NCBI GenBank assembly: GCA_020201435.1
Contig: JAIVGS010000201.1
Span: 1 to 46,506, forward strand
DNA length: 46,506 bases
From: Myxococcales bacterium
GTDB taxonomy: Bacteria > Myxococcota > Myxococcia > Myxococcales > 40CM-4-68-19
Reading direction: 5' to 3'
In this document: piece after piece, positions 1 through 46,506 of the stretch
Position numbering within the stretch: position 1 is the stretch's first letter
Layout of the letters: each line of letters begins with the position of its first letter
Made by a program: the position numbers and the translations under genes
Notes under the pieces: generated by a model
Databases searched by the model: none
What the model saw: the letters and a program-made list of their open reading frames with translations, nothing else
Told to the model about the DNA's origin: nothing

Positions 1-27
1 CGTTCATGGTGATGGGTCGTCGGACCA

Positions 28-112
28 GGGTTTGGGGTCAGGGTCCTTACCTCGCCACCCATCACCCCTCACCCTCAGCGTTCCGTTCCGTTCCGTTCCT
101 GCGGCTCCCTCA
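28..112. repeat. Dispersed purine/pyrimidine repeat, copy A (partial)
   Basis: This tract contains a run of CGTTCC units (about 90-108) and a CACCCCTCACCCTCAG stretch. The same word types recur in copies B, C and D. Read on the minus strand it gives the last codons and TGA stop of hutH, so the hutH tail (RNGTER) is encoded by repeat DNA. Only one arm is clear; the partner arm may lie outside the window. Confidence 0.55.
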
Positions 113-1646
113 ACCCGGCTGCGGAACGCGCTGCTGCCTCGATCTCCGGCAACATCGAGCGCACCACCGCGATATCACGATGGATTTCCCGGTCCTCGTC
201 CATGTGCGACACGCGCCCACGAATGGCCGCGAGCGCCGCCTGCGCTCCGACGCCCGCCCGCAGCGGCTTGCGCAGGTCGAGCGCCTGCGCGGCGACCAGG
301 AGCTCGATCGCCAGCCCGCTCGCCGCGTTCGCCACCACCGTCCGCGCCTTCCAGGCCGCGGTCATCCCCATGCTGACGTGATCTTCCCGCCCCGCCGACG
401 ACGGAATCGTGTCGACGCACGCCGGATGCGACAGCACCTTGCTCTCCGCTGCGAGCGCCGCCGCCGTCACCTGCGCGATCATGAATCCGGAATTGAGCCC
501 CGAATTGCGCGCCAGAAACGGCGGCAGCCCCGACAGCGACGGGTTCACCAGCTGCTCCACCCGCCGCTCGCTGATCGTCTGCAGCTGCGTGCACGCGATG
601 GCGAGCAGATCGAGCGCCTGCGACACCGGCTGGCCGTGAAAATTGCCCCCGCTGACGATGGTGCCCTCGGCGACGTCGTCGAGAGCGGCGGCGAAAACGA
701 GCGGATTGTCGGTCGCCGCGTTGGCCTCGATCTCCAGCGTCCGCCGGACGAAGCTCAGCGCGTCCCGGGCAGCGCCGTGCACCTGCGGGACGCAGCGCAG
801 CGAGTACGGGTCCTGCACTTTCCCGCAGTGCTCGTCCTGGTGGCTGGCGTTGATCTCGCTGCGCGCGAGGAGCGCGCGCAAATCCGCCGCGACCCGCGAC
901 TGGCCCTCGTGCCCCCGCACGCGATGGATCGCCGCGAGAAACGGCTTGTGCGATCCCATCAATCCCTCGACCGTCATCGAGGCGGCGATGTCGGCGATCC
1001 GCGCGCACCGCTCGGCCTCGAGCAGCGCCAGCGCGCCCACCGCCTGCATCGCCTGGGTGCCGTTCACCAGCGCGAGGCCCTCCTTGGCCTCGAGCACCAC
1101 CGGCTGCAGCCCGGCCCGCGACAACGCCTCCCGGCCCGGGAGCCGCGCGCCCTTGAAGAACGCCTCGCCCTCGCCGATCAGGACCAGCGCGAGGTGCGCG
1201 AGCGGCGCCAGATCGCCCGAGGCGCCGACCGATCCCTTCTCCGGCACGACCGGAATCACGTCGCGCTCGAGCATCGACACCAGGAGGTCGAGCGTGCTCT
1301 CGCGAATGCCCGAGTACCCGCCGCAAAGCACGTTCGCCCGCAGCAACATCAGCGCGCGGACTTCCGGCAGCGGGAGCGGCTCGCCGGTCCCCGCCGAGTG
1401 GCTGAGGATCAGGTTCCGCTGCAGCCGCTGCAGCTCTGCCCGCGGGATCGAGACCTCGGCCAAGGTGCCGAATCCAGTGTTGATTCCGTAGGTCGGCACG
1501 TCCCCGCGGGCGATCTCGTCGACCAGCCGCCGCGCCGCCCGCACCCGCTCGCGCGCTTCCGCCGCGACCTCGACGCGCACGCCGCCCGCCGCCGCGGCGG
1601 CCACGTCCTCGAGCTTCAGCGCCGACCCGGAAAGCACGATGCGCAT
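75..1646 (-). CDS. hutH: Histidine ammonia-lyase
   Basis: This enzyme deaminates L-histidine to urocanate, the first step of histidine breakdown, in the cytoplasm. The protein is 523 aa, a normal length for the family. It carries the [15 protein letters not shown] segment, whose Ala-Ser-Gly forms the MIO electrophile. Other family motifs are YGINTGFG near the N-terminus, NGTQAM, and GNFHGQP with a nearby DNPL. The ATG at 1646 gives the family-typical N-terminus. No hutU, hutI or hutG is visible next to it, so the gene stands alone within this window. The last residues (about RNGTER) come from a dispersed repeat that also supplies the stop codon. The gene is divergent from the secreted-protein gene at 1734, with an 87-bp gap. 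Confidence 0.97.
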
Positions 1647-1733
1647 GGCGCGCCTTCTACACCTTTTGAGGGAACCTGCGGTCCCCCGCCGTCGCCTTTA
1701 CGCCGAGTCGGGTCCTCGCCTACACTGCGCTAC

Positions 1734-2540
1734 ATGGCCTCACCAACCGCGTCGCTCCTCGCCCTCGCGCTCCTTGCCTCTGCCGCCCGCGCCGAAGACA
1801 CGGCCGCGCCCGTCATCCAGCACACCCCGGTCAAGTACACCCAGCGCGGCGACAAGTTCATCCAGGTGTTCGCGAAGATTACCGACGAGTCGAAGTTCTT
1901 CCCGCAGGTCTTCTACCGCTACGGCCTCGGCGAGTACCAGAAGCCGATCGACATGAAGGCGGTGAAGGGCCAGAAGGACACGTGGGGCGCCAACATCCAG
2001 ATCAAGGGCGACGTCGCCGAGTACTACATCGAGGCGTACGACGAGCTGGGCAACGGCCCCGGCCGATCGGCCGACCCCGACAAGCCGTGGCGGGTCGATA
2101 CCAGCGGGCAGGGCGGACTCGTCGCCGAGGTCGCGCCGCCGCCGGTGGTGAAGCCGCCGCCCGCGCCGGCGCCGAAGGTCGCCCCCGCGCCCGTTCCGAT
2201 GGCGCCGCGCCCGCAGCCGGTCGCGCAGGCGTCGCGCGGACGGACCTGGACGTGGATCGTGGGCGGCGCCGGCCTCGGCCTGGTCGCCGGCGGCCTCATC
2301 GCCGGCAACGAGATGAAGTCGGCGGACAACGTCTACCAGACCCAGCTTCTCAAGCAGCCCGACGCCAACTACACCGCCCTCAAGGCGCAGTACGACGCCA
2401 ACAAGTCGCTCGGGCAGAAGGCGACCATCCTCGCCATCGCCGGCGGCGCGCTGGTCGCGGCGTCGGTCGTGCTCTTCTTCGTCGAAGGCTCGGGCACCTC
2501 GAACGGCTCGGGCGGTGACGTCGGCACCTGGCACTTCTAG
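1734..2540 (+). CDS. Exported protein with Pro-rich linker and C-terminal membrane helices
   Basis: Unrecognised 268-aa protein. A signal peptide ([20 protein letters not shown]) is followed by a domain of about 100 residues with the look of a beta-sandwich: [13 protein letters not shown] and [13 protein letters not shown] suggest an Ig- or fibronectin-like fold. A Pro/Ala-rich linker follows (about residues 138-168). Two hydrophobic segments, [18 protein letters not shown] and [19 protein letters not shown], flank a short hydrophilic stretch. The likely place is the envelope, with the N-terminal domain in the periplasm. ATG 1734 is chosen because it begins the signal peptide; the frame is open much further upstream only because it runs antisense to hutH. 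It ends 3 bp before lysC, so the two may be cotranscribed. Confidence 0.8.
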
Positions 2541-2543
2541 AGA

Positions 2544-3776
2544 ATGCTCGTCGTCCAGAAGTACGGCGGGACGTCGGTCGGCGACGTTGGCCGCATCCGC
2601 AACGTCGCGCGCCGCGCGATCAAGGCGCGCAAGGACGGCCACGACGTGGTGGTGGTCGTCTCGGCCATGGCCGGCGAGACCAACCGGCTCCTCAAGCTGA
2701 CCAGCGAGATCGCGAAGCGGCCGAGCCAGCGCGAGCAGGACGTGGTGGTCTCGACCGGCGAGCAGGTCTCGGTCGGCCTGCTCGCGCTCGCCATCCAGGA
2801 GATGAAAGGCAAGGCCCGCAGCTTTCTCGGCCACCAGGTGCGGATCCTCACCGACTCGGCCTTCGCCAACGCCCGGATCCGCAGCATCGACGACTCCAAG
2901 CTACGGGATTCGCTGAAGAAAAAAGAAATCGCCGTGGTGGCGGGATTCCAGGGCATCGACGAGGGCGGAAACATCACCACCCTCGGCCGCGGCGGCTCCG
3001 ACACGACCGCGGTGGCCCTCGCCGCCGCGCTGAAGGCCGACGCGTGTGAGATCTACACCGATGTCGACGGGGTCTACACCACCGACCCCCGGATCTGCGA
3101 CAGGGCGCGCAAGCTCGATCGAATCTCGTACGAGGAAATGCTCGAGCTGGCCTCGCTGGGATCGAAGGTGCTCCAGATCCGCAGCGTCGAATTCGCGATG
3201 AAGTACAAGGTCCCGCTGTGGGTCAAATCGAGCTTCACCGATGACCCCGGCACGCTCGTCACCGAGGAGGACAAGGCGATGGAGGACGTGGTCGTTTCCG
3301 GCATCGCGCTCACCCGCGACGAGTCGCGCTTCGTCATCCGCAACGTTCCCGACAAGCCCGGCATCGCGGCGAAGATCTTCGGCGCGCTGGCCGAGCAGGG
3401 CATCGTCGTCGACGTGATCGTCCAGACCCCCGCCCACGAGGACGGCCGCACCGACATGGCTTTCACCGTCGGCCGCCTCGACATGGAAAAGACCAACGAG
3501 CTGGTCCGCAGGATGGGCAAGCAGATCGCGGCGGGGAAGGTCGAGCACGAGGAGGGGATCGCCAAGGTCTCGATCGTCGGCGTCGGGATGCGCAACCACG
3601 CCGGCGTCGCCGCCAGGATGTTCCAGGTCCTGGCCGACGAGGGCGTCAACATCCGCGTGATTTCCACCAGTGAAATCAAGATCTCCTGCATCATCGACGA
3701 GAAGTACTCGGAGCTGGCCGTCCGGGCGTTGCATACTGCGTTCGGGCTCGATAAGGACGCCGCCGAGAAGAGCTGA
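2544..3776 (+). CDS. lysC: Aspartate kinase
   Basis: This enzyme phosphorylates L-aspartate, the first step toward Lys, Thr, Met and diaminopimelate. The protein is 410 aa, the usual length of the single-function form. It has the N-terminal signature [12 protein letters not shown], the catalytic VSAMAGETN region, [16 protein letters not shown] and the [13 protein letters not shown] motif. Two C-terminal ACT domains follow (about 265-335 and 345-405), including [13 protein letters not shown] and [16 protein letters not shown]; these usually mediate Lys/Thr feedback. The ATG lies 3 bp after the preceding gene, and the TGA overlaps the next gene by one base (TGATG), indicating an operon. Confidence 0.97.
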
Positions 3777-4789
3777 TGCTGATCCGCTGCCAGGGCTGCC
3801 AGGCGCTGTTTTCGCTGCAGGACGGGGTCGCGGCGGCGGGCGCCGCGTTCAAGGTCGAATGCGGCCGGTGCCTCTCGATCTTCGAGGCGGCCGTGCCGGC
3901 GAAAGTCGCGCCGTCGCGCCTCGACACGCCTACGGTGCAGCGGCCGCTGTTGCCGGTCTACACGCCGACCGACCCGGGCGTGACCGAGAGGAAAGTCTCA
4001 CCGGAGGCGCTGGCGCACGCGCTCGCGCCGCGCCGGCCCGACCAGCCGCGGCGGAAGGGCATGTGGGTCGCGATCGCGGCGGTGGTCGCTCTCGGCGTCG
4101 CGCTGCTGGTCGAGATGCGATTCGCCGGCCTGCCGAGGCGGGCGCAGGAGCGGCTCGAGAAGGCGCGACAGCTCTTGTTGCGCGACGATCGCGGCAGCCT
4201 CGAGCAGGCGACGGCGCTCTTCACCGAGGCGGCCCGGCTGGCGCCCGGCGAAGCCGGTCCCGAGGGCGAGCGCGCCTTCGCGCTGCTGCTCCAGGCCGCC
4301 GCGCAGAAAGATCTCTCCGCGCGTGTCCCGAAGCAGGAAGCCGAGGAGTACGCGCGCAAGGCGACCCGATCGATGCAGGAAGGGCTCGCGGCAGCCAAGG
4401 CGGCGATCGAGGACGATCGCGAGGACACGTACGCCCTTCGCGCGATGGCCCTGCACGCGGCGCTCGCGGGCGCGCCGGAGCTCGGGGTCGTCTCGCTGCA
4501 TCGCGCAGAGCTCGTCGCGCCGCAGGATCCATGGATCGCCTGGACCCGCGCAACCCTCGCTCTTTCCGGTCCCGCCGGTCGCGACAAGCAGGATCGCGCC
4601 CTCGCCGCGCTCGCGGTGGCCCGCCAGGCGGACCCTCAGCTGCTGCGCGCCCAGGTCGACGTCGCCGCGATCTCGCTCGATCGGCAGGAACCCGGGGCGG
4701 CCCGGGACGTGCTTACCCGGGTCCTGAAGGAGAACCCGCAGCACGAACGGGCGAAACGCCTGCTCGCGCTGCTTCCGCCGGGACCCTGA
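3776..4789 (+). CDS. Zinc-ribbon (MJ0042-type) and TPR membrane protein
   Basis: 337-aa protein. Residues 5-38 hold two CxxC pairs (RCQGC and ECGRC) like the MJ0042 zinc-ribbon family common in myxobacteria. A hydrophobic helix follows at about 92-112 (WVAIAAVVALGVALLVEM). The remainder is alpha-helical with TPR character: repeated A/L spacing, ARQLLL, EQATALFTEAARL and ARDVLTRVLKENPQHERA. The topology suggests a cytoplasmic zinc ribbon and a periplasmic TPR scaffold. Its TGATG overlap with lysC implies translational coupling. No enzymatic motif is seen and the partner is unknown. It could belong to a motility or regulatory complex, but nothing here shows that. Confidence 0.8.
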   Translation: MLIRCQGCQALFSLQDGVAAAGAAFKVECGRCLSIFEAAVPAKVAPSRLDTPTVQRPLLPVYTPTDPGVTERKVSPEALAHALAPRRPDQPRRKGMWVAIAAVVALGVALLVEMRFAGLPRRAQERLEKARQLLLRDDRGSLEQATALFTEAARLAPGEAGPEGERAFALLLQAAAQKDLSARVPKQEAEEYARKATRSMQEGLAAAKAAIEDDREDTYALRAMALHAALAGAPELGVVSLHRAELVAPQDPWIAWTRATLALSGPAGRDKQDRALAALAVARQADPQLLRAQVDVAAISLDRQEPGAARDVLTRVLKENPQHERAKRLLALLPPGP

Positions 4790-4815
4790 CCAGTGGGAAA
4801 TTCCTTTCCCATGGC

Positions 4816-4960
4816 GGTAAGGGATTTCGGAACGGAAAGGGAAAGGGAACGGAGAGGGCGAGGATTACGGTTCGGGGAAGGCCACGGAACCGTCGCGCAA
4901 GCCCCAAACCTTCGCCCTCAACCTTTCCTTTTCCCCTTTCCGTTCCCTGTCCTTTTCCCC
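4816..4960. repeat. Dispersed inverted-repeat element, copy B
   Basis: A left arm rich in GGAACGGAAAGGGAAAGGG (about 4828-4852) is answered by a right arm CCTTTCCGTTCCCTGTCC (about 4935-4952), giving a long imperfect hairpin with a loop of roughly 70 bases. It begins TAAGGGATTTCGGAACGG, which matches copy C almost exactly. It fills the gap between the zinc-ribbon/TPR gene and the GT2 gene. The short open frame across it reads only low-complexity sequence, so I treat it as non-coding. Confidence 0.8.
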
Positions 4961-4994
4961 GTAAAAAGGCACGTAGATTGCTGACTGCAAGCGC

Positions 4995-6182
4995 ATGCTC
5001 GCGATCCTCTTCTGGCTCGCCGTCGGCGCGATCCTCCACACCTACGTCCTCTATCCGCTCGTCCTCATCGTCCTCGACGCGGTCGGACAAGCGCGCGGCG
5101 CCTGGCAGTACCTCGGGGGCGACGAACGCCGCCGCCCGCCGGCGCAGATCGGCCTCCCGTCCGTCTCCGTCCTGATCGCGGCCTACAACGAGGCCGACTG
5201 CATCGGCCCGCGGATCGAGAACCTGCTCGCCCAGGATTACCCCGCCGACAAGCTCGAGATCCTCGTCGGTTCCGACGCCTCGACCGACGAGACCGACGCG
5301 ATCGTCCAGCGCTACGCCGGCCGCGGCGTCAAGCTGTCGCGCGCTGAACGCTGCGGCAAGGCCGGCGTGCTCAGCCGTCTCGTCGGGATCGCCCACGGCG
5401 AGGTGCTGGTCATGACCGACGCCAACACCGAGTTCGAGCGCGACGCGATCCGGCGGCTGGTGCAGCCGCTGCGCGAAGACGCCGTCGGCCTCGTCTGCGG
5501 CCGCCTGCGCCTCCACTCGCCGCTCGGCGCGCCGGTCGCGGAGACCGCGTACTGGAAGCTCGAGAGCCTGCTCAAGCTCTACGAATCGCGCCGCGGCTGC
5601 GTGATGGGCGCCAACGGGGGCATCTACGCGGTCCGCCGGCACCTCTTCCCGCCGCTGCCGGGGGGGACCGTGGTCGACGATTTCGTCGCTGCCCTGCGCG
5701 TTCTCGAAGCCGGCAGCGAGGTTCGCTACGAGCCCGAGGCGGTCGCCCACGAGGAGGCCGCGCCCGACCACGGCGGCGAATACCGCCGGCGCGTCCGCAT
5801 CGCCGCCGGCTGCTTCCGCGCGCTCTCGCAGCATCGCGACCTCCTCTCGCCGCGCCACGGGTTCACCGCGTTCGCGCTCTGGTCGCACAAGGTGCTGCGC
5901 TGGTTCGTGCCGCACGCGATGGTCGTCGCGCTGGTGGCCAACCTCTTCCTCGCCCACGGCAGCCGCTTCTACTCGATCGTCCTGCTCGGCCAGTGCGGCG
6001 CGTACGCGCTCGCGGCGGTGGCCCTGCTCGGCATGTCGCCGCGGCGGCTTCGCGCGGTGGCCGACGCCGCCGCCCATTTCGTCGAGATGAACGCCGCGCT
6101 GCTGGTCGGATTCGTCAAGTACAGCCGCGGCGCCCAGGGCCAGACCTGGACCCGGACCGACCGGACCGCCCGAGCGGCTTAG
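4995..6182 (+). CDS. Membrane-bound family 2 glycosyltransferase
   Basis: 395-aa processive-type GT2 resembling bacterial exopolysaccharide or hyaluronan/cellulose-synthase-like enzymes. An N-terminal helix (about 4-26) precedes the GT-A domain (VSVLIAAYNEAD, GSDASTDET, and a DxD in TDANTEF). GTVVDDFVAALR and RRRVRIAAG occupy the places of the conserved acidic and QxxRW-like motifs. Two or three C-terminal helices lie at about 305-370. It probably acts at the inner membrane and polymerises or transfers a nucleotide sugar; the acceptor is unknown. Repeat B lies 34 bp upstream and repeat C begins at its TAG stop. It is far from the main polysaccharide locus at 34-46 kb, so it may serve a separate glycan. 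Confidence 0.85.
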   Translation: MLAILFWLAVGAILHTYVLYPLVLIVLDAVGQARGAWQYLGGDERRRPPAQIGLPSVSVLIAAYNEADCIGPRIENLLAQDYPADKLEILVGSDASTDETDAIVQRYAGRGVKLSRAERCGKAGVLSRLVGIAHGEVLVMTDANTEFERDAIRRLVQPLREDAVGLVCGRLRLHSPLGAPVAETAYWKLESLLKLYESRRGCVMGANGGIYAVRRHLFPPLPGGTVVDDFVAALRVLEAGSEVRYEPEAVAHEEAAPDHGGEYRRRVRIAAGCFRALSQHRDLLSPRHGFTAFALWSHKVLRWFVPHAMVVALVANLFLAHGSRFYSIVLLGQCGAYALAAVALLGMSPRRLRAVADAAAHFVEMNAALLVGFVKYSRGAQGQTWTRTDRTARAA

Positions 6183-6315
6183 GGATTTCGGAACGGAAAA
6201 GGAAAGGGATCGGACAAGGCGAGGGTGAGGGAAGGGTGAAAGGGCCCTCGGGCCGAATCCTCCCCTTTTTCCTCGCCTTGAACGTTCCCTTTCCTTTTCC
6301 GTTCCCCGTCCCTCA
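6180..6315. repeat. Dispersed inverted-repeat element, copy C
   Basis: The element begins TAGGGATTTCGGAACGGAA and closes with CCCTTTCCTTTTCCGTTCC, so the ends are complementary. An inner GGGCCCTCGGGCC makes a second small hairpin. The first three bases are the stop codon of the plus-strand GT2 gene. The last three, read on the minus strand, are the TGA of the Cys-rich gene. It therefore sits exactly between two convergent genes and could act as a bidirectional terminator. Confidence 0.8.
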
Positions 6316-7170
6316 GCCGCCTTTCACGCACAGGGGCGCGCAGACCAAAGTCGTCCCGTCCGGCTCGTCCCGGCACGCGCCGCTCACCGTGTGCTCCTTC
6401 CAGGTGAACGAGCAGCTGTCGCCCTCGCCGTGATTCGCGCAGGCGTCGACCGCCACCTGCGGCGGCGGCGGCGGAGTCGGCAGCGGCGGGAGACACACCA
6501 AGAGATGTTCGCCGAGCGCGCGGCAGAACCCGTCGACGGTCTTGTCGCCGGCAGCGAACGAGCACGCATCGCCTGCGCTCTTGCTGGCGCAGGCCGCGAC
6601 CGGCGGCAGTGCCGCGACCGGCCCCGGAAGGCAGGCCAGGACCCCGTTCACCGGCAGCGCGATGCACGATCCGCTCCGCGTGTGGCCATCGTCCGAGACG
6701 GCGCAGGCGTCGCCGGCCTGTTTCCCGTCGCACGCCGTCACGATCGGCGGCTCCTCCTCGGGCGCGGCGCAGATCAGGACGTCGCGATGCGGCAGCAGCC
6801 GGCAGGTCCCGGTCCGGGTCCCGTCGTCGTCGTCATCGTCGGTGAAGGAGCACGGATCGCCGGCATGCTTTCCGGTGCAGGCCGCGAACGGCGGCGGCGG
6901 AGGCGGCGGATTCGGCACGCACGCGACCACGCTTCCGACCGAACGGCAGGTCCCGTCGATGGTGCGCTCGTCCTTGCTCAGCTGACACGGGTCGCCGGCC
7001 GCCTTGCTCGCGCACGCCGCGACCGCCGCCGTGCTCGGCGCCGGCTCACACGCGACCCCCGACTGCTCGAGCTGCGTCACCGCATCGGCGGCCGCCGCGG
7101 TGGCGGGATCGAGCGCGGAAAAACCGCCTCCACAGGCGGCGACGACAGCAAGACAGGCGAGACGGCGCAT
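6313..7170 (-). CDS. Cysteine-rich repeat lipoprotein
   Basis: 285-aa secreted protein. The N-terminus MRRLACLAVVAACGGG is a lipoprotein signal with Cys as the likely anchor. Five tandem units of about 40-50 residues follow. Each has the pattern AC..K.AGD.C........G.C.......VC and units are joined by Pro-rich linkers. One unit carries an Asp run (DDDDDD). This resembles the Cys-rich repeats of myxobacterial surface proteins; disulfides probably staple each unit. Start 7170 is preferred over the in-frame ATG 39 bp upstream because it starts the lipoprotein signal and has GGAGG just upstream. No enzyme motif is present, and binding or adhesion is only a guess. Confidence 0.8.
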   Translation of the reverse strand: MRRLACLAVVAACGGGFSALDPATAAAADAVTQLEQSGVACEPAPSTAAVAACASKAAGDPCQLSKDERTIDGTCRSVGSVVACVPNPPPPPPPFAACTGKHAGDPCSFTDDDDDDGTRTGTCRLLPHRDVLICAAPEEEPPIVTACDGKQAGDACAVSDDGHTRSGSCIALPVNGVLACLPGPVAALPPVAACASKSAGDACSFAAGDKTVDGFCRALGEHLLVCLPPLPTPPPPPQVAVDACANHGEGDSCSFTWKEHTVSGACRDEPDGTTLVCAPLCVKGG

Positions 7171-7222
7171 GGGCGAGCCTCCAGACGGCGTGCAGACACG
7201 CGAGCGCATGCCATGGTTAAGG

Positions 7223-7254
7223 CTTCCGGGAAGTGACGTTCGTCACGTCGGAAG
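7223..7254. promoter_or_regulatory. Palindrome upstream of the Cys-rich lipoprotein gene
   Basis: GTGACG-TT-CGTCAC is a perfect 6+6 palindrome (7233-7246), nested in CTTCCG...CGGAAG (7223-7228 and 7249-7254). It lies about 53 bp upstream of the lipoprotein start and about 28 bp past the tRNA terminator. Position and symmetry fit an operator for a dimeric regulator. A short hairpin without regulatory role is also possible. Confidence 0.4.
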
Positions 7255-7281
7255 GCCGTCCCAAAACCTGGGTCTCGCTCG

Positions 7282-7317
7282 AAAAAAAATGGCCCGGCTC
7301 TCTCACCGAGCCGGGCC
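7282..7317 (-). terminator. Rho-independent terminator after the tRNA pair
   Basis: A perfect 10-bp stem (GGCCCGGCTC paired with GAGCCGGGCC, 7291-7300 and 7308-7317) with a 7-base loop is followed on the minus strand by a run of eight T. It lies 3 bp past the CCA end of tRNA-Glu and so ends a tRNA-Gln/tRNA-Glu transcript. Confidence 0.9.
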
Positions 7318-7320
7318 GAG

Positions 7321-7396
7321 TGGTGACCCCAACGGGATTCGAACCCATGTTTGAGGCGTGAGAGGCCTCCGTCCTAGGCCGCTAGACGATGGGGCC
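7321..7396 (-). tRNA. tRNA-Glu (anticodon CTC)
   Basis: The reverse strand folds as a complete cloverleaf. The acceptor is GGCCCCA with TGGGGTC, with one G-T pair. The T-arm contains GGGTTCGAATCCC. The anticodon arm is GAGGC-CTCTCAC-GCCTC, giving anticodon CTC, which reads GAG. The CCA end is encoded. The 76 nt include CCA. Confidence 0.95.
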
Positions 7397-7406
7397 GCGC
7401 CTTCCT

Positions 7407-7450
7407 GGGGAACACGCTGACACGCATTCGCGTGTTCTCATCATGTCCCC
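7407..7450. repeat. Degenerate copy of the GGGGACAC palindrome between two tRNAs
   Basis: GAACACGC (7410-7417) is inverted as GCGTGTTC (7430-7437), and an outer GGGG is answered by ATGTCCCC. The order GGGGaACACG...CGCGTGTTC...ATGTCCCC matches the two tandem copies beside dnaK at 26259-26366. It lies in the spacer between tRNA-Glu and tRNA-Gln, where it would form a hairpin in the precursor RNA. Confidence 0.6.
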
Positions 7451-7491
7451 GACAATTGCTCTGATACCCGCCGCGTAGGGCGGCGTCAAGT

Positions 7492-7565
7492 TGGTTGGGG
7501 GACTTGGATTCGAACCAAGATTAGCGGGGTCAGAGCCCGCCGTCCTGCCGTTAGACGATCCCCCA
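7492..7565 (-). tRNA. tRNA-Gln (anticodon CTG)
   Basis: The reverse strand gives acceptor TGGGGGA with TCCCCCA, T-arm GGTTCGAATCC, and anticodon arm GCGGG-CTCTGAC-CCCGC with anticodon CTG (codon CAG). The CCA end is encoded. It is upstream of tRNA-Glu on the same strand and probably cotranscribed with it. The sequence is very close to typical bacterial tRNA-Gln. Confidence 0.95.
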
Positions 7566-7634
7566 AGGAATCGAAAGGCCGGACTATTTACCGGAGTCAC
7601 CTGTGCCGCGCAACCTGAACGCGGGGCTCGCGAG

Positions 7635-7967
7635 TCACTTCGTTTTTTCCGGCGGCGGCTCTTTCCCGGGCAGGATGAAGAGGCGCACTTCGCCGCGGCT
7701 CGCCTCGTAGATGTTCACGCCGTCCCAGTCAATCCCCGACGGGTTGTCGATGTGCACCGCCCGCACCGGCGTCTGGCTGTGCAGGTTGTGGCGCGGATAC
7801 TTCGAGGGCGGATAGGCGCGCCGGTAGTACTTGATGGCTTCGTCCCACGGCTGCGGCAGCCGGTAGCGGTCGTCGTCGATCTTGACTGCGCCGTCGGGGA
7901 GGATGAAGCCGCGCGCCTTGAAACCTTCCGCCGGCGCGGCGAGCAGCGCGAGGACGAGCAGGATCAT
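7635..7967 (-). CDS. Small exported protein downstream of gltX
   Basis: 110-aa protein beginning with a short signal peptide (MILLVLALLAAPAEG). The mature part is polar and Tyr/Pro-rich (YRLPQPWDEAIKYYRRAYPP) and ends EPPPEKTK. I do not recognise the family. Its ATG overlaps the gltX stop as ATGA, so it is the second gene of a gltX operon and probably translated by coupling. HLHSQTPVRAVHIDNPSG looks like a loop or strand pair. No catalytic motif is evident. Confidence 0.75.
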   Translation of the reverse strand: MILLVLALLAAPAEGFKARGFILPDGAVKIDDDRYRLPQPWDEAIKYYRRAYPPSKYPRHNLHSQTPVRAVHIDNPSGIDWDGVNIYEASRGEVRLFILPGKEPPPEKTK

Positions 7968-9346
7968 TTGATCTTCTCCAGCGCGGCGTCGATCCGGCGC
8001 AGCGTCCGCTCGCGACCGAGCAGGGTGATGGTCTCGAAGAGAGGCGGGCTCACCGTCGTCCCCGTCACCGCCACCCGCACCGGCTGCGCCACCTTGCCGA
8101 GGCCGAGCCCGCGGGTCTCCGCGAACGATCGAAAGGCGTGCTCCATCGCCTCCGGCCCCTGCTCGAAGGTCCGCCCAATCAACTCGCGCGCCTCGGTCAA
8201 CAGCGGCTTGCTCTCTGCCGTCAGCTGCTTCGCGACGGCCTTCTCGTCGTACGCGCGCGGCAGCTCGTCCGCCATGTAAGCCGCCCATGCATCCCTGATT
8301 TCATTCAGGTTTTTCGCGCGCTCCTGCATCAGCTTCACGAACTCGGGCGGCGCGCCCGTCAGCCGCGCAATCCCGGAAGCCGGCGTCGTCTTGATCCACT
8401 GCTGGTTCAGCCATTCGAGCTTCTGCGGGTTGAACACGCCCGCCGTCGCGCCGACGTGCTCCCAGTCGAACTTCTCGATCAATTCCGATATACTGAATAT
8501 CTCCTGATCGCCGTGCGACCACCCGAGGCGCGCGAGGTAGTTCACCAGCGCGCCCGGAAGATACCCCTCGTCGCGATACTGCAGAACGCTCACCGCGCCG
8601 TGCCGCTTCGACAGCCGCTGCTTGTCGGCGCCGAGGATCATCGGCAGGTGCGCGAACGTCGGCAGCGGATAGTCCAGCGCCTGGTACATCAGGATCTGCC
8701 GCGGCGTGTTCACCACGTGGTCGTCGCCGCGCGCGACCATCGTGATCTTCATCTCGATGTCGTCGACGACCGCGCCGAAGTTGTAGAGCGGGACGCCGTC
8801 GGCTCGCAGGATCACCTCGTCCTGCAGCTCCTTGTGCTGCGTCGTGATCTCGCCCTTGACGAGGTCGCGAAACGCCGTCGCGCCGTCGTCCGGCATGCGA
8901 AAGCGCACCACGGCTCCAGGAGTGCCCTTGGGCAGGTCCTTGTTGCGGCACGTCCCCGGATACTTGAACCCGCGCTTCTCTTTCGCCGCCTGCTCGCGCA
9001 GCTTGTCGAGCGTCTCCCTGGTGCAATCGCAGCGGTATGCCTTGCCGCGCGCGATCAACGCCTCGGCATGCTTTTCGTACGTCGCGAGTCGCTGCATCTG
9101 AAAGTAGGGCGCGTGCGGCCCGCCGACGATCGGCCCCTCGTCCCAGTCGAGCCCGAGCCACTTCATCGAGTCGAGGATCGCCTGCTCCGACTCCTGCGTG
9201 CTCCGCGACTGGTCGGTGTCCTCGACCCGCAGCACGAACGTGCCCTTCTGCTTGCGCGCCCACAGCCAGTTGAAGAGCGCCGTGCGCGCGCCGCCGATGT
9301 GGAGGTAACCGGTCGGAGAGGGAGCGAATCGAACCCGGACGGACAT
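7964..9346 (-). CDS. gltX: Glutamyl-tRNA synthetase
   Basis: Class I synthetase that charges tRNA-Glu. 460 aa. The N-terminus VRVRFAPSPTGYLHIGG contains the HIGH signature (HIGG). DKQRLSKRHG carries the KMSKS-type motif in its LSKR form, typical of bacterial GluRS. DTDQSRSTQESEQAIL and MILGADKQ are conserved. It lies about 400 bp upstream, in reading direction, of tRNA-Gln and tRNA-Glu genes on the same strand, so enzyme and cognate tRNA are neighbours. Whether it also misacylates tRNA-Gln, as non-discriminating enzymes do, cannot be read here. Repeat D starts just upstream, so its promoter may lie in or beyond that element. Confidence 0.97.
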   Translation of the reverse strand: MSVRVRFAPSPTGYLHIGGARTALFNWLWARKQKGTFVLRVEDTDQSRSTQESEQAILDSMKWLGLDWDEGPIVGGPHAPYFQMQRLATYEKHAEALIARGKAYRCDCTRETLDKLREQAAKEKRGFKYPGTCRNKDLPKGTPGAVVRFRMPDDGATAFRDLVKGEITTQHKELQDEVILRADGVPLYNFGAVVDDIEMKITMVARGDDHVVNTPRQILMYQALDYPLPTFAHLPMILGADKQRLSKRHGAVSVLQYRDEGYLPGALVNYLARLGWSHGDQEIFSISELIEKFDWEHVGATAGVFNPQKLEWLNQQWIKTTPASGIARLTGAPPEFVKLMQERAKNLNEIRDAWAAYMADELPRAYDEKAVAKQLTAESKPLLTEARELIGRTFEQGPEAMEHAFRSFAETRGLGLGKVAQPVRVAVTGTTVSPPLFETITLLGRERTLRRIDAALEKIK

Positions 9347-9369
9347 ACGAAGCAGGCGGAATATCAGAA

Positions 9370-9495
9370 CGGCGAGGGCCAGGGAACGGAAAGGGAAAGG
9401 GAACGGACAAGGCGAGCGGGCGGGTGAGGGTCATGGTCCCTTGCCGAAGCTCCTCAACCCTCGCCCTTTCCCTTTCCTTTTCCGTTCCCTGTCCG
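9370..9495. repeat. Dispersed inverted-repeat element, copy D
   Basis: Left arm GGGAACGGAAAGGGAAAGGG with GGACAAGGCGAG (about 9382-9417); right arm CTCGCCCTTTCCCTTTCC plus TTTTCCGTTCCCTGTCC (about 9459-9493). The arms can pair over about 30 bases around a short middle. It separates the divergent gltX and ggt genes. A TATATT box (9503-9508) follows the right arm and may serve ggt. Confidence 0.8.
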
Positions 9496-9516
9496 CAACC
9501 CCTATATTGCGCGGCC

Positions 9517-10964
9517 GTGCTACTCGCCCTGTTGCTCGCGTTCCCGGCCATCTCCCCGAAAGGCGCAGTCGCCGCTGCGAATCCGCTCGCGGCCGACGCC
9601 GGCGCGTCGATCCTGCGGCGCGGCGGCAACGCGATCGATGCGGCGGTCGCCGCTGCCTTCGCGCTCAGCGTCACCGAACCCGAGAGCTCCGGCCTCGCTG
9701 GCGGCGGGTTCGCGCTCGTCTACACGGCGAAGGAGAAGAGGGTCCACGTCCTCGACTTCCGCGAGGTCGCGCCGGCGAAGGCGACGAAGGACATGTACAT
9801 CGTCGACGGCCAGCCGCGGCAGGACCTCGCCAACATGGGGCCCTTGAGCGTCGCCGTTCCCGCCGCGACGAAGGGTTATGTCGAGCTGGCGAAGCGCTTC
9901 GGCACCAGGCCGCTCTCGCAGCTCACCAGCGCCGCCGAGCAACTCGCCCAGCGCGGGTTCCAGATCGATCTCCACTTCCACCGCGCGGCCGCGGAGCGAC
10001 TCGATTGTCTCCTGCAAGATCCTGAATCAACACGTCTTTTTCTTAATCGAGAAAAAGAGCCGCTGGAGCCGGGCGATCGGTTGATCCAGCCCGAGCTCGC
10101 GCGCACCCTGCACGCCATCGGCGAGCACGGCGCCGACGCCTTCTACAAGGGCCGCATCGCCCGCGCGCTCGTCGATGCCGTCAAGTCGAAAGGCGGCATC
10201 CTCGAGCTCGACGACCTCGCCCACGCGCAGGTCCGCGAGCACGCGCCGCTCGTCACGACGTACCGCGGCCATCGAATCGCCACCATGCCGCTGCCGTCCT
10301 CGGGCGGCTTCATCGTCGGCGCGCTCTTGAACGTCCTCGAGCGCGAGGACCCGCGCGCCGGCGGCTATCGGCCGGAGCGCTTCCTCCACGTCATGGCCGA
10401 GGCCGAAAAGCGGCTCTTCGCGCTGCGCGAAAGGATGGGACCGGCGTGGTGCTCAACGACGAGATGGACGATTTCGCGGTGGCGCCGGGCGTCGCCAACG
10501 CCTACGGCCTGCGCGGCGACGTCGAAAATGCACCCGGTCCGGGCAAGGTGCCCTTGAGCTCGATGGCGCCGACGCTCGTCTTCACCCCCGACGGCGACCT
10601 CCTCGTCGCCATCGGCGCCGCCGGCGGGTCGACGATTCCGACCACGGTGGCGCAGGCGATCATCCACATGGTCGACGATCGGATGACCGTCGATCGCGCG
10701 ATCGCCGCGCCCCGCCTGCACCACAACCTGCTGCCCGACGTGCTGCACGCCGAGGACGACGCGCTCGAGGCCGCGACCGCTCACGCGCTGGAGGCGCGCG
10801 GGCACAAGCTCGGCTTCGGCTCCGATGCCCTCGATCCCGACGCCGGCGAGGGCTTCTTCGATACTCCGTGGGGCAAAGCGTGCGGCGTCGAGATCGAGCC
10901 TTCGACGGGGTGGCGCATCGCCGACTGCGATCCTCGTGCCCCGGGGGCCGGCGCGATCCCGTAG
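9517..10964 (+). pseudogene. ggt: Gamma-glutamyltransferase with internal deletion and frame break
   Basis: The intact family enzyme hydrolyses glutathione or transfers its gamma-glutamyl group in the periplasm. It cleaves itself at a Thr that becomes the nucleophile. The upstream part, from GTG 9517 with signal peptide LLALLLAFPAISPKG, reads as a normal large subunit (RRGGNAIDAAVAAAFALSV, SSGLAGGGFALVY, MPLPSSGG) up to RLFALRERMG at about 10440. The next recognisable residues, TGVVLNDEMDDFAVAPG, are in another frame (10440 onward) and continue as a normal small-subunit core (PLSSMAPTLV, GAAGGSTIP) to 10964. Against typical GGT, about 60-70 residues between these points are missing, including the TTH-type cleavage site. 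The product cannot mature. Real decay and assembly deletion are both possible. Confidence 0.85.
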
Positions 10965-10968
10965 TACG

Positions 10969-11472
10969 ATGATCGCGATGCTGTCGCTTTTTTTGCTGCT
11001 CGCCAGCACCGTGCGCGGGCCGGCCGACGTCGAGTCGCTGACCGCGGTTTCGGACGCGGTGGTGCACGCCTCCGTCGTCCGGACGTCGAGCGATTGGGGG
11101 AAGGGCGGCGGACAGATCTTCACCGCGGTCGTGCTCCGGACGATCGAGACGTGGAAGGGCGATCCGCGGCGCGCGATCACCGTCGTCGTGCCCGGAGGCT
11201 CGATCGGCGAGCTTTCGCAGACGGTCTCCGGCGTGGCGGAGTTCCGCGCCGGCGAAGAAGTCGTCGTTTTCCTTCGGGAACGATCGATCGCAGTATATTC
11301 AGTAGAGCGGCTGGCGCTCGGCAAGTTTGCCGTCGGGCCGCCTTCGGGACTGCCGAAACGCGCCATCCGCGATCGGAAGGGCCTGCAGTGCGTCGGCTGC
11401 GCCGCGTCGGAGAGCGACGACCTCCCGCTCGACGAGCTCCGCGCCCGCGTGCTGCGGAGCGCCCGCAAGTGA
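10969..11472 (+). CDS. Small exported protein preceding the matrixin genes
   Basis: 167-aa protein with signal peptide MIAMLSLFLLLASTVRG. The mature part (SLTAVSDAVVHASVV, IETWKGDPRRAITVVVPGG, FRAGEEVVVFL) looks like a small all-beta domain that occurs beside secreted matrixins in myxobacteria; that link rests on recollection rather than a search. A CVGCAA motif near the end may form a disulfide or bind metal. Its TGA overlaps the GTG of the protease gene as GTGA, so they are translationally coupled. A chaperone, inhibitor or accessory role for the protease is an inference from position. Confidence 0.8.
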   Translation: MIAMLSLFLLLASTVRGPADVESLTAVSDAVVHASVVRTSSDWGKGGGQIFTAVVLRTIETWKGDPRRAITVVVPGGSIGELSQTVSGVAEFRAGEEVVVFLRERSIAVYSVERLALGKFAVGPPSGLPKRAIRDRKGLQCVGCAASESDDLPLDELRARVLRSARK

Positions 11473-13559
11473 CCGTATTTCTGGCAGTTTTGCTGGCCTT
11501 CGAGACGCACCTCGCGCTCGACGGCCAGGTCGAGCGGTGGTCCTTCGCCGGCGACGGCCTGGTCACCGTCCGCCTGATCGATCCGCCCGCCGGCCTGCGC
11601 CTCAAACCGGGCGGCGACCTGCGCGCGGCGCTGACGATGGCCGCGCAGGCGTGGCAGGCGATCGAGACCGCGCACGTTCCGGTCCGATATCTCGGCCAGA
11701 TCCACCCGCGGGATCCGCTTCCCGGTGAGATCCTCTTTGACTTCGACACCGGCTCCGGGTTCCCCGGGGGCCGCGACGCCGCCGGCTCGACCGAGATCTT
11801 CGTCTCCGGCCACTCGATCGTCTCGGCGCGAATCCACTTGAACGCGGCCGACTTCGACTGGGCCACCGACGGAAGCACCTCCGCGCTCGACGTGCAGTCG
11901 ATCGCCGAGCACGAGATGGGCCATGCGCTCGGCCTCGCCCACCCCTGCGGCGATCTCGACACCCAGACCCCGTCCTGCTCGGCTCTACCGGCGGCGACGT
12001 TCCAGGCGCTGCAGCAGGACGTGATGTTTCCGTCGATCGCGCCCGGTCCGCGGCGGGCCCCCTCGCAGGACGATCGCGACGGCCTGACGTTCCTCCTGCC
12101 GGCCGCCGTCTCGCCCGAGATCGCGCCGGAGCTGACCGGCCTTCTGCCGTCCTGCCTCGAATTGGACGACCGGCTCGACGAGGACGACCGCATCCTCACC
12201 GGTCAAGACGTGGTCGTGGAAGTCGACCGCGCGCCGGATGCTTCGGTGCTCGAGCTGCTCAGCGCCGACAGCGTGATCGAGCGAACCACGCTCGTCCGCG
12301 ACGGCAAGGGCCGCCTGCTCGCGGCGGTCGGATCCGACATTCTGCACTCGGTGCGCCGTCTCGACGCCCGTCTCGTGGCCGCCTCCGGCAAGGCGAACGT
12401 CCTCTTCGGCGCCCTCGACGTCGCCAAATCCTGCTCCGCCCACGGCTGCTCCTCGTCCGGCGCGTCCGTGCTCGCATTGGCGCCTCTCGCATGGCTCGCG
12501 TTCCGCAAGAGCAAAAGCGCACCGCGGAGGCGCGGAGAGCGCGGAGGTTTTTTTTCAAAAAAAAGCTTTTCTCCGCGTCCTCTGCGCCTCCGCGGTGCGC
12601 TTGTAGCCGCAGCGTGCCTGTGCGCCGGTCCAGCCTTGGCCTACAAGCGGTCCGTGAATGCCGGGAACGTCTGCATCTGGTGGTCGACGCGGGGACACCC
12701 GTTTCAGATCGACGCCCAAGGCACGCCCGACGTGCCCGCCGCGCAGGCTTTCACCGCCATCCGCAAGAGCTTCCAGACCTGGGCGGACGTCGGGTGCTCG
12801 GACCTCGCCTTCCCCGACCAGGGCCTCTCGCTCGACCCGAAAAACCGCGTCGTCGGCTACTTCCCCGGCCAGTACAACCGCAATCTCGTCCTCTGGCGTA
12901 CCCGCCGCTGCGGAAACGGCAAGAACGGCGGCGTCGTTCCGCCCGGCGACAGCTGCCTCGGCGTCCAGTCCGGCTGCGCCAACGCCTACGACTGCTGGGA
13001 CCACGGCGACGGCGTGATCGCGACGACCACGACGACCTCGAACCGCTTCACCGGCCAGATCAACGACACCGACATCGAGATCAACGACTCGGTCGGCACC
13101 GACGGCACCAAGTTCATCTTCACCGCCGTCGACGGCCCCCCCTGCGTCGACCAGAACCAGACCGGATGCGTGCGGATCGACATCCAGAACACGATCACCC
13201 ACGAGGCCGGCCACACCCTGGGCCTCGATCACACGACCGACCTCAACGCGACGATGTACGCGACCGCCCCCGAGGGCGAGACCTCCAAGCGCGTCCTCGG
13301 CTCCGACGACATCCAGGGCATCTGCGACGTCTACCCGCGCGGCGCGCGGACGGTGACGTGCAACAGCGACCCGATCACGCTGACCGAATCAGGCACGTCC
13401 AACGGCGGCTGCGGCTGCTCGCACGCTCATGCCGGCCCGGGCGCGACACTGCTCGCGCTCGCCGCCTTTCTCCTCTCGAGGAGAAGGCCGAAGCCGGTGA
13501 TCATTACGAGCAGCGCCGCCGCGAGCGCGAGCTTGCGCGACATCGACCACAGGTCCTGA
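11469..13559 (+). CDS. Two matrixin-like zinc metalloproteases in one reading frame
   Basis: Continuous 696-codon frame from GTG 11469 (GTGA overlap). Module 1 (about residues 1-350) has a signal peptide, the zinc motif HEMGHALGLAH (about 148) and a Met-turn-like DVMFPS. It ends with a MYXO-CTERM-like tail: SCSAHGCSSSG, the helix ASVLALAPLAWLAF, then RKSKS. Residues about 350-378 are encoded by a palindrome. Module 2 then restarts with an apparent signal peptide ending AGPALA. It has NTITHEAGHTLGLDH (about 577) and TMYATAP, and ends with a second tail (NGGCGCSHAHAG, helix, SRRRP). Secreted or surface-anchored proteolysis is expected. A polypeptide with internal sorting tail and internal signal peptide is implausible as one mature protein, so either separate initiation, processing, or an indel in the T8/A8 run is likely. 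Confidence 0.75.
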   Translation: MTVFLAVLLAFETHLALDGQVERWSFAGDGLVTVRLIDPPAGLRLKPGGDLRAALTMAAQAWQAIETAHVPVRYLGQIHPRDPLPGEILFDFDTGSGFPGGRDAAGSTEIFVSGHSIVSARIHLNAADFDWATDGSTSALDVQSIAEHEMGHALGLAHPCGDLDTQTPSCSALPAATFQALQQDVMFPSIAPGPRRAPSQDDRDGLTFLLPAAVSPEIAPELTGLLPSCLELDDRLDEDDRILTGQDVVVEVDRAPDASVLELLSADSVIERTTLVRDGKGRLLAAVGSDILHSVRRLDARLVAASGKANVLFGALDVAKSCSAHGCSSSGASVLALAPLAWLAFRKSKSAPRRRGERGGFFSKKSFSPRPLRLRGALVAAACLCAGPALAYKRSVNAGNVCIWWSTRGHPFQIDAQGTPDVPAAQAFTAIRKSFQTWADVGCSDLAFPDQGLSLDPKNRVVGYFPGQYNRNLVLWRTRRCGNGKNGGVVPPGDSCLGVQSGCANAYDCWDHGDGVIATTTTTSNRFTGQINDTDIEINDSVGTDGTKFIFTAVDGPPCVDQNQTGCVRIDIQNTITHEAGHTLGLDHTTDLNATMYATAPEGETSKRVLGSDDIQGICDVYPRGARTVTCNSDPITLTESGTSNGGCGCSHAHAGPGATLLALAAFLLSRRRPKPVIITSSAAASASLRDIDHRS
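12515..12602. repeat. Long palindrome joining the two matrixin modules
   Basis: Arms of 32 bases (12515-12546 and 12571-12602) match in inverted orientation with three mismatches; the core words are ACCGCGGAGGCGC and GCGCCTCCGCGGT. The 24-base centre holds eight T, one C and eight A. It resembles the CCGCGGAGGCGC-type intergenic palindromes that I recall in many unrelated genomes. Here the frame runs through it without a stop, replacing any intergenic gap. Confidence 0.9.
12582..13559 (+). CDS. Second matrixin module read as its own gene (CTG start)
   Basis: Alternative model for the second half of the frame above. No ATG, GTG or TTG lies in frame before the mature domain except a TTG inside the signal peptide. 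CTG at 12582, within the palindrome's right arm, would give an apparently ideal signal peptide (MRLRGALVAAACLCAGPALA, cut before Tyr). The 325-residue product would hold the HEAGHTLGLDH zinc site, many Cys (GCSDLAFPD, RRCGNG, DSCLGVQSGC, PPCVDQ) and a MYXO-CTERM-like tail. The last 23 residues after the RRR cluster are unusual for such tails and lie in the overlap with the opposite-strand desaturase gene. Confidence 0.45.
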   Translation: MRLRGALVAAACLCAGPALAYKRSVNAGNVCIWWSTRGHPFQIDAQGTPDVPAAQAFTAIRKSFQTWADVGCSDLAFPDQGLSLDPKNRVVGYFPGQYNRNLVLWRTRRCGNGKNGGVVPPGDSCLGVQSGCANAYDCWDHGDGVIATTTTTSNRFTGQINDTDIEINDSVGTDGTKFIFTAVDGPPCVDQNQTGCVRIDIQNTITHEAGHTLGLDHTTDLNATMYATAPEGETSKRVLGSDDIQGICDVYPRGARTVTCNSDPITLTESGTSNGGCGCSHAHAGPGATLLALAAFLLSRRRPKPVIITSSAAASASLRDIDHRS

Positions 13560-14494
13560 CTCCACAACAGCGCGGTGGTCCCGACGATCGCCAGCACGAG
13601 CATCACCCACAACACCGCTGCTTCACCCGCCGACAGCTGCACGTCGTGCTTGCGCTGCTGCGCGCGAGTGATCTCCGGAGCGGGCGGGAAGTCCCACTCC
13701 GGCCCCTTGAGCCAGACGCGCAACTTATCGAATCCACGATAGTTTCTAGTCCGGCGGGCGATGTCGAAGAAGTGATGGATCTGCGCCCACATCGGGTCGA
13801 ACGACCCGAGCGGCTTGACCAGCCCGTACACCGGCTGCTCCTTCTCTTCCTCGAACGTGCCGAAGAGCCGGTCCCAGATGGAGAGCGTCGCCGCATAGTT
13901 CTTGTCGAGGTAGCGCGGGTTCACCGCGTGGTGGACTCGGTGCTGCGCCGGCGTGTTGAAGATCCACTCGTACCAGCCGAGCTTCCCGATCAGCTCGGTG
14001 TGGATCCAGAACTGGTAGAGCGTCGAAAGCGAATCCATCACCAGATACACGACCGGCGGTACGCCGAGCAGCGCGAGCGGCAGGTGCAGCGGCCAGATCG
14101 TCCACACGCTCAACACCGCCTGCCGCAGCGCGACGGCGAGGTTGTAGTCCTCGCTTTGATGGTGAACCACGTGCACCGCCCAGAGGGCATTGATCTCGTG
14201 CGACAGCCGGTGCCACCAGTAGTAGACGAAGTCGATGGTGAAAAACGCGATCACCCAGGGCCAGACGCTCCGCGGCGAGAAGCTGAAAATCCTGAACTGA
14301 TACAGCCAGTTATACCCGCCAGCCAGCACCGCGATCGAGAACACGAGCAGGATCTGCTGCGTCATCCCGCACGACAGATCGACGACCGAATCCGTGAACC
14401 GATGCAGCTTCAAGCCCCGGCGCCGGGCGAGCCAGATCTCCACGCCCATGAGCAGGAAAAAGAAAGGAATCGCCAGCGCGATCGGGTTCGGCAT
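13427..14494 (-). CDS. Sterol desaturase / fatty acid hydroxylase superfamily protein
   Basis: 355-aa integral membrane di-iron oxygenase. The His clusters HRLSH, HVVHH and HRVHHAVNPRYLDKNYA are arranged as in alkylglycerol monooxygenase and C-5 sterol desaturase relatives. Several helices surround them (IALAIPFFFLLMGVEIWL, VWPWVIAFFTIDFVYYWW). The substrate is probably a lipid tail, as an O-alkyl ether lipid, sterol or fatty acid; sequence alone does not say which. The last helix and tail (LALAAALLVMITGFGLLLERR) are encoded in the 133-bp convergent overlap with the matrixin frame. It is the last gene of the minus-strand series and is separated from tag by repeats. Confidence 0.85.
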   Translation of the reverse strand: MPNPIALAIPFFFLLMGVEIWLARRRGLKLHRFTDSVVDLSCGMTQQILLVFSIAVLAGGYNWLYQFRIFSFSPRSVWPWVIAFFTIDFVYYWWHRLSHEINALWAVHVVHHQSEDYNLAVALRQAVLSVWTIWPLHLPLALLGVPPVVYLVMDSLSTLYQFWIHTELIGKLGWYEWIFNTPAQHRVHHAVNPRYLDKNYAATLSIWDRLFGTFEEEKEQPVYGLVKPLGSFDPMWAQIHHFFDIARRTRNYRGFDKLRVWLKGPEWDFPPAPEITRAQQRKHDVQLSAGEAAVLWVMLVLAIVGTTALLWSQDLWSMSRKLALAAALLVMITGFGLLLERRKAASASSVAPGPA

Positions 14495-14540
14495 TCGCGC
14501 CCAAGGATAACAGCGCGCCGCGCCCCTTTGCAGAGGTCAA

Positions 14541-14621
14541 TGGGACACATTGACTGGGACACATTGCCTAGGAGCGGGGGGACCTGGGACACATTGACTG
14601 GGACACATTGCCTAGGAGCGG
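14541..14621. repeat. Tandem copies of a TGGGACACATTGAC-based repeat at the end of tag
   Basis: Two identical 37-base units (14541-14577 and 14585-14621) are separated by 7 bases. Each holds two 14-base words of the form TGGGACACATTGNC and ends CCTAGGAGCGG. In the second unit, the CTA read on the minus strand is the stop codon of tag and the next bases its last two sense codons. So the unit either duplicated the tag 3' end or supplied it. Confidence 0.85.
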
Positions 14622-15106
14622 AAGCAGCCCTGGACGTGGTCGTCCGCCAGCCCGCACGCCTGCATCAGCGCGTAGCAGATGGTCGAGCCGACGAATCGGA
14701 AGCCGCGCTTCTTGAGGTCCTTGCTCATCGCGTCGGACTCGGGCGTGGTCGCCGGGACCGGCCCACGCCGCCGTCTCATCGGCCGGCCGCCCACGAACTT
14801 CCACAGGCAGGAATCGAGCGACTCGCCGAGCTCGAGGATCACGCGCGCATTCGCGATCACCGACTCGATCTTGAGCCGGTTCCGGACGATGCCCGGGTCC
14901 TTCATCAGCCGCTCGACTTGAAACCTGTCGAATTTCGCGACTTTACGCGGGTCGAATCGGGCGAACGCGCGCCGGTACCCCTCGCGCTTGTGGAGGATCG
15001 TGCTCCACGACAGCCCGGCCTGCGCCCCCTCGAGGGTGAGAAACTCGAACAGCACCCGGTCGTCGTGGACCGGCCGGCCCCATTCCTCGTCGTGATACGC
15101 GATCAT
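14612..15106 (-). CDS. tag: DNA-3-methyladenine glycosylase I
   Basis: Removes 3-methyladenine from alkylated DNA, starting base-excision repair. From ATG 15106 the protein is 164 aa: IAYHDEEWGRPVHDD, FEFLTLEGAQAGLSW, FVGSTICYALMQACG, and DDHVQGCF, the last bearing the C-terminal zinc His and Cys. Family members begin about 10 residues earlier with an R-C-x-W-x-x-x-D-P motif whose Cys is a zinc ligand. That motif (CAWAGSDPAM) is present in frame just upstream (15104-15133), but no ATG, GTG or TTG precedes it in frame. The GTG right after the upstream stop is in another frame. Either a non-standard start is used, a base was lost, or a Cys-less form is made. Confidence 0.85.
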   Translation of the reverse strand: MIAYHDEEWGRPVHDDRVLFEFLTLEGAQAGLSWSTILHKREGYRRAFARFDPRKVAKFDRFQVERLMKDPGIVRNRLKIESVIANARVILELGESLDSCLWKFVGGRPMRRRRGPVPATTPESDAMSKDLKKRGFRFVGSTICYALMQACGLADDHVQGCFRS

Positions 15107-15134
15107 CGCCGGATCCGACCCGGCCCACGCGCAC

Positions 15135-15599
15135 CTATTCCGGGTCTTCGTCGGTGTCCTCGTCGTCGTCGGGCTCGGTCAGCGGCGAGGCCGCCAGCTT
15201 GTCGGCGCCTTTTTCGATCTTCCGCACCGCGAGCTTGTGGTCCTCTTCGCGCGCCGACAACGAGAGCTGCCCCTGGTTGTCGACCTCGAACGTGACCTGC
15301 ACCCTCGGCTCCCCGGCCCGCGCGACGGTGATGCCGTCGACCGACCACCAACCATCGCTGTGCAGCGCGGTCGCCGTCTTTCCGCCGCCGCGCAAAACGT
15401 GGATGAGAATGCGTTTGTCGCCATCGTGCCCGGTCGTGAAACCCTCGGTCGCGCTGGTCGGGATCTCGCTCCCCTGCGAGAAGAGCGTCGTCGCCGAGCC
15501 GCCCGGCTGCTCGACCGAAATCGCTTCTCCCAGCGACGGCGGCCTCGCGTCCTTCTTGCACGCAGCGACGAGCAACAGCGCCAGCAGCGACCTTCTCAT
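15135..15599 (-). CDS. Lipoprotein resembling an isolated Hsp70 substrate-binding beta domain
   Basis: 154-aa protein with lipoprotein signal MRRSLLALLLVAAC (Cys 14). Residues 40-118 line up with the peptide-binding beta domain of DnaK: IPT (46-48), FTTGHDGD (54-61), IHVLRG (66-71), DGI (88-90), AGEPRVQVTFEVDNQGQLS (95-113). The DnaK in this window has [36 protein letters not shown] in the same order and spacing. No ATPase domain, linker or lid follows; instead there is an acidic tail (DDDEDTDEDPE). The inferred role is an envelope-tethered, ATP-independent holdase. Its ATGA overlap with the aminotransferase gene indicates coupling. Similarity was judged by eye. Confidence 0.75.
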   Translation of the reverse strand: MRRSLLALLLVAACKKDARPPSLGEAISVEQPGGSATTLFSQGSEIPTSATEGFTTGHDGDKRILIHVLRGGGKTATALHSDGWWSVDGITVARAGEPRVQVTFEVDNQGQLSLSAREEDHKLAVRKIEKGADKLAASPLTEPDDDEDTDEDPE

Positions 15600-16894
15600 T
15601 GCTTCACGGCCTCCGCGAGGGCCTCCCCGAGCAGCCGCAGCGCGTCGTCGACCTGTCCCTTCGAGACCGTCATCGGCGGCGCGATCCGCATCGTGTTCCC
15701 GTAGAGGCCGCCCTTGCCAACCAAAAGGCCGCGCTTCTTCGTCGCTTCCATCAGCTTGTTGGCCGCCTGCGCATCCGGCTCCTTCGTCCCGCGATCCTTG
15801 ACCAGCTCGATCGCCTGCATCAAGCCCATGCCGCGGACGTCGCCGATCCCCTGGAACCGCTCGGCGAGACCCTCGAGGCCGTCGCGAAGCGCCTTGCCGA
15901 GGATCTGCGACTGGAAGAGCAGCTTCTCCTCCTCGATCACGCCGATCGTCGCGATCGCCGCGGCCATGCTCGGGGGGCTCGCGCCGAACGTCGAGATGTT
16001 CCCGAACGCGTTCTTGTCGGCGACCGAGGCGCGGGCCATCGTCAGCCCGATCGGCTGTCCGTTGGCCATCCCCTTGGCGCTGGTCAAGAGATCCGGCTCG
16101 ACGCCGAAGTGCTCGATTCCCCACCACTTTTCGCCCGTCCGGCCCCACGCGGTCTGGACCTCGTCGGCGATGAACAGGCCGCCTGCGTTCTTCACGATCG
16201 GCAGCGCGATCTGGAAGTACTCCTTGGGCGGCACGATGAATCCGCCCACCCCCTGGATCGGCTCGGCCATGAACGCCGCGATCTCGCCGTCGGTGGTGGT
16301 CTCGATCAGCGATTTCAGATCCTTCGCGCAGGCGACGCCGCAGTCCGGGTACTTGAGCCCGAAATCGCACCGGTAGCAGTAGGGCGAGTGCGCGAAGCGG
16401 ATCGACGGGATCTCGCTCTGCGTCTTCGGCCGGTACGACTTGTTGCCCATCATCGATAGCGCGAGCGTCCCGCGGCCGCCGTAATTGTGGCGCAGCACGA
16501 CCAGTTCCTGCCGCCCGGTCGCTTCCTTCGCCGCCGCGACGGCCGTCTCGTTCGCCTCGGTTCCCGAGTTGGTGAAGAAGACCTTGGCGGGATCCTTCAT
16601 CGGCCGGATCCGGACCAGCTTCTCGGCCAGCTCGATCTGCGGCACGGTCGGGTAGAGCGTCGAGACGTGCACCAGCTTCTTCTGCTGCTCGATGACGGCT
16701 TCCGTCACCCGGGGATGGCAGTGCCCGACGCTGACGGTGAGGATGCCGCCGAAGAAATCGAGGTACTCCCGACCCTCGACGTCCTTGACGAACATTCCCT
16801 TCGCCGACTCGACGACGAGCGGCTCCTGGTAGTACGTCCCGACGTTGGGAAAGAGCAGTTCCTTCTGCTTGCGGCGAAGCGAGTTGGCGTCCAT
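15596..16894 (-). CDS. Class III PLP aminotransferase (AGXT2 / beta-amino-acid type)
   Basis: 432-aa PLP enzyme of the ornithine/omega-amino-acid aminotransferase class. TNSGTEANETAVAAAKEATGR binds cofactor phosphate, IADEVQTAWGRTG contains the Asp that contacts the pyridine ring, and SAKGMANGQPIG contains the Schiff-base Lys. FFGGILTVSVGHCHPRV and an insert with several Cys (YCYRCDFGLKYPDCGVAC) recall alanine-glyoxylate and (R)-3-amino-2-methylpropanoate aminotransferases. Since dihydropyrimidinase and beta-ureidopropionase lie upstream on the same strand, beta-alanine or 3-aminoisobutyrate is the probable amino donor; that substrate is inferred. ATG 16894 gives the normal N-terminus. Confidence 0.9.
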   Translation of the reverse strand: MDANSLRRKQKELLFPNVGTYYQEPLVVESAKGMFVKDVEGREYLDFFGGILTVSVGHCHPRVTEAVIEQQKKLVHVSTLYPTVPQIELAEKLVRIRPMKDPAKVFFTNSGTEANETAVAAAKEATGRQELVVLRHNYGGRGTLALSMMGNKSYRPKTQSEIPSIRFAHSPYCYRCDFGLKYPDCGVACAKDLKSLIETTTDGEIAAFMAEPIQGVGGFIVPPKEYFQIALPIVKNAGGLFIADEVQTAWGRTGEKWWGIEHFGVEPDLLTSAKGMANGQPIGLTMARASVADKNAFGNISTFGASPPSMAAAIATIGVIEEEKLLFQSQILGKALRDGLEGLAERFQGIGDVRGMGLMQAIELVKDRGTKEPDAQAANKLMEATKKRGLLVGKGGLYGNTMRIAPPMTVSKGQVDDALRLLGEALAEAVKQ

Positions 16895-16908
16895 GACGCC
16901 GCATTCTC

Positions 16909-18009
16909 TCAGAACGCGCGCAGGGACTCCACCGTCTTCGCGTCGAGCCGCTGGAGCAGGGCGACCACCAGGTCGACGGTGTGGTCGAAGTCCTGCCGGT
17001 TGACGATCCCGTTGTGCGAGTGGGTGAACCGCACCGGGACGACGATGTTGATCGTCGGCGCGCCGCCGCCCGCCTTCTGCATCTCGGCCGAATCGTCGCC
17101 GTAGCCCTGGACGAGGTCGGTCTGCAGCGGGATTCGCTGCGACTGCGCCACCTCGCGGACCAGCGCGACCAGCTTGCGGTTGGGCAGCTGACTCGAGTCG
17201 TACAGGAACATCGCCGGGCCGTGGCCGAGCAGCTCCTGGGCCTCCTCCGGGTGCGTGCCCGGCGCGTCGCGGGTGACGCCGCCCTCGATCGCGATGCCGA
17301 CCTCGGGCCTCACCAGCTCGCTCGCGGTGTGCGCGCCGCGCAGGCCGATCTCCTCCTGGACCGTCGCGACCCAGAAGAGATGGTTCGGATGGCGCGCCTT
17401 CTGCAGCCGCTCCATCGCGAGGACGAGGACCGCGCACCCGATCCGGTCGTCCCACGCTTTTCCGAGGTAATTCTGGCTGCCGTTCAGCACCATGAACGGC
17501 GCGTCGGGCGCGACCGGATCGCCGGGCGCGATCCCGAGCGCCGCGACCTCGGCCGGGTCCTTCGCGCCGACGTCGAGAAAGACCATCTCGCGCGGGTACG
17601 CCTTGGTCCGCTCGTCCTGCGGCACGATGTGGATGTCGCGGATGCCGGTGATGGCGTGGACCGGTCCCTTGCTGCCGAGGATGATCCAGCGCTGGTCGAA
17701 GAGGGCCTGGTCGAGCCAGCCGCCCAGCATCTGCATCGTCAGCCAACCCTCGGGCGTGACCCGGCGGATCACGCCGCCCAGCTCGTCCATGTGCGCATCG
17801 ACCATCACCCGCGGTCCCGAATCGCCCTGCTCGGCGATCACCGACCCGAGCCCGTCGTACTTCAGGCGGTCGGAAGCGGGCTTCATCCGTTCGACCATGA
17901 TCCGGCGCACGGGCTCTTCGAATCCGGAAGGGCCGTGCGCGTCGGCGAGCTGCTGGAGGAGCTGGATGGTCGGGTCTGCGAGGAGCAGCGCGGCGAAAAA
18001 GGCGTTCAT
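16909..18009 (-). CDS. M42 family zinc aminopeptidase
   Basis: 366-aa member of the M42 glutamyl aminopeptidase/endoglucanase family. Metal ligands appear in order: VDAHMDELGG (His), GKAWDDRIGC (bridging Asp), VQEEIGLRGA (general-base Glu and metal Glu), and SHNGIVNRQDFDHT near the end. The usual N-terminal LADAHGPSGFEEPVRR motif follows a hydrophobic start (MNAFFAALLLAD) that could be a signal, suggesting a periplasmic location, but cleavage is unclear. Such enzymes trim peptides from the N-terminus, often as dodecamers. It sits between the aminotransferase and an outer-membrane protein on one strand. Confidence 0.9.
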   Translation of the reverse strand: MNAFFAALLLADPTIQLLQQLADAHGPSGFEEPVRRIMVERMKPASDRLKYDGLGSVIAEQGDSGPRVMVDAHMDELGGVIRRVTPEGWLTMQMLGGWLDQALFDQRWIILGSKGPVHAITGIRDIHIVPQDERTKAYPREMVFLDVGAKDPAEVAALGIAPGDPVAPDAPFMVLNGSQNYLGKAWDDRIGCAVLVLAMERLQKARHPNHLFWVATVQEEIGLRGAHTASELVRPEVGIAIEGGVTRDAPGTHPEEAQELLGHGPAMFLYDSSQLPNRKLVALVREVAQSQRIPLQTDLVQGYGDDSAEMQKAGGGAPTINIVVPVRFTHSHNGIVNRQDFDHTVDLVVALLQRLDAKTVESLRAF

Positions 18010-18019
18010 CGGTTGTTTT

Positions 18020-18559
18020 CTAGAAGTACACGCTCGCGAAGAGCCCCGACGTCGCCGTGGTCAGCTGGGTGATCACCGAAGACCCCGCCGCGCCGCCGAG
18101 GTTGCCGAAATTGAGGCCGACGCCGAGCTGGCCGCCGACCGAAAAATGATCGGCGAAGAAGTACTCCGCGCCGGCACCGCCCGAAAGCGTGATGAACTCC
18201 GTCGCTCCGCCCGCGCCGCCGTTGACACGGCCGAAGTTGAACTGCGGGAAGATGTAGATCGCCACCGGGCCCCTGCGCAGCTGGTACGCGCGCAAGCCGA
18301 TGCCGATGTTGAAGACGACCGGCGTGCCGCTCGGCGAGACCACCGCGTCGAGGCCGAAGTCGACCCGCGCTGCCATGTTGTCGTTGAGCAGGTACGTGAT
18401 GCCGATCGTCGAGCCGGTCCCGACCGGCGTATAGCCGCCGCCAGGGAAGGCGAACGAAAACCCCATCGAGCCCTTGGCCAGCGGGTCGTAGCTCGCCGTC
18501 AGCGGCGCAATGGCAGGGGTAGTGGGAGCGGCGAGCAGGGCGAGAACGGCGAGCAACAT
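18020..18559 (-). CDS. Outer-membrane beta-barrel protein
   Basis: 179-aa protein. A short signal peptide (MLLAVLALLAAPTTPAIA) is followed by alternating strands typical of small OmpA/OmpW-like barrels (MGFSFAFPGGGYTP, STIGITYLLND, VAIYIFPQFNFGRV, AGAEYFFADHFSVGGQLGVG). It ends in Phe (LFASVYF), the usual barrel-insertion signal. I count roughly eight strands. Ligand unknown. It is 10 bp upstream of the M42 gene on the same strand and may be in that operon. Confidence 0.8.
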   Translation of the reverse strand: MLLAVLALLAAPTTPAIAPLTASYDPLAKGSMGFSFAFPGGGYTPVGTGSTIGITYLLNDNMAARVDFGLDAVVSPSGTPVVFNIGIGLRAYQLRRGPVAIYIFPQFNFGRVNGGAGGATEFITLSGGAGAEYFFADHFSVGGQLGVGLNFGNLGGAAGSSVITQLTTATSGLFASVYF

Positions 18560-18625
18560 GACAGCCTCCTTGATTGAGGCTGTTGTCGCATCGCGGCGGA
18601 AAGTGGCAATTTTTCTGTCGCGGGT

Positions 18626-20005
18626 CTACGCGAGCGTGAGGGCGCGCTTGAGGAAGCGCCCGTCGCCCTTCTTCCCGAGGAAGTTTCCGCCCTCGACGAC
18701 CAGCTTGCCCCGGCTGAAGACGTGGGTAGGTGCGCCGACTACCTCGCGGCCTTCGTACGGGTTGTAGTCGACCTTCATGTGGTGGGTCTTCGCTGAGAGC
18801 GTGTGGCGCTTCTCGGGGTCCCAGACCACGACGTCGGCGTCGGCGCCGGGGGCGAGCGTGCCCTTCCTGCCGAAGAGGCCGAACAGCTTCGCGGGCGCGG
18901 CCGAGTTCAGCTGCACCCAGCGGTTCAAGCTGATCTTGCCGCTGCGCACGCCCTCGAAGGTGAGGTAGAGGCGCGTCTCGACGCCGGGAGCGCCGTTCGG
19001 GATCTTCGAGAAATCGCCCTTGCCGAGCTCCTTCTCCTTCATGCAGAACGGGCAGTGGTCGGTGGAGACGCACTGCAGATCGTCGAGCTGCAGGCCGCGC
19101 CAGAGGTGCTGCTCGTTCCCCGGCATCCGCAGCGGCGGGCTCATCACGTACTTCGACCCGCTGAAGCCCGGCTCCTCGTAGTTGCGGTGATCGAGGAACA
19201 GGTACTGGGGGCAGGTTTCGGCATACGCACGCACCCCGCGGTCGCGCGCCTGCCGCACCTGCTCGAGCGCCTCGGCCGCGGAGAGATGGACGATGTAGAG
19301 CGGCACCTTGGCGACTTCGGCGAGCGCGAGGACGCGGTGCGAGGCCTCGCCCTCGAGCCGCGGCGGCCGCGTCAGCGCGTGCCAGGCGGGAGCGGTCTCG
19401 CCGCGGGCCTTGGCCTCCTCGATGATCACGTCGATCACCGGCCCGTTCTCCGCGTGCATGCAGATCAGGCCGCCGTTGTCGCCGGTCTTCCGCAGCGCGC
19501 GGAAGATCGACGCGTCGTCGACGAAGAAAACTCCCGGATACGCGGTGAACATCTTGAAGCTGGTGACGCCCTCGCGCTTGACGAGGTCGTCCATGTCCGC
19601 CAGCGCCTGCTTGTTCACCTCGCGGATGATCATGTGGAAGCCGTAATCGATCACGGCCTTCCCGTCGGCCTTCTCGTGCCACTGCGCGAGCCCGGCTTTC
19701 AGCGTCCCGCCCTGCGGCTGGATGGCGAAGTCGACGATCGTCGTCGTCCCGCCGAACGCGGCCGCCCGGGTGCCGGACTCGAAGTCGTCGGCGCTGGTCG
19801 TCCCGCCGAACGGCATGTCCATGTGGGTGTGGACGTCGATGCCGCCGGGGATCACGTACTTCCCGCGCGCATCGACCTTCTTGTCGACCGGCCCGAACGC
19901 GACGCCCCGTCCGACCGCGGCGATCTTCTCGTTCTCGATCAGCAGATCGGCTTCGAACGTGTCGGTTGGACTGACCAGCGTCCCATTCTCGATCAACGTC
20001 CTCAC
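18626..20005 (-). CDS. hydA: Dihydropyrimidinase (D-hydantoinase)
   Basis: 459-aa amidohydrolase that opens dihydrouracil or dihydrothymine to N-carbamoyl-beta-amino acids, the second step of reductive pyrimidine degradation. Metal site motifs: IPGGIDVHTHMDMPFGG, TSFKMFTAYPG (carbamylated Lys), IVHLSAAEAL and STDHCPFC. The following LYLTFEGVRSGKISLNRWV and NSAAPAKLFGLFGRKG are typical of the family. The ATG overlaps the beta-ureidopropionase stop as ATGA, so steps two and three of the pathway are coupled. No dihydropyrimidine dehydrogenase is visible in the window. Hydantoinases are close relatives, but the neighbour favours dihydropyrimidinase. Confidence 0.95.
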   Translation of the reverse strand: MRTLIENGTLVSPTDTFEADLLIENEKIAAVGRGVAFGPVDKKVDARGKYVIPGGIDVHTHMDMPFGGTTSADDFESGTRAAAFGGTTTIVDFAIQPQGGTLKAGLAQWHEKADGKAVIDYGFHMIIREVNKQALADMDDLVKREGVTSFKMFTAYPGVFFVDDASIFRALRKTGDNGGLICMHAENGPVIDVIIEEAKARGETAPAWHALTRPPRLEGEASHRVLALAEVAKVPLYIVHLSAAEALEQVRQARDRGVRAYAETCPQYLFLDHRNYEEPGFSGSKYVMSPPLRMPGNEQHLWRGLQLDDLQCVSTDHCPFCMKEKELGKGDFSKIPNGAPGVETRLYLTFEGVRSGKISLNRWVQLNSAAPAKLFGLFGRKGTLAPGADADVVVWDPEKRHTLSAKTHHMKVDYNPYEGREVVGAPTHVFSRGKLVVEGGNFLGKKGDGRFLKRALTLA

Positions 20006-20868
20006 GGCAGCTGCTCCGTCATGTTGCCGTACGTCTCCGGCCGGCGGTCCCGGTAGAACTGCCAGACGCGGCGGACCTCCTCGATCATGTCGAGGTTCAA
20101 GTCGGCGGTGATCAGCTCGTCCTTGTCCTCGCTCGCCTCGGCGAGGAAATTGCCTCTCGGATCAACGAAGTACGAGTGCCCGTAGAACTTCCCGATGTTC
20201 CACGGCGCCTCGGTCCCGACCCGGTTGATGCAGCCCATGAAGTAGCCGTTGGCGACCGCGTGCGCCGGCTGCTCGAGCTTCCACAGGTACTGGCTGAGCC
20301 CGGCGACCGTCGCGCTCGGGTTGAAGACGACCTCGGCGCCGTGCAGGCCCAAAAGCCGCGCGCCTTCCGGGAAGTGACGGTCGTAACAGATGTAGACGCC
20401 GACCGTCGCGTACTTGGTCTTGAAGACCGGGTACCCGAGGTTCCCGGGCTTGAAGTAGTATTTCTCCCAGAACCCCGCCGTCTGCGGGATGTGGTTCTTC
20501 CGGTACTTGCCGAGGTAGCTCCCGTCGGCGTCGATCACCGCCGCCGTGTTGTAATAAACCCCAGCCATTTCGCGCTCATAGAGCGGAACGACGAGGACCA
20601 TCTGGTTCTTGGCGGCGAACTTCTGCAGCCGCTCGGTGGTCGGCCCGGGGACCGCCTCGGCGGCGTCGTACCAGTCTGGCGTCTGGGCCGGGCAGAAGTA
20701 GGGCCCGTTGAACACCTCCTGCAGACAGAGGATCTGCACGCCCCGCTGCGCGGCCTGCTCCAGGTAAGGCAGGTGCTTCTCGAACATCGCCTCCTGGATC
20801 TCCTTCACCGACCCTTCCGACTTCGCGTTCGAACACTGGATGAGCCCTGCCCGGACGGTGCGCGCCAT
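20002..20868 (-). CDS. Beta-ureidopropionase (N-carbamoyl-beta-alanine amidohydrolase)
   Basis: 288-aa nitrilase-superfamily enzyme that releases ammonia and CO2 from N-carbamoyl-beta-alanine. The Glu-Lys-Cys triad is visible: Glu in LCLQEVFNGPYFC, Lys in YRKNHIP, Cys in VGVYICYDRHFPEGARLL. FNPSATVAGLSQYLWKLE and FYGHSYFVDPRG are also family-like. The ATG has GGAGGA upstream. It is the first gene of the minus-strand series ending near 13.4 kb, with a 166-bp divergent gap to the gene at 21035 that should hold promoters for both sides. No clear operator was seen in that gap. Confidence 0.93.
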   Translation of the reverse strand: MARTVRAGLIQCSNAKSEGSVKEIQEAMFEKHLPYLEQAAQRGVQILCLQEVFNGPYFCPAQTPDWYDAAEAVPGPTTERLQKFAAKNQMVLVVPLYEREMAGVYYNTAAVIDADGSYLGKYRKNHIPQTAGFWEKYYFKPGNLGYPVFKTKYATVGVYICYDRHFPEGARLLGLHGAEVVFNPSATVAGLSQYLWKLEQPAHAVANGYFMGCINRVGTEAPWNIGKFYGHSYFVDPRGNFLAEASEDKDELITADLNLDMIEEVRRVWQFYRDRRPETYGNMTEQLP

Positions 20869-21034
20869 GGTGTGTCCTCCAAAAGGCGTGAAATTCCCGC
20901 TAAACGGACGTACGGTCAACCCGTAACCCTTCCGATCAGGGGTGTTGCCTTCCACGAGCGTTTGCGACACAGTTTCAACGGGACTCGAATTCCCTCGCTC
21001 CCATCCTCGAATCACACCACGACGGAGGGCCGTC

Positions 21035-21817
21035 ATGGCCCGAAAGAACGGTACCGGCAACGGAAGCCAGAAGTCCGTCCACGACGCTCGCAGCGATCTG
21101 CTCACGCGCGCGGAGCGCAACGCGGAGGGGGCGGCGCCCTGCAAGACCGACCCCCTCGGCGACGCGAAGGCGGCGCGGGCGGTCGTGGCGGCCCTGCGGG
21201 AGCACGCTGCCGAGATGTCCCGGCGCGGACTGCCGGCGGCGTACGGCGAGGCCGCGCTCGATCTGGCCCGCGAGATCGAGGAGCACCTCGCCGCGATGCC
21301 GGCGGCGGCGGTCGCGGCCCGCGGGCGGACGCCGGAGATGGCCGACCTGCTCGCCGACGCGGCCTCGACCGCACAGGCGATCCGCGGCGCGGTCCTGCGC
21401 CTCTCGCGCGGACCGGACGGCCGCAAGACGGCGCGCGACCTCGGCTTCGGCCAACCGTTCAGCGCGCGGCAGCCGGCCCATGTCGCGCGCGCGCTGCAGC
21501 GGATCCTCGAGGGTCTCGAGGCGCACAAGGAACTGAAGGAAGATCTCGGCGTCCTCGCCGAGGACATCCAGACCATCCAGGACCTCGCTCGCGACCTCGG
21601 CAAGCTGCCGGGGACCGGGGCGCCGATCTCCGACGAGCAGGCGGCGCTGATCAGGGCCCAGGGCGCGCTGCGGGCCTTCTTCGATCTCTTCGCCGCCAAG
21701 GCGTCGCTCGCGCTGGCGGCCGATCCCGACGAGCGCTCCCGGCTGCTCTCGCTGATTCCGCGCGTCGACGATCGGCGCCATCTGCGCCGCTCGGCTCCCG
21801 AGCTGGCCTCCGGGTAA
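21035..21817 (+). CDS. Helical protein of unknown function
   Basis: 260-aa Ala/Leu/Arg-rich protein that I do not recognise. No signal peptide or membrane helix. It is mostly alpha-helical, with a stretch of regularly spaced leucines (LQRILEGLEAHKELKEDLGV to LARDLGKL, about 155-190) able to form a coiled coil. ATG 21035 follows GGAGGG by a good distance. It is monocistronic, divergent from the pyrimidine-degradation genes and 69 bp before the small secreted protein. Confidence 0.75.
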   Translation: MARKNGTGNGSQKSVHDARSDLLTRAERNAEGAAPCKTDPLGDAKAARAVVAALREHAAEMSRRGLPAAYGEAALDLAREIEEHLAAMPAAAVAARGRTPEMADLLADAASTAQAIRGAVLRLSRGPDGRKTARDLGFGQPFSARQPAHVARALQRILEGLEAHKELKEDLGVLAEDIQTIQDLARDLGKLPGTGAPISDEQAALIRAQGALRAFFDLFAAKASLALAADPDERSRLLSLIPRVDDRRHLRRSAPELASG

Positions 21818-21886
21818 CGCTTTTACCTGCCCGCGTCCGGCCGGTTCAGCCTCGAGGATGCAGTCGACGACCTCGGGAGGGAATGT

Positions 21887-22297
21887 ATGAAGATGTGGTT
21901 GCTGGCTCTGGCGCTGATGGCGCCCGTGGCCGCTCGCGCCGACCGCGCGGAGCGGATGGAAAAGCGCGGCGAGCGGATGGAGAAGCAGGGCGAGCGCCGC
22001 GAGAAGCGCGGTGAGAAGCTCGAAGAGAAGGCTGCCGCCAGGAAGGAGAAGGCGGACCAGCTTCGCGCGGGGGGCCACGACCAGGCCGCCGACGCGCTCG
22101 ATCGCGCCGCGAAGCGCCAGGAGCAGCGCGGCGAGCGGATGGAGGAGCAGGGTCAGCACCGCGAGAAGCGCGGCGCGCGCCTCGAGAAGCGCGCGCAGTT
22201 GCTCGAGAACCGCAAGGCGAACGCCAACGCCGCGACGCCCGCCACTCCGGCCGATCCGGGCGTGACGGCCGCCACGCCGGCCTCGCCGGGCAAGTAA
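21887..22297 (+). CDS. Exported charged repeat protein (ERMEKRGER-type repeats)
   Basis: 136-aa protein. A clear signal peptide (MKMWLLALALMAPVAARA) leads into an almost uninterrupted charged helix. Short units such as RMEKRGERMEKQGERREKRG repeat about every 7-8 residues; then, after a short break (GGHDQAADALD), the pattern resumes (RQEQRGERMEEQGQHREKRG). The tail is Ala/Thr/Pro-rich. The periodicity fits a coiled coil or a long single helix in the periplasm. A GGGAGGG site precedes the ATG and a strong terminator follows, so it is a single-gene unit. A metal-, membrane- or polyanion-binding role is possible but not shown. Confidence 0.8.
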   Translation: MKMWLLALALMAPVAARADRAERMEKRGERMEKQGERREKRGEKLEEKAAARKEKADQLRAGGHDQAADALDRAAKRQEQRGERMEEQGQHREKRGARLEKRAQLLENRKANANAATPATPADPGVTAATPASPGK

Positions 22298-22319
22298 GCG
22301 GTTTTACTGACGATTGACC

Positions 22320-22361
22320 CTTCGGCGATCCGGCCTGGTCCGGGTCGCCGAAGTTTTTTTT
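22320..22361 (+). terminator. Rho-independent terminator after the charged repeat gene
   Basis: CTTCGGCGA pairs with TCGCCGAAG and the stem extends through a T-G pair into CCGG/CCGG, making about 14 pairs with a 6-base loop. Eight T follow (22354-22361). It lies 22 bp past the stop codon at 22297. Confidence 0.9.
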
Positions 22362-22598
22362 GAAAGCATCGGCGGGGTCGTCGGTACTTCGGACCAGTGC
22401 CTGCTCTGCTCGAGCAGCGGGTGCAGCGCTGGAGTCGATCATCCTCGCGCTCGACGCCGACCTGCGTGCGAACTGGCGGCCGCCGCGCCGGAGAGCGTGC
22501 AGGCGGCCTTGCCGCCGAGACGGATGACTCGTCCGAAGCCGACGTGATGACCACGCTCTTGGCTCTGCCGGCTCGTCGCTGATGTTCTAGCTTTCGGT
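22362..22598. other. Gap with possible remnant of coding sequence
   Basis: With the terminator this makes a 301-bp interval between genes. Stretches such as SIILALDADLRA, ELAAAAPESVQAAL and AAETDDSSEADVMTTLLAL occur in three different plus-strand frames, in order. This could be a small gene broken by two frameshifts, or chance in GC-rich DNA. No start with a ribosome site and no RNA structure were found. Confidence 0.3.
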
Positions 22599-22853
22599 AT
22601 GACGTCCATTCTCGCGTTGGGTCTTGCGGCGCTCGTCGCCCAGACGGCGGAGCGGTCTTCGACCTTGAACAACAGCGCGAACCGCGAGGCGCACCGGCCG
22701 CCGACCGAGGCCGAGAAGTTCGAAGCGGTCCCGGGCGGCCCGGCCACGCCGCGCAGCGAGTGGAAGAGCGGCGATTCGCGCGGCAAGCCGTCTCCTCAGG
22801 CCCGGCACGCGCGCAAGCACAAGCGGCCGCACAAGCGCGGAGGCACGAAGTGA
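22599..22853 (+). CDS. Small exported basic protein
   Basis: 84-aa protein with a signal-like start (MTSILALGLAALVAQTA) and a very basic, low-complexity C-terminus (ARHARKHKRPHKRGGTK). Unrecognised. The stop overlaps the start of the next gene as GTGA, so the two are a coupled pair. The size, export signal and His/Lys/Arg tail suggest binding to a polyanion or to surface polysaccharide, but that is inference. Confidence 0.65.
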   Translation: MTSILALGLAALVAQTAERSSTLNNSANREAHRPPTEAEKFEAVPGGPATPRSEWKSGDSRGKPSPQARHARKHKRPHKRGGTK

Positions 22854-23401
22854 TCGCCGCGATCATCCTCGCGCTGGCGCTCGCGCAGAGCACCAAGGAA
22901 GGAAAGAGCGACACCGCGCAGCGGGGGTCGGCGCCGACGCCGGCCGATCGCGGCAGCACGGCCGAGAGCTCGCAGCGCGGATCGATCGGCTCGACCGCCG
23001 GCGGCGAGGAGCGGACGTCGGTGCCGGGGGCGGGCATCGAGTCCGGCGACGCCAACGGCATGGCCGGCGGCCGCACCGACGAAGGCCCGGGCGGCGGCAC
23101 GGGAATCCGCAACTCGACTACGCCGCAGGCTGAGAGGGCCCGGGCGAATGCGAACGACCAGGCCCGCGGCAAGAACAAGCGCGGCGAGTTCCTGCGCCCG
23201 GCGGATTCACCTCCGCAGATGAACGTGAACCCGAAGCCGATCGGTTCGGGCGCGCCGCAGATTCCGCCCGATCAACAGCCGCAGGCCCGTGGAAAGCGGT
23301 ACGGCCGAACGCCGTCGCACGGCCGCGCGAAGGGCAAGGACAAGGACGCCGGCGGCGCCGCCGCGCAGGGGTCGGCGGGCAAAGGCAAGCATCTAAAGTA
23401 G
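22850..23401 (+). CDS. Exported Gly/Ala-rich disordered protein
   Basis: 183-aa protein beginning at GTG 22850 (GGAGG upstream; GTGA overlap) with signal peptide VIAAIILALALAQS. The mature part is predicted disordered: Gly, Ser, Arg, Pro and Asn dominate (SAPTPADRGSTAESSQRGS, GGGTGIRNSTT, PPQMNVNPKPIGSGAP). The C-terminus is a Lys/Gly/Ala-rich tail (RAKGKDKDAGGAAAQGSAGK). No family recognised. Its 3' end overlaps the exonuclease gene on the other strand by 9 bp. Together with the previous gene it forms a two-gene exported-protein unit. Confidence 0.65.
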   Translation: MIAAIILALALAQSTKEGKSDTAQRGSAPTPADRGSTAESSQRGSIGSTAGGEERTSVPGAGIESGDANGMAGGRTDEGPGGGTGIRNSTTPQAERARANANDQARGKNKRGEFLRPADSPPQMNVNPKPIGSGAPQIPPDQQPQARGKRYGRTPSHGRAKGKDKDAGGAAAQGSAGKGKHLK

Positions 23402-24211
23402 CGGAATCTGTCCAGTTTTCGGCGGCTCCGGTGCGGACGGCCGCGGCTCCGGCTCTCCGACGTACTGCGGCGGCTGCAGGTCGAAGTCGGCCTGGGTCGG
23501 GCCGTGATCGCTGGTCCCGAACTCGCGGTGCGACGCGCACGACGACGCTTTTGCCGCCAGCTGTTCGCTCGCAAGCACGTAGTCGATCCGCCACCCGATG
23601 TTGCGCTCTTTCTGGTTCCGCCACGGCGCCCACCAGGTGAAGAGCCGATCGTCGTCAGGAGAGAACTTCCGCGCCAGATCGACGAGGCCGTGGCCGAGGA
23701 TCTGCGCGAACAGCTTGCGCTCGATCGGCGTGGTCCCGATCTGGTCCTGCTTGCGCAGCTTGGGGTGCACGTCGCGCTCCTCGCGGGCGACGTTCAGGTC
23801 GCCGCAGAGGATCATCGTGTGGCGGGCAGCGGCGTACTTCTCGAGCCCCTCGAGAAACCGCAGCTTGGCGTCGAAGTCCTTGCCGCCGTTCGGCACGTAG
23901 CAGGACGCGAACTTGAGGTCGCCGACCGCCGCCTCGACGATCCGCGTCTCGCGGTCGAACTCCGGGTGCGAAAACCGCGGCCGCCCCGGAAAGGTCGATT
24001 TCCTCAGGTGAATCGAGACCCCCGAGTACCCCTTGTGGCCGTGCCAGAAGCACCAGTAGCCGGCCATCGAGCAGAGCGGCTCCGGCACGCTCTCCGGCGG
24101 CGACTTGATCTCCTGGAGGCAAAGGACATCCGGCTGCTCGCGGTCGATCCACTGCTGGACCTCCACCGCGCGCGCCCGAATGCCATTCACGTTCCAGGTC
24201 GCAACCTTCAT
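23393..24211 (-). CDS. xthA: Exodeoxyribonuclease III (AP endonuclease)
   Basis: 272-aa endonuclease/exonuclease/phosphatase-fold enzyme of base-excision repair. It has the family start MKVATWNVNGIRAR, LCLQEIKSP (metal Glu), CGDLNVAREERDVH (Asp-Asn), RIDYVLAS and the terminal GTSDHGP (Asp-His). It cuts at abasic sites and degrades 3' ends. ATG 24211 is fixed by the family start. A TGGGACAC repeat block begins one base upstream, so no typical ribosome site is seen and the repeat forms the leader. The enzyme would act after the tag glycosylase at 15 kb, although the two genes are apart. Confidence 0.96.
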   Translation of the reverse strand: MKVATWNVNGIRARAVEVQQWIDREQPDVLCLQEIKSPPESVPEPLCSMAGYWCFWHGHKGYSGVSIHLRKSTFPGRPRFSHPEFDRETRIVEAAVGDLKFASCYVPNGGKDFDAKLRFLEGLEKYAAARHTMILCGDLNVAREERDVHPKLRKQDQIGTTPIERKLFAQILGHGLVDLARKFSPDDDRLFTWWAPWRNQKERNIGWRIDYVLASEQLAAKASSCASHREFGTSDHGPTQADFDLQPPQYVGEPEPRPSAPEPPKTGQIPLL

Positions 24212-24212
24212 T

Positions 24213-24254
24213 TGGGACACATTAGCTGGGACACGTTGACCGGGACACATTGAT
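24213..24254. repeat. Three 14-base TGGGACACATTGAC units at the xthA start
   Basis: Units 24213-24226, 24227-24240 and 24241-24254 differ at a few positions from TGGGACACATTGAC. The same word makes the repeats at 14541-14621. The array begins one base from the xthA start codon and runs toward the dnaK terminator. Confidence 0.85.
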
Positions 24255-24260
24255 AAACGA

Positions 24261-24291
24261 AAGGCGTGACCCCGGGGATGGGTCACGCCTT
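24261..24291 (-). terminator. Terminator of dnaK
   Basis: A perfect 12-bp stem (AAGGCGTGACCC with GGGTCACGCCTT) and 7-base loop, 28 bp past the dnaK stop. On the minus strand it is followed by TCGTTTATC, a weak T-rich tract. It may also insulate xthA from dnaK transcription. Confidence 0.75.
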
Positions 24292-24319
24292 CGGATCGAC
24301 TGAAGTCCCGGATGCAGCG

Positions 24320-26227
24320 TTACTTCTGCTCCTCGAACTCCGCGTCGACGACGTCGTCCTTCTTCTTCTCGCCCGACGGCGGCGGCGCCTCGCCACCCGG
24401 CGTCGGACCGCCGCCCGGCGCGCCGCCGGCGGCCTTGTACGCCTCCTCGGCCATCCGGTGCGACGCCTGCATCAGCGACTCGCTCGCGCTCTTGACCTTC
24501 TCGACGTCGGTCCCGGCCAGCGCGTCGCGGACGTCCTTGATCTTGCTCTCGAGGTCCGTGCGAGTCGCCGCCGGGATCTTGTCGCCCAGCTCCTTCAGCG
24601 ACTTCTCGGTCGCATACGCGAGGTTGTCGGCCTTGTTCCGGACCTCGATCTCGTCGCGCCGCGCCTTGTCCTCGGCCTCGTGCGACTGGGCCTCCTTGAC
24701 CGCCTTCTCGACGTCGTCCTTCGACAGACCCGACGACGAAGTGATGGTGATCTTGTTCTCCTTGCCCGTCGCCCGGTCCTTCGCCGCCACGTGGACGATG
24801 CCGTTCGCGTCGATGTCGAACGTCACCTCGATCTGCGGCACGCCGCGCGGAGCCGGCGGAATTCCATCGAGATGGAACCGGCCCAGCGTCTTGTTGTCCC
24901 GCGCCATCGGCCGCTCGCCCTGCAGGACGTGAACCTCGACGCTCGTCTGCCCGTCGGCCGCGGTCGAGAAGACCTCCGACTTCTTGGTCGGGATCGTCGT
25001 GTTCCGCTGGATCAGCGCTGTCGCCACGCCGCCCAGCGTCTCGATCGACAGCGTCAGCGGCGTCACGTCCAGCAGCAGGATGTCCTTCACTTCACCGGTG
25101 AGCACGCCGCCCTGGACGGCCGCGCCGATCGCCACCACCTCGTCCGGGTTGACCGACCGGTTCGGCTCCTTCCCGAAGAAGTCCTTCACGATCTGCTGCA
25201 GCTTGGGCACGCGGGTGGCGCCCCCGACGAGGATCACCTCGTCGATTTCCTTGGGGTTTTTCTTCGCGTCCGCCAGGCACTTCTTGGTCGGCTCGAGCGC
25301 GCGCTGGAAGAGGTCCTCGCACATCTGCTCGAACTTCGCCCGCGAGAGCTTCTTCACCAGGTGCTTGGGACCGGTGGCGTCGGCGGTGAGGAACGGCAGG
25401 TTGATCTCCGTCTCCATCGTCGACGACAGCTCGATCTTGGCCTTCTCCGACGCCTCCTTCAGGCGCTGGAGGACCATCTTGTCGCGCGAGACGTCGATGC
25501 CGGTCTCGCTCTTGAACTCGGCGATCAGCCAATCCATGATCTTCTGGTCCATGTCGTCGCCGCCGAGGTGCGTATCGCCGTTGGTGGCGACTACTTCGAC
25601 GACGTTCTCGCCGACTTCGAGGACCGAGATGTCGAACGTGCCGCCGCCGTAGTCGAACACCGCGACGACCTCGTCCTTCTTCTTGTCGAGCCCGTACGCG
25701 AGCGCGGCCGCGGTCGGTTCGTTGATGATGCGGCGCACCTCGAGTCCCGCGATCCTGCCGGCGTCCTTGGTGGCCTGCCGCTGGGCGTCGTTGAAGTACG
25801 CCGGGACGGTGATGACCGCTTCGGTGACGGTGTCACCGAGGTAATTCTCCGCCGCCCTCTTGAGCTTCTGCAGGACCTTCGCGCTGACCTCGGGCGGGCT
25901 CCACTGCTTGCCGTCGATCTCGACCATCGCGTCGCCGTTCGGTCCCTTGACGACCTTGTACGGCACACGCTTCTGCTCGCTGCTCGTCTCCTCGTACTTG
26001 CGGCCCATGAACCGCTTGATCGAGTAGACCGTCTTCTCGGGGTTGGTGATCGCCTGCCGGCGCGCGACCTGCCCGACGAGGATTTCACCTTCCTTCGTGA
26101 AACCCACGACCGACGGCGTAAGGCGATGCCCTTCCTCGTTCTCGATGACCTTGGGATCGCGGCCCTCCATGATCGCCACCACGGAGTTCGTCGTGCCCAG
26201 GTCGATACCGATGATCTTCTTCGCCAT
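24320..26227 (-). CDS. dnaK: Chaperone DnaK (Hsp70)
   Basis: 635-aa full-length Hsp70. The nucleotide-binding domain has [15 protein letters not shown], the phosphate loop [18 protein letters not shown] and [14 protein letters not shown]. The linker [16 protein letters not shown] leads to the substrate-binding beta domain ([34 protein letters not shown]). A helical lid follows and the tail ends [10 protein letters not shown]. Ribosome site GAGGGAG precedes ATG 26227. grpE and dnaJ are not adjacent. Two tandem palindromes lie about 30 bp upstream, so its promoter is within or beyond them. No CIRCE element was seen. Confidence 0.98.
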
Positions 26228-26258
26228 TTTCTCCCTCAGATCAAGTCAAGACCGCTAC

Positions 26259-26366
26259 TTGGGGACACGGACCGCCGCGCTGCCGCGCGTGTTCCATGTC
26301 CCCGACACTTTCTTGGGGACACCGACCGCCGCGCCGCCCCGCGTGTTCCATGTCCCCGACACTTTC
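26259..26366. repeat. Two tandem 54-bp GGGGACAC...GTCCCC palindromes
   Basis: Copies at 26259-26312 and 26313-26366 differ at three positions. Each has outer arms GGGGACA/TGTCCCC and an inner CCGCGC...GCGCG core and ends GACACTTTC. They fill the divergent gap between dnaK and the kinase gene. The design resembles REP/RAYT-type palindromes, but no transposase is present in this window. Confidence 0.9.
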
Positions 26367-26428
26367 CCGCGGCACTTCCGCCATGCCGCGTTGCGGCGCT
26401 ACAGTAAGTACGCAGGAGGGTCTGTCAA

Positions 26429-27733
26429 CTGCAGCCGGGCGACCTCATCTCCGGTCGATACGTCCTTGAACAGCGCCTCGGCCTGGGCGGGATGGGCGAG
26501 GTCTGGCTCGCGGAATTGCAAGGAGCGGGCGCGTTCCGAAGGCGCGTCGTCCTCAAGGTTCTGGCCCCCGATCGGCGGGGCGACGAGCGGCTCGCCGCGA
26601 TGCTCGCCGACGAGGCGAGGGTGGTCGGCCTCCTGCACCACCCCGGCATCGTCGCCGCGCTCGACTACCTGGAGACCGACGAGCACGGCCCGATCTTCGT
26701 CCTCGAGTTCGTCGACGGCGCGTCGCTGAGGACGGTCCTCAAGCTGGCGCGGCGGCAGAATGCGCTGATGCCCGAGGCGCTGGCGGCGCACGTCGGCGCG
26801 CAGGTCGCGCACGCATTGCACGCGGCGCACACGGCGGTAGGCAGCGACGGGAAGCCGCTGAACGTCGTCCACCGCGACGTCGCCCCCGACAACGTCCTCC
26901 TCAGCCGGTCGGGCGCGGTCTACCTGGGCGATTTCGGCGTCGCTCGCGCCGCAGGAAATGCGGAGGTCACCGCGCCCGGGACGCCGAAAGGCAAGCGCGG
27001 CTACATGGCTCCGGAACAGGCTCTCGGGCGCGGAGTGGGACCGGCGGCCGACATCTTCTCCCTCGGCCGCGTCGTCGCCGAAGCCGCCGACGTCAATTGC
27101 GGCCCGGCGCTGCGCGCGGTGATCGAAAAGGCCACCGCCCAACGGCCGCAGGATCGCCATTCGAGCGCGTCGGAGCTGGCGGCGGCGCTGCTTCACGCGT
27201 GTCCGCCGCCGTCCGACCCGGATCGCGAGCTCGCGCAGTGGCTGAACCAGTACGCGCCGGAAGCGCTCGTCACCCGCCAGACGAGCCCGGGCGCGCAGCG
27301 CGCCGAGCCCGTGCCTGCGGGCAGGCCCGTGGTGGGCATCACGCGCACCGGTGAGGAGGCCAGGCTCTTCCCGTCGGTGCCGCCGCCGTCCCGCAAGCTG
27401 CTCAAGATCGTCGCCGTCGCGGCGATCGTCGTCTTCGCCGTCCTCCCCCTGGCGCTGATGCACTCGGCGGCGCGGGGTGAACGACTGCTGGAGTCGGCGA
27501 TCACCGGCGTCCCTGCTCCGGCCCACGGCGACCTGCGCGTCACCTCGCGTCCGGTCGAGGCCGAGGTCTACATCGACGGCTCGCTGCGCGGGATGACGCC
27601 GATCCTGATCGAGCTGCCGGCCGGCAAGCATTCGATCCGCGTCGGCTCGCCGCGAATGGAGCACTGGCGCGCCGCCGAAGTGAACGTGAAGGACAACGTC
27701 GAGCACCGCCTCGACGTCGACCTGAGCGAGTAG
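26429..27733 (+). CDS. Ser/Thr protein kinase with PEGA domain
   Basis: 434-aa transmembrane Hanks-type kinase. From CTG 26429: LISGRYVLEQRLGLGGMGEV (P-loop), VVLKVL (catalytic Lys), VVHRDVAPDNVLL, YLGDFGVAR and YMAPEQALG are all present, so it should be active. The C-lobe after APE is short. A helix (KIVAVAAIVVFAVLPLAL, about 345-362) precedes a periplasmic PEGA domain (GDLRVTSRPVEAEVYIDG). The ATG at 26492 would delete the P-loop. A stop lies at 26405-26407 and the only plausible start between is CTG 26429, 9 bases after a perfect AGGAGG. Targets are unknown; it is divergent from dnaK. Confidence 0.88.
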   Translation: MQPGDLISGRYVLEQRLGLGGMGEVWLAELQGAGAFRRRVVLKVLAPDRRGDERLAAMLADEARVVGLLHHPGIVAALDYLETDEHGPIFVLEFVDGASLRTVLKLARRQNALMPEALAAHVGAQVAHALHAAHTAVGSDGKPLNVVHRDVAPDNVLLSRSGAVYLGDFGVARAAGNAEVTAPGTPKGKRGYMAPEQALGRGVGPAADIFSLGRVVAEAADVNCGPALRAVIEKATAQRPQDRHSSASELAAALLHACPPPSDPDRELAQWLNQYAPEALVTRQTSPGAQRAEPVPAGRPVVGITRTGEEARLFPSVPPPSRKLLKIVAVAAIVVFAVLPLALMHSAARGERLLESAITGVPAPAHGDLRVTSRPVEAEVYIDGSLRGMTPILIELPAGKHSIRVGSPRMEHWRAAEVNVKDNVEHRLDVDLSE

Positions 27734-27851
27734 GCGGCTGCTCGTTTTTCACGGAATACCCGATCACGCACCGGACGTTTGTGCCGACGCCAGCCTGTTT
27801 GCTCTTCGGGGCGGCGCACGAGCACCCACCTCATCTCCGATCGGAGCACCC

Positions 27852-28787
27852 GTGACCCTCCTTCTCGCACTCCTCTCGACGGTGATCTGGCGCGGCGACT
27901 ATGAGACCGGCGACCTCTCCCAGTGGAGCCGCGTCGATGGCCTGGCGAGCATGCTGACGGTCGCCAACTCGCCCGTTCACCAGGGCAACTACGCCCTGCG
28001 GGTCGAGCTGCACCAGGGGCAGGTTTCCTCCAGCGGCACCCGCAACGAGCTCGAGCTGGGGGGTTACCCGTTCGTCGAGGGCGACGAGTACTGGTACGCG
28101 TGGAGCACCTACTTCCCGACGACCTTCCCCTCGAACAACACCTGGCAGGTCTTCACCCAGTGGCACCACAGCGGCTGCTGCGGCTCGCCGCCGCTCGAGT
28201 TCGACGTCATCGGCGAGAGCATCGAGATCAACCACAACGGCTCCCAGATGCTCTGGAAGGCGCCGTTGGTTCGCGGCGTCTGGCACGACTTCGTCATCCA
28301 CATCAAGTGGTCGGTGAACGGCTGGATCGAGCTCTGGTACGACGGCCAGAAGGCGCTGGACCAGACCTCGGTTCCGACCATCAACGCCGGCCAGTACAAC
28401 TACCTGAAGCAGGGTCTCTACTGGAACGCGTCGATCACCAGCGTCGGCGTCCTGTACCACGACCGGACGATCATCGGGACCACGATGGCGGACGTCGCAC
28501 CCGAGCTCTTGCCGCCGCCTCCCGACGCGGGAACGCCCGACGCGGGGCCGGCCGACGCAGGCTCGCCCGACCCCGACGCGGGTGTCATCGTCGATCCGGC
28601 CCCGCCGCCGGCACCCGACCCCGCTCCGGTCGCGCAGACCCCGCCGAGCGCGCCGCCGGCGACGCCGGTCGCGAAGACCACCGTCGGCTTTCCCAGCGGC
28701 GGCTGCTCGCACACCGGCCGCGGCACGATGATCGCCTTCGCCGTCCTCATGCTGCTGGTCTTCGCCGTCCGCCGGCGCCGGAGTTGA
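27852..28787 (+). CDS. Secreted polysaccharide-lyase-like protein with MYXO-CTERM tail
   Basis: 311-aa exported protein. A short signal peptide (GTG start, MTLLLALLSTVIW) precedes a jelly-roll domain of about 200 residues resembling the heparin-lyase-I/family 20 polysaccharide lyases: GDYETGDLSQWSRVD, YALRVELHQGQV, GTRNELEL, GDEYWYAWSTYFP, WHDFVIHIKWS, GWIELWYDGQ. An Asp/Pro/Ala linker (PDAGTPDAGPADAGSPDPDAG) leads to a MYXO-CTERM-like tail (GGCSHTGRG, helix, RRRRS), implying surface anchoring. Substrate unknown, perhaps uronate-containing glycan. Catalytic residues cannot be assigned with certainty by eye. Confidence 0.82.
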   Translation: MTLLLALLSTVIWRGDYETGDLSQWSRVDGLASMLTVANSPVHQGNYALRVELHQGQVSSSGTRNELELGGYPFVEGDEYWYAWSTYFPTTFPSNNTWQVFTQWHHSGCCGSPPLEFDVIGESIEINHNGSQMLWKAPLVRGVWHDFVIHIKWSVNGWIELWYDGQKALDQTSVPTINAGQYNYLKQGLYWNASITSVGVLYHDRTIIGTTMADVAPELLPPPPDAGTPDAGPADAGSPDPDAGVIVDPAPPPAPDPAPVAQTPPSAPPATPVAKTTVGFPSGGCSHTGRGTMIAFAVLMLLVFAVRRRRS

Positions 28788-28848
28788 CACGGTATTCAAG
28801 ATACGCTACTCCTGCGAATGCATTCAGGCGATGCTACTGAAAGCATCG
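28784..28848 (+). promoter_or_regulatory. Promoter-like box and inverted repeats before the MerR-like gene
   Basis: A TTGACA box (28784-28789) overlaps the previous stop codon. GAATGCATTC (28816-28825) is a perfect 10-base palindrome. CGATGCT-ACTGAA-AGCATCG (28829-28848) is a perfect 7+7 inverted repeat ending 8 bp before the start codon. Such paired symmetry is suited to autoregulation by the DNA-binding protein encoded next. The -10 box is poor (TACTCC at 17-bp spacing). Confidence 0.5.
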
Positions 28849-28856
28849 GGGGTAGG

Positions 28857-29372
28857 ATGGCGCAGCGCGAATCCGACGAATTCGACGCGCTGGAGGAGCA
28901 GTACGCGCAGGGGATCAGCGCGACGCAGATCGTCGATTTCTTCGCGCCCAAGGGCGTGAAGCTCGCGCAGGCGACGTTCCGCAAGTACGTGCAGCTCGGC
29001 CTTCTGCCGCGCAGCCGGCGGGTGGGCGAGAAGGGCAAGCACCGCGGCTCGCGCGGCCTCTATCCCGCGGCCGCGGTGCGCCGAATTTCTTTAATCAAGT
29101 CGCTGATGGACGAGGGGATGACGCTGGAGGACATCCGGCGCTCGTTCATCTTCTTCCGCGGCCAGCTCGACGGCGTCGAGCGCGCGCTCGACGAGCTCTT
29201 CGCCGCCCTCGACAAGTCCTTGGCCGAGCGGGCGGAGCTGAAGCCGTCGCGGCGCAAGGAGCTGGAGCGCCTGCTCGAAGGAGGCCGCCGCCAGGCCGCC
29301 GACTTCGTCAAGGACATCGAACGCACCGTTTCCGAAATCACCGCACGGGAAGAGCCCGGGAAGGGGCCTTGA
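28857..29372 (+). CDS. MerR-like DNA-binding regulator
   Basis: 171-aa protein. Its N-terminal half has a winged-helix look: ISATQIVDFFAPKGVKLAQA, FRKYVQLGLLP, GSRGLYPAAAVRRISLIKSL, followed by a MEGMTLEDIRR-like helix (LMDEGMTLEDIRRSF). These match the MerR order of helix-turn-helix, Arg-rich wing and recognition of the next helix. The C-terminal half is a long charged helix (VERALDELFAALDKSLAERA) able to dimerise. No effector-binding Cys set is seen. ATG 28857 is preferred over ATG 28818 because the latter would place the inverted repeats inside the gene. It is followed after 3 bp by the sigma-region-4 gene. Confidence 0.75.
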   Translation: MAQRESDEFDALEEQYAQGISATQIVDFFAPKGVKLAQATFRKYVQLGLLPRSRRVGEKGKHRGSRGLYPAAAVRRISLIKSLMDEGMTLEDIRRSFIFFRGQLDGVERALDELFAALDKSLAERAELKPSRRKELERLLEGGRRQAADFVKDIERTVSEITAREEPGKGP

Positions 29373-29375
29373 CCG

Positions 29376-29900
29376 ATGAGCGAGCCGAAGAGGAGCGCAC
29401 TCCCTGTGATGCCGGACGACCCGCCCGCCGAAAATAAGCCGCGCCAGCGAGCGCGGACGATGAGTCGCAAGGAGATGGCGCGGATGTTCCGCCAGCAGGC
29501 GGCCGCGGGCGGCATCGACCCCGAGCTGCAGGCGCTGATGGCCGAGCTCGACGCCAATCGCCCGAAACACCGCGGCGACTGCGTCGAGGGCGAGCGGCCG
29601 TGCCCGTACGTCTCCTGCAAGTACAACCTCTACGTCGACGTGAACCCTCGGACCGGCTCGGTGAAGATGAACTTTCCCGACAAGGAATTGTGGGAGCTCG
29701 CCGAGACCTGCGCGCTCGACGTCGCCGATCGACAGGGGATCACGCTCGAGGAAGTAGGCGTGATCATGAACCTCACCCGCGAGCGGGTACGGCAGCTCGA
29801 GATGCGCGGGCTGACGAAGCTGCGGGTGATCGCCGACGACGAGCCGCGCACGCAGGCCCAGATCGACGCCGACCGGCTCCGCGACGAAGAAGACGAGTGA
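29376..29900 (+). CDS. Stand-alone sigma region 4-like protein
   Basis: 174-aa protein. Its C-terminal third reads [20 protein letters not shown] followed by [10 protein letters not shown], which is the sigma-70 region 4.2 helix-turn-helix that recognises the -35 box. Upstream there is a Cys-containing segment ([18 protein letters not shown]) that could bind zinc, and [16 protein letters not shown], similar to region 4.1. Regions 2 and 3 are absent, so it cannot be a complete sigma factor. It may bind RNA polymerase flap or -35 DNA as an accessory factor. The first 70 residues are disordered and basic. Its stop overlaps the acetyltransferase GTG as GTGA. Confidence 0.8.
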
Positions 29901-30328
29901 ACGTCAGGGAGCTCCGTCCGCAGGACAACGCGTCCTGGCTGCGGATGCGGCTCGCGCTCTGGCCGGACAGCGAGCCGCACGAAGTCGACGATTTCCTCGC
30001 CGGCCGGGCACGCGAGCCGCTCGCCGTGCTCGTCGCCGAAGAAGGCGGATCCCTTCTCGGTTTCGCCGAGCTGTCGATCCGAAATATCGCCGAAGGCTGC
30101 ACCACCGGCCGGGTCGGGTACCTCGAAGGCTGGTACGTGGAGCCTTCGGCGAGGCGTCGCGGCATCGGCCGCGCCCTCGTCGCCGCCGCCGAGGACTGGG
30201 CGCGCGCCGAGGGCTGCAGCGAATTCGCTTCCGACACCGAGATCGACAACGAGGCCAGCGCGGCGGCGCACGCCGCCCTCGGATTCGAGGAAGTCGAGCG
30301 GATCAGGTGCTTCCGGAAAGTGCTCTAG
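29897..30328 (+). CDS. GNAT acetyltransferase of the AAC(6')-I type
   Basis: 143-aa GNAT enzyme. [59 protein letters not shown], and [15 protein letters not shown] follow the order and wording of chromosomal aminoglycoside 6'-N-acetyltransferases. RRRGIG is the acetyl-CoA pyrophosphate loop. It would acetylate an amine using acetyl-CoA. Drug resistance is possible but its native substrate may be different. It begins at a GTGA overlap with the sigma-like gene and ends 94 bp before purH. Confidence 0.85.
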
Positions 30329-30422
30329 CCAGCGCGTCGGGCGCGCACGCTGAAATGATACCCGACATGCGCGCTGTCGCCGCGTCAATCGCCGCAGCGC
30401 GGCGTGTGGTATCAAGCCGCGC

Positions 30423-32009
30423 ATGGCCATTGCTCGCGCGCTGCTCTCCGTGTCCGACAAGACCGGAATCGTCGAGTTCGCCCGGGGCCTCTCCTCGCTC
30501 GGCATCGAAATCCTCTCCACCGGCGGCACCGCCGCGCTGCTCGCGAAGGAAGGCGTCAAGGTCACCCAGGTCCAGGACTTCACCGGCGCGCCCGAGATGT
30601 TCGGCGGACGGGTCAAGACGCTGCATCCGAAGATCCACGGCGGCCTTCTCGCGCGCCGCGGCCATGCGTCCGACCAGGCGGAGATGAAGACCCACGGCGT
30701 CAGGGCGATCGACCTGATCGCGGTCAACCTCTATCCCTTCCGTGAAGCGGTCGCGAAGGGCTTGCCGTTCGAGGAAGTCATCGAGAACATCGACATCGGC
30801 GGCCCGTCGATGATCCGTTCGGCAGCGAAGAACGCCGACTCCGTCACGGTCGTGGTCGATCCTGCCGATTACTCGATGGTCCTCGCCGAGCTGCAGCAGA
30901 AGAAGGAAGTCCACGAGAGCACGCGGCGCCGGCTGCAGGCGCGGGCGTACGCGCACACCGCCGGGTACGACTCCGCGATCGCCGGCTGGCTCGCGGAGCA
31001 GCTCGCGAAAGCGCACCCCGAGGAGGGCGGCGGGTTCGCGGAATCGCCGCCGCTGCCCGAGTACCGCCGGTTGCAGGCGTTGCGCTACGGCGAAAACCCG
31101 CACCAGCGCGCGGCCTTCTACGCCTCGGTGCCGCAGCCGAAAGAGCCGACGCTCGCGGCCGCGAAGCAGCTCCAGGGTAAGGAGCTGTCGTACAACAACA
31201 TCCTCGACGGCTCGTCCGCGCTCGAGGCGCTGAAAGAACATTGCGACGGAAAGCGCGCGGCGGTCGTGATCGTCAAGCACACCAACCCGTGCGGCGTGGC
31301 GCGGGCGGGGACGCTGCTCGAAGCCTACCGGCTCGCCCGCGATGCCGACCCGGTGAGCGCGTTCGGCGGCATCGTCGCCTGCTCTCATCCGATCGACGCC
31401 GCGACCGGGGCTGCGCTCGCCGAGACGTTTCTCGAGGCGGTGCTCGCACCGGGCTTCGATCAGGGCGCGCTCGACGCTCTCAAGTCCAAGAAATCACTGC
31501 GACTTCTCGAAGTGCCGCTGCTCGGCGAGGCGCCCGACGGCTGGACGATGGAGCCGCGCGAAGTGCGCAGCGTCCCGGGTGGGCTGCTGGTCCAGGCGCG
31601 CGATCTCGCCGAAGCCGACCCGCGCGGCTGGCGGACGGTGACCAAGCGCGCGCCGACGGCGGAAGAGGTCGACTCGCTCGCGTTCGCCTGGAGCGTGGTC
31701 AAGCACGTCAAGTCCAACGCGATCGTGCTGGCGCGCGGCGAGGTCACCGTCGGCATCGGGATGGGCCAGACCAACCGCGTCGACTCGGTCCGCATCGCCG
31801 CCCAGCGCGCGGGCGAGAAGGCGCGGGGAGCCGCGCTCGGTTCCGACGCCTTCTTCCCGTTTCCCGACGGAGTCGAAGCCGCCGCCGCCGCCGGCGTCAC
31901 CGCCGTCGCGCAGCCGGGCGGGTCGGTCCGCGACGACGAGGTGATCGCGGCGGCCGACAAGCTCGGCATCGCGATGGTCTTCACCAGCGTCCGACATTTC
32001 AGACACTGA
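30423..32009 (+). CDS. purH: Bifunctional AICAR transformylase / IMP cyclohydrolase
   Basis: Last two steps of de novo purine synthesis. 528 aa, normal length. N-terminal cyclohydrolase ([44 protein letters not shown]) and C-terminal transformylase ([69 protein letters not shown]). ATG 30423 gives the conserved start. purD follows after 1 bp, a purine operon. A GGTATCAAG stretch 12 bp before the start may hold a -10 element. Confidence 0.98.
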
Positions 32010-32010
32010 A

Positions 32011-33234
32011 ATGAAAATCGTCGTCATCGGGTCCGGCGCTCGCGAGCACGCAATCGTCAAATCGCTTCGACGCTTTGGCGACCGCGAGATCGTCGTCATC
32101 CCCGGAAACGCAGGGATCGCGCGTGAAGCGCGCTGCGTCCCGGCGCAGCCCTCGCTCGCCGACGCCGCGCTCGCGGAAAAACCGGACCTCGTCGTCGTCG
32201 GCCCGGAGCAACCGTTGGCGGACGGGTTTGCCGATCGCATGGCTGCCGAGAAAGTGCCGTGTTTCGGACCGGTTGCGGCAGCGGCGCGGATCGAGGCCTC
32301 GAAAGCGTTTGCGAAAGAAATCATGCTCGCCGCGGGCGTACCGACGGCGGAAGCGGCTGTCTTCGACGACCCGGCGGCTGCGCGCGCATACGCGACCGAC
32401 CGCGGCGCGTGCGTGGTCAAGCTCGACGGCCTCGCCGCCGGAAAGGGCGTGATCGTCGCCGATGACGCCGCGCAGGCCGCGCAGGCGGTCGAAGAGCTGT
32501 GGCGGCCTGGGACGAAGCTTTTGATCGAGGAACGGCTGCAAGGGCGCGAGATCTCGATCATCGCCATCTGCGACGGCAAGTCCGTCCTTCCGCTGCCCCC
32601 GGCCCGCGATCACAAGCGGCTGCGTGATCACGACCAGGGCCCGAACACCGGCGGCATGGGCGCGGTCTGCCCGCCCTCCGACGCGACGGCGGAATTGATC
32701 GAAACGACCGTCAAGACGGTCCTCGAACCGACCGTGCGTGAGCTGGCGGAACGTGGAACGCCCTTCGTCGGCGCGCTCTACGCGGGCCTGATGTTGACCC
32801 CGAAAGGCCCTCGCGTCCTCGAGTTCAACTGCCGCCTCGGCGATCCCGAAGCGCAGGCCATCCTGATCAAGCTCCGCAGCGATCCCCTCCCGCTCTTCCT
32901 CGCCGCCACAAACGGGCGAATTCAGGGACAAAAACCCGTCTGGGATGAGCGGACCGCAGTCGCGGTCGTCCTTGCCGCCCATGGCTATCCCGGGCCGCCG
33001 CGCGCCCTCGATCCGATCGAAATCGAGGTCGAGGAGAGCGACGACCTGTGGGTCCTCCACGCCGGCACGCGCATCGATGACGGCAAGCTCGTCACCAGCG
33101 GCGGCCGCGTTCTCACCATCGCCGCCCTCGGTGCCGGCCCGGAACAGGCTCGCGCCCGCGCGTATGCGGCCGCGGCCCAGGTGAGATTCGCCGGCATGCA
33201 GAGCCGCTCGGACATCGCGGCGGCCGAAGGATGA
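32011..33234 (+). CDS. purD: Phosphoribosylamine-glycine ligase
   Basis: ATP-grasp enzyme that makes GAR, step two of purine synthesis. 407 aa. MKIVVIGSGAREHAIVKSL is the family start. Further motifs are VVVGPEQPLADG, VVKLDGLAAGKGV (ATP-binding Lys), DHKRLRDHDQGPNTGGMGAV, and VLEFNCRLGDPEAQAIL, the metal-binding segment. It starts 1 bp after purH, and its stop overlaps the permease gene by 4 bp (ATGA). Confidence 0.98.
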   Translation: MKIVVIGSGAREHAIVKSLRRFGDREIVVIPGNAGIAREARCVPAQPSLADAALAEKPDLVVVGPEQPLADGFADRMAAEKVPCFGPVAAAARIEASKAFAKEIMLAAGVPTAEAAVFDDPAAARAYATDRGACVVKLDGLAAGKGVIVADDAAQAAQAVEELWRPGTKLLIEERLQGREISIIAICDGKSVLPLPPARDHKRLRDHDQGPNTGGMGAVCPPSDATAELIETTVKTVLEPTVRELAERGTPFVGALYAGLMLTPKGPRVLEFNCRLGDPEAQAILIKLRSDPLPLFLAATNGRIQGQKPVWDERTAVAVVLAAHGYPGPPRALDPIEIEVEESDDLWVLHAGTRIDDGKLVTSGGRVLTIAALGAGPEQARARAYAAAAQVRFAGMQSRSDIAAAEG

Positions 33235-34358
33235 CCTCGGGCCGTCAGGCCATCGCCGGCCAGATCGACCGACTCCTGATGACGGAAGTCGGCCGGCTCT
33301 TCGCCGCGACGCTGGGCGGCGTGGTCCTCATCTACCTGGTGATCGATTTCGCCGACCGCGCCCATGGTTTTCACGGAAAAGCATGGGGCAAGGCGGTGCT
33401 CGAGCTGTACGCGAACAAGGCCGCGGTCGTCTCGTACCAGCTCGCCCCGGCGGCGCTGATCATCGCCGCCGCGCTGCTCGTCACCATCCTCTCCCGGCGC
33501 GGCGAGTTGATCGCCCTCTACGGCGTCGGAATCCGCCCGCTCCGTCTCGCGCTGCCGATCGCGGCTTTCGCCGCGCTGCTCGGCTCCGCCCTCTTCTGGC
33601 TGGGTGAGAAAGTCGTCGTCCGCGCCGACGCGCGCGCGGAAGAGATCCAGATCCAGCGCTTCAACCGCTGGGGCGATTGGGCAACTTACCACACCGGCTC
33701 TTCCTGGCTGCGCGGCCGGGAAGGGCGCATCTATCACCTGGGACCCTTCACCGACGGCGGGTGGGAGCCGGCGACGGTGCTCGAGATCGCGCCTCCGTTC
33801 CGGCTCGCCCGCCGCATCGACGCGCGCCGGATCGAGCCGCTCGCCAGCGTCAAAGGTGGCGAAAAATGGGCACTTTTCGACGCGACCGAAACGACCTACG
33901 CGCTCTCCGGCGCGCCGGGCGGGACCATCCAGGAACGCCGCGCCGACGTGATGCAGCTCGTCCTCCCCGAGACCCCGGCAGACCTCGAGCTGCGCAGCGG
34001 GCGGCCCTCGCAGCTCCCGTGGAGGCAGCTGCGCGAGCAGGTCCGCCGTCGCGAAGCGGCCGGCCAGAGGGCTCGGGAGTACGAGCTGGCGCTGGCCGAG
34101 CGGGCGGCGCAGCCGGTGCAGGTCGTTCCCGCCGCGCTCGCCTCGATGGGCCTGGCCCTCGGCATGCTTCGCCCGCGCCGCCGGATGCCGCTGGCGGGCG
34201 CCGTCGCCGTCGGCATCGCCCTGACGATGGTGCTTTGGGCGGCTTCGGTGATCGCGCACGCGGTCTCGCTCGGCGGCGGCCTTTCGCCCTGGACGGCCGG
34301 CGCCGTCCCGGGCCTCGTCAGCACGCTGATCGCCGTGGCCGCCTTCCGACGCGGCTAG
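33231..34358 (+). CDS. LptF/LptG-family permease
   Basis: 375-aa membrane protein of the YjgP/YjgQ family, whose members form the LPS-extracting LptB2FG transporter. Layout fits: an N-terminal helix (LFAATLGGVVLIYLVIDF), two helices at about 70-130 (SYQLAPAALIIAAALLVTIL, RLALPIAAFAALLGSALFWL), a central periplasmic beta-jellyroll (about 135-255), and two or three C-terminal helices. RRGELIALYGVGIRPLRL is the conserved cytoplasmic loop. I cannot tell LptF from LptG. It is coupled to purD by ATGA and precedes the polysaccharide locus, whose products may go to LPS. Confidence 0.88.
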   Translation: MTSGRQAIAGQIDRLLMTEVGRLFAATLGGVVLIYLVIDFADRAHGFHGKAWGKAVLELYANKAAVVSYQLAPAALIIAAALLVTILSRRGELIALYGVGIRPLRLALPIAAFAALLGSALFWLGEKVVVRADARAEEIQIQRFNRWGDWATYHTGSSWLRGREGRIYHLGPFTDGGWEPATVLEIAPPFRLARRIDARRIEPLASVKGGEKWALFDATETTYALSGAPGGTIQERRADVMQLVLPETPADLELRSGRPSQLPWRQLREQVRRREAAGQRAREYELALAERAAQPVQVVPAALASMGLALGMLRPRRRMPLAGAVAVGIALTMVLWAASVIAHAVSLGGGLSPWTAGAVPGLVSTLIAVAAFRRG

Positions 34359-34405
34359 TCAAGTCTTTCTCGACGTGTGCGTGATTTCATGGGAAAAGGC
34401 GCGCC

Positions 34406-35116
34406 ATGAAAGGCGTCATCCTGGCCGGCGGAACGGGCTCACGCCTCTACCCGCTCACCAAGGTCACCAACAAGCACCTGCTGCCGGTCGGCCACGAGCC
34501 GATGATCTTCCACCCGGTGAAGAAGCTGACCGAGGCCGGGATCGACGAGATCTGCATCGTCACCGGCATCGAGCACATGGGCGACGTCGTCAACCTGCTC
34601 GGTTCGGGCAAGGATTTCGGCTGCCGCTTCACCTACAAGGTCCAGGACGAGGCCGGCGGCATCGCGCAGGCGCTCGGCCTCGCGCGCAACTTCGCCGGGA
34701 GTGACCTGGTCTGCGTCATCCTCGGCGACAACATCTTCGAGGACTCGATCGCGCCGTACGTCGCCGCCTTCCGGGAGCAGGGGCGCGGCGCACGGCTGCT
34801 GCTCAAGCAGGTGCACGATCCGCAGCGGTACGGTGTCGCCGAGGTCGACGGATCGAAAGTCGTCCGCATCGTCGAGAAGCCGAAGGTGCCCAAGAGCGAT
34901 CTGGCGGTGGTCGGGATCTACTTCTACGACTCGGAAGTCTTCGACATCATTGTCACTTTGAAGCCGAGCGCGCGCGGGGAGCTGGAGATCACCGACGTCA
35001 ACAATCACTACCTGCGCGCCGGCATGCTGCAGTGCGACCGGATCCAGGGATGGTGGACCGACGCCGGCACGTTCGAGTCGCTCGCCACCGCGAACGAGCT
35101 GGTGAGGCCGAGGTGA
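34406..35116 (+). CDS. rfbA: Glucose-1-phosphate thymidylyltransferase
   Basis: Makes dTDP-glucose from glucose-1-phosphate and dTTP. 236 aa, the shorter form lacking the C-terminal extension of enterobacterial RmlA. GVILAGGTGSRLYPLTKVTN is the nucleotide-binding signature. Other family motifs are LPVGHEPMIFHPV, ILGDNIFED, VEKPKVPKSDLAVVGIYFYD, and GWWTDAGTFESL. The stop overlaps the rfbB GTG (GTGA). An upstream AAAAGG-rich stretch may be its ribosome site. This is the first gene of the surface-glycan locus. Confidence 0.95.
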   Translation: MKGVILAGGTGSRLYPLTKVTNKHLLPVGHEPMIFHPVKKLTEAGIDEICIVTGIEHMGDVVNLLGSGKDFGCRFTYKVQDEAGGIAQALGLARNFAGSDLVCVILGDNIFEDSIAPYVAAFREQGRGARLLLKQVHDPQRYGVAEVDGSKVVRIVEKPKVPKSDLAVVGIYFYDSEVFDIIVTLKPSARGELEITDVNNHYLRAGMLQCDRIQGWWTDAGTFESLATANELVRPR

Positions 35117-36102
35117 ACCTGCTGGTCACCGGCGGCGCGGGATTCATCGGGTCGAATTTCGTCCGCTTCCTGCGGCGCGAGCGGCCCGACTGGAAGGTCG
35201 TCAACCTCGACAAGCTGACGTACGCCGGCAACGCCGAGTCGCTGCCGGACGCGCGCGACTTCGTCCATGGCGACATCGCCGACGCGAAGCTCGTCGAGCG
35301 CGTGATGCGGGGGGTCGACGCGGTGGTCAACCTCGCCGCCGAGAGCCACGTCGACCGCAGCATCCTCGGGCCGGGCGTGTTCGTCGAAACCAACGTCGGC
35401 GGCACCCAGGTGCTGCTCGACGGCGCCCGCCAGGCGGGGGTGAAGCGGTTCGTCCAGGTCTCGACCGACGAGGTCTACGGCTCGCTGGGGCCGACCGGAA
35501 AGTTCAACGAAAACAGCCCCTTGAGACCCTCCAGCCCGTACTCGGCGTCGAAGGCGGCGGCCGACCTGCTCGCCCTTTCGTACGCGCACACCTTCGGCAT
35601 GGACGTGGTCGTCACCCGCTGCTCGAACAACTACGGGCCGTACCAGTTCCCCGAAAAGCTCATCCCCTTGATGATCGCCAACGCGCTCGAGGGCCGCCGG
35701 TTGCCCGTCTACGGCGACGGACTCCAAATCCGCGACTGGATCCACGTCGAGGACCACTGCCGGGCGCTCCTCGCCGCGCTCGAGAAAAGCCGCGCCGGCG
35801 AGGTCTACAACGTCGGCAGCGACAACGAGTGGCCGAACCTTCGTATCGTCTCGCGATTGCTCGAGATTCTGGGCAAGCCGGCGGAGCTGATCGAGCACGT
35901 GAAAGACCGGCCGGGCCACGACCGCCGCTACGCCATCGACGCCTCGAAAGCGCGCGCCGAGCTCGGCTGGGCGCCGCGAATCGACTTCTCCGACGGCCTC
36001 GTCGCGACCGTCGACTGGTACGTGAAGAACCGCGGCTGGTGGGAGCGCGTCCGGACCGGCGAGTACCGCACGTATTACGAGCGCAACTACGGAGCGCGAT
36101 GA
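35113..36102 (+). CDS. rfbB: dTDP-glucose 4,6-dehydratase
   Basis: NAD-dependent extended SDR that converts dTDP-glucose to dTDP-4-keto-6-deoxyglucose. 329 aa from GTG 35113. LLVTGGAGFIGSNFVRFLR (NAD loop), NLAAESHVDRSI, VSTDEVYGSL, YSASKAAADL (catalytic Tyr and Lys), and TRCSNNYGPYQFPEKLIP are all family hallmarks. GTGA overlap with rfbA and ATGA overlap with rfbD show a coupled operon. Confidence 0.97.
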   Translation: MNLLVTGGAGFIGSNFVRFLRRERPDWKVVNLDKLTYAGNAESLPDARDFVHGDIADAKLVERVMRGVDAVVNLAAESHVDRSILGPGVFVETNVGGTQVLLDGARQAGVKRFVQVSTDEVYGSLGPTGKFNENSPLRPSSPYSASKAAADLLALSYAHTFGMDVVVTRCSNNYGPYQFPEKLIPLMIANALEGRRLPVYGDGLQIRDWIHVEDHCRALLAALEKSRAGEVYNVGSDNEWPNLRIVSRLLEILGKPAELIEHVKDRPGHDRRYAIDASKARAELGWAPRIDFSDGLVATVDWYVKNRGWWERVRTGEYRTYYERNYGAR

Positions 36103-36749
36103 CCACGGTGGTGACCGGCGCACACGGCCTCGTCGGCAGCCGCGTCGTGGCGCGGCTGAAGGGCGAACGCGTGATCGCGGTCGGGCGAGAGGAGCTCGAT
36201 CTGCGGCAGCCCGAGCGGATCGCCGCCTTCCTCGCCGACGTCCGGCCGGACGGAATCATCCATTGCGGCGCGATGACCGACGTCGACGCCTGCGAGAAGG
36301 ACCCCGAGACGGCATGGGCGGTCAATGCGGCGGCGGTCGCGGCGCTGGCAAAAGGCCGGGCGCGGCTGACGGCGCTCTCGACCGACTACGTCTTCGACGG
36401 CGTCAAGGGCGACTATTCCGAGGAGGACGCGCCGAATCCCCAGAGCGCGTACGCCCGCAGCAAGCTCGCCGGCGAGCTGGCCGCGCTCTCGCTGTCCCGC
36501 GATCGCGCGGTGTGTCGGGTGGCGCTGGTCTACAGCGGGTACCCGGCGGCGAAGCGGACGTTCGCATCCGCCGCGCTGGAGGCGCTGCGGAAGGGAGAGC
36601 CGGTCCGGGCGTTCGCCGATCAGATCGGCTCGCCGACGCTGGCCGACAACGCCGCGGAGATGGTGATCGCCGTCCACCGCTCAGGCGAGCAGGGCGTCTT
36701 CCACTGCGGCGGCGCCACCCAAGTCTCGCGGGTCGATTTCGCGAGCTGA
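36099..36749 (+). CDS. rfbD: dTDP-4-dehydrorhamnose reductase, short C-terminus
   Basis: Final step of dTDP-L-rhamnose synthesis. The N-terminal part is intact (VTGAHGLVGSRVVARL, LSTDYVFDGVKGDYSEED, YARSKLAGELAAL, the active-site YxxxK). The frame stops after 216 codons at SRVDFAS, where typical members (about 280-300 aa) still have roughly 70 residues of substrate-binding region. The stop overlaps the next gene as CTGA. It may be a functional short form, a decayed gene, or the scar of a deletion that also removed the wzm start. rfbC (epimerase) is not in the window. Confidence 0.8.
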   Translation: MTTVVTGAHGLVGSRVVARLKGERVIAVGREELDLRQPERIAAFLADVRPDGIIHCGAMTDVDACEKDPETAWAVNAAAVAALAKGRARLTALSTDYVFDGVKGDYSEEDAPNPQSAYARSKLAGELAALSLSRDRAVCRVALVYSGYPAAKRTFASAALEALRKGEPVRAFADQIGSPTLADNAAEMVIAVHRSGEQGVFHCGGATQVSRVDFAS

Positions 36750-37518
36750 TCGAGTACCGCCAGCTGATCGCGCTGCTCGTCGTCCGCGAGCTGAAGGTCC
36801 GCTACAAGCGCAGCGTCTTCGGCCTGTTGTGGACGATGCTCAACCCGCTCCTGCTGATGATCGTCTACACCGTGGTCTTCACCACCATCATGCCGGTCGC
36901 GCAGCGCAACTTCTCGATCTTCCTGCTCGCCGCGCTCCTGCCCTGGCTTTTCTTCAGCACCGCGGTCCTGCAGGGCCTCAACTCGATCCTCGGCAACCAG
37001 GAGCTGATCCGCAAGGTGCGCGTCCCGCAGGCGGTCTTTCCGCTTTCGGTGGTCGGGTCCAACCTGGTCAACTTCACCCTCTCGATGTTGCCGCTCTTCC
37101 TGTTGATGGCCGCGCTCAAGCAGCGGTTTTCGACGGCCCTTTTCTTCGTCCCGGTGGGCATGATCCTGCTGACCATCTTCACCAGCGGCGTGACCCTTCT
37201 GCTCGCGACGTTCACCGTCTTTTTCCGCGACGTGAGGCACCTCGCCGAGGTGCTGCTGCAGATGATGATGTACCTCTCGCCGGTGCTCTACGATCTCAAC
37301 ATGCTGGGGGCGAACAAGAACTGGTGGTTCCGCTTCTTCCAGTGGTTTCTCGCCGTGAATCCAATCACTTACCTGCTCGCGCTGATCCGCGAGCCGGTCT
37401 ACTACGCCCGTGTTCCCGATGCCGCCACGATCGCGATTGCGACCGGATCCTCGTTCGTCGCGCTCGCCGTCGGTTACAAGGTCTTCCAGCGCCTCGCGCC
37501 CCGCCACATCCATTACCT

Positions 37519-37522
<4 letters not shown>
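36746..37522 (+). CDS. wzm: ABC-2 polysaccharide export permease (Wzm type)
   Basis: 258-aa permease of O-antigen and capsule ABC exporters. It begins IEYRQLIALLVVRELKVRYK, the usual amphipathic Wzm N-terminus. SVFGLLWTMLNPLLLMIVYT starts the helix set; six helices are seen, ending near FVALAVGYKVFQRLAP. No ATG, GTG or TTG occurs in frame between the upstream reading and this segment. CTG 36746 overlaps the rfbD TGA as CTGA, the geometry used by other overlaps here (GTGA at 35113, 40341, 43744), so I take CTG as the start. Its ATGA overlap with wzt completes the exporter. Confidence 0.85.
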
Positions 37523-38289
<767 letters not shown>

Positions 38290-38322
38290 CAAGGACATGA
38301 CAGTGCGACGCTAAGAGAGGGC

Positions 38323-39090
38323 ATGGTTTACGCCTTCTTCGTCGGCCACTGGCTGCTGAGCGTGCTCTTCCAGAGCGTCTTCCAGCACCGCTACGCGGCG
38401 CACAAGATGTACACGATGGGCCCGCGCACCGAGCGGGTCGTACATTTCCTTGCCTGGCTGGTGCAGGGAAGCTCGTTCCTGGATCCGAGGGGTTACGCGA
38501 TCCTGCACCGCGAGCATCACGCCTTCAGCGACACCGAGCGCGATCCGCACACTCCCTGGCTGCACCAGAACGCGTTCTCGATGATGTGGAAGACGAAGAA
38601 GCGCTATTCGGACCTGGCGCACCGGCGGATCGAGCCGGAGGCTCGGTTCGACGGCGATGTGCCGTCGTGGCCGTGGCTGGAGAGCTTCGCCGACGCCTGG
38701 CCGACGCGGATCGCGTTCGGGACCGCGTATTCACTCTTCTATTTCGCGTTCGCCACCCACTGGTGGCAGCTCGCGCTCATGCTCCCGTTCCACTTCGTGA
38801 TGGGCCCCGTCCACGGCGCGATCGTCAACTGGTGTGGGCACAAGTACGGCTATGTGAACTTCGACAACGGCGACAAGAGCCGGAACACGTTGCCGTTCGA
38901 CTTCGTCACCATGGGCGAGCTGTTCCAGAACAACCACCACAAGTACGGGGCCAGCCCGGACTTCGCGGCGCGGTGGTTCGAGATCGATCCCGGCTGGCAG
39001 GTTCTGCGCGTCCTGGCCTGGGCGCGGATCGTGACCGTCCGGACCCCACAGCGCGCGGTATACCCGGAAGCGCTGCCCAAGGCCGCGTAA
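38323..39090 (+). CDS. Membrane fatty-acid desaturase
   Basis: 255-aa acyl desaturase. The three His boxes are HRYAAH, HREHH, and NNHHKYG, with GDKSRNTLPFDFVTMGELFQ between. Hydrophobic spans surround them. The family introduces a double bond into an acyl chain using O2; the position is not readable. It lies between the exporter and the DprE1-like oxidase, so it may act on a membrane lipid linked to glycan assembly, but a general lipid role is equally possible. First in-frame ATG with an AGAGAGG site just upstream. Confidence 0.88.
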   Translation: MVYAFFVGHWLLSVLFQSVFQHRYAAHKMYTMGPRTERVVHFLAWLVQGSSFLDPRGYAILHREHHAFSDTERDPHTPWLHQNAFSMMWKTKKRYSDLAHRRIEPEARFDGDVPSWPWLESFADAWPTRIAFGTAYSLFYFAFATHWWQLALMLPFHFVMGPVHGAIVNWCGHKYGYVNFDNGDKSRNTLPFDFVTMGELFQNNHHKYGASPDFAARWFEIDPGWQVLRVLAWARIVTVRTPQRAVYPEALPKAA

Positions 39091-39108
39091 AAACGATACA
39101 ACTCGGGC

Positions 39109-40344
39109 GTGACCGAGTCCTGGGGACGCTACCCCGCGGCTGCGCACGTCGCCGAATTCCCGCTGGCGTGGCGATCCGAGGCGCGGATTCCGCCGGTGCG
39201 GCCGGTGCTCGCGTACGGGCGGGGGCGCAGCTACGGCGACTCCTGCCTGAACGACGGCGGGGCGCTCTTGCGCACCTCCGGCCTCGATCGGTTCATCTCG
39301 TTCGCCGGCGGCGTCGTCCGCTGCGAAGCGGGCGTCACGCTCGGCGAAATCCTCGAGTTCGCCGTCCCGCGCGGGTACTTCCTGCCGGTCGTCCCGGGCA
39401 CCAAGCACGTCTCGATCGGCGGCGCGATCGCCAACGACATCCACGGGAAGAACCACCACCGGGCCGGCACGTTCGGACGGCACGTGCGCCGGCTCGAGCT
39501 GCTCCGCTCGGACGGCTCCCGAAAAGAGCTGACGCCGGGTGACGAGTTGTTCGCCGCGACCGTCGGCGGGCTCGGCCTGACCGGGCTGATCACCTGGGCC
39601 GAGATCGCGCTGCGCGCCGTCCCCGGGCCCGCGGTGCGGAGCGACGCGGTGAAATTCGCCGGGCTCGACGAGTTCTTCGCGATCTCCGACGAGAGCGACG
39701 CGAAGTCCGAATACACGGTCGCGTGGCTGGACGTGCTCTCGCGCGAGCATCGCGGCATCTTCTATCGCGGCGATCACGCCGCCGGAACCGTGAAGGCCCC
39801 TCGCGCGCGCGTCACCGTGCCGATCGATCTGCGGCTGGTGAACGGCTTCACCGTCCGCGCGTTCAACGCCGCGTACTACCTCGTGCAGCGGACCGGCTCG
39901 CGCCTCGGCCACTACGACCCGTTCTTCTTTCCGCTCGACGCCGTCGAGCGGTGGAACCGGCTCTACGGAAAGCGCGGCTTCCTTCAGTTCCAGTGCGTCG
40001 TGCCCGGACCCGACTCGCTGAAAACGCTTCTCGACGAGATCGTACGACTCGGCGCCGGCTCGCCGATGACGGTGCTGAAGAAGTTCGGCGACCTGAAATC
40101 GCCGGGGATGCTCTCGTTCCCGCGGCCTGGCTTTACCGTCGCGATCGACATTTCCTCGACGGAGATCGCGGCGTTCACGAGGCTCGAAGAGGTCGCGGTG
40201 CAGTCGGGCGGCGCGCTCTATCCCGCCAAGGACGCGCGGATGTCCGCGGCCACGTTCGCGAAGAGCTATCCGCGGCTCGACGAGTTCCGGCGCCTCCTCG
40301 ACCCCGCGTTCTCCTCGTCGTTCTGGCGGCGGGTCGCTCCGTGA
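39109..40344 (+). CDS. FAD-dependent oxidase of the DprE1 type
   Basis: 411-aa FAD-binding PCMH-fold oxidoreductase. YGRGRSYGDSCLNDGG, GVTLGEILEF, VVPGTKHVSIGGAIANDIHG and FATVGGLGLTG-like (AATVGGLGLTGLITWAEI) form the flavin domain as in decaprenylphosphoryl-ribose 2'-oxidase. The C-terminal domain has FFFPLDAVERWN and FQCVVPGP. GTG start 39109. Its GTGA overlap with the SDR gene, followed directly by a UbiA-type prenyltransferase, reproduces the DprE1-DprE2-UbiA trio. The inferred reaction is oxidation of polyprenyl-phosphoryl-beta-D-ribose at C2'. Confidence 0.85.
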   Translation: MTESWGRYPAAAHVAEFPLAWRSEARIPPVRPVLAYGRGRSYGDSCLNDGGALLRTSGLDRFISFAGGVVRCEAGVTLGEILEFAVPRGYFLPVVPGTKHVSIGGAIANDIHGKNHHRAGTFGRHVRRLELLRSDGSRKELTPGDELFAATVGGLGLTGLITWAEIALRAVPGPAVRSDAVKFAGLDEFFAISDESDAKSEYTVAWLDVLSREHRGIFYRGDHAAGTVKAPRARVTVPIDLRLVNGFTVRAFNAAYYLVQRTGSRLGHYDPFFFPLDAVERWNRLYGKRGFLQFQCVVPGPDSLKTLLDEIVRLGAGSPMTVLKKFGDLKSPGMLSFPRPGFTVAIDISSTEIAAFTRLEEVAVQSGGALYPAKDARMSAATFAKSYPRLDEFRRLLDPAFSSSFWRRVAP

Positions 40345-41000
40345 AAGTGCTCGTCCTCGGCGCGACCTCCGCGATCGCGCAGGCCGCCGCCCGCATCTGG
40401 GCGGCACGCGGAGACGACCTCGTCCTGGTCGCGCGGTCGCCGGAAAAGCTGCAGGCGGTGGCCGACGACTTGCGCACGCGCGGCGGCAAGGTCGAGACGA
40501 TGGTTCACGACCTGAACGATCCGGTGTCGTACCCTCCCGCCGACGTGGTCCTGCTCGCGCACGGCGTCCTGCACGGTCCCGACGTGCTGCAGACGAACCT
40601 GGTCGGGCCGATCGCGCTGCTCGAGAAAATCGCCGAGGTCCTGCTGCCGGGCGCGTGCATCGCGGCGCTCTCCTCGGTGTCCGGCGATCGCGGCCGGGCG
40701 AAGAACGCCGTCTACGGCGCGTCGAAGGCCGGCCTCGACGCGTATCTCTCCGCGCTGCGGCAGCGGCTGTTCCACAAAGGCGTCCGCGTGGTGACTTTGA
40801 AGCCGGGCTTCGTCGACACACCGATGACGGCGCAGATGCAAAAGACCCCCTTGTTCAGCTCGCCCGCGGCGGTCGGCCGCGGCATCGTCCGCGCCATCGA
40901 CGGCCGCAGCGACGTCGTTTACTTGCCCTGGTACTGGCGCTTCATCATGCTGATCGTCCGCATGATCCCCGAGCCGATCTTCAAAAGGCTGTCGTTCTGA
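40341..41000 (+). CDS. Short-chain dehydrogenase of the DprE2 type
   Basis: 219-aa SDR. VKVLVLGATSAIAQAAARIW has the nucleotide-binding glycine motif in the DprE2 style. SSVSGDRGRAKNAVYGASKA carries the catalytic Ser and YxxxK. PGFVDTPMT and a C-terminal hydrophobic helix (YWRFIMLIVRMIPEPIF) suggest membrane association. With the preceding oxidase it would convert decaprenylphosphoryl-ribose to the arabinose epimer. GTGA overlap upstream; it abuts the UbiA gene without a gap. Confidence 0.85.
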   Translation: MKVLVLGATSAIAQAAARIWAARGDDLVLVARSPEKLQAVADDLRTRGGKVETMVHDLNDPVSYPPADVVLLAHGVLHGPDVLQTNLVGPIALLEKIAEVLLPGACIAALSSVSGDRGRAKNAVYGASKAGLDAYLSALRQRLFHKGVRVVTLKPGFVDTPMTAQMQKTPLFSSPAAVGRGIVRAIDGRSDVVYLPWYWRFIMLIVRMIPEPIFKRLSF

Positions 41001-41864
41001 ATGGACCTGCTCGAGGCGATGCGGCCGCGGCAGTGGAGCAAGAACGTCTTCGTCTTCGCCGGCATCGTCTTCGCCGGCCGGCTGTTCGAGGCGCGCGCGG
41101 AACTGCGCGTGATCGCGGTCTTTTTCGTCTTCTGCGCGGCGGCGAGCTCGGTCTACCTGGCGAACGACGTCGCCGATCGGGCGTCCGACGCGCATCACCC
41201 GGAGAAGAAGCTGCGCGCGATCGCGTCGGGCCGGGTGAGCCCGCGCGCTGCGAGCGTGAGCTCGGCCGTGCTCGCGATCGCCGCGCTCGCCGGCGCGGCG
41301 CTGCTCAACCTCGGGACTCTCGCGATCATGGTCGCGTATCTCGGCTCGACGCTCGCCTACAGCCTCGGCCTCAAGCGCGTCTTCCTGCTCGACGTGATGA
41401 TCGTCGCCCTCGGATTCGTCCTTCGGGCGGCGGTCGGCGCGGCGGTCATCGACGCCGAGATCTCGCCCTGGCTCCTGGTCTGCTCGTTCCTGCTCGCGCT
41501 CTTTCTCGCTTTGGGAAAGCGGCGCGCCGAGCTGGTGCTGCTCGGCGAAGCGGCGTCGAACCACCGGCCCGCGCTCGGCGAGTACAGCCTGCCGCTGGTG
41601 GACAGCTGCCTGACCGCCTTGTCAGGCGCGGCGATCGTCTCGTACGCGTTGTATACGCAGTCGCCCCGGACAGTGGAACACTTCGGAACCACGAGTCTTT
41701 TGTACACGGTGCCGTTCGTGATCTACGCGCTGTTCCGCTACCAGCACCACGTCATGCGGCTCGATGCCGGCGGAGATCCCGGCAGCCTGCTCGTCCAGGA
41801 CCGCGGCCTGTGGTTGTCGCTGCTCGGGTGGGCGATCACCGCCGCGGTCGTGATCTACCGATGA
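41001..41864 (+). CDS. UbiA-family prenyltransferase (DPPR synthase-like)
   Basis: 287-aa polytopic protein. RPRQWSKNVFVFAGIVFAGR and the Asp-rich NDVADRASDAHHPEKKLRAI resemble decaprenyl-phosphate phosphoribosyltransferase more than quinone-pathway UbiA. GLKRVFLLDVMIVALGFVLR is the second Asp-containing loop region. About eight helices. It would attach phosphoribose to polyprenyl phosphate, feeding the two preceding gene products. Its end overlaps by 29 bp the oppositely oriented glycosyltransferase gene. Confidence 0.88.
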   Translation: MDLLEAMRPRQWSKNVFVFAGIVFAGRLFEARAELRVIAVFFVFCAAASSVYLANDVADRASDAHHPEKKLRAIASGRVSPRAASVSSAVLAIAALAGAALLNLGTLAIMVAYLGSTLAYSLGLKRVFLLDVMIVALGFVLRAAVGAAVIDAEISPWLLVCSFLLALFLALGKRRAELVLLGEAASNHRPALGEYSLPLVDSCLTALSGAAIVSYALYTQSPRTVEHFGTTSLLYTVPFVIYALFRYQHHVMRLDAGGDPGSLLVQDRGLWLSLLGWAITAAVVIYR

Positions 41865-42732
41865 ACGCGCGGACCGCGTCGAGCGCGCCGGCGCCAGCCG
41901 CTTTCAGCTCGGCGAGCGCGAGCGAGGGTCGCGCCCGGATCAATTCCACGGGCGCCTTGAAAACCGCGCGATAGGCGACGGTCAGCGGGACCAGCGCGGC
42001 TGCCTTCAGGACCGGTTGATGCATCGCGAGCGTGCGCAGATGTCCCCGGCCGAGAAGGTAGCGCTGCCGGGGCGATCCCGCACCGACGGTCGCGCCGAAG
42101 CGGTGGCGCGCGACGGCGTCGCGGACGTACCAGCAGTGGAAGCCGGCCTCCGCGGCGCGCAGCGAGAGGTCGACGTCCTCGTAGTACGCGAAATACGCGG
42201 GGTCGAAGAGGCCGACGGTCCGCAGCATCGACGCGCGGAGCAGCGAGGCGCCGCCGCTCACGCCCCCGACCGGACCGTCTTCCGTGGCGAGCTTCGAACG
42301 CTCGACGCCGAAGTCGCGGTCGCGAGCCCGGCCGAACCGGTCGATGACGAGCCCCGTCGAGTTGACGCGTTCCTCGTCCCGAAAGAGTAAAGTTCCTGTA
42401 AACAGGCCGCATTCCGGATGCTCGCGGGCCGCTTTCAAGAGCCCGGACAGCCAGCCCGATTCCACCTCGACGTCGTTGTTCACCAACGCGACGAACTCGA
42501 CGCCCTGGTCGAGCGCACGCCGCATCGCCTGGTTGTTGGCGCGGCCATAGCCGAGATTCGCATCGAGGTTCAGAAGCTCCACCTGCGGAAAGCCGGCGAC
42601 GACCTCCGCCGTCCGGTCGATCGAGCCGTTGTCGACCACGACCACGTGCGGGCGCGGTACCTGGTGTTCAAGGGCGTTGAGACAGTCGGGCAACAGGTGG
42701 GCGCCGTTCCAGGTGACGACGATCGCGTGCAC
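41836..42732 (-). CDS. Family 2 glycosyltransferase (rhamnosyltransferase-like)
   Basis: 298-aa GT2 from GTG 42732: VHAIVVTWNGAHLLPDCLNA, VVVDNGSIDRTAEVV, NANLGYG-like (DANLGYGRANNQAM), and VNNDVEVESGWL (DxD variant). GGASLLRASMLRTVGLFDPA and YYEDVDLSLR are the acceptor-side motifs found in WbbL-type rhamnosyltransferases. A C-terminal amphipathic region may bind membrane. It is the only minus-strand gene in the locus and is divergent from the GT4 at 42767 with 34 bp between the starts. Confidence 0.85.
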   Translation of the reverse strand: MHAIVVTWNGAHLLPDCLNALEHQVPRPHVVVVDNGSIDRTAEVVAGFPQVELLNLDANLGYGRANNQAMRRALDQGVEFVALVNNDVEVESGWLSGLLKAAREHPECGLFTGTLLFRDEERVNSTGLVIDRFGRARDRDFGVERSKLATEDGPVGGVSGGASLLRASMLRTVGLFDPAYFAYYEDVDLSLRAAEAGFHCWYVRDAVARHRFGATVGAGSPRQRYLLGRGHLRTLAMHQPVLKAAALVPLTVAYRAVFKAPVELIRARPSLALAELKAAGAGALDAVRAFIGRSRPRR

Positions 42733-42766
42733 CGAGGGCGACTCTTTTGCTACACCCTCGGGCTCC

Positions 42767-43747
42767 TTGATCGACGTCGGAATCAACGCTGCTCCTCTCG
42801 CCGCGGCCCGCACCGGCGTCGGGCGGTACATCGCCGGACTGCTCGACGCGCTCGCCGCCCACGCCCAAGACGGCATCAACCCGCGCCCGCTCTTCCTGCC
42901 CGGCGCTCCGGCGCGCGGCTTGCGGCCGCTGGTCAAGCGGCTTCCCTTCGCCTACTTCCTCGCCGAAACCGCGCGCGCCGCGGCGCTCGAGCGCGAGCGG
43001 CGGCGCGGGCTGACCGTGTATCACGAGACGAACCACGCCGCGCCGCGCTTTCGCGGGCCGGTCGTGCTGACCGTGCACGATCTCTCGACCGTGCTCCATC
43101 CGGAGACGCAGGAGCGGGCGCGCGCGCGGCATTTCGCCAATGCCCTTCGGAAGCGGGCCCGCCTGGCGACGCGGGTGATCGTGCCGACGCAGGCGATCGC
43201 GCGCGAGGTCTGCGAGCACCTCGACGTGAAGCCGGAACGGGTCCGCGCCATCCACCACGGGGTCGGCTCGCATTTCTCGCCCGGACCTCAGAAGCGCCTG
43301 AATTTCGTGTTGTTTTCCGGCGGGCGCGACCCACGCAAGGGCCTCGATACCCTGCTCGCCGCGATGCCGCCGGGCGCCGACCTGGTGCAGGTCGGGCCCG
43401 GATCCCCGCTTGGCTTCGTCGCGGACGACGAGCTGGTCGATCTCTACCGGACCTGCGCGCTGTTCGTCCTGCCATCGTTGTACGAAGGGTTCGGCTTTCC
43501 CCTGATCGAGGCGATGGCGTGCGGCGCGCCCTGCATCGCCAGCGACGACCCGGCGCTGGTCGAAGTCTCGGGCGGCGCGGCGCTCCACTTTCCACGTGGC
43601 GACGCCAGCGCGCTGCGTCGGCTGATCGAGAAAGTCCTCGGCGATCCCGGCGATCTCGCGCAGAAAGGGATCGACCGTGCGCGTGGTTTCCGCTGGGACG
43701 AGTGCGCCGCGAAGCATGCCGAGGTGTACCGCGAGGCGGCCGCGTGA
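42767..43747 (+). CDS. Family 4 glycosyltransferase
   Basis: 326-aa GT-B enzyme. From TTG 42767: IDVGINAAPLAAARTGVGRY, VVLTVHDLSTVLHPE, VIVPTQAIAREVCEHLDVKP, FVLFSGGRDPRKGLDTLL, and LPSLYEGFGFPLIEAMACG with the EX7E element. TTG is chosen because the frame further upstream is antisense to the GT2 gene and lacks family motifs. GTGA overlap with the next gene. A retaining sugar transfer onto the repeat unit or adaptor is expected. Confidence 0.88.
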   Translation: MIDVGINAAPLAAARTGVGRYIAGLLDALAAHAQDGINPRPLFLPGAPARGLRPLVKRLPFAYFLAETARAAALERERRRGLTVYHETNHAAPRFRGPVVLTVHDLSTVLHPETQERARARHFANALRKRARLATRVIVPTQAIAREVCEHLDVKPERVRAIHHGVGSHFSPGPQKRLNFVLFSGGRDPRKGLDTLLAAMPPGADLVQVGPGSPLGFVADDELVDLYRTCALFVLPSLYEGFGFPLIEAMACGAPCIASDDPALVEVSGGAALHFPRGDASALRRLIEKVLGDPGDLAQKGIDRARGFRWDECAAKHAEVYREAAA

Positions 43748-44829
43748 ACGTCGCGCTCGTCCACGACTGGCTCACGGGCCTGCGCGGCGGCGAGCGCGTG
43801 CTCGAGCAGCTCTGTCTTTTGTACCCGGACGCCGACATCTTCACGCTGGTCCACGCGCCGGGCTCGGCCGGCCCGATCATCGAGCGCCACCGGATCACGC
43901 CCAGCTTTCTCGACCGGCTGCCGCGAAAATATTACCGGAACTACCTCCCGCTCTTTCCGCTCGCGATCGAGAGCTTCGACCTCGCGGCGTACGACCTGGT
44001 CATCTCGACCAGCCACGCCGTCGCCAAGGGCGCGAAAGGGCCGCTGCACGTCTCGTACATCCACACGCCGATGCGGTACGTGTGGGACCAGTTCGACGCC
44101 TACTTCGGCCCTGGCCGCGCCGGCTTCCTGACCCGGACGGCGGCGCGGGCGGTCGCGCCGTGGCTGAGAAACTGGGACGTGCGCTCGACCGAACGGGTCC
44201 ACGGGCTGATCGCCAACTCACGTTTCGTCGCCGATCGAATCCGGCGCTGCTGGTCGCGCGAGGTCGACGCGGTCGTCCATCCCCCGGTCGACACCGCGAG
44301 ATTCGCGCCGTCCGCGGAAGGCCCCGACGCGTACGCGTTGATCGTCTCCGCCCTGGTCCCTTACAAGCGCGTCGAGCTCGCAGTCAGCGCTTTTTCGCGA
44401 TTGAAACGGCCGCTCTGGATCGCGGGCGACGGCCCGGAGCTCGGCAAGCTGCAAGCGATGGCCGGACCGACCGTCCGTTTTCTCGGCCCGGTCGGGCACG
44501 ACGAGCTCCCCGGCGTCTACGCGCGCGCGAAGTTCTTCGTCCTGCCCGGCGAGGAGGACTTCGGCATCGCCCCGGTCGAAGCCCAGGCTGCCGGCCGGCC
44601 GGTCCTCGCTCTCGGCCGCGGTGGCGCGCTCGAAACGGTGATCGAAAACGAGACCGGCGTCTTCTTTCCCGAGCCGACCGTGGCCTCGCTCCTCGACGGA
44701 ATCGCCGCGATCGACAAGCTGCAGACCGATCCGACCCGCATCCGAGCCCACGCCGAGCGGTTCGACGCGCGCCGATTCGGTCCCGAAATCCAGCGCGAAA
44801 TCGAGCGCATCCGTCTGAGGAAGCGCTAA
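43744..44829 (+). CDS. Family 4 glycosyltransferase
   Basis: 361-aa GT-B enzyme: VALVHDWLTGLRGGERVLEQ, YIHTPMRYVWDQFDAYFG, ANSRFVADRIRRCW, YALIVSALVPYKRVELAVSA, FFVLPGEEDFGIAPVEAQAA. The HTPMRY and YKRVELAV segments are typical of WcaL/mannosyltransferase-like proteins of exopolysaccharide clusters. Starts at GTG 43744 (GTGA). It is followed after 10 bp by the initiating sugar transferase. Confidence 0.9.
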   Translation: MNVALVHDWLTGLRGGERVLEQLCLLYPDADIFTLVHAPGSAGPIIERHRITPSFLDRLPRKYYRNYLPLFPLAIESFDLAAYDLVISTSHAVAKGAKGPLHVSYIHTPMRYVWDQFDAYFGPGRAGFLTRTAARAVAPWLRNWDVRSTERVHGLIANSRFVADRIRRCWSREVDAVVHPPVDTARFAPSAEGPDAYALIVSALVPYKRVELAVSAFSRLKRPLWIAGDGPELGKLQAMAGPTVRFLGPVGHDELPGVYARAKFFVLPGEEDFGIAPVEAQAAGRPVLALGRGGALETVIENETGVFFPEPTVASLLDGIAAIDKLQTDPTRIRAHAERFDARRFGPEIQREIERIRLRKR

Positions 44830-44839
44830 TATTGCGTCG

Positions 44840-46240
44840 ATGTTCAAGCGTCACCACCAGCTCTTCACCGCCCTGCGCGTGCTGCTCGACCTCTGCTTCG
44901 TCGCGGCCGCGTTCGGCGCGGCGTACTCGCTGCGATTCGGGTCGCCGAAGACCTGGCCGTACCCCGAGCTGCCGCTGCCGCGCGAGACGGTGATCGTCGC
45001 GCTCCTCGCGCTCGTGATCTGGCCGCTCAGCTTCCGCGCGGTCGGTCTTTATCGACCCCAGCGCCAGAACACGCCGCTCGACGAGATGTTCGGCGTCTTC
45101 AAGGCGACGGTCGTCGCCGGCCTGCTGCTGGTGGCGGTGACGTACTTCGTGCGGGAGGCGCGCTACTCGCGCGGCATGCTGCTGCTCTTCAGCACGCTCG
45201 CCTTCCTCTCCGTTTCGCTCGAGCGCGTCTTTTTCAAGGAAGTCCTGCAGGCGCTGCGGCGGCGCGGGTACAACCTGCGCTACATCCTCGTCCTCGGCGC
45301 GGGCCGGCTGGCGCGACAGGTGCTCGAGCAGGTCGACCTGCACAAGGAGCTCGGCTTTCGTCCGGTCGGGTGTTTGAGCGTCACCCGCAAACGGGTCGGG
45401 ACCAGCGTCGCGGGAACCGAAGTGATCGGCACCGTCCGCGACCTGCCCGGAGTCCTCGCGCAGAAGACCGTCGATCAGGTGCTGGTCGCGCTGCCGTCGC
45501 GGTCGATGCATCACCTGCCGCGGATCATGGAGGTCTGCGCGGACACGACCGTCGACGTGAAGCTGGTGCCCGACGTCTACCAGTACGCGACGCTGTTCGG
45601 CGGACTCGAGGAGTTCGGCGGGCTGCCGATCGTCAATCTTCAAAGCACCGGGATGCTCGGCATCAACGCTTTCGCCAAGCGCATCTTCGACGTGATTTTC
45701 TCGAGTATTTTCCTGATCCTTCTGAGTCCGCTGCTGGTCGTGCTCACGGTGCTGGTGAAGGCGACGAGCCCGGGTCCGGTGCTGTTTACGCAGGAGCGCG
45801 TGGGGCTCGACGGGCGGCCGTTCCAGATGCTCAAGTTCCGCACCATGCGCATCGACGCGGAGGCGAACGGGCCGCAGTTCGCGCAGGCGCAGGATCCGCG
45901 CGCGACGCCGATCGGCGGCTGGCTGCGGCGCACCTCGATCGACGAGCTGCCGCAGCTGTGGAACGTCTTCCTCGGCGACATGAGCCTGGTCGGGCCGCGG
46001 CCGGAGCGGCCGGTGTTCATCGAGCGGTTCCGGCGGCGCATTCCGCGCTACCAGCTGCGGCACATGGTGAAAGCCGGGATGACCGGGTGGGCGCAGATCC
46101 ACGGCCTGCGCGGCAACACCAGTATCCAGAAGCGGGTCGAGTACGACCTGTACTACATCGAGCACTGGTCGCTGCTGCTCGACCTCCGCATCCTCGCGCG
46201 GACGGTCGCGTTCGGATTCCTCTCGCGGAACGCGTACTGA
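44840..46240 (+). CDS. Initiating polyprenyl-phosphate sugar-1-phosphate transferase
   Basis: 466-aa bacterial sugar transferase of the WcaJ/WbaP type. Four N-terminal helices, a soluble Rossmann-like middle domain (ILVLGAGRLARQVLEQV), a further helix (IFDVIFSSIFLILLSPLLVV), then the catalytic domain: GPVLFTQERVGLDGRPFQML, RRTSIDELPQLWNVFLGDMS, LVGPRPERP, KAGMTGWAQIHG. It transfers hexose-1-phosphate to undecaprenyl phosphate and so begins assembly of the unit that the neighbouring glycosyltransferases extend. Its TGATG overlap couples it to the next gene. Confidence 0.96.
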   Translation: MFKRHHQLFTALRVLLDLCFVAAAFGAAYSLRFGSPKTWPYPELPLPRETVIVALLALVIWPLSFRAVGLYRPQRQNTPLDEMFGVFKATVVAGLLLVAVTYFVREARYSRGMLLLFSTLAFLSVSLERVFFKEVLQALRRRGYNLRYILVLGAGRLARQVLEQVDLHKELGFRPVGCLSVTRKRVGTSVAGTEVIGTVRDLPGVLAQKTVDQVLVALPSRSMHHLPRIMEVCADTTVDVKLVPDVYQYATLFGGLEEFGGLPIVNLQSTGMLGINAFAKRIFDVIFSSIFLILLSPLLVVLTVLVKATSPGPVLFTQERVGLDGRPFQMLKFRTMRIDAEANGPQFAQAQDPRATPIGGWLRRTSIDELPQLWNVFLGDMSLVGPRPERPVFIERFRRRIPRYQLRHMVKAGMTGWAQIHGLRGNTSIQKRVEYDLYYIEHWSLLLDLRILARTVAFGFLSRNAY

Positions 46241-46506
46241 TGATCGCCGTCGACAAGCTCCTGGCCGCCCTGAAGGGCCATCGGGTCGGCGCGATCCTGA
46301 ATCCGACCAGCGTGATGCCCGACCTGCGCCACCTGGCCGACGTGCTCCACGGGGCAGGCGTGCTCGGCGCGCTGTTCGGGCCGGAGCACGGCGTCCGCGG
46401 GGACGTGCAGTACCTCGAGGAGGTCGCCGACGCGCGCGACGCACGCACCGGCGTGCCGGTTCATTCGCTGTATGGAAAGGACTTTCAAAGTCTCACCCCG
46501 CGGGCC
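46240..46506 (+). CDS. NamZ/DUF1343-type protein, N-terminal part
   Basis: The window ends within this gene after 89 codons. VGAILNPTSVMPDLRHLADV, ALFGPEHGVRGDVQ, and TGVPVHSLYGK match the start of the DUF1343 family, which includes the exo-N-acetylmuramidase NamZ of cell-wall recycling. No signal peptide is seen in this start; many relatives have one. ATG overlaps the preceding stop by one base. Confidence 0.85.
   Translation, partial: MIAVDKLLAALKGHRVGAILNPTSVMPDLRHLADVLHGAGVLGALFGPEHGVRGDVQYLEEVADARDARTGVPVHSLYGKDFQSLTPRA

Follow-up and report, generated by a model that had tools for sequence, protein, structure and literature searches.

Internal MYXO-CTERM signals have been described as rare, with one named example, MXAN_5598, which according to the authors may stem from two fused genes and have its N-terminal portion processed; in the same work, MYXO-CTERM is reported to be cut by myxosortase (PMC11980579). 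In M. xanthus traA/traB, the stop of the MYXO-CTERM gene overlaps the start of its exported partner by four bases (PMC3325183). With respect to repeats residing within genes, Rickettsia palindromic elements are portrayed, in a passage of PMC10969869 citing Ogata 2000 and 2002, as dispersed palindromes of 100-150 bp situated in frame in a coding gene. The window analysed here, a stretch of 46,506 nucleotides (contig JAIVGS010000201.1), derives from a soil relative of myxobacteria which encodes two predicted cell-surface proteases as one continuous protein.

The fused gene (11469..13559, + strand, as are all coding features given below) is one open frame of 696 amino acids with a GTG start and a TGA stop, composed of a first protease module (M1), a hinge and a second protease module (M2). 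It is preceded by a gene for an exported 164-aa protein of unknown family (10978..11472), whose TGA and the GTG start of the following fused gene overlap in the 4 nt GTGA. M1 begins with MTVFLAVLLAF (11469..11501), which from a reading of the sequence only resembles a signal peptide, and holds the zinc site HEMGHALGLAH (HExxHxxGxxH; 11910..11942), recognised by Pfam and in the alignment with relatives. Its end is an internal MYXO-CTERM-like tail (GCSSSGASVLALAPLAWLAFRKSKS; 12444..12518) consisting of GC, a hydrophobic helix and basic residues. A dispersed palindromic element, to which no strand is assigned, forms an in-frame insertion at 12505..12613, its outer limits being approximate. The core of the putative second signal peptide, GALVAAACLCAGPALA (12594..12641), keeps its position in the relatives G001, G002, G007 and G011, and cleavage is expected after ALA and before YKRSVN. 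M2 (12642..13487, including its MYXO-CTERM) is a myxosortase-dependent metalloprotease of the MXAN_2677/MXAN_2678 family, scoring 287.8 bits with NF041905 against a cut-off of 250. It carries the zinc site HEAGHTLGLDH (13200..13232) and a terminal MYXO-CTERM (13404..13487), for which TIGR03901 gives 24.1 bits in one search and 28.9 in another, against a cut-off of 20.

Pfam finds two Peptidase_M10 stretches in the 696-aa protein, the Matrixin profile (PF00413) reaching 72.9 bits for the whole fused protein against a gathering cut-off of 24. In the profile search, M1 fails the NF041905 cut-off (17.7 bits against 250), and it is identified as a diverged matrixin with an intact HExxHxxGxxH. A first-pass annotation of this DNA had described a single frame with protease 1, a sorting-like tail, a palindrome, a signal peptide, protease 2 and a second tail, lacking an ordinary stop and an ordinary start at the join. 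This description agrees with our results, as the frame 11469-13559 is open throughout and no in-frame ATG or GTG occurs in the part of the window hinge that separates the M1 tail helix from mature M2; the sole in-frame TTG of that interval sits in the second cleavage site. The palindrome itself was recognised correctly, but its length, given as 88 bp, had to be revised to about 109 bp (12505-12613), with outer ends that resemble the two end types of its family. Past the terminal Arg cluster, the 3′ end of the fused gene shares 133 nt (13427-13559) with a convergent fatty-acid hydroxylase frame (13427-14494), and C-terminal extensions beyond the terminal MYXO-CTERM are similar in relatives. An AlphaFold model of the fused protein, obtained with a three-row alignment, reached a mean pLDDT of only 31.6 and was discarded.

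Both tails had initially been regarded as MYXO-CTERM. For M2 this is borne out by TIGR03901, while the M1 tail of the window keeps the layout of GC, helix and basic residues but gives no match above the curated cut-offs of either TIGR03901 or TIGR03382. The M1 tail of the sister species G002 is above the TIGR03382 cut-off (16.0 vs 15.85), and that of G001 lies just under the TIGR03901 cut-off (18.6 vs 20). When five M1 sequences are aligned, G326 and C327 are invariant and are followed by the helix and then by K/R. The hinges are basic, holding 12, 11, 4, 10 and 10 K+R and at most one acidic residue.

The locus was compared in the 11 family genomes having it, G000 being the window's own genome and most family genomes being draft MAGs. 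Fusion of the two modules is seen with the palindrome in G000 and G002 and with no palindrome in G001, G007 and G011. M2 alone, directly behind the gene for the upstream 164-aa protein, is found in G005, G006, G008, G009 and G010. In G003, the palindrome is present with M2 in frame with it, and an M1 tail shorter by one base is out of frame with M2. The frame break of G003 is located near base 1490 of locus L034 and could be either a real change or an assembly error. The joint differs in its details among the fused genes: in G001 the M1 tail ends in RRKR, directly followed by TLLLALLFAEPALA, and G007 has lost the catalytic portion of M1 but keeps the M1 start, its tail and an unbroken frame into M2. 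Outside the family, a single frame of G015 combines an M1-like module with M2 through a zero-length linker, where RRRR is directly followed by AAILFAALLIAPSAHA. One frame runs through both modules here and in G001, G002, G007, G011 and G015. The M1 zinc site is intact in G000, G002, G003 and G011. In G001 (L035), EHLGH takes the place of HExxH, which points to an inactivated protease within the fused protein. M1 used as a query against the genome contigs recovered only four known relatives and two weak non-myxococcal matches.

In regard to the palindromic element, its arms (12515-12546 and 12571-12602) measure 32 nt each and are 91% complementary, and the RNA fold of 12505-12613 reaches -75.2 kcal/mol (z = -9.6 vs shuffles). 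Rfam matches of the element to microRNA-type hairpins were far below gathering scores and were set aside as chance matches to be met with any long stem. The element occurs at about 40 places in its own genome (75 matches, both strands), and such dispersed inverted-repeat copies are what is looked for in REP/RAYT- or MITE-type elements. It was detected in four of the 195 phylum genomes searched, namely its own genome, G002, G003 and G010, with many copies in the latter three, and at E 1e-8 it is absent from the other 191. As candidates for a partner transposase of the RAYT type, Y1_Tnp genes are present in 11 of 12 family genomes and number 16 in the window's own genome; the element-bearing G010 has just one. 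Nearly all examined copies are intergenic, the window copy being the in-frame exception: among 21 copies examined in its own genome, it is the only one that stays open from end to end and has coding-like sequence on either side. Other copies (L002-L028, L117-L138) commonly have the stop codon of a flanking gene 11-12 nt ahead of their CACC core, and convergent gene pairs enclose 13 of 26 copies, a placement reminiscent of a family of spacers or bidirectional terminators. The copies show two recurrent end types, ...GGCTTCAAGCG-CACC and ...AGCAAAATCT-CACC; the left end of the window copy resembles the ...AGCAAAATCT-CACC type and its right end the ...GGCTTCAAGCG-CACC type. In the frame of the gene, the left end reads KSKS and the right end ALVAAA, the element therefore supplying part of the putative basic loop and part of the predicted second signal peptide, whose first hydrophobic residues are encoded by its right end.

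We propose, with a probability of roughly 0.62, that the locus represents a real fusion of two tandem matrixin-type surface proteases into one Sec-exported polyprotein, which the palindrome joined later. In such a polyprotein, signal peptide 1 would lead to the export of M1, and the MYXO-CTERM-like helix of M1 would stop the transfer, leaving the basic loop in the cytoplasm. Signal peptide 2 would then restart export for M2, which ends in its own MYXO-CTERM. Cuts by signal peptidase after each signal peptide and by myxosortase at the Cys of each MYXO-CTERM would yield two proteases, each with its own anchor, in a fixed ratio. The dispersed palindrome would have entered, in frame, the hinge of an already fused gene, adding about 30 residues to the cytoplasmic loop. 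Three genes of the CPBP family, which is the family of myxosortase, are present in the window's own genome. Cleavage, a fixed ratio and a surface location would follow by analogy with the published myxosortase model (PMC11980579). The processed polyprotein envisaged in the first-pass annotation is thereby retained as the best reading, its shared frame being observed and its processing predicted.

A rather unlikely alternative is internal initiation, at a CTG at the palindrome or at a TTG, GTG or ATG elsewhere, giving two proteins besides the fusion product. The residues that follow the CTG, RLRGALVAAAC, would serve well as a signal peptide, and an in-frame ATG or GTG does occur in some hinges (G011, G007, L249, L252 and L261). 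However, the window hinge after the helix offers no ATG, GTG or plausible TTG start, and in G001 a GTG is found only within the helix and a TTG only within the signal-peptide core. Moreover, an internal start cannot terminate M1: no stop follows it, and therefore ribosomes finishing M1 continue into M2 and the fusion is made anyway. A CTG restart, as considered earlier, could thus act beside the fusion but not as a substitute for it.

It is likewise unlikely that M1 is a decaying pseudogene whose stop was lost without effect, so that only M2 matters. Such decay would be in line with the altered M1 zinc motif of G001, the lost catalytic part in G007, the frame shift in G003 and the absence of M1 from five relatives. 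On the other hand, the comparison of G000 with G002 gives a dN/dS of 0.29 for M1, 0.11 for M2 (86 codons compared) and 0.43 for the hinge, and because of the values for M1 and M2 both modules are considered to be under protein-level selection; HExxHxxGxxH is also intact in the four genomes named above. The preserved M1 start, tail and frame of G007 would be expected if the M1 start is needed for M2 expression. G002 is a sister species (MAG DP_35) represented by an independent contig, and it shares the frame, the T8-C-A8 run and the hinge length of 66 codons with G000; the hinge has remained without an indel at a synonymous divergence of 0.47. The G000/G002 comparison speaks against free decay of M1 and, equally, against a base-count error.

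According to the view first put forward, the fusion came about when the palindrome took the place of the M1 stop and the M2 start, and this insertion created the internal sorting signal. In G000, G002 and G003, the element indeed covers the place where a stop and a start would be expected, and its ends encode basic and hydrophobic residues. This origin is nevertheless improbable, since G001, G007, G011 and G015 show the same fusion without the element; the comparison with palindrome-free relatives that had been suggested alongside this view found M1-M2 still in one frame in G001, G007 and G011. In the M2 tree, the fused rows form one clade (support 86/95, drawn open) with G009, which has M2 alone, inside it, and the three element-bearing rows are nested together (97/91) within this clade. 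The tree appears to set G001, G007 and G011 apart from the branch of the element-bearing species, provided that their placement holds at better resolution. Because palindrome-free relatives are also fused, the palindrome probably did not make the fusion. The simplest history would place the fusion first and the palindrome second, with loss of M1 in some lines, and independent fusions could also have contributed.

An assembly or sequencing artefact, in which two separate genes look joined because a wrong base count in T8 or A8 masks a stop or a change of frame, could be suspected in a draft MAG of 363 contigs, where homopolymer runs and a long hairpin are error-prone and G003 shows a one-base frame difference in its M1 tail, but it is highly improbable given the identical T8-C-A8 counts, hinge length and frame in the separately assembled G002 of a different species, the fusions of G001, G007, G011 and G015 without any T8-C-A8 run, and the occurrence of hinges in two single-contig survey genomes (L240 in G038, L249 in G017), so the indel once offered as the alternative to a polyprotein finds little favour.

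The frequency of such arrangements was surveyed by listing TIGR03901 matches over the cut-off in ten genomes, and 100 of them, from eight genomes, were read onward in frame. A stop followed within 15 amino acids in 88 of the 100. Eleven matches continued open for at least 60 amino acids in frame, with a basic cluster, a signal-peptide-like hydrophobic stretch and a new domain, and the remaining one (L267) was open for 56 amino acids with no signal-peptide-like stretch adjoining the cluster. As a control, read-through of the 88 true stops gave an open frame together with a hydrophobic start in just 5 cases. Two of the 11 continuing cases are those in the single-contig genomes G038 and G017. The exported second modules include TraB-like proteins (L252, L261 and L264), a beta-barrel of the MXAN_2562 family (L253) and a paired CXXCH protein (L182). 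In L253 (G001), an MXAN_2561-like first module and the MXAN_2562-family second module share one frame; the first scores 72.5 bits against the MXAN_2561 family from its last part, the cut-off of 150 being set for the whole protein, and the two family names are consecutive M. xanthus locus tags. TraB-like outer membrane proteins behind an internal MYXO-CTERM, in one frame with it, were observed in G001 and G009. A matrixin also runs on in frame into a homolog of the 164-aa upstream gene in L094 (E = 1e-6) and, as a weak match, in L098 (E = 0.001). As judged from these sequences, the M1-M2 fusion is one case of a recurrent architecture. Roughly one in ten MYXO-CTERM matches in this sample of 100 is internal, an estimate from eight genomes chosen non-randomly over the phylum, as against the "rare" of the literature.

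Tandem gene pairs could provide the source of such fusions. The tandem NF041905 pairs of Myxococcaceae have, as computed from coordinates, an identical +2 frame offset in 65 of 67 cases. The five junctions read (L046, L050, L051, L052 and L053) all show a 4-nt GTGA overlap, with the second signal peptide starting right behind the Arg cluster of the first MYXO-CTERM, and the common offset suggests the same GTGA overlap in the remaining Myxococcaceae pairs. In the M1/M2 pair of G145, the overlap is ATGA. With stop and start overlapping as in GTGA, one small net indel removes both together. A tandem pair like those in Myxococcaceae is the most likely origin of the fusion.

We further put forward, tentatively and at somewhat less than even odds, a class of Myxococcota surface polyproteins in which the internal Arg cluster would double as the n-region of the next signal peptide. 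Cleavage of the resulting membrane hairpin by myxosortase at one outer side and by signal peptidase at the other would release two surface proteins in a fixed ratio; the class would have originated repeatedly from overlapping pairs, and a mobile palindrome would be tolerable in the cytoplasmic turn. In the papers searched, no cytochrome-type polyprotein precedent was found. If these proteins are processed, they would offer bacteria a simple route to linked surface proteins in a fixed ratio, and their internal tails would directly test whether myxosortase accepts internal sites. There is also an effect on annotation, as such proteins resemble single odd multidomain proteins or sequencing errors.

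Among the known systems, MXAN_5598 resembles the present gene in having a mid-frame MYXO-CTERM followed by a second exported module, yet it joins an adhesin to an OmpA-type barrel, whereas two metalloproteases with a repeat in their joint are found here. The likeness to MXAN_2677/MXAN_2678 (NF041905) lies in M2, which passes the curated cut-off, and in the tandem pair of matrixins. In contrast, the Myxococcaceae pair consists of two genes in different frames, and M1 here is below the NF041905 cut-off. TraA/TraB of M. xanthus also combine a MYXO-CTERM gene with an overlapping exported partner, but remain separate genes there, while in G001 and G009 TraB-like domains follow an internal MYXO-CTERM within one frame. 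Rickettsia palindromic elements, as described in PMC10969869, resemble the present element in behaviour, being dispersed palindromes inserted in frame, and differ from it in that nearly all its examined copies are intergenic, with one in-frame case in a predicted cytoplasmic loop. An internal MYXO-CTERM is known once in the literature, from MXAN_5598 (PMC11980579), and the joint of two metalloproteases with a repeat described here differs from it.

Follow-up and report, generated by a model that had tools for sequence, protein, structure and literature searches.

Three consecutive genes in a myxobacterial glycan locus probably encode the donor steps for polyprenyl-phosphate-D-arabinofuranose, a reading based on homology, active-site residues, an operon-like layout and linkage conserved across genomes. 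The genes lie in a contig of 46,506 nucleotides from a Myxococcales bacterium (the window), and encode a DprE1-like FAD oxidase, a DprE2-like SDR reductase and a UbiA-type polyprenyl-phosphate phosphoribosyltransferase. This case adds a myxobacterium to the Gram-negative glycan loci that would make D-arabinofuranose donors, which are best known from mycobacteria.

Gene layout and exporter

All three frames are open and on the + strand: the oxidase (39109..40344, 411 aa, GTG start), the SDR (40341..41000, 219 aa, GTG start) and the solo UbiA protein (41001..41864, 287 aa). The oxidase and SDR genes overlap by 4 bases, the UbiA start at 41001 abuts the SDR stop with zero overlap, and UbiA overlaps by 29 bases a convergent GT2 glycosyltransferase gene (41836-42786, - strand; PF00535). 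The original prediction of three consecutive, partly overlapping genes was thereby confirmed.

The trio adjoins RmlA/B/D and Wzm/Wzt genes, all on the + strand. Upstream lie an LptF/LptG LPS-export permease (33231..34358; PF03739), an RmlA-like sugar nucleotidyltransferase (34406..35116; PF00483), the dTDP-glucose 4,6-dehydratase RmlB (35113..36102; TIGR01181, 455 bits, above the cut-off of 365), an RmlD-like dTDP-4-dehydrorhamnose reductase (36099..36749; PF04321 and tblastn with the RmlD of a genus relative, L120), a Wzm-like ABC exporter permease (36701..37522; PF01061), whose approximate start is where the L120 Wzm begins to align (36701), a Wzt-like ABC exporter ATPase (37519..38289, 256 aa; PF00005) and a fatty-acid-desaturase-like protein (38323..39090; PF00487). 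Downstream, beyond the GT2 gene, are two GT4 glycosyltransferases (42767..43747 and 43744..44829; both PF00534) and an initiating phosphoglycosyltransferase (44840..46240; Bac_transf PF02397 plus CoA_binding_3 PF13727), again on the + strand. The predicted Gram-negative host is borne out by the LptF/LptG permease, a Gram-negative marker, and the order is that of Pyxidicoccus (Myxococcales), shared with G091, whose match (C158:1613-2914) has the same coordinates as that of Pyxidicoccus fallax (L017); the genome itself is a fragmented draft from an apparently uncultured organism.

The presence of RmlA/B/D suggests dTDP-rhamnose for the exported polysaccharide. By tblastn, RmlD stops about 65 residues before the C-terminus of L120 RmlD and looks truncated. 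Wzt, at 256 aa, has no room for a carbohydrate-binding domain at its C-terminus. Its best PDB match is 6amx (2.9e-61, listed as 'ABC transporter'), with 9qfx weaker at 3.5e-51, and that of Wzm is 6m96_B (2.7e-21, listed as 'Transport permease protein'). We take 6amx and 6m96_B to be the Aquifex O-antigen exporter, and 9qfx, named RfbE, to be mycobacterial; the O-antigen-type exporter originally noted beside the trio is supported. A mycobacterial-like galactan exporter was considered and rejected: such models were the best NCBIfam matches of Wzt and Wzm, yet scored far below their cut-offs (200 against 400 and 76 against 380 bits), and the PDB search favours 6amx over 9qfx.

Family assignment of the three enzymes

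The mycobacterial counterparts of UbiA, DprE1 and DprE2 are presumably Rv3806c, Rv3790 and Rv3791 respectively. The UbiA protein exceeds the curated cut-off of the decaprenyl-phosphate phosphoribosyltransferase model NF008977 (250.5 versus 234 bits), and is the one match to the UbiA model in its own genome. Its PDB relatives at E 0.001 are just two decaprenyl-phosphate phosphoribosyltransferase sequences (8j8j, 1e-34), and the motif NDxxDxxxDxxHPxK is common to the window protein and 8j8j. A Pfam scan of its 287 aa revealed no HAD domain. Amongst UbiA frames near oxidase relatives, 53 of 59 are long, and all six long relatives scanned carry a HAD domain, that of L028 scoring below cut-off. In a quick-method tree of 65 rows, from which six rows under 200 residues (L062 among them) were dropped, the window protein forms a clade with 8j8j (support 86) and the long UbiA proteins form another (support 91), both on long branches. 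Short UbiA frames occur inside the long-UbiA clade at L044 and L045, so shortness alone is not unique to the window, and in G026, G057 and G089, three genomes from outside the family, a solo-type UbiA adjoins the oxidase at a distance of 10-38 bases.

For the oxidase, the nine best PDB sequences are all DprE1 (best E 5.9e-68), and xylitol oxidase follows, at 1.1e-12, as the first enzyme of another kind; the closest solved structure is thus DprE1. The protein scores 326 bits against the NCBIfam DprE1 equivalog NF053785, below the curated cut-off of 500, which is also missed by five oxidases from other loci (348-379 bits), four of them with UbiA nearby; the next match to the model in its own genome reaches only 50 bits. 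We aligned 88 non-mycobacterial rows (86 distinct, one fragment left out), in all of which, the window included, His132, Lys134, Gln334, Gln336, Tyr415 and Lys418 (M. tuberculosis numbering) are conserved; we take these, in choice and in role, to be active-site residues. N385 of M. tuberculosis is replaced by Thr in 87 of the 88 rows. At least 580 oxidase relatives were found by tblastn at E 1e-3 in a GTDB scan, with identities outside the genus of 47-60% among the matches listed. An oxidase tree of 54 rows, for which 46 of the fetched relatives were picked by hand, is usable for near relatives only, since its outgroup branches are saturated and do not form one clade; some outgroup rows are probably wrong frames, and the mycobacterial rows joined a distant protein of G008 on long branches.

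The best PDB match of the SDR is DprE2 (3.7e-19), amid many generic SDRs. It scores 139 bits against the DprE2 equivalog NF053786 (cut-off 250) and 228.5 bits against PRK07102 (cut-off 267); the SDR of a sister genus, G011, passes the PRK07102 cut-off (293 bits) and stays below that for DprE2 (194 bits). Across 82 aligned rows (81 distinct, three fragments left out), the catalytic Tyr is found in 82, Lys in 81 and Ser in 82, and the window protein, the shortest of the 82, keeps all three. An AlphaFold model shows this shortened protein as a complete SDR fold (pLDDT 95.9), and the best 50 rows listed in a fold search with the model are all SDRs (Z 25-27); DprE2 is absent among the matches listed, which carries no weight. 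With an SDR fold, a Ser-Tyr-Lys set and an adjacent DprE1-like oxidase, the protein falls within the broad DprE2-like family. The family names originally proposed for all three proteins therefore hold, with the oxidase and SDR placed at family level; the scores below the DprE1 and DprE2 cut-offs count against the donor assignment.

In the route we infer, comprising every reaction as well as the sugar, the acceptor and the missing partners, UbiA would transfer 5-phosphoribose from PRPP to polyprenyl phosphate (probably undecaprenyl phosphate), and a phosphatase encoded elsewhere would remove the 5-phosphate. The FAD-dependent oxidase would then convert the 2-hydroxyl of the lipid-linked ribose to a ketone, which the SDR would reduce with NAD(P)H and inverted configuration, yielding arabinose. 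After being flipped, the donor would feed a GT-C transferase that acts outside the membrane and is encoded beyond the window contig; the likeliest acceptor is the polysaccharide exported by Wzm/Wzt.

Genomic linkage, acceptor and alternatives

Comparison within the family places the oxidase-SDR pair inside the Rml/Wzm/Wzt locus in one genus (g1) only, where the window trio is 58-92% identical to its relatives and the desaturase is also present in L119, L120, L121, L122 and L123. In the sister-genus loci L150, L151 and L152, UbiA sits in the Rml/Wzm/Wzt locus though the oxidase is not there, which ties UbiA to that glycan, and no desaturase relative lies between Wzt and UbiA. Within the family, a desaturase-oxidase-SDR block at this position is a feature of the one genus. 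Three sister-genus genomes (G009, G010 and G011) carry the oxidase-SDR pair away from the glycan locus, with a UbiA orthologue at a separate site; the oxidase frame of G009 is interrupted. This comparison suggests a pathway assembled from a synthase resident in the glycan locus and an epimerase pair that moved in. By sequence comparison, three features appear distinctive: UbiA is solo, the block separates Wzt from UbiA in a single genus of the family, and the SDR is the shortest among 82 rows.

The original prediction proposed searching nearby for a GT-C arabinosyltransferase. None emerged: in Pfam scans, the 47 genes predicted for the window showed no GT-C, HAD, PAP2, GtrA or MATE family, a crude hydropathy count found no unexplained many-span protein in the window, and the whole genome gave no match to the Emb family. 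These absences count against the donor steps, and with no GT-C, flippase or HAD/PAP2 phosphatase recognised in the window the acceptor is itself a prediction; nor did the Pfam scans show a flippase and GT-C encoded with the synthase, as expected of a three-component system. Elsewhere in the genome there are seven PMT_2-type GT-C candidates and two GtrA-type matches. One PMT_2 protein (G000:C219) became a candidate arabinosyltransferase through its 43% identity to a GT-C-like protein that G011 encodes between LptF and RmlA (L150); it was rejected as a general partner because just four of the 12 family genomes, and one of the seven of the genus, carry it. Comparing the 68 many-span neighbours found at 42 of 80 oxidase loci with the seven GT-C candidates revealed no partner, only two weak matches to the candidate on C57 (E 2e-5 and 3e-6). 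The HAD gene beside UbiA in G089 has a homologue in the window's own genome (41%, on C88) and in 10 of 12 family genomes; it was rejected as the missing phosphatase, as HAD proteins are so widespread that such a match carries no weight.

Given the donor steps, the Wzm/Wzt polysaccharide is a little likelier than not as the acceptor. The same donor might instead serve a pilin, another protein or a lipid, which we consider rather unlikely. In its favour, a GT-C is recognised only outside the contig, the pair lies apart from the glycan locus in G009-G011, and D-arabinofuranose homopolymers decorate P. aeruginosa pilin, according to the available part of PMC11841053. Against such an acceptor, UbiA keeps its place in the Rml/Wzm/Wzt locus of the sister genera read, and all three genes are there in genus g1. 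As this alternative shares its donor steps with the main reading, the odds of the two do not sum to one.

In an improbable alternative, the lipid-linked ribofuranose supplied by UbiA would go into alpha-Ribf side chains, the pair would have a different substrate, and the genes would be neighbours in this genus by coincidence. An oxidase at E 1e-40 is absent from nine of the 24 class genomes with UbiA over the cut-off, and this type of UbiA may therefore also act in pathways for ribose alone. Amongst 80 oxidase loci, 59 have a UbiA relative and 75 an SDR relative, and 20, several of them on short contigs, have the oxidase-SDR pair and no UbiA within the fetched flanks; the pair likewise stands apart in G009-G011. 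The nine genomes, the unlinked pair and the interrupted oxidase frame of G009 also weigh against the donor reading. The oxidase-UbiA linkage is nevertheless beyond chance. Across 96 class genomes, 73 hold both genes, one the oxidase alone, ten UbiA alone and 12 neither; in 61 of the 73 the two lie within 2 kb, a count that is not a probability because the genomes are related, and of 63 class genomes with a close oxidase, 61 have UbiA no more than 2 kb away. One substrate fits all the DprE-pathway steps, and G009-G011 retain their UbiA orthologue.

A still less probable alternative is that the pair makes another sugar on the polyprenyl carrier, either 2-keto or another epimer. The missed equivalog cut-offs, the Thr at position 385, the loss of Cys387 and the shortened SDR would fit this, set against invariant presumed active-site residues, Lys418 among them, and the association of DprE1/E2 homologues with arabinofuranose-containing glycans described in the available text of PMC11127046. 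Decay of the locus or an assembly artefact, leaving the trio non-functional, is very improbable: the short RmlD, which also counts against the donor reading, and the short SDR would suit it, yet the trio frames are intact and conserved in the genus, their catalytic residues are kept and the SDR models as a complete fold.

Relation to known systems and DprE1 inhibitors

The window resembles the mycobacterial decaprenyl-phosphoryl-arabinose pathway in all three types of enzyme, in the active-site residues of DprE1 and in the aspartate motif of UbiA; it differs at residues 385 (Asn to Thr) and 387 (Cys to Ala), in scores below the DprE1 and DprE2 cut-offs, in having no Emb-type transferase in the host genome and in a Wzt nearer 6amx than 9qfx. 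The mycobacterial UbiA also has no fused phosphatase, as stated in the excerpt of Kelly et al. 2024 (PMC11127046). The original prediction treated the trio as a mycobacterial set in an odd place; this sense does not hold up, given the many oxidase relatives and that excerpt, in which Gram-negative glycan systems for arabinofuranose already combine a UbiA-type synthase with DprE1/E2 homologues, and a synthase of this type belongs to the Wzm/Wzt locus of an O antigen that contains rhamnose. The kind is therefore known, and the trio is a further example with local twists. In the same excerpt the Citrobacter prototype ORF15 is a UbiA fused to a HAD phosphatase, whereas the window UbiA is solo; the Wzt of that system has a CBM, whereas the window Wzt is short; and MATE flippase and GT-C partners appear that are not recognised in the window contig.

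The P. aeruginosa pilin system, as covered in the available parts of PMC11127046 and PMC11841053, is likewise Gram-negative with a synthase free of fused phosphatase, and its product is known to be D-arabinofuranose; there, however, the acceptor is pilin and the GT-C, TfpW, is known, whereas the window contig showed none. In the available part of PMC7484181, arabinose figures as an inducer. In Myxococcaceae, Xanthomonas and other bacteria, UbiA-DprE1-DprE2 clusters (e.g. L018, L025) use the same oxidase and SDR families, but their UbiA precedes the oxidase and is mostly long, whereas the window order is E1-E2-UbiA and its solo UbiA falls outside their clade.

We infer D-arabinofuranose in some surface glycan, in line with the original prediction. 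A fuller reading can be put forward tentatively: in this myxobacterial lineage, a rhamnose-containing polysaccharide exported by Wzm/Wzt may be arabinosylated outside the membrane from polyprenyl-phosphate-D-arabinofuranose by an unrecognised GT-C family, with a solo phosphoribosyltransferase resident at the locus and supplemented, in a single genus, by an oxidase-reductase pair which lies elsewhere in three sister-genus genomes. This would be an independent parallel to mycobacterial arabinogalactan assembly.

The trio had also been proposed as a possible target for DprE1 inhibitors. Residue 387 is Ala in 85 of the 88 non-mycobacterial rows, the window among them, Thr in two, Ser in one and Cys in none; covalent DprE1 inhibitors require Cys387, so for these the idea is weakened. 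Ala at this position is the cause given for natural benzothiazinone resistance in M. avium (PMC3206020, available in part). The lack of Cys387 in the aligned non-mycobacterial sequences bears on the selectivity predicted for covalent DprE1 drugs, and the argument from Ala387 leaves room for non-covalent inhibitors, which may still act on such oxidases.

Sequence identity of the three proteins

The trio, set in the glycan locus of a myxobacterium, is real and well conserved and, judged from sequence, probably works as an arabinose-donor cassette. The oxidase (39109-40344) has DprE1 as its best PDB match (5.9e-68; next enzyme 1.1e-12) and scored 326 bits on the DprE1 model, below the cut-off of 500, which five oxidases from other loci also missed (348-379 bits). 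Across an alignment of 88 non-mycobacterial rows, the window's included (86 distinct sequences, fragment L097 omitted), His132, Lys134, Gln334, Gln336, Tyr415 and Lys418 (M. tuberculosis numbering) are present in every row. Position 387 is Ala in 85 rows, Thr in 2 and Ser in 1. The role of Cys387 is described in PMC3206020, where Ala at this position goes with natural resistance in M. avium. As Cys387 occurs in 0 of the 88 rows, the proposal that the oxidase could be a target for DprE1 inhibitors is probably wrong for covalent ones.

The SDR (40341-41000) has DprE2 as its nearest PDB sequence, matched PRK07102 better than the DprE2 model without reaching either cut-off, and retains Ser, Tyr and Lys. 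No other row among the 82 aligned (81 distinct, three fragments omitted) is as short as its 219 residues; next comes its nearest relative, L119, at 225, the relatives' lengths being lower bounds because these were trimmed to the match. About 25 residues are missing between the cofactor and active-site segments, a loss partly common to L119, and the predicted structure is a complete SDR fold (pLDDT 95.9). The UbiA protein (41001-41864) reached 250.5 bits on the curated decaprenyl-phosphate phosphoribosyltransferase model, above its cut-off of 234, and this enzyme was its sole PDB relative at E 0.001; in a tree, the protein falls outside the clade of long UbiA proteins. The identities first proposed for the three proteins were borne out.

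Locus layout and its variation within the family

The draft genome comprises 4.76 Mb in 363 contigs, of which the window is one complete contig (C162, 46506 bases). The DprE1-like FAD oxidase, DprE2-like SDR and UbiA genes follow one another on the plus strand (39109-41864), the first two overlapping by 4 bases and UbiA starting at the base right after the SDR stop. The trio is preceded, on its own strand, by LptF/G, RmlA, RmlB, RmlD, Wzm, Wzt and, within the glycan operon, a desaturase-like gene (38323-39090). A convergent GT2, two GT4 genes and an initiating phosphoglycosyltransferase follow downstream, in agreement with the glycan context of the original prediction. There is good support for a Gram-negative host from the order Myxococcales: the window carries LptF/G, and its genome falls in one order with G091, where the match has coordinates identical to those found for Pyxidicoccus fallax (L017).

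The PurH-PurD-LptF-Rml-Wzm-Wzt-UbiA-GT-PGT neighbourhood is conserved in the family (12 genomes) wherever contigs show it. In locus L150, Wzt is followed after ~10 bases by the UbiA start, and L151 has the same gene order; in L152 one other gene separates Wzt from UbiA and relatives of the downstream GT genes are absent. The L149 contig ends ~1.5 kb upstream of UbiA, where the predicted gene is not Wzt, and its downstream half is conserved. Desaturase, oxidase and SDR lie between Wzt and UbiA in the window and in four further genomes of its genus (G002, G003, G005 and G006); the contig of G004 ends within the SDR and G001 gave no match. In G009, G010 and G011 the oxidase-SDR pair lies at another site among genes of other kinds, and each of these genomes carries a UbiA orthologue (65-74%). 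G008 has UbiA (61%) and no close oxidase; its contig C24 (L153 6387-8722) holds a divergent SDR-oxidase pair in reversed order, with 34% (SDR) and 32% (oxidase) identity to the window pair.

The G009 oxidase (G009:C206; L126 15982-17279, reverse-complement coordinates) is split over two frames, which may be real or an assembly fault. The window RmlD (36099-36749) runs on directly into Wzm, and its C-terminal end stops ~65 residues short of that of its L120 relative, reflecting either a minor deletion or a fault of assembly. The desaturase-like gene has a 69% relative in G009, ~15 kb away from the oxidase-SDR pair.

Abundance and linkage across genomes

A single GTDB scan (tblastn, E 1e-3) returned at least 580 oxidase relatives. 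Of the loci around the best 80 of these, 75 contained an SDR relative and 59 a UbiA relative, some contigs being too short to show a neighbour. The UbiA frame spans at least 440 residues in 53 of the 59, and all six long frames scanned combine UbiA and HAD domains, HAD falling below cut-off in one. Solo UbiA genes adjoin the oxidase in G026, G057 and G089, with a separate HAD gene beside them in the latter two.

We also surveyed 96 genomes of the class, each at least 90% complete (oxidase at E 1e-40, UbiA at E 1e-20): 73 carry both genes, 1 the oxidase only, 10 UbiA only and 12 neither. Of the 73, 61 have both genes within 2 kb of each other (58 of them within 100 bases). Setting aside 11 genomes with a distant best oxidase match (40-43% identity) leaves 63 that carry a close oxidase, and 61 of these have UbiA no further than 2 kb away. 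Because these genomes are related, the counts are given without a probability.

In L201 (11890-12591) and L202 (11445-12128), a stand-alone HAD phosphatase gene stands immediately ahead of solo UbiA and oxidase; this arrangement corresponds to the HAD-UbiA protein with its two parts encoded separately. Oxidase-SDR pairs with UbiA absent from the fetched flanks were seen in Dictyobacter, Ktedonobacter, Ktedonobacteraceae, Thermosporothrix and Thermogemmatispora (L012, L022, L024, L069, L081, L085).

The putative donor pathway

By the known pathway, UbiA would convert PRPP to polyprenyl-phosphoryl-5-phosphoribose, from which a phosphatase would take off the phosphate; oxidase and SDR would then invert C2 via a ketone to yield the arabinofuranose donor, with a flippase and a GT-C acting after donor synthesis. 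Support in the window consists of homology, residues and linkage. Pfam scans of the contig's 47 predicted genes recognised no phosphatase (HAD, PAP2), flippase or GT-C. The product of 23393-24211, of the endonuclease/exonuclease/phosphatase family, resembles a DNA repair nuclease. At least three membrane spans are predicted in five window genes: GT2, LptF/G, Wzm, UbiA and the phosphoglycosyltransferase. Emb (PF04602) is absent from the genome; candidates elsewhere in it number seven for PMT_2, two for GtrA and three for PAP2 (one of the last below cut-off).

The novelty originally implied for such a trio in a Gram-negative lags behind the literature: Kelly et al. 2024 (PMC11127046) describe three-component pentofuranose systems in Gram-negatives, name DprE1/E2 homologues for Araf-containing glycans, and locate their prototype within a rhamnose-containing O-antigen locus with Wzm/Wzt, the Pseudomonas synthase lacking a fused phosphatase as does the mycobacterial one. 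TfpW puts alpha-1,5-D-Araf homopolymers on pilin (PMC11841053). Within the literature on DprE1 and Myxococcus that was covered, no account of myxobacterial arabinose was found; the supplements of PMC11127046 may list a myxobacterial case.

G011 encodes a GT-C-like protein between LptF and RmlA (L150 3533-4753, reverse-complement coordinates), to which a PMT_2 protein of the window's genome (G000:C219:11567-12625) is a 43% relative; this protein occurs in just 4 of the 12 family genomes. Elsewhere in the window lie an aromatic amino acid lyase (75-1646; PF00221, 641 bits), a polysaccharide lyase (27852-28787; PF14099) a few kb ahead of the glycan locus and, after the phosphoglycosyltransferase, the start of a NamZ-type exo-muramidase gene (46240-46506), also present in several family loci extending that far.
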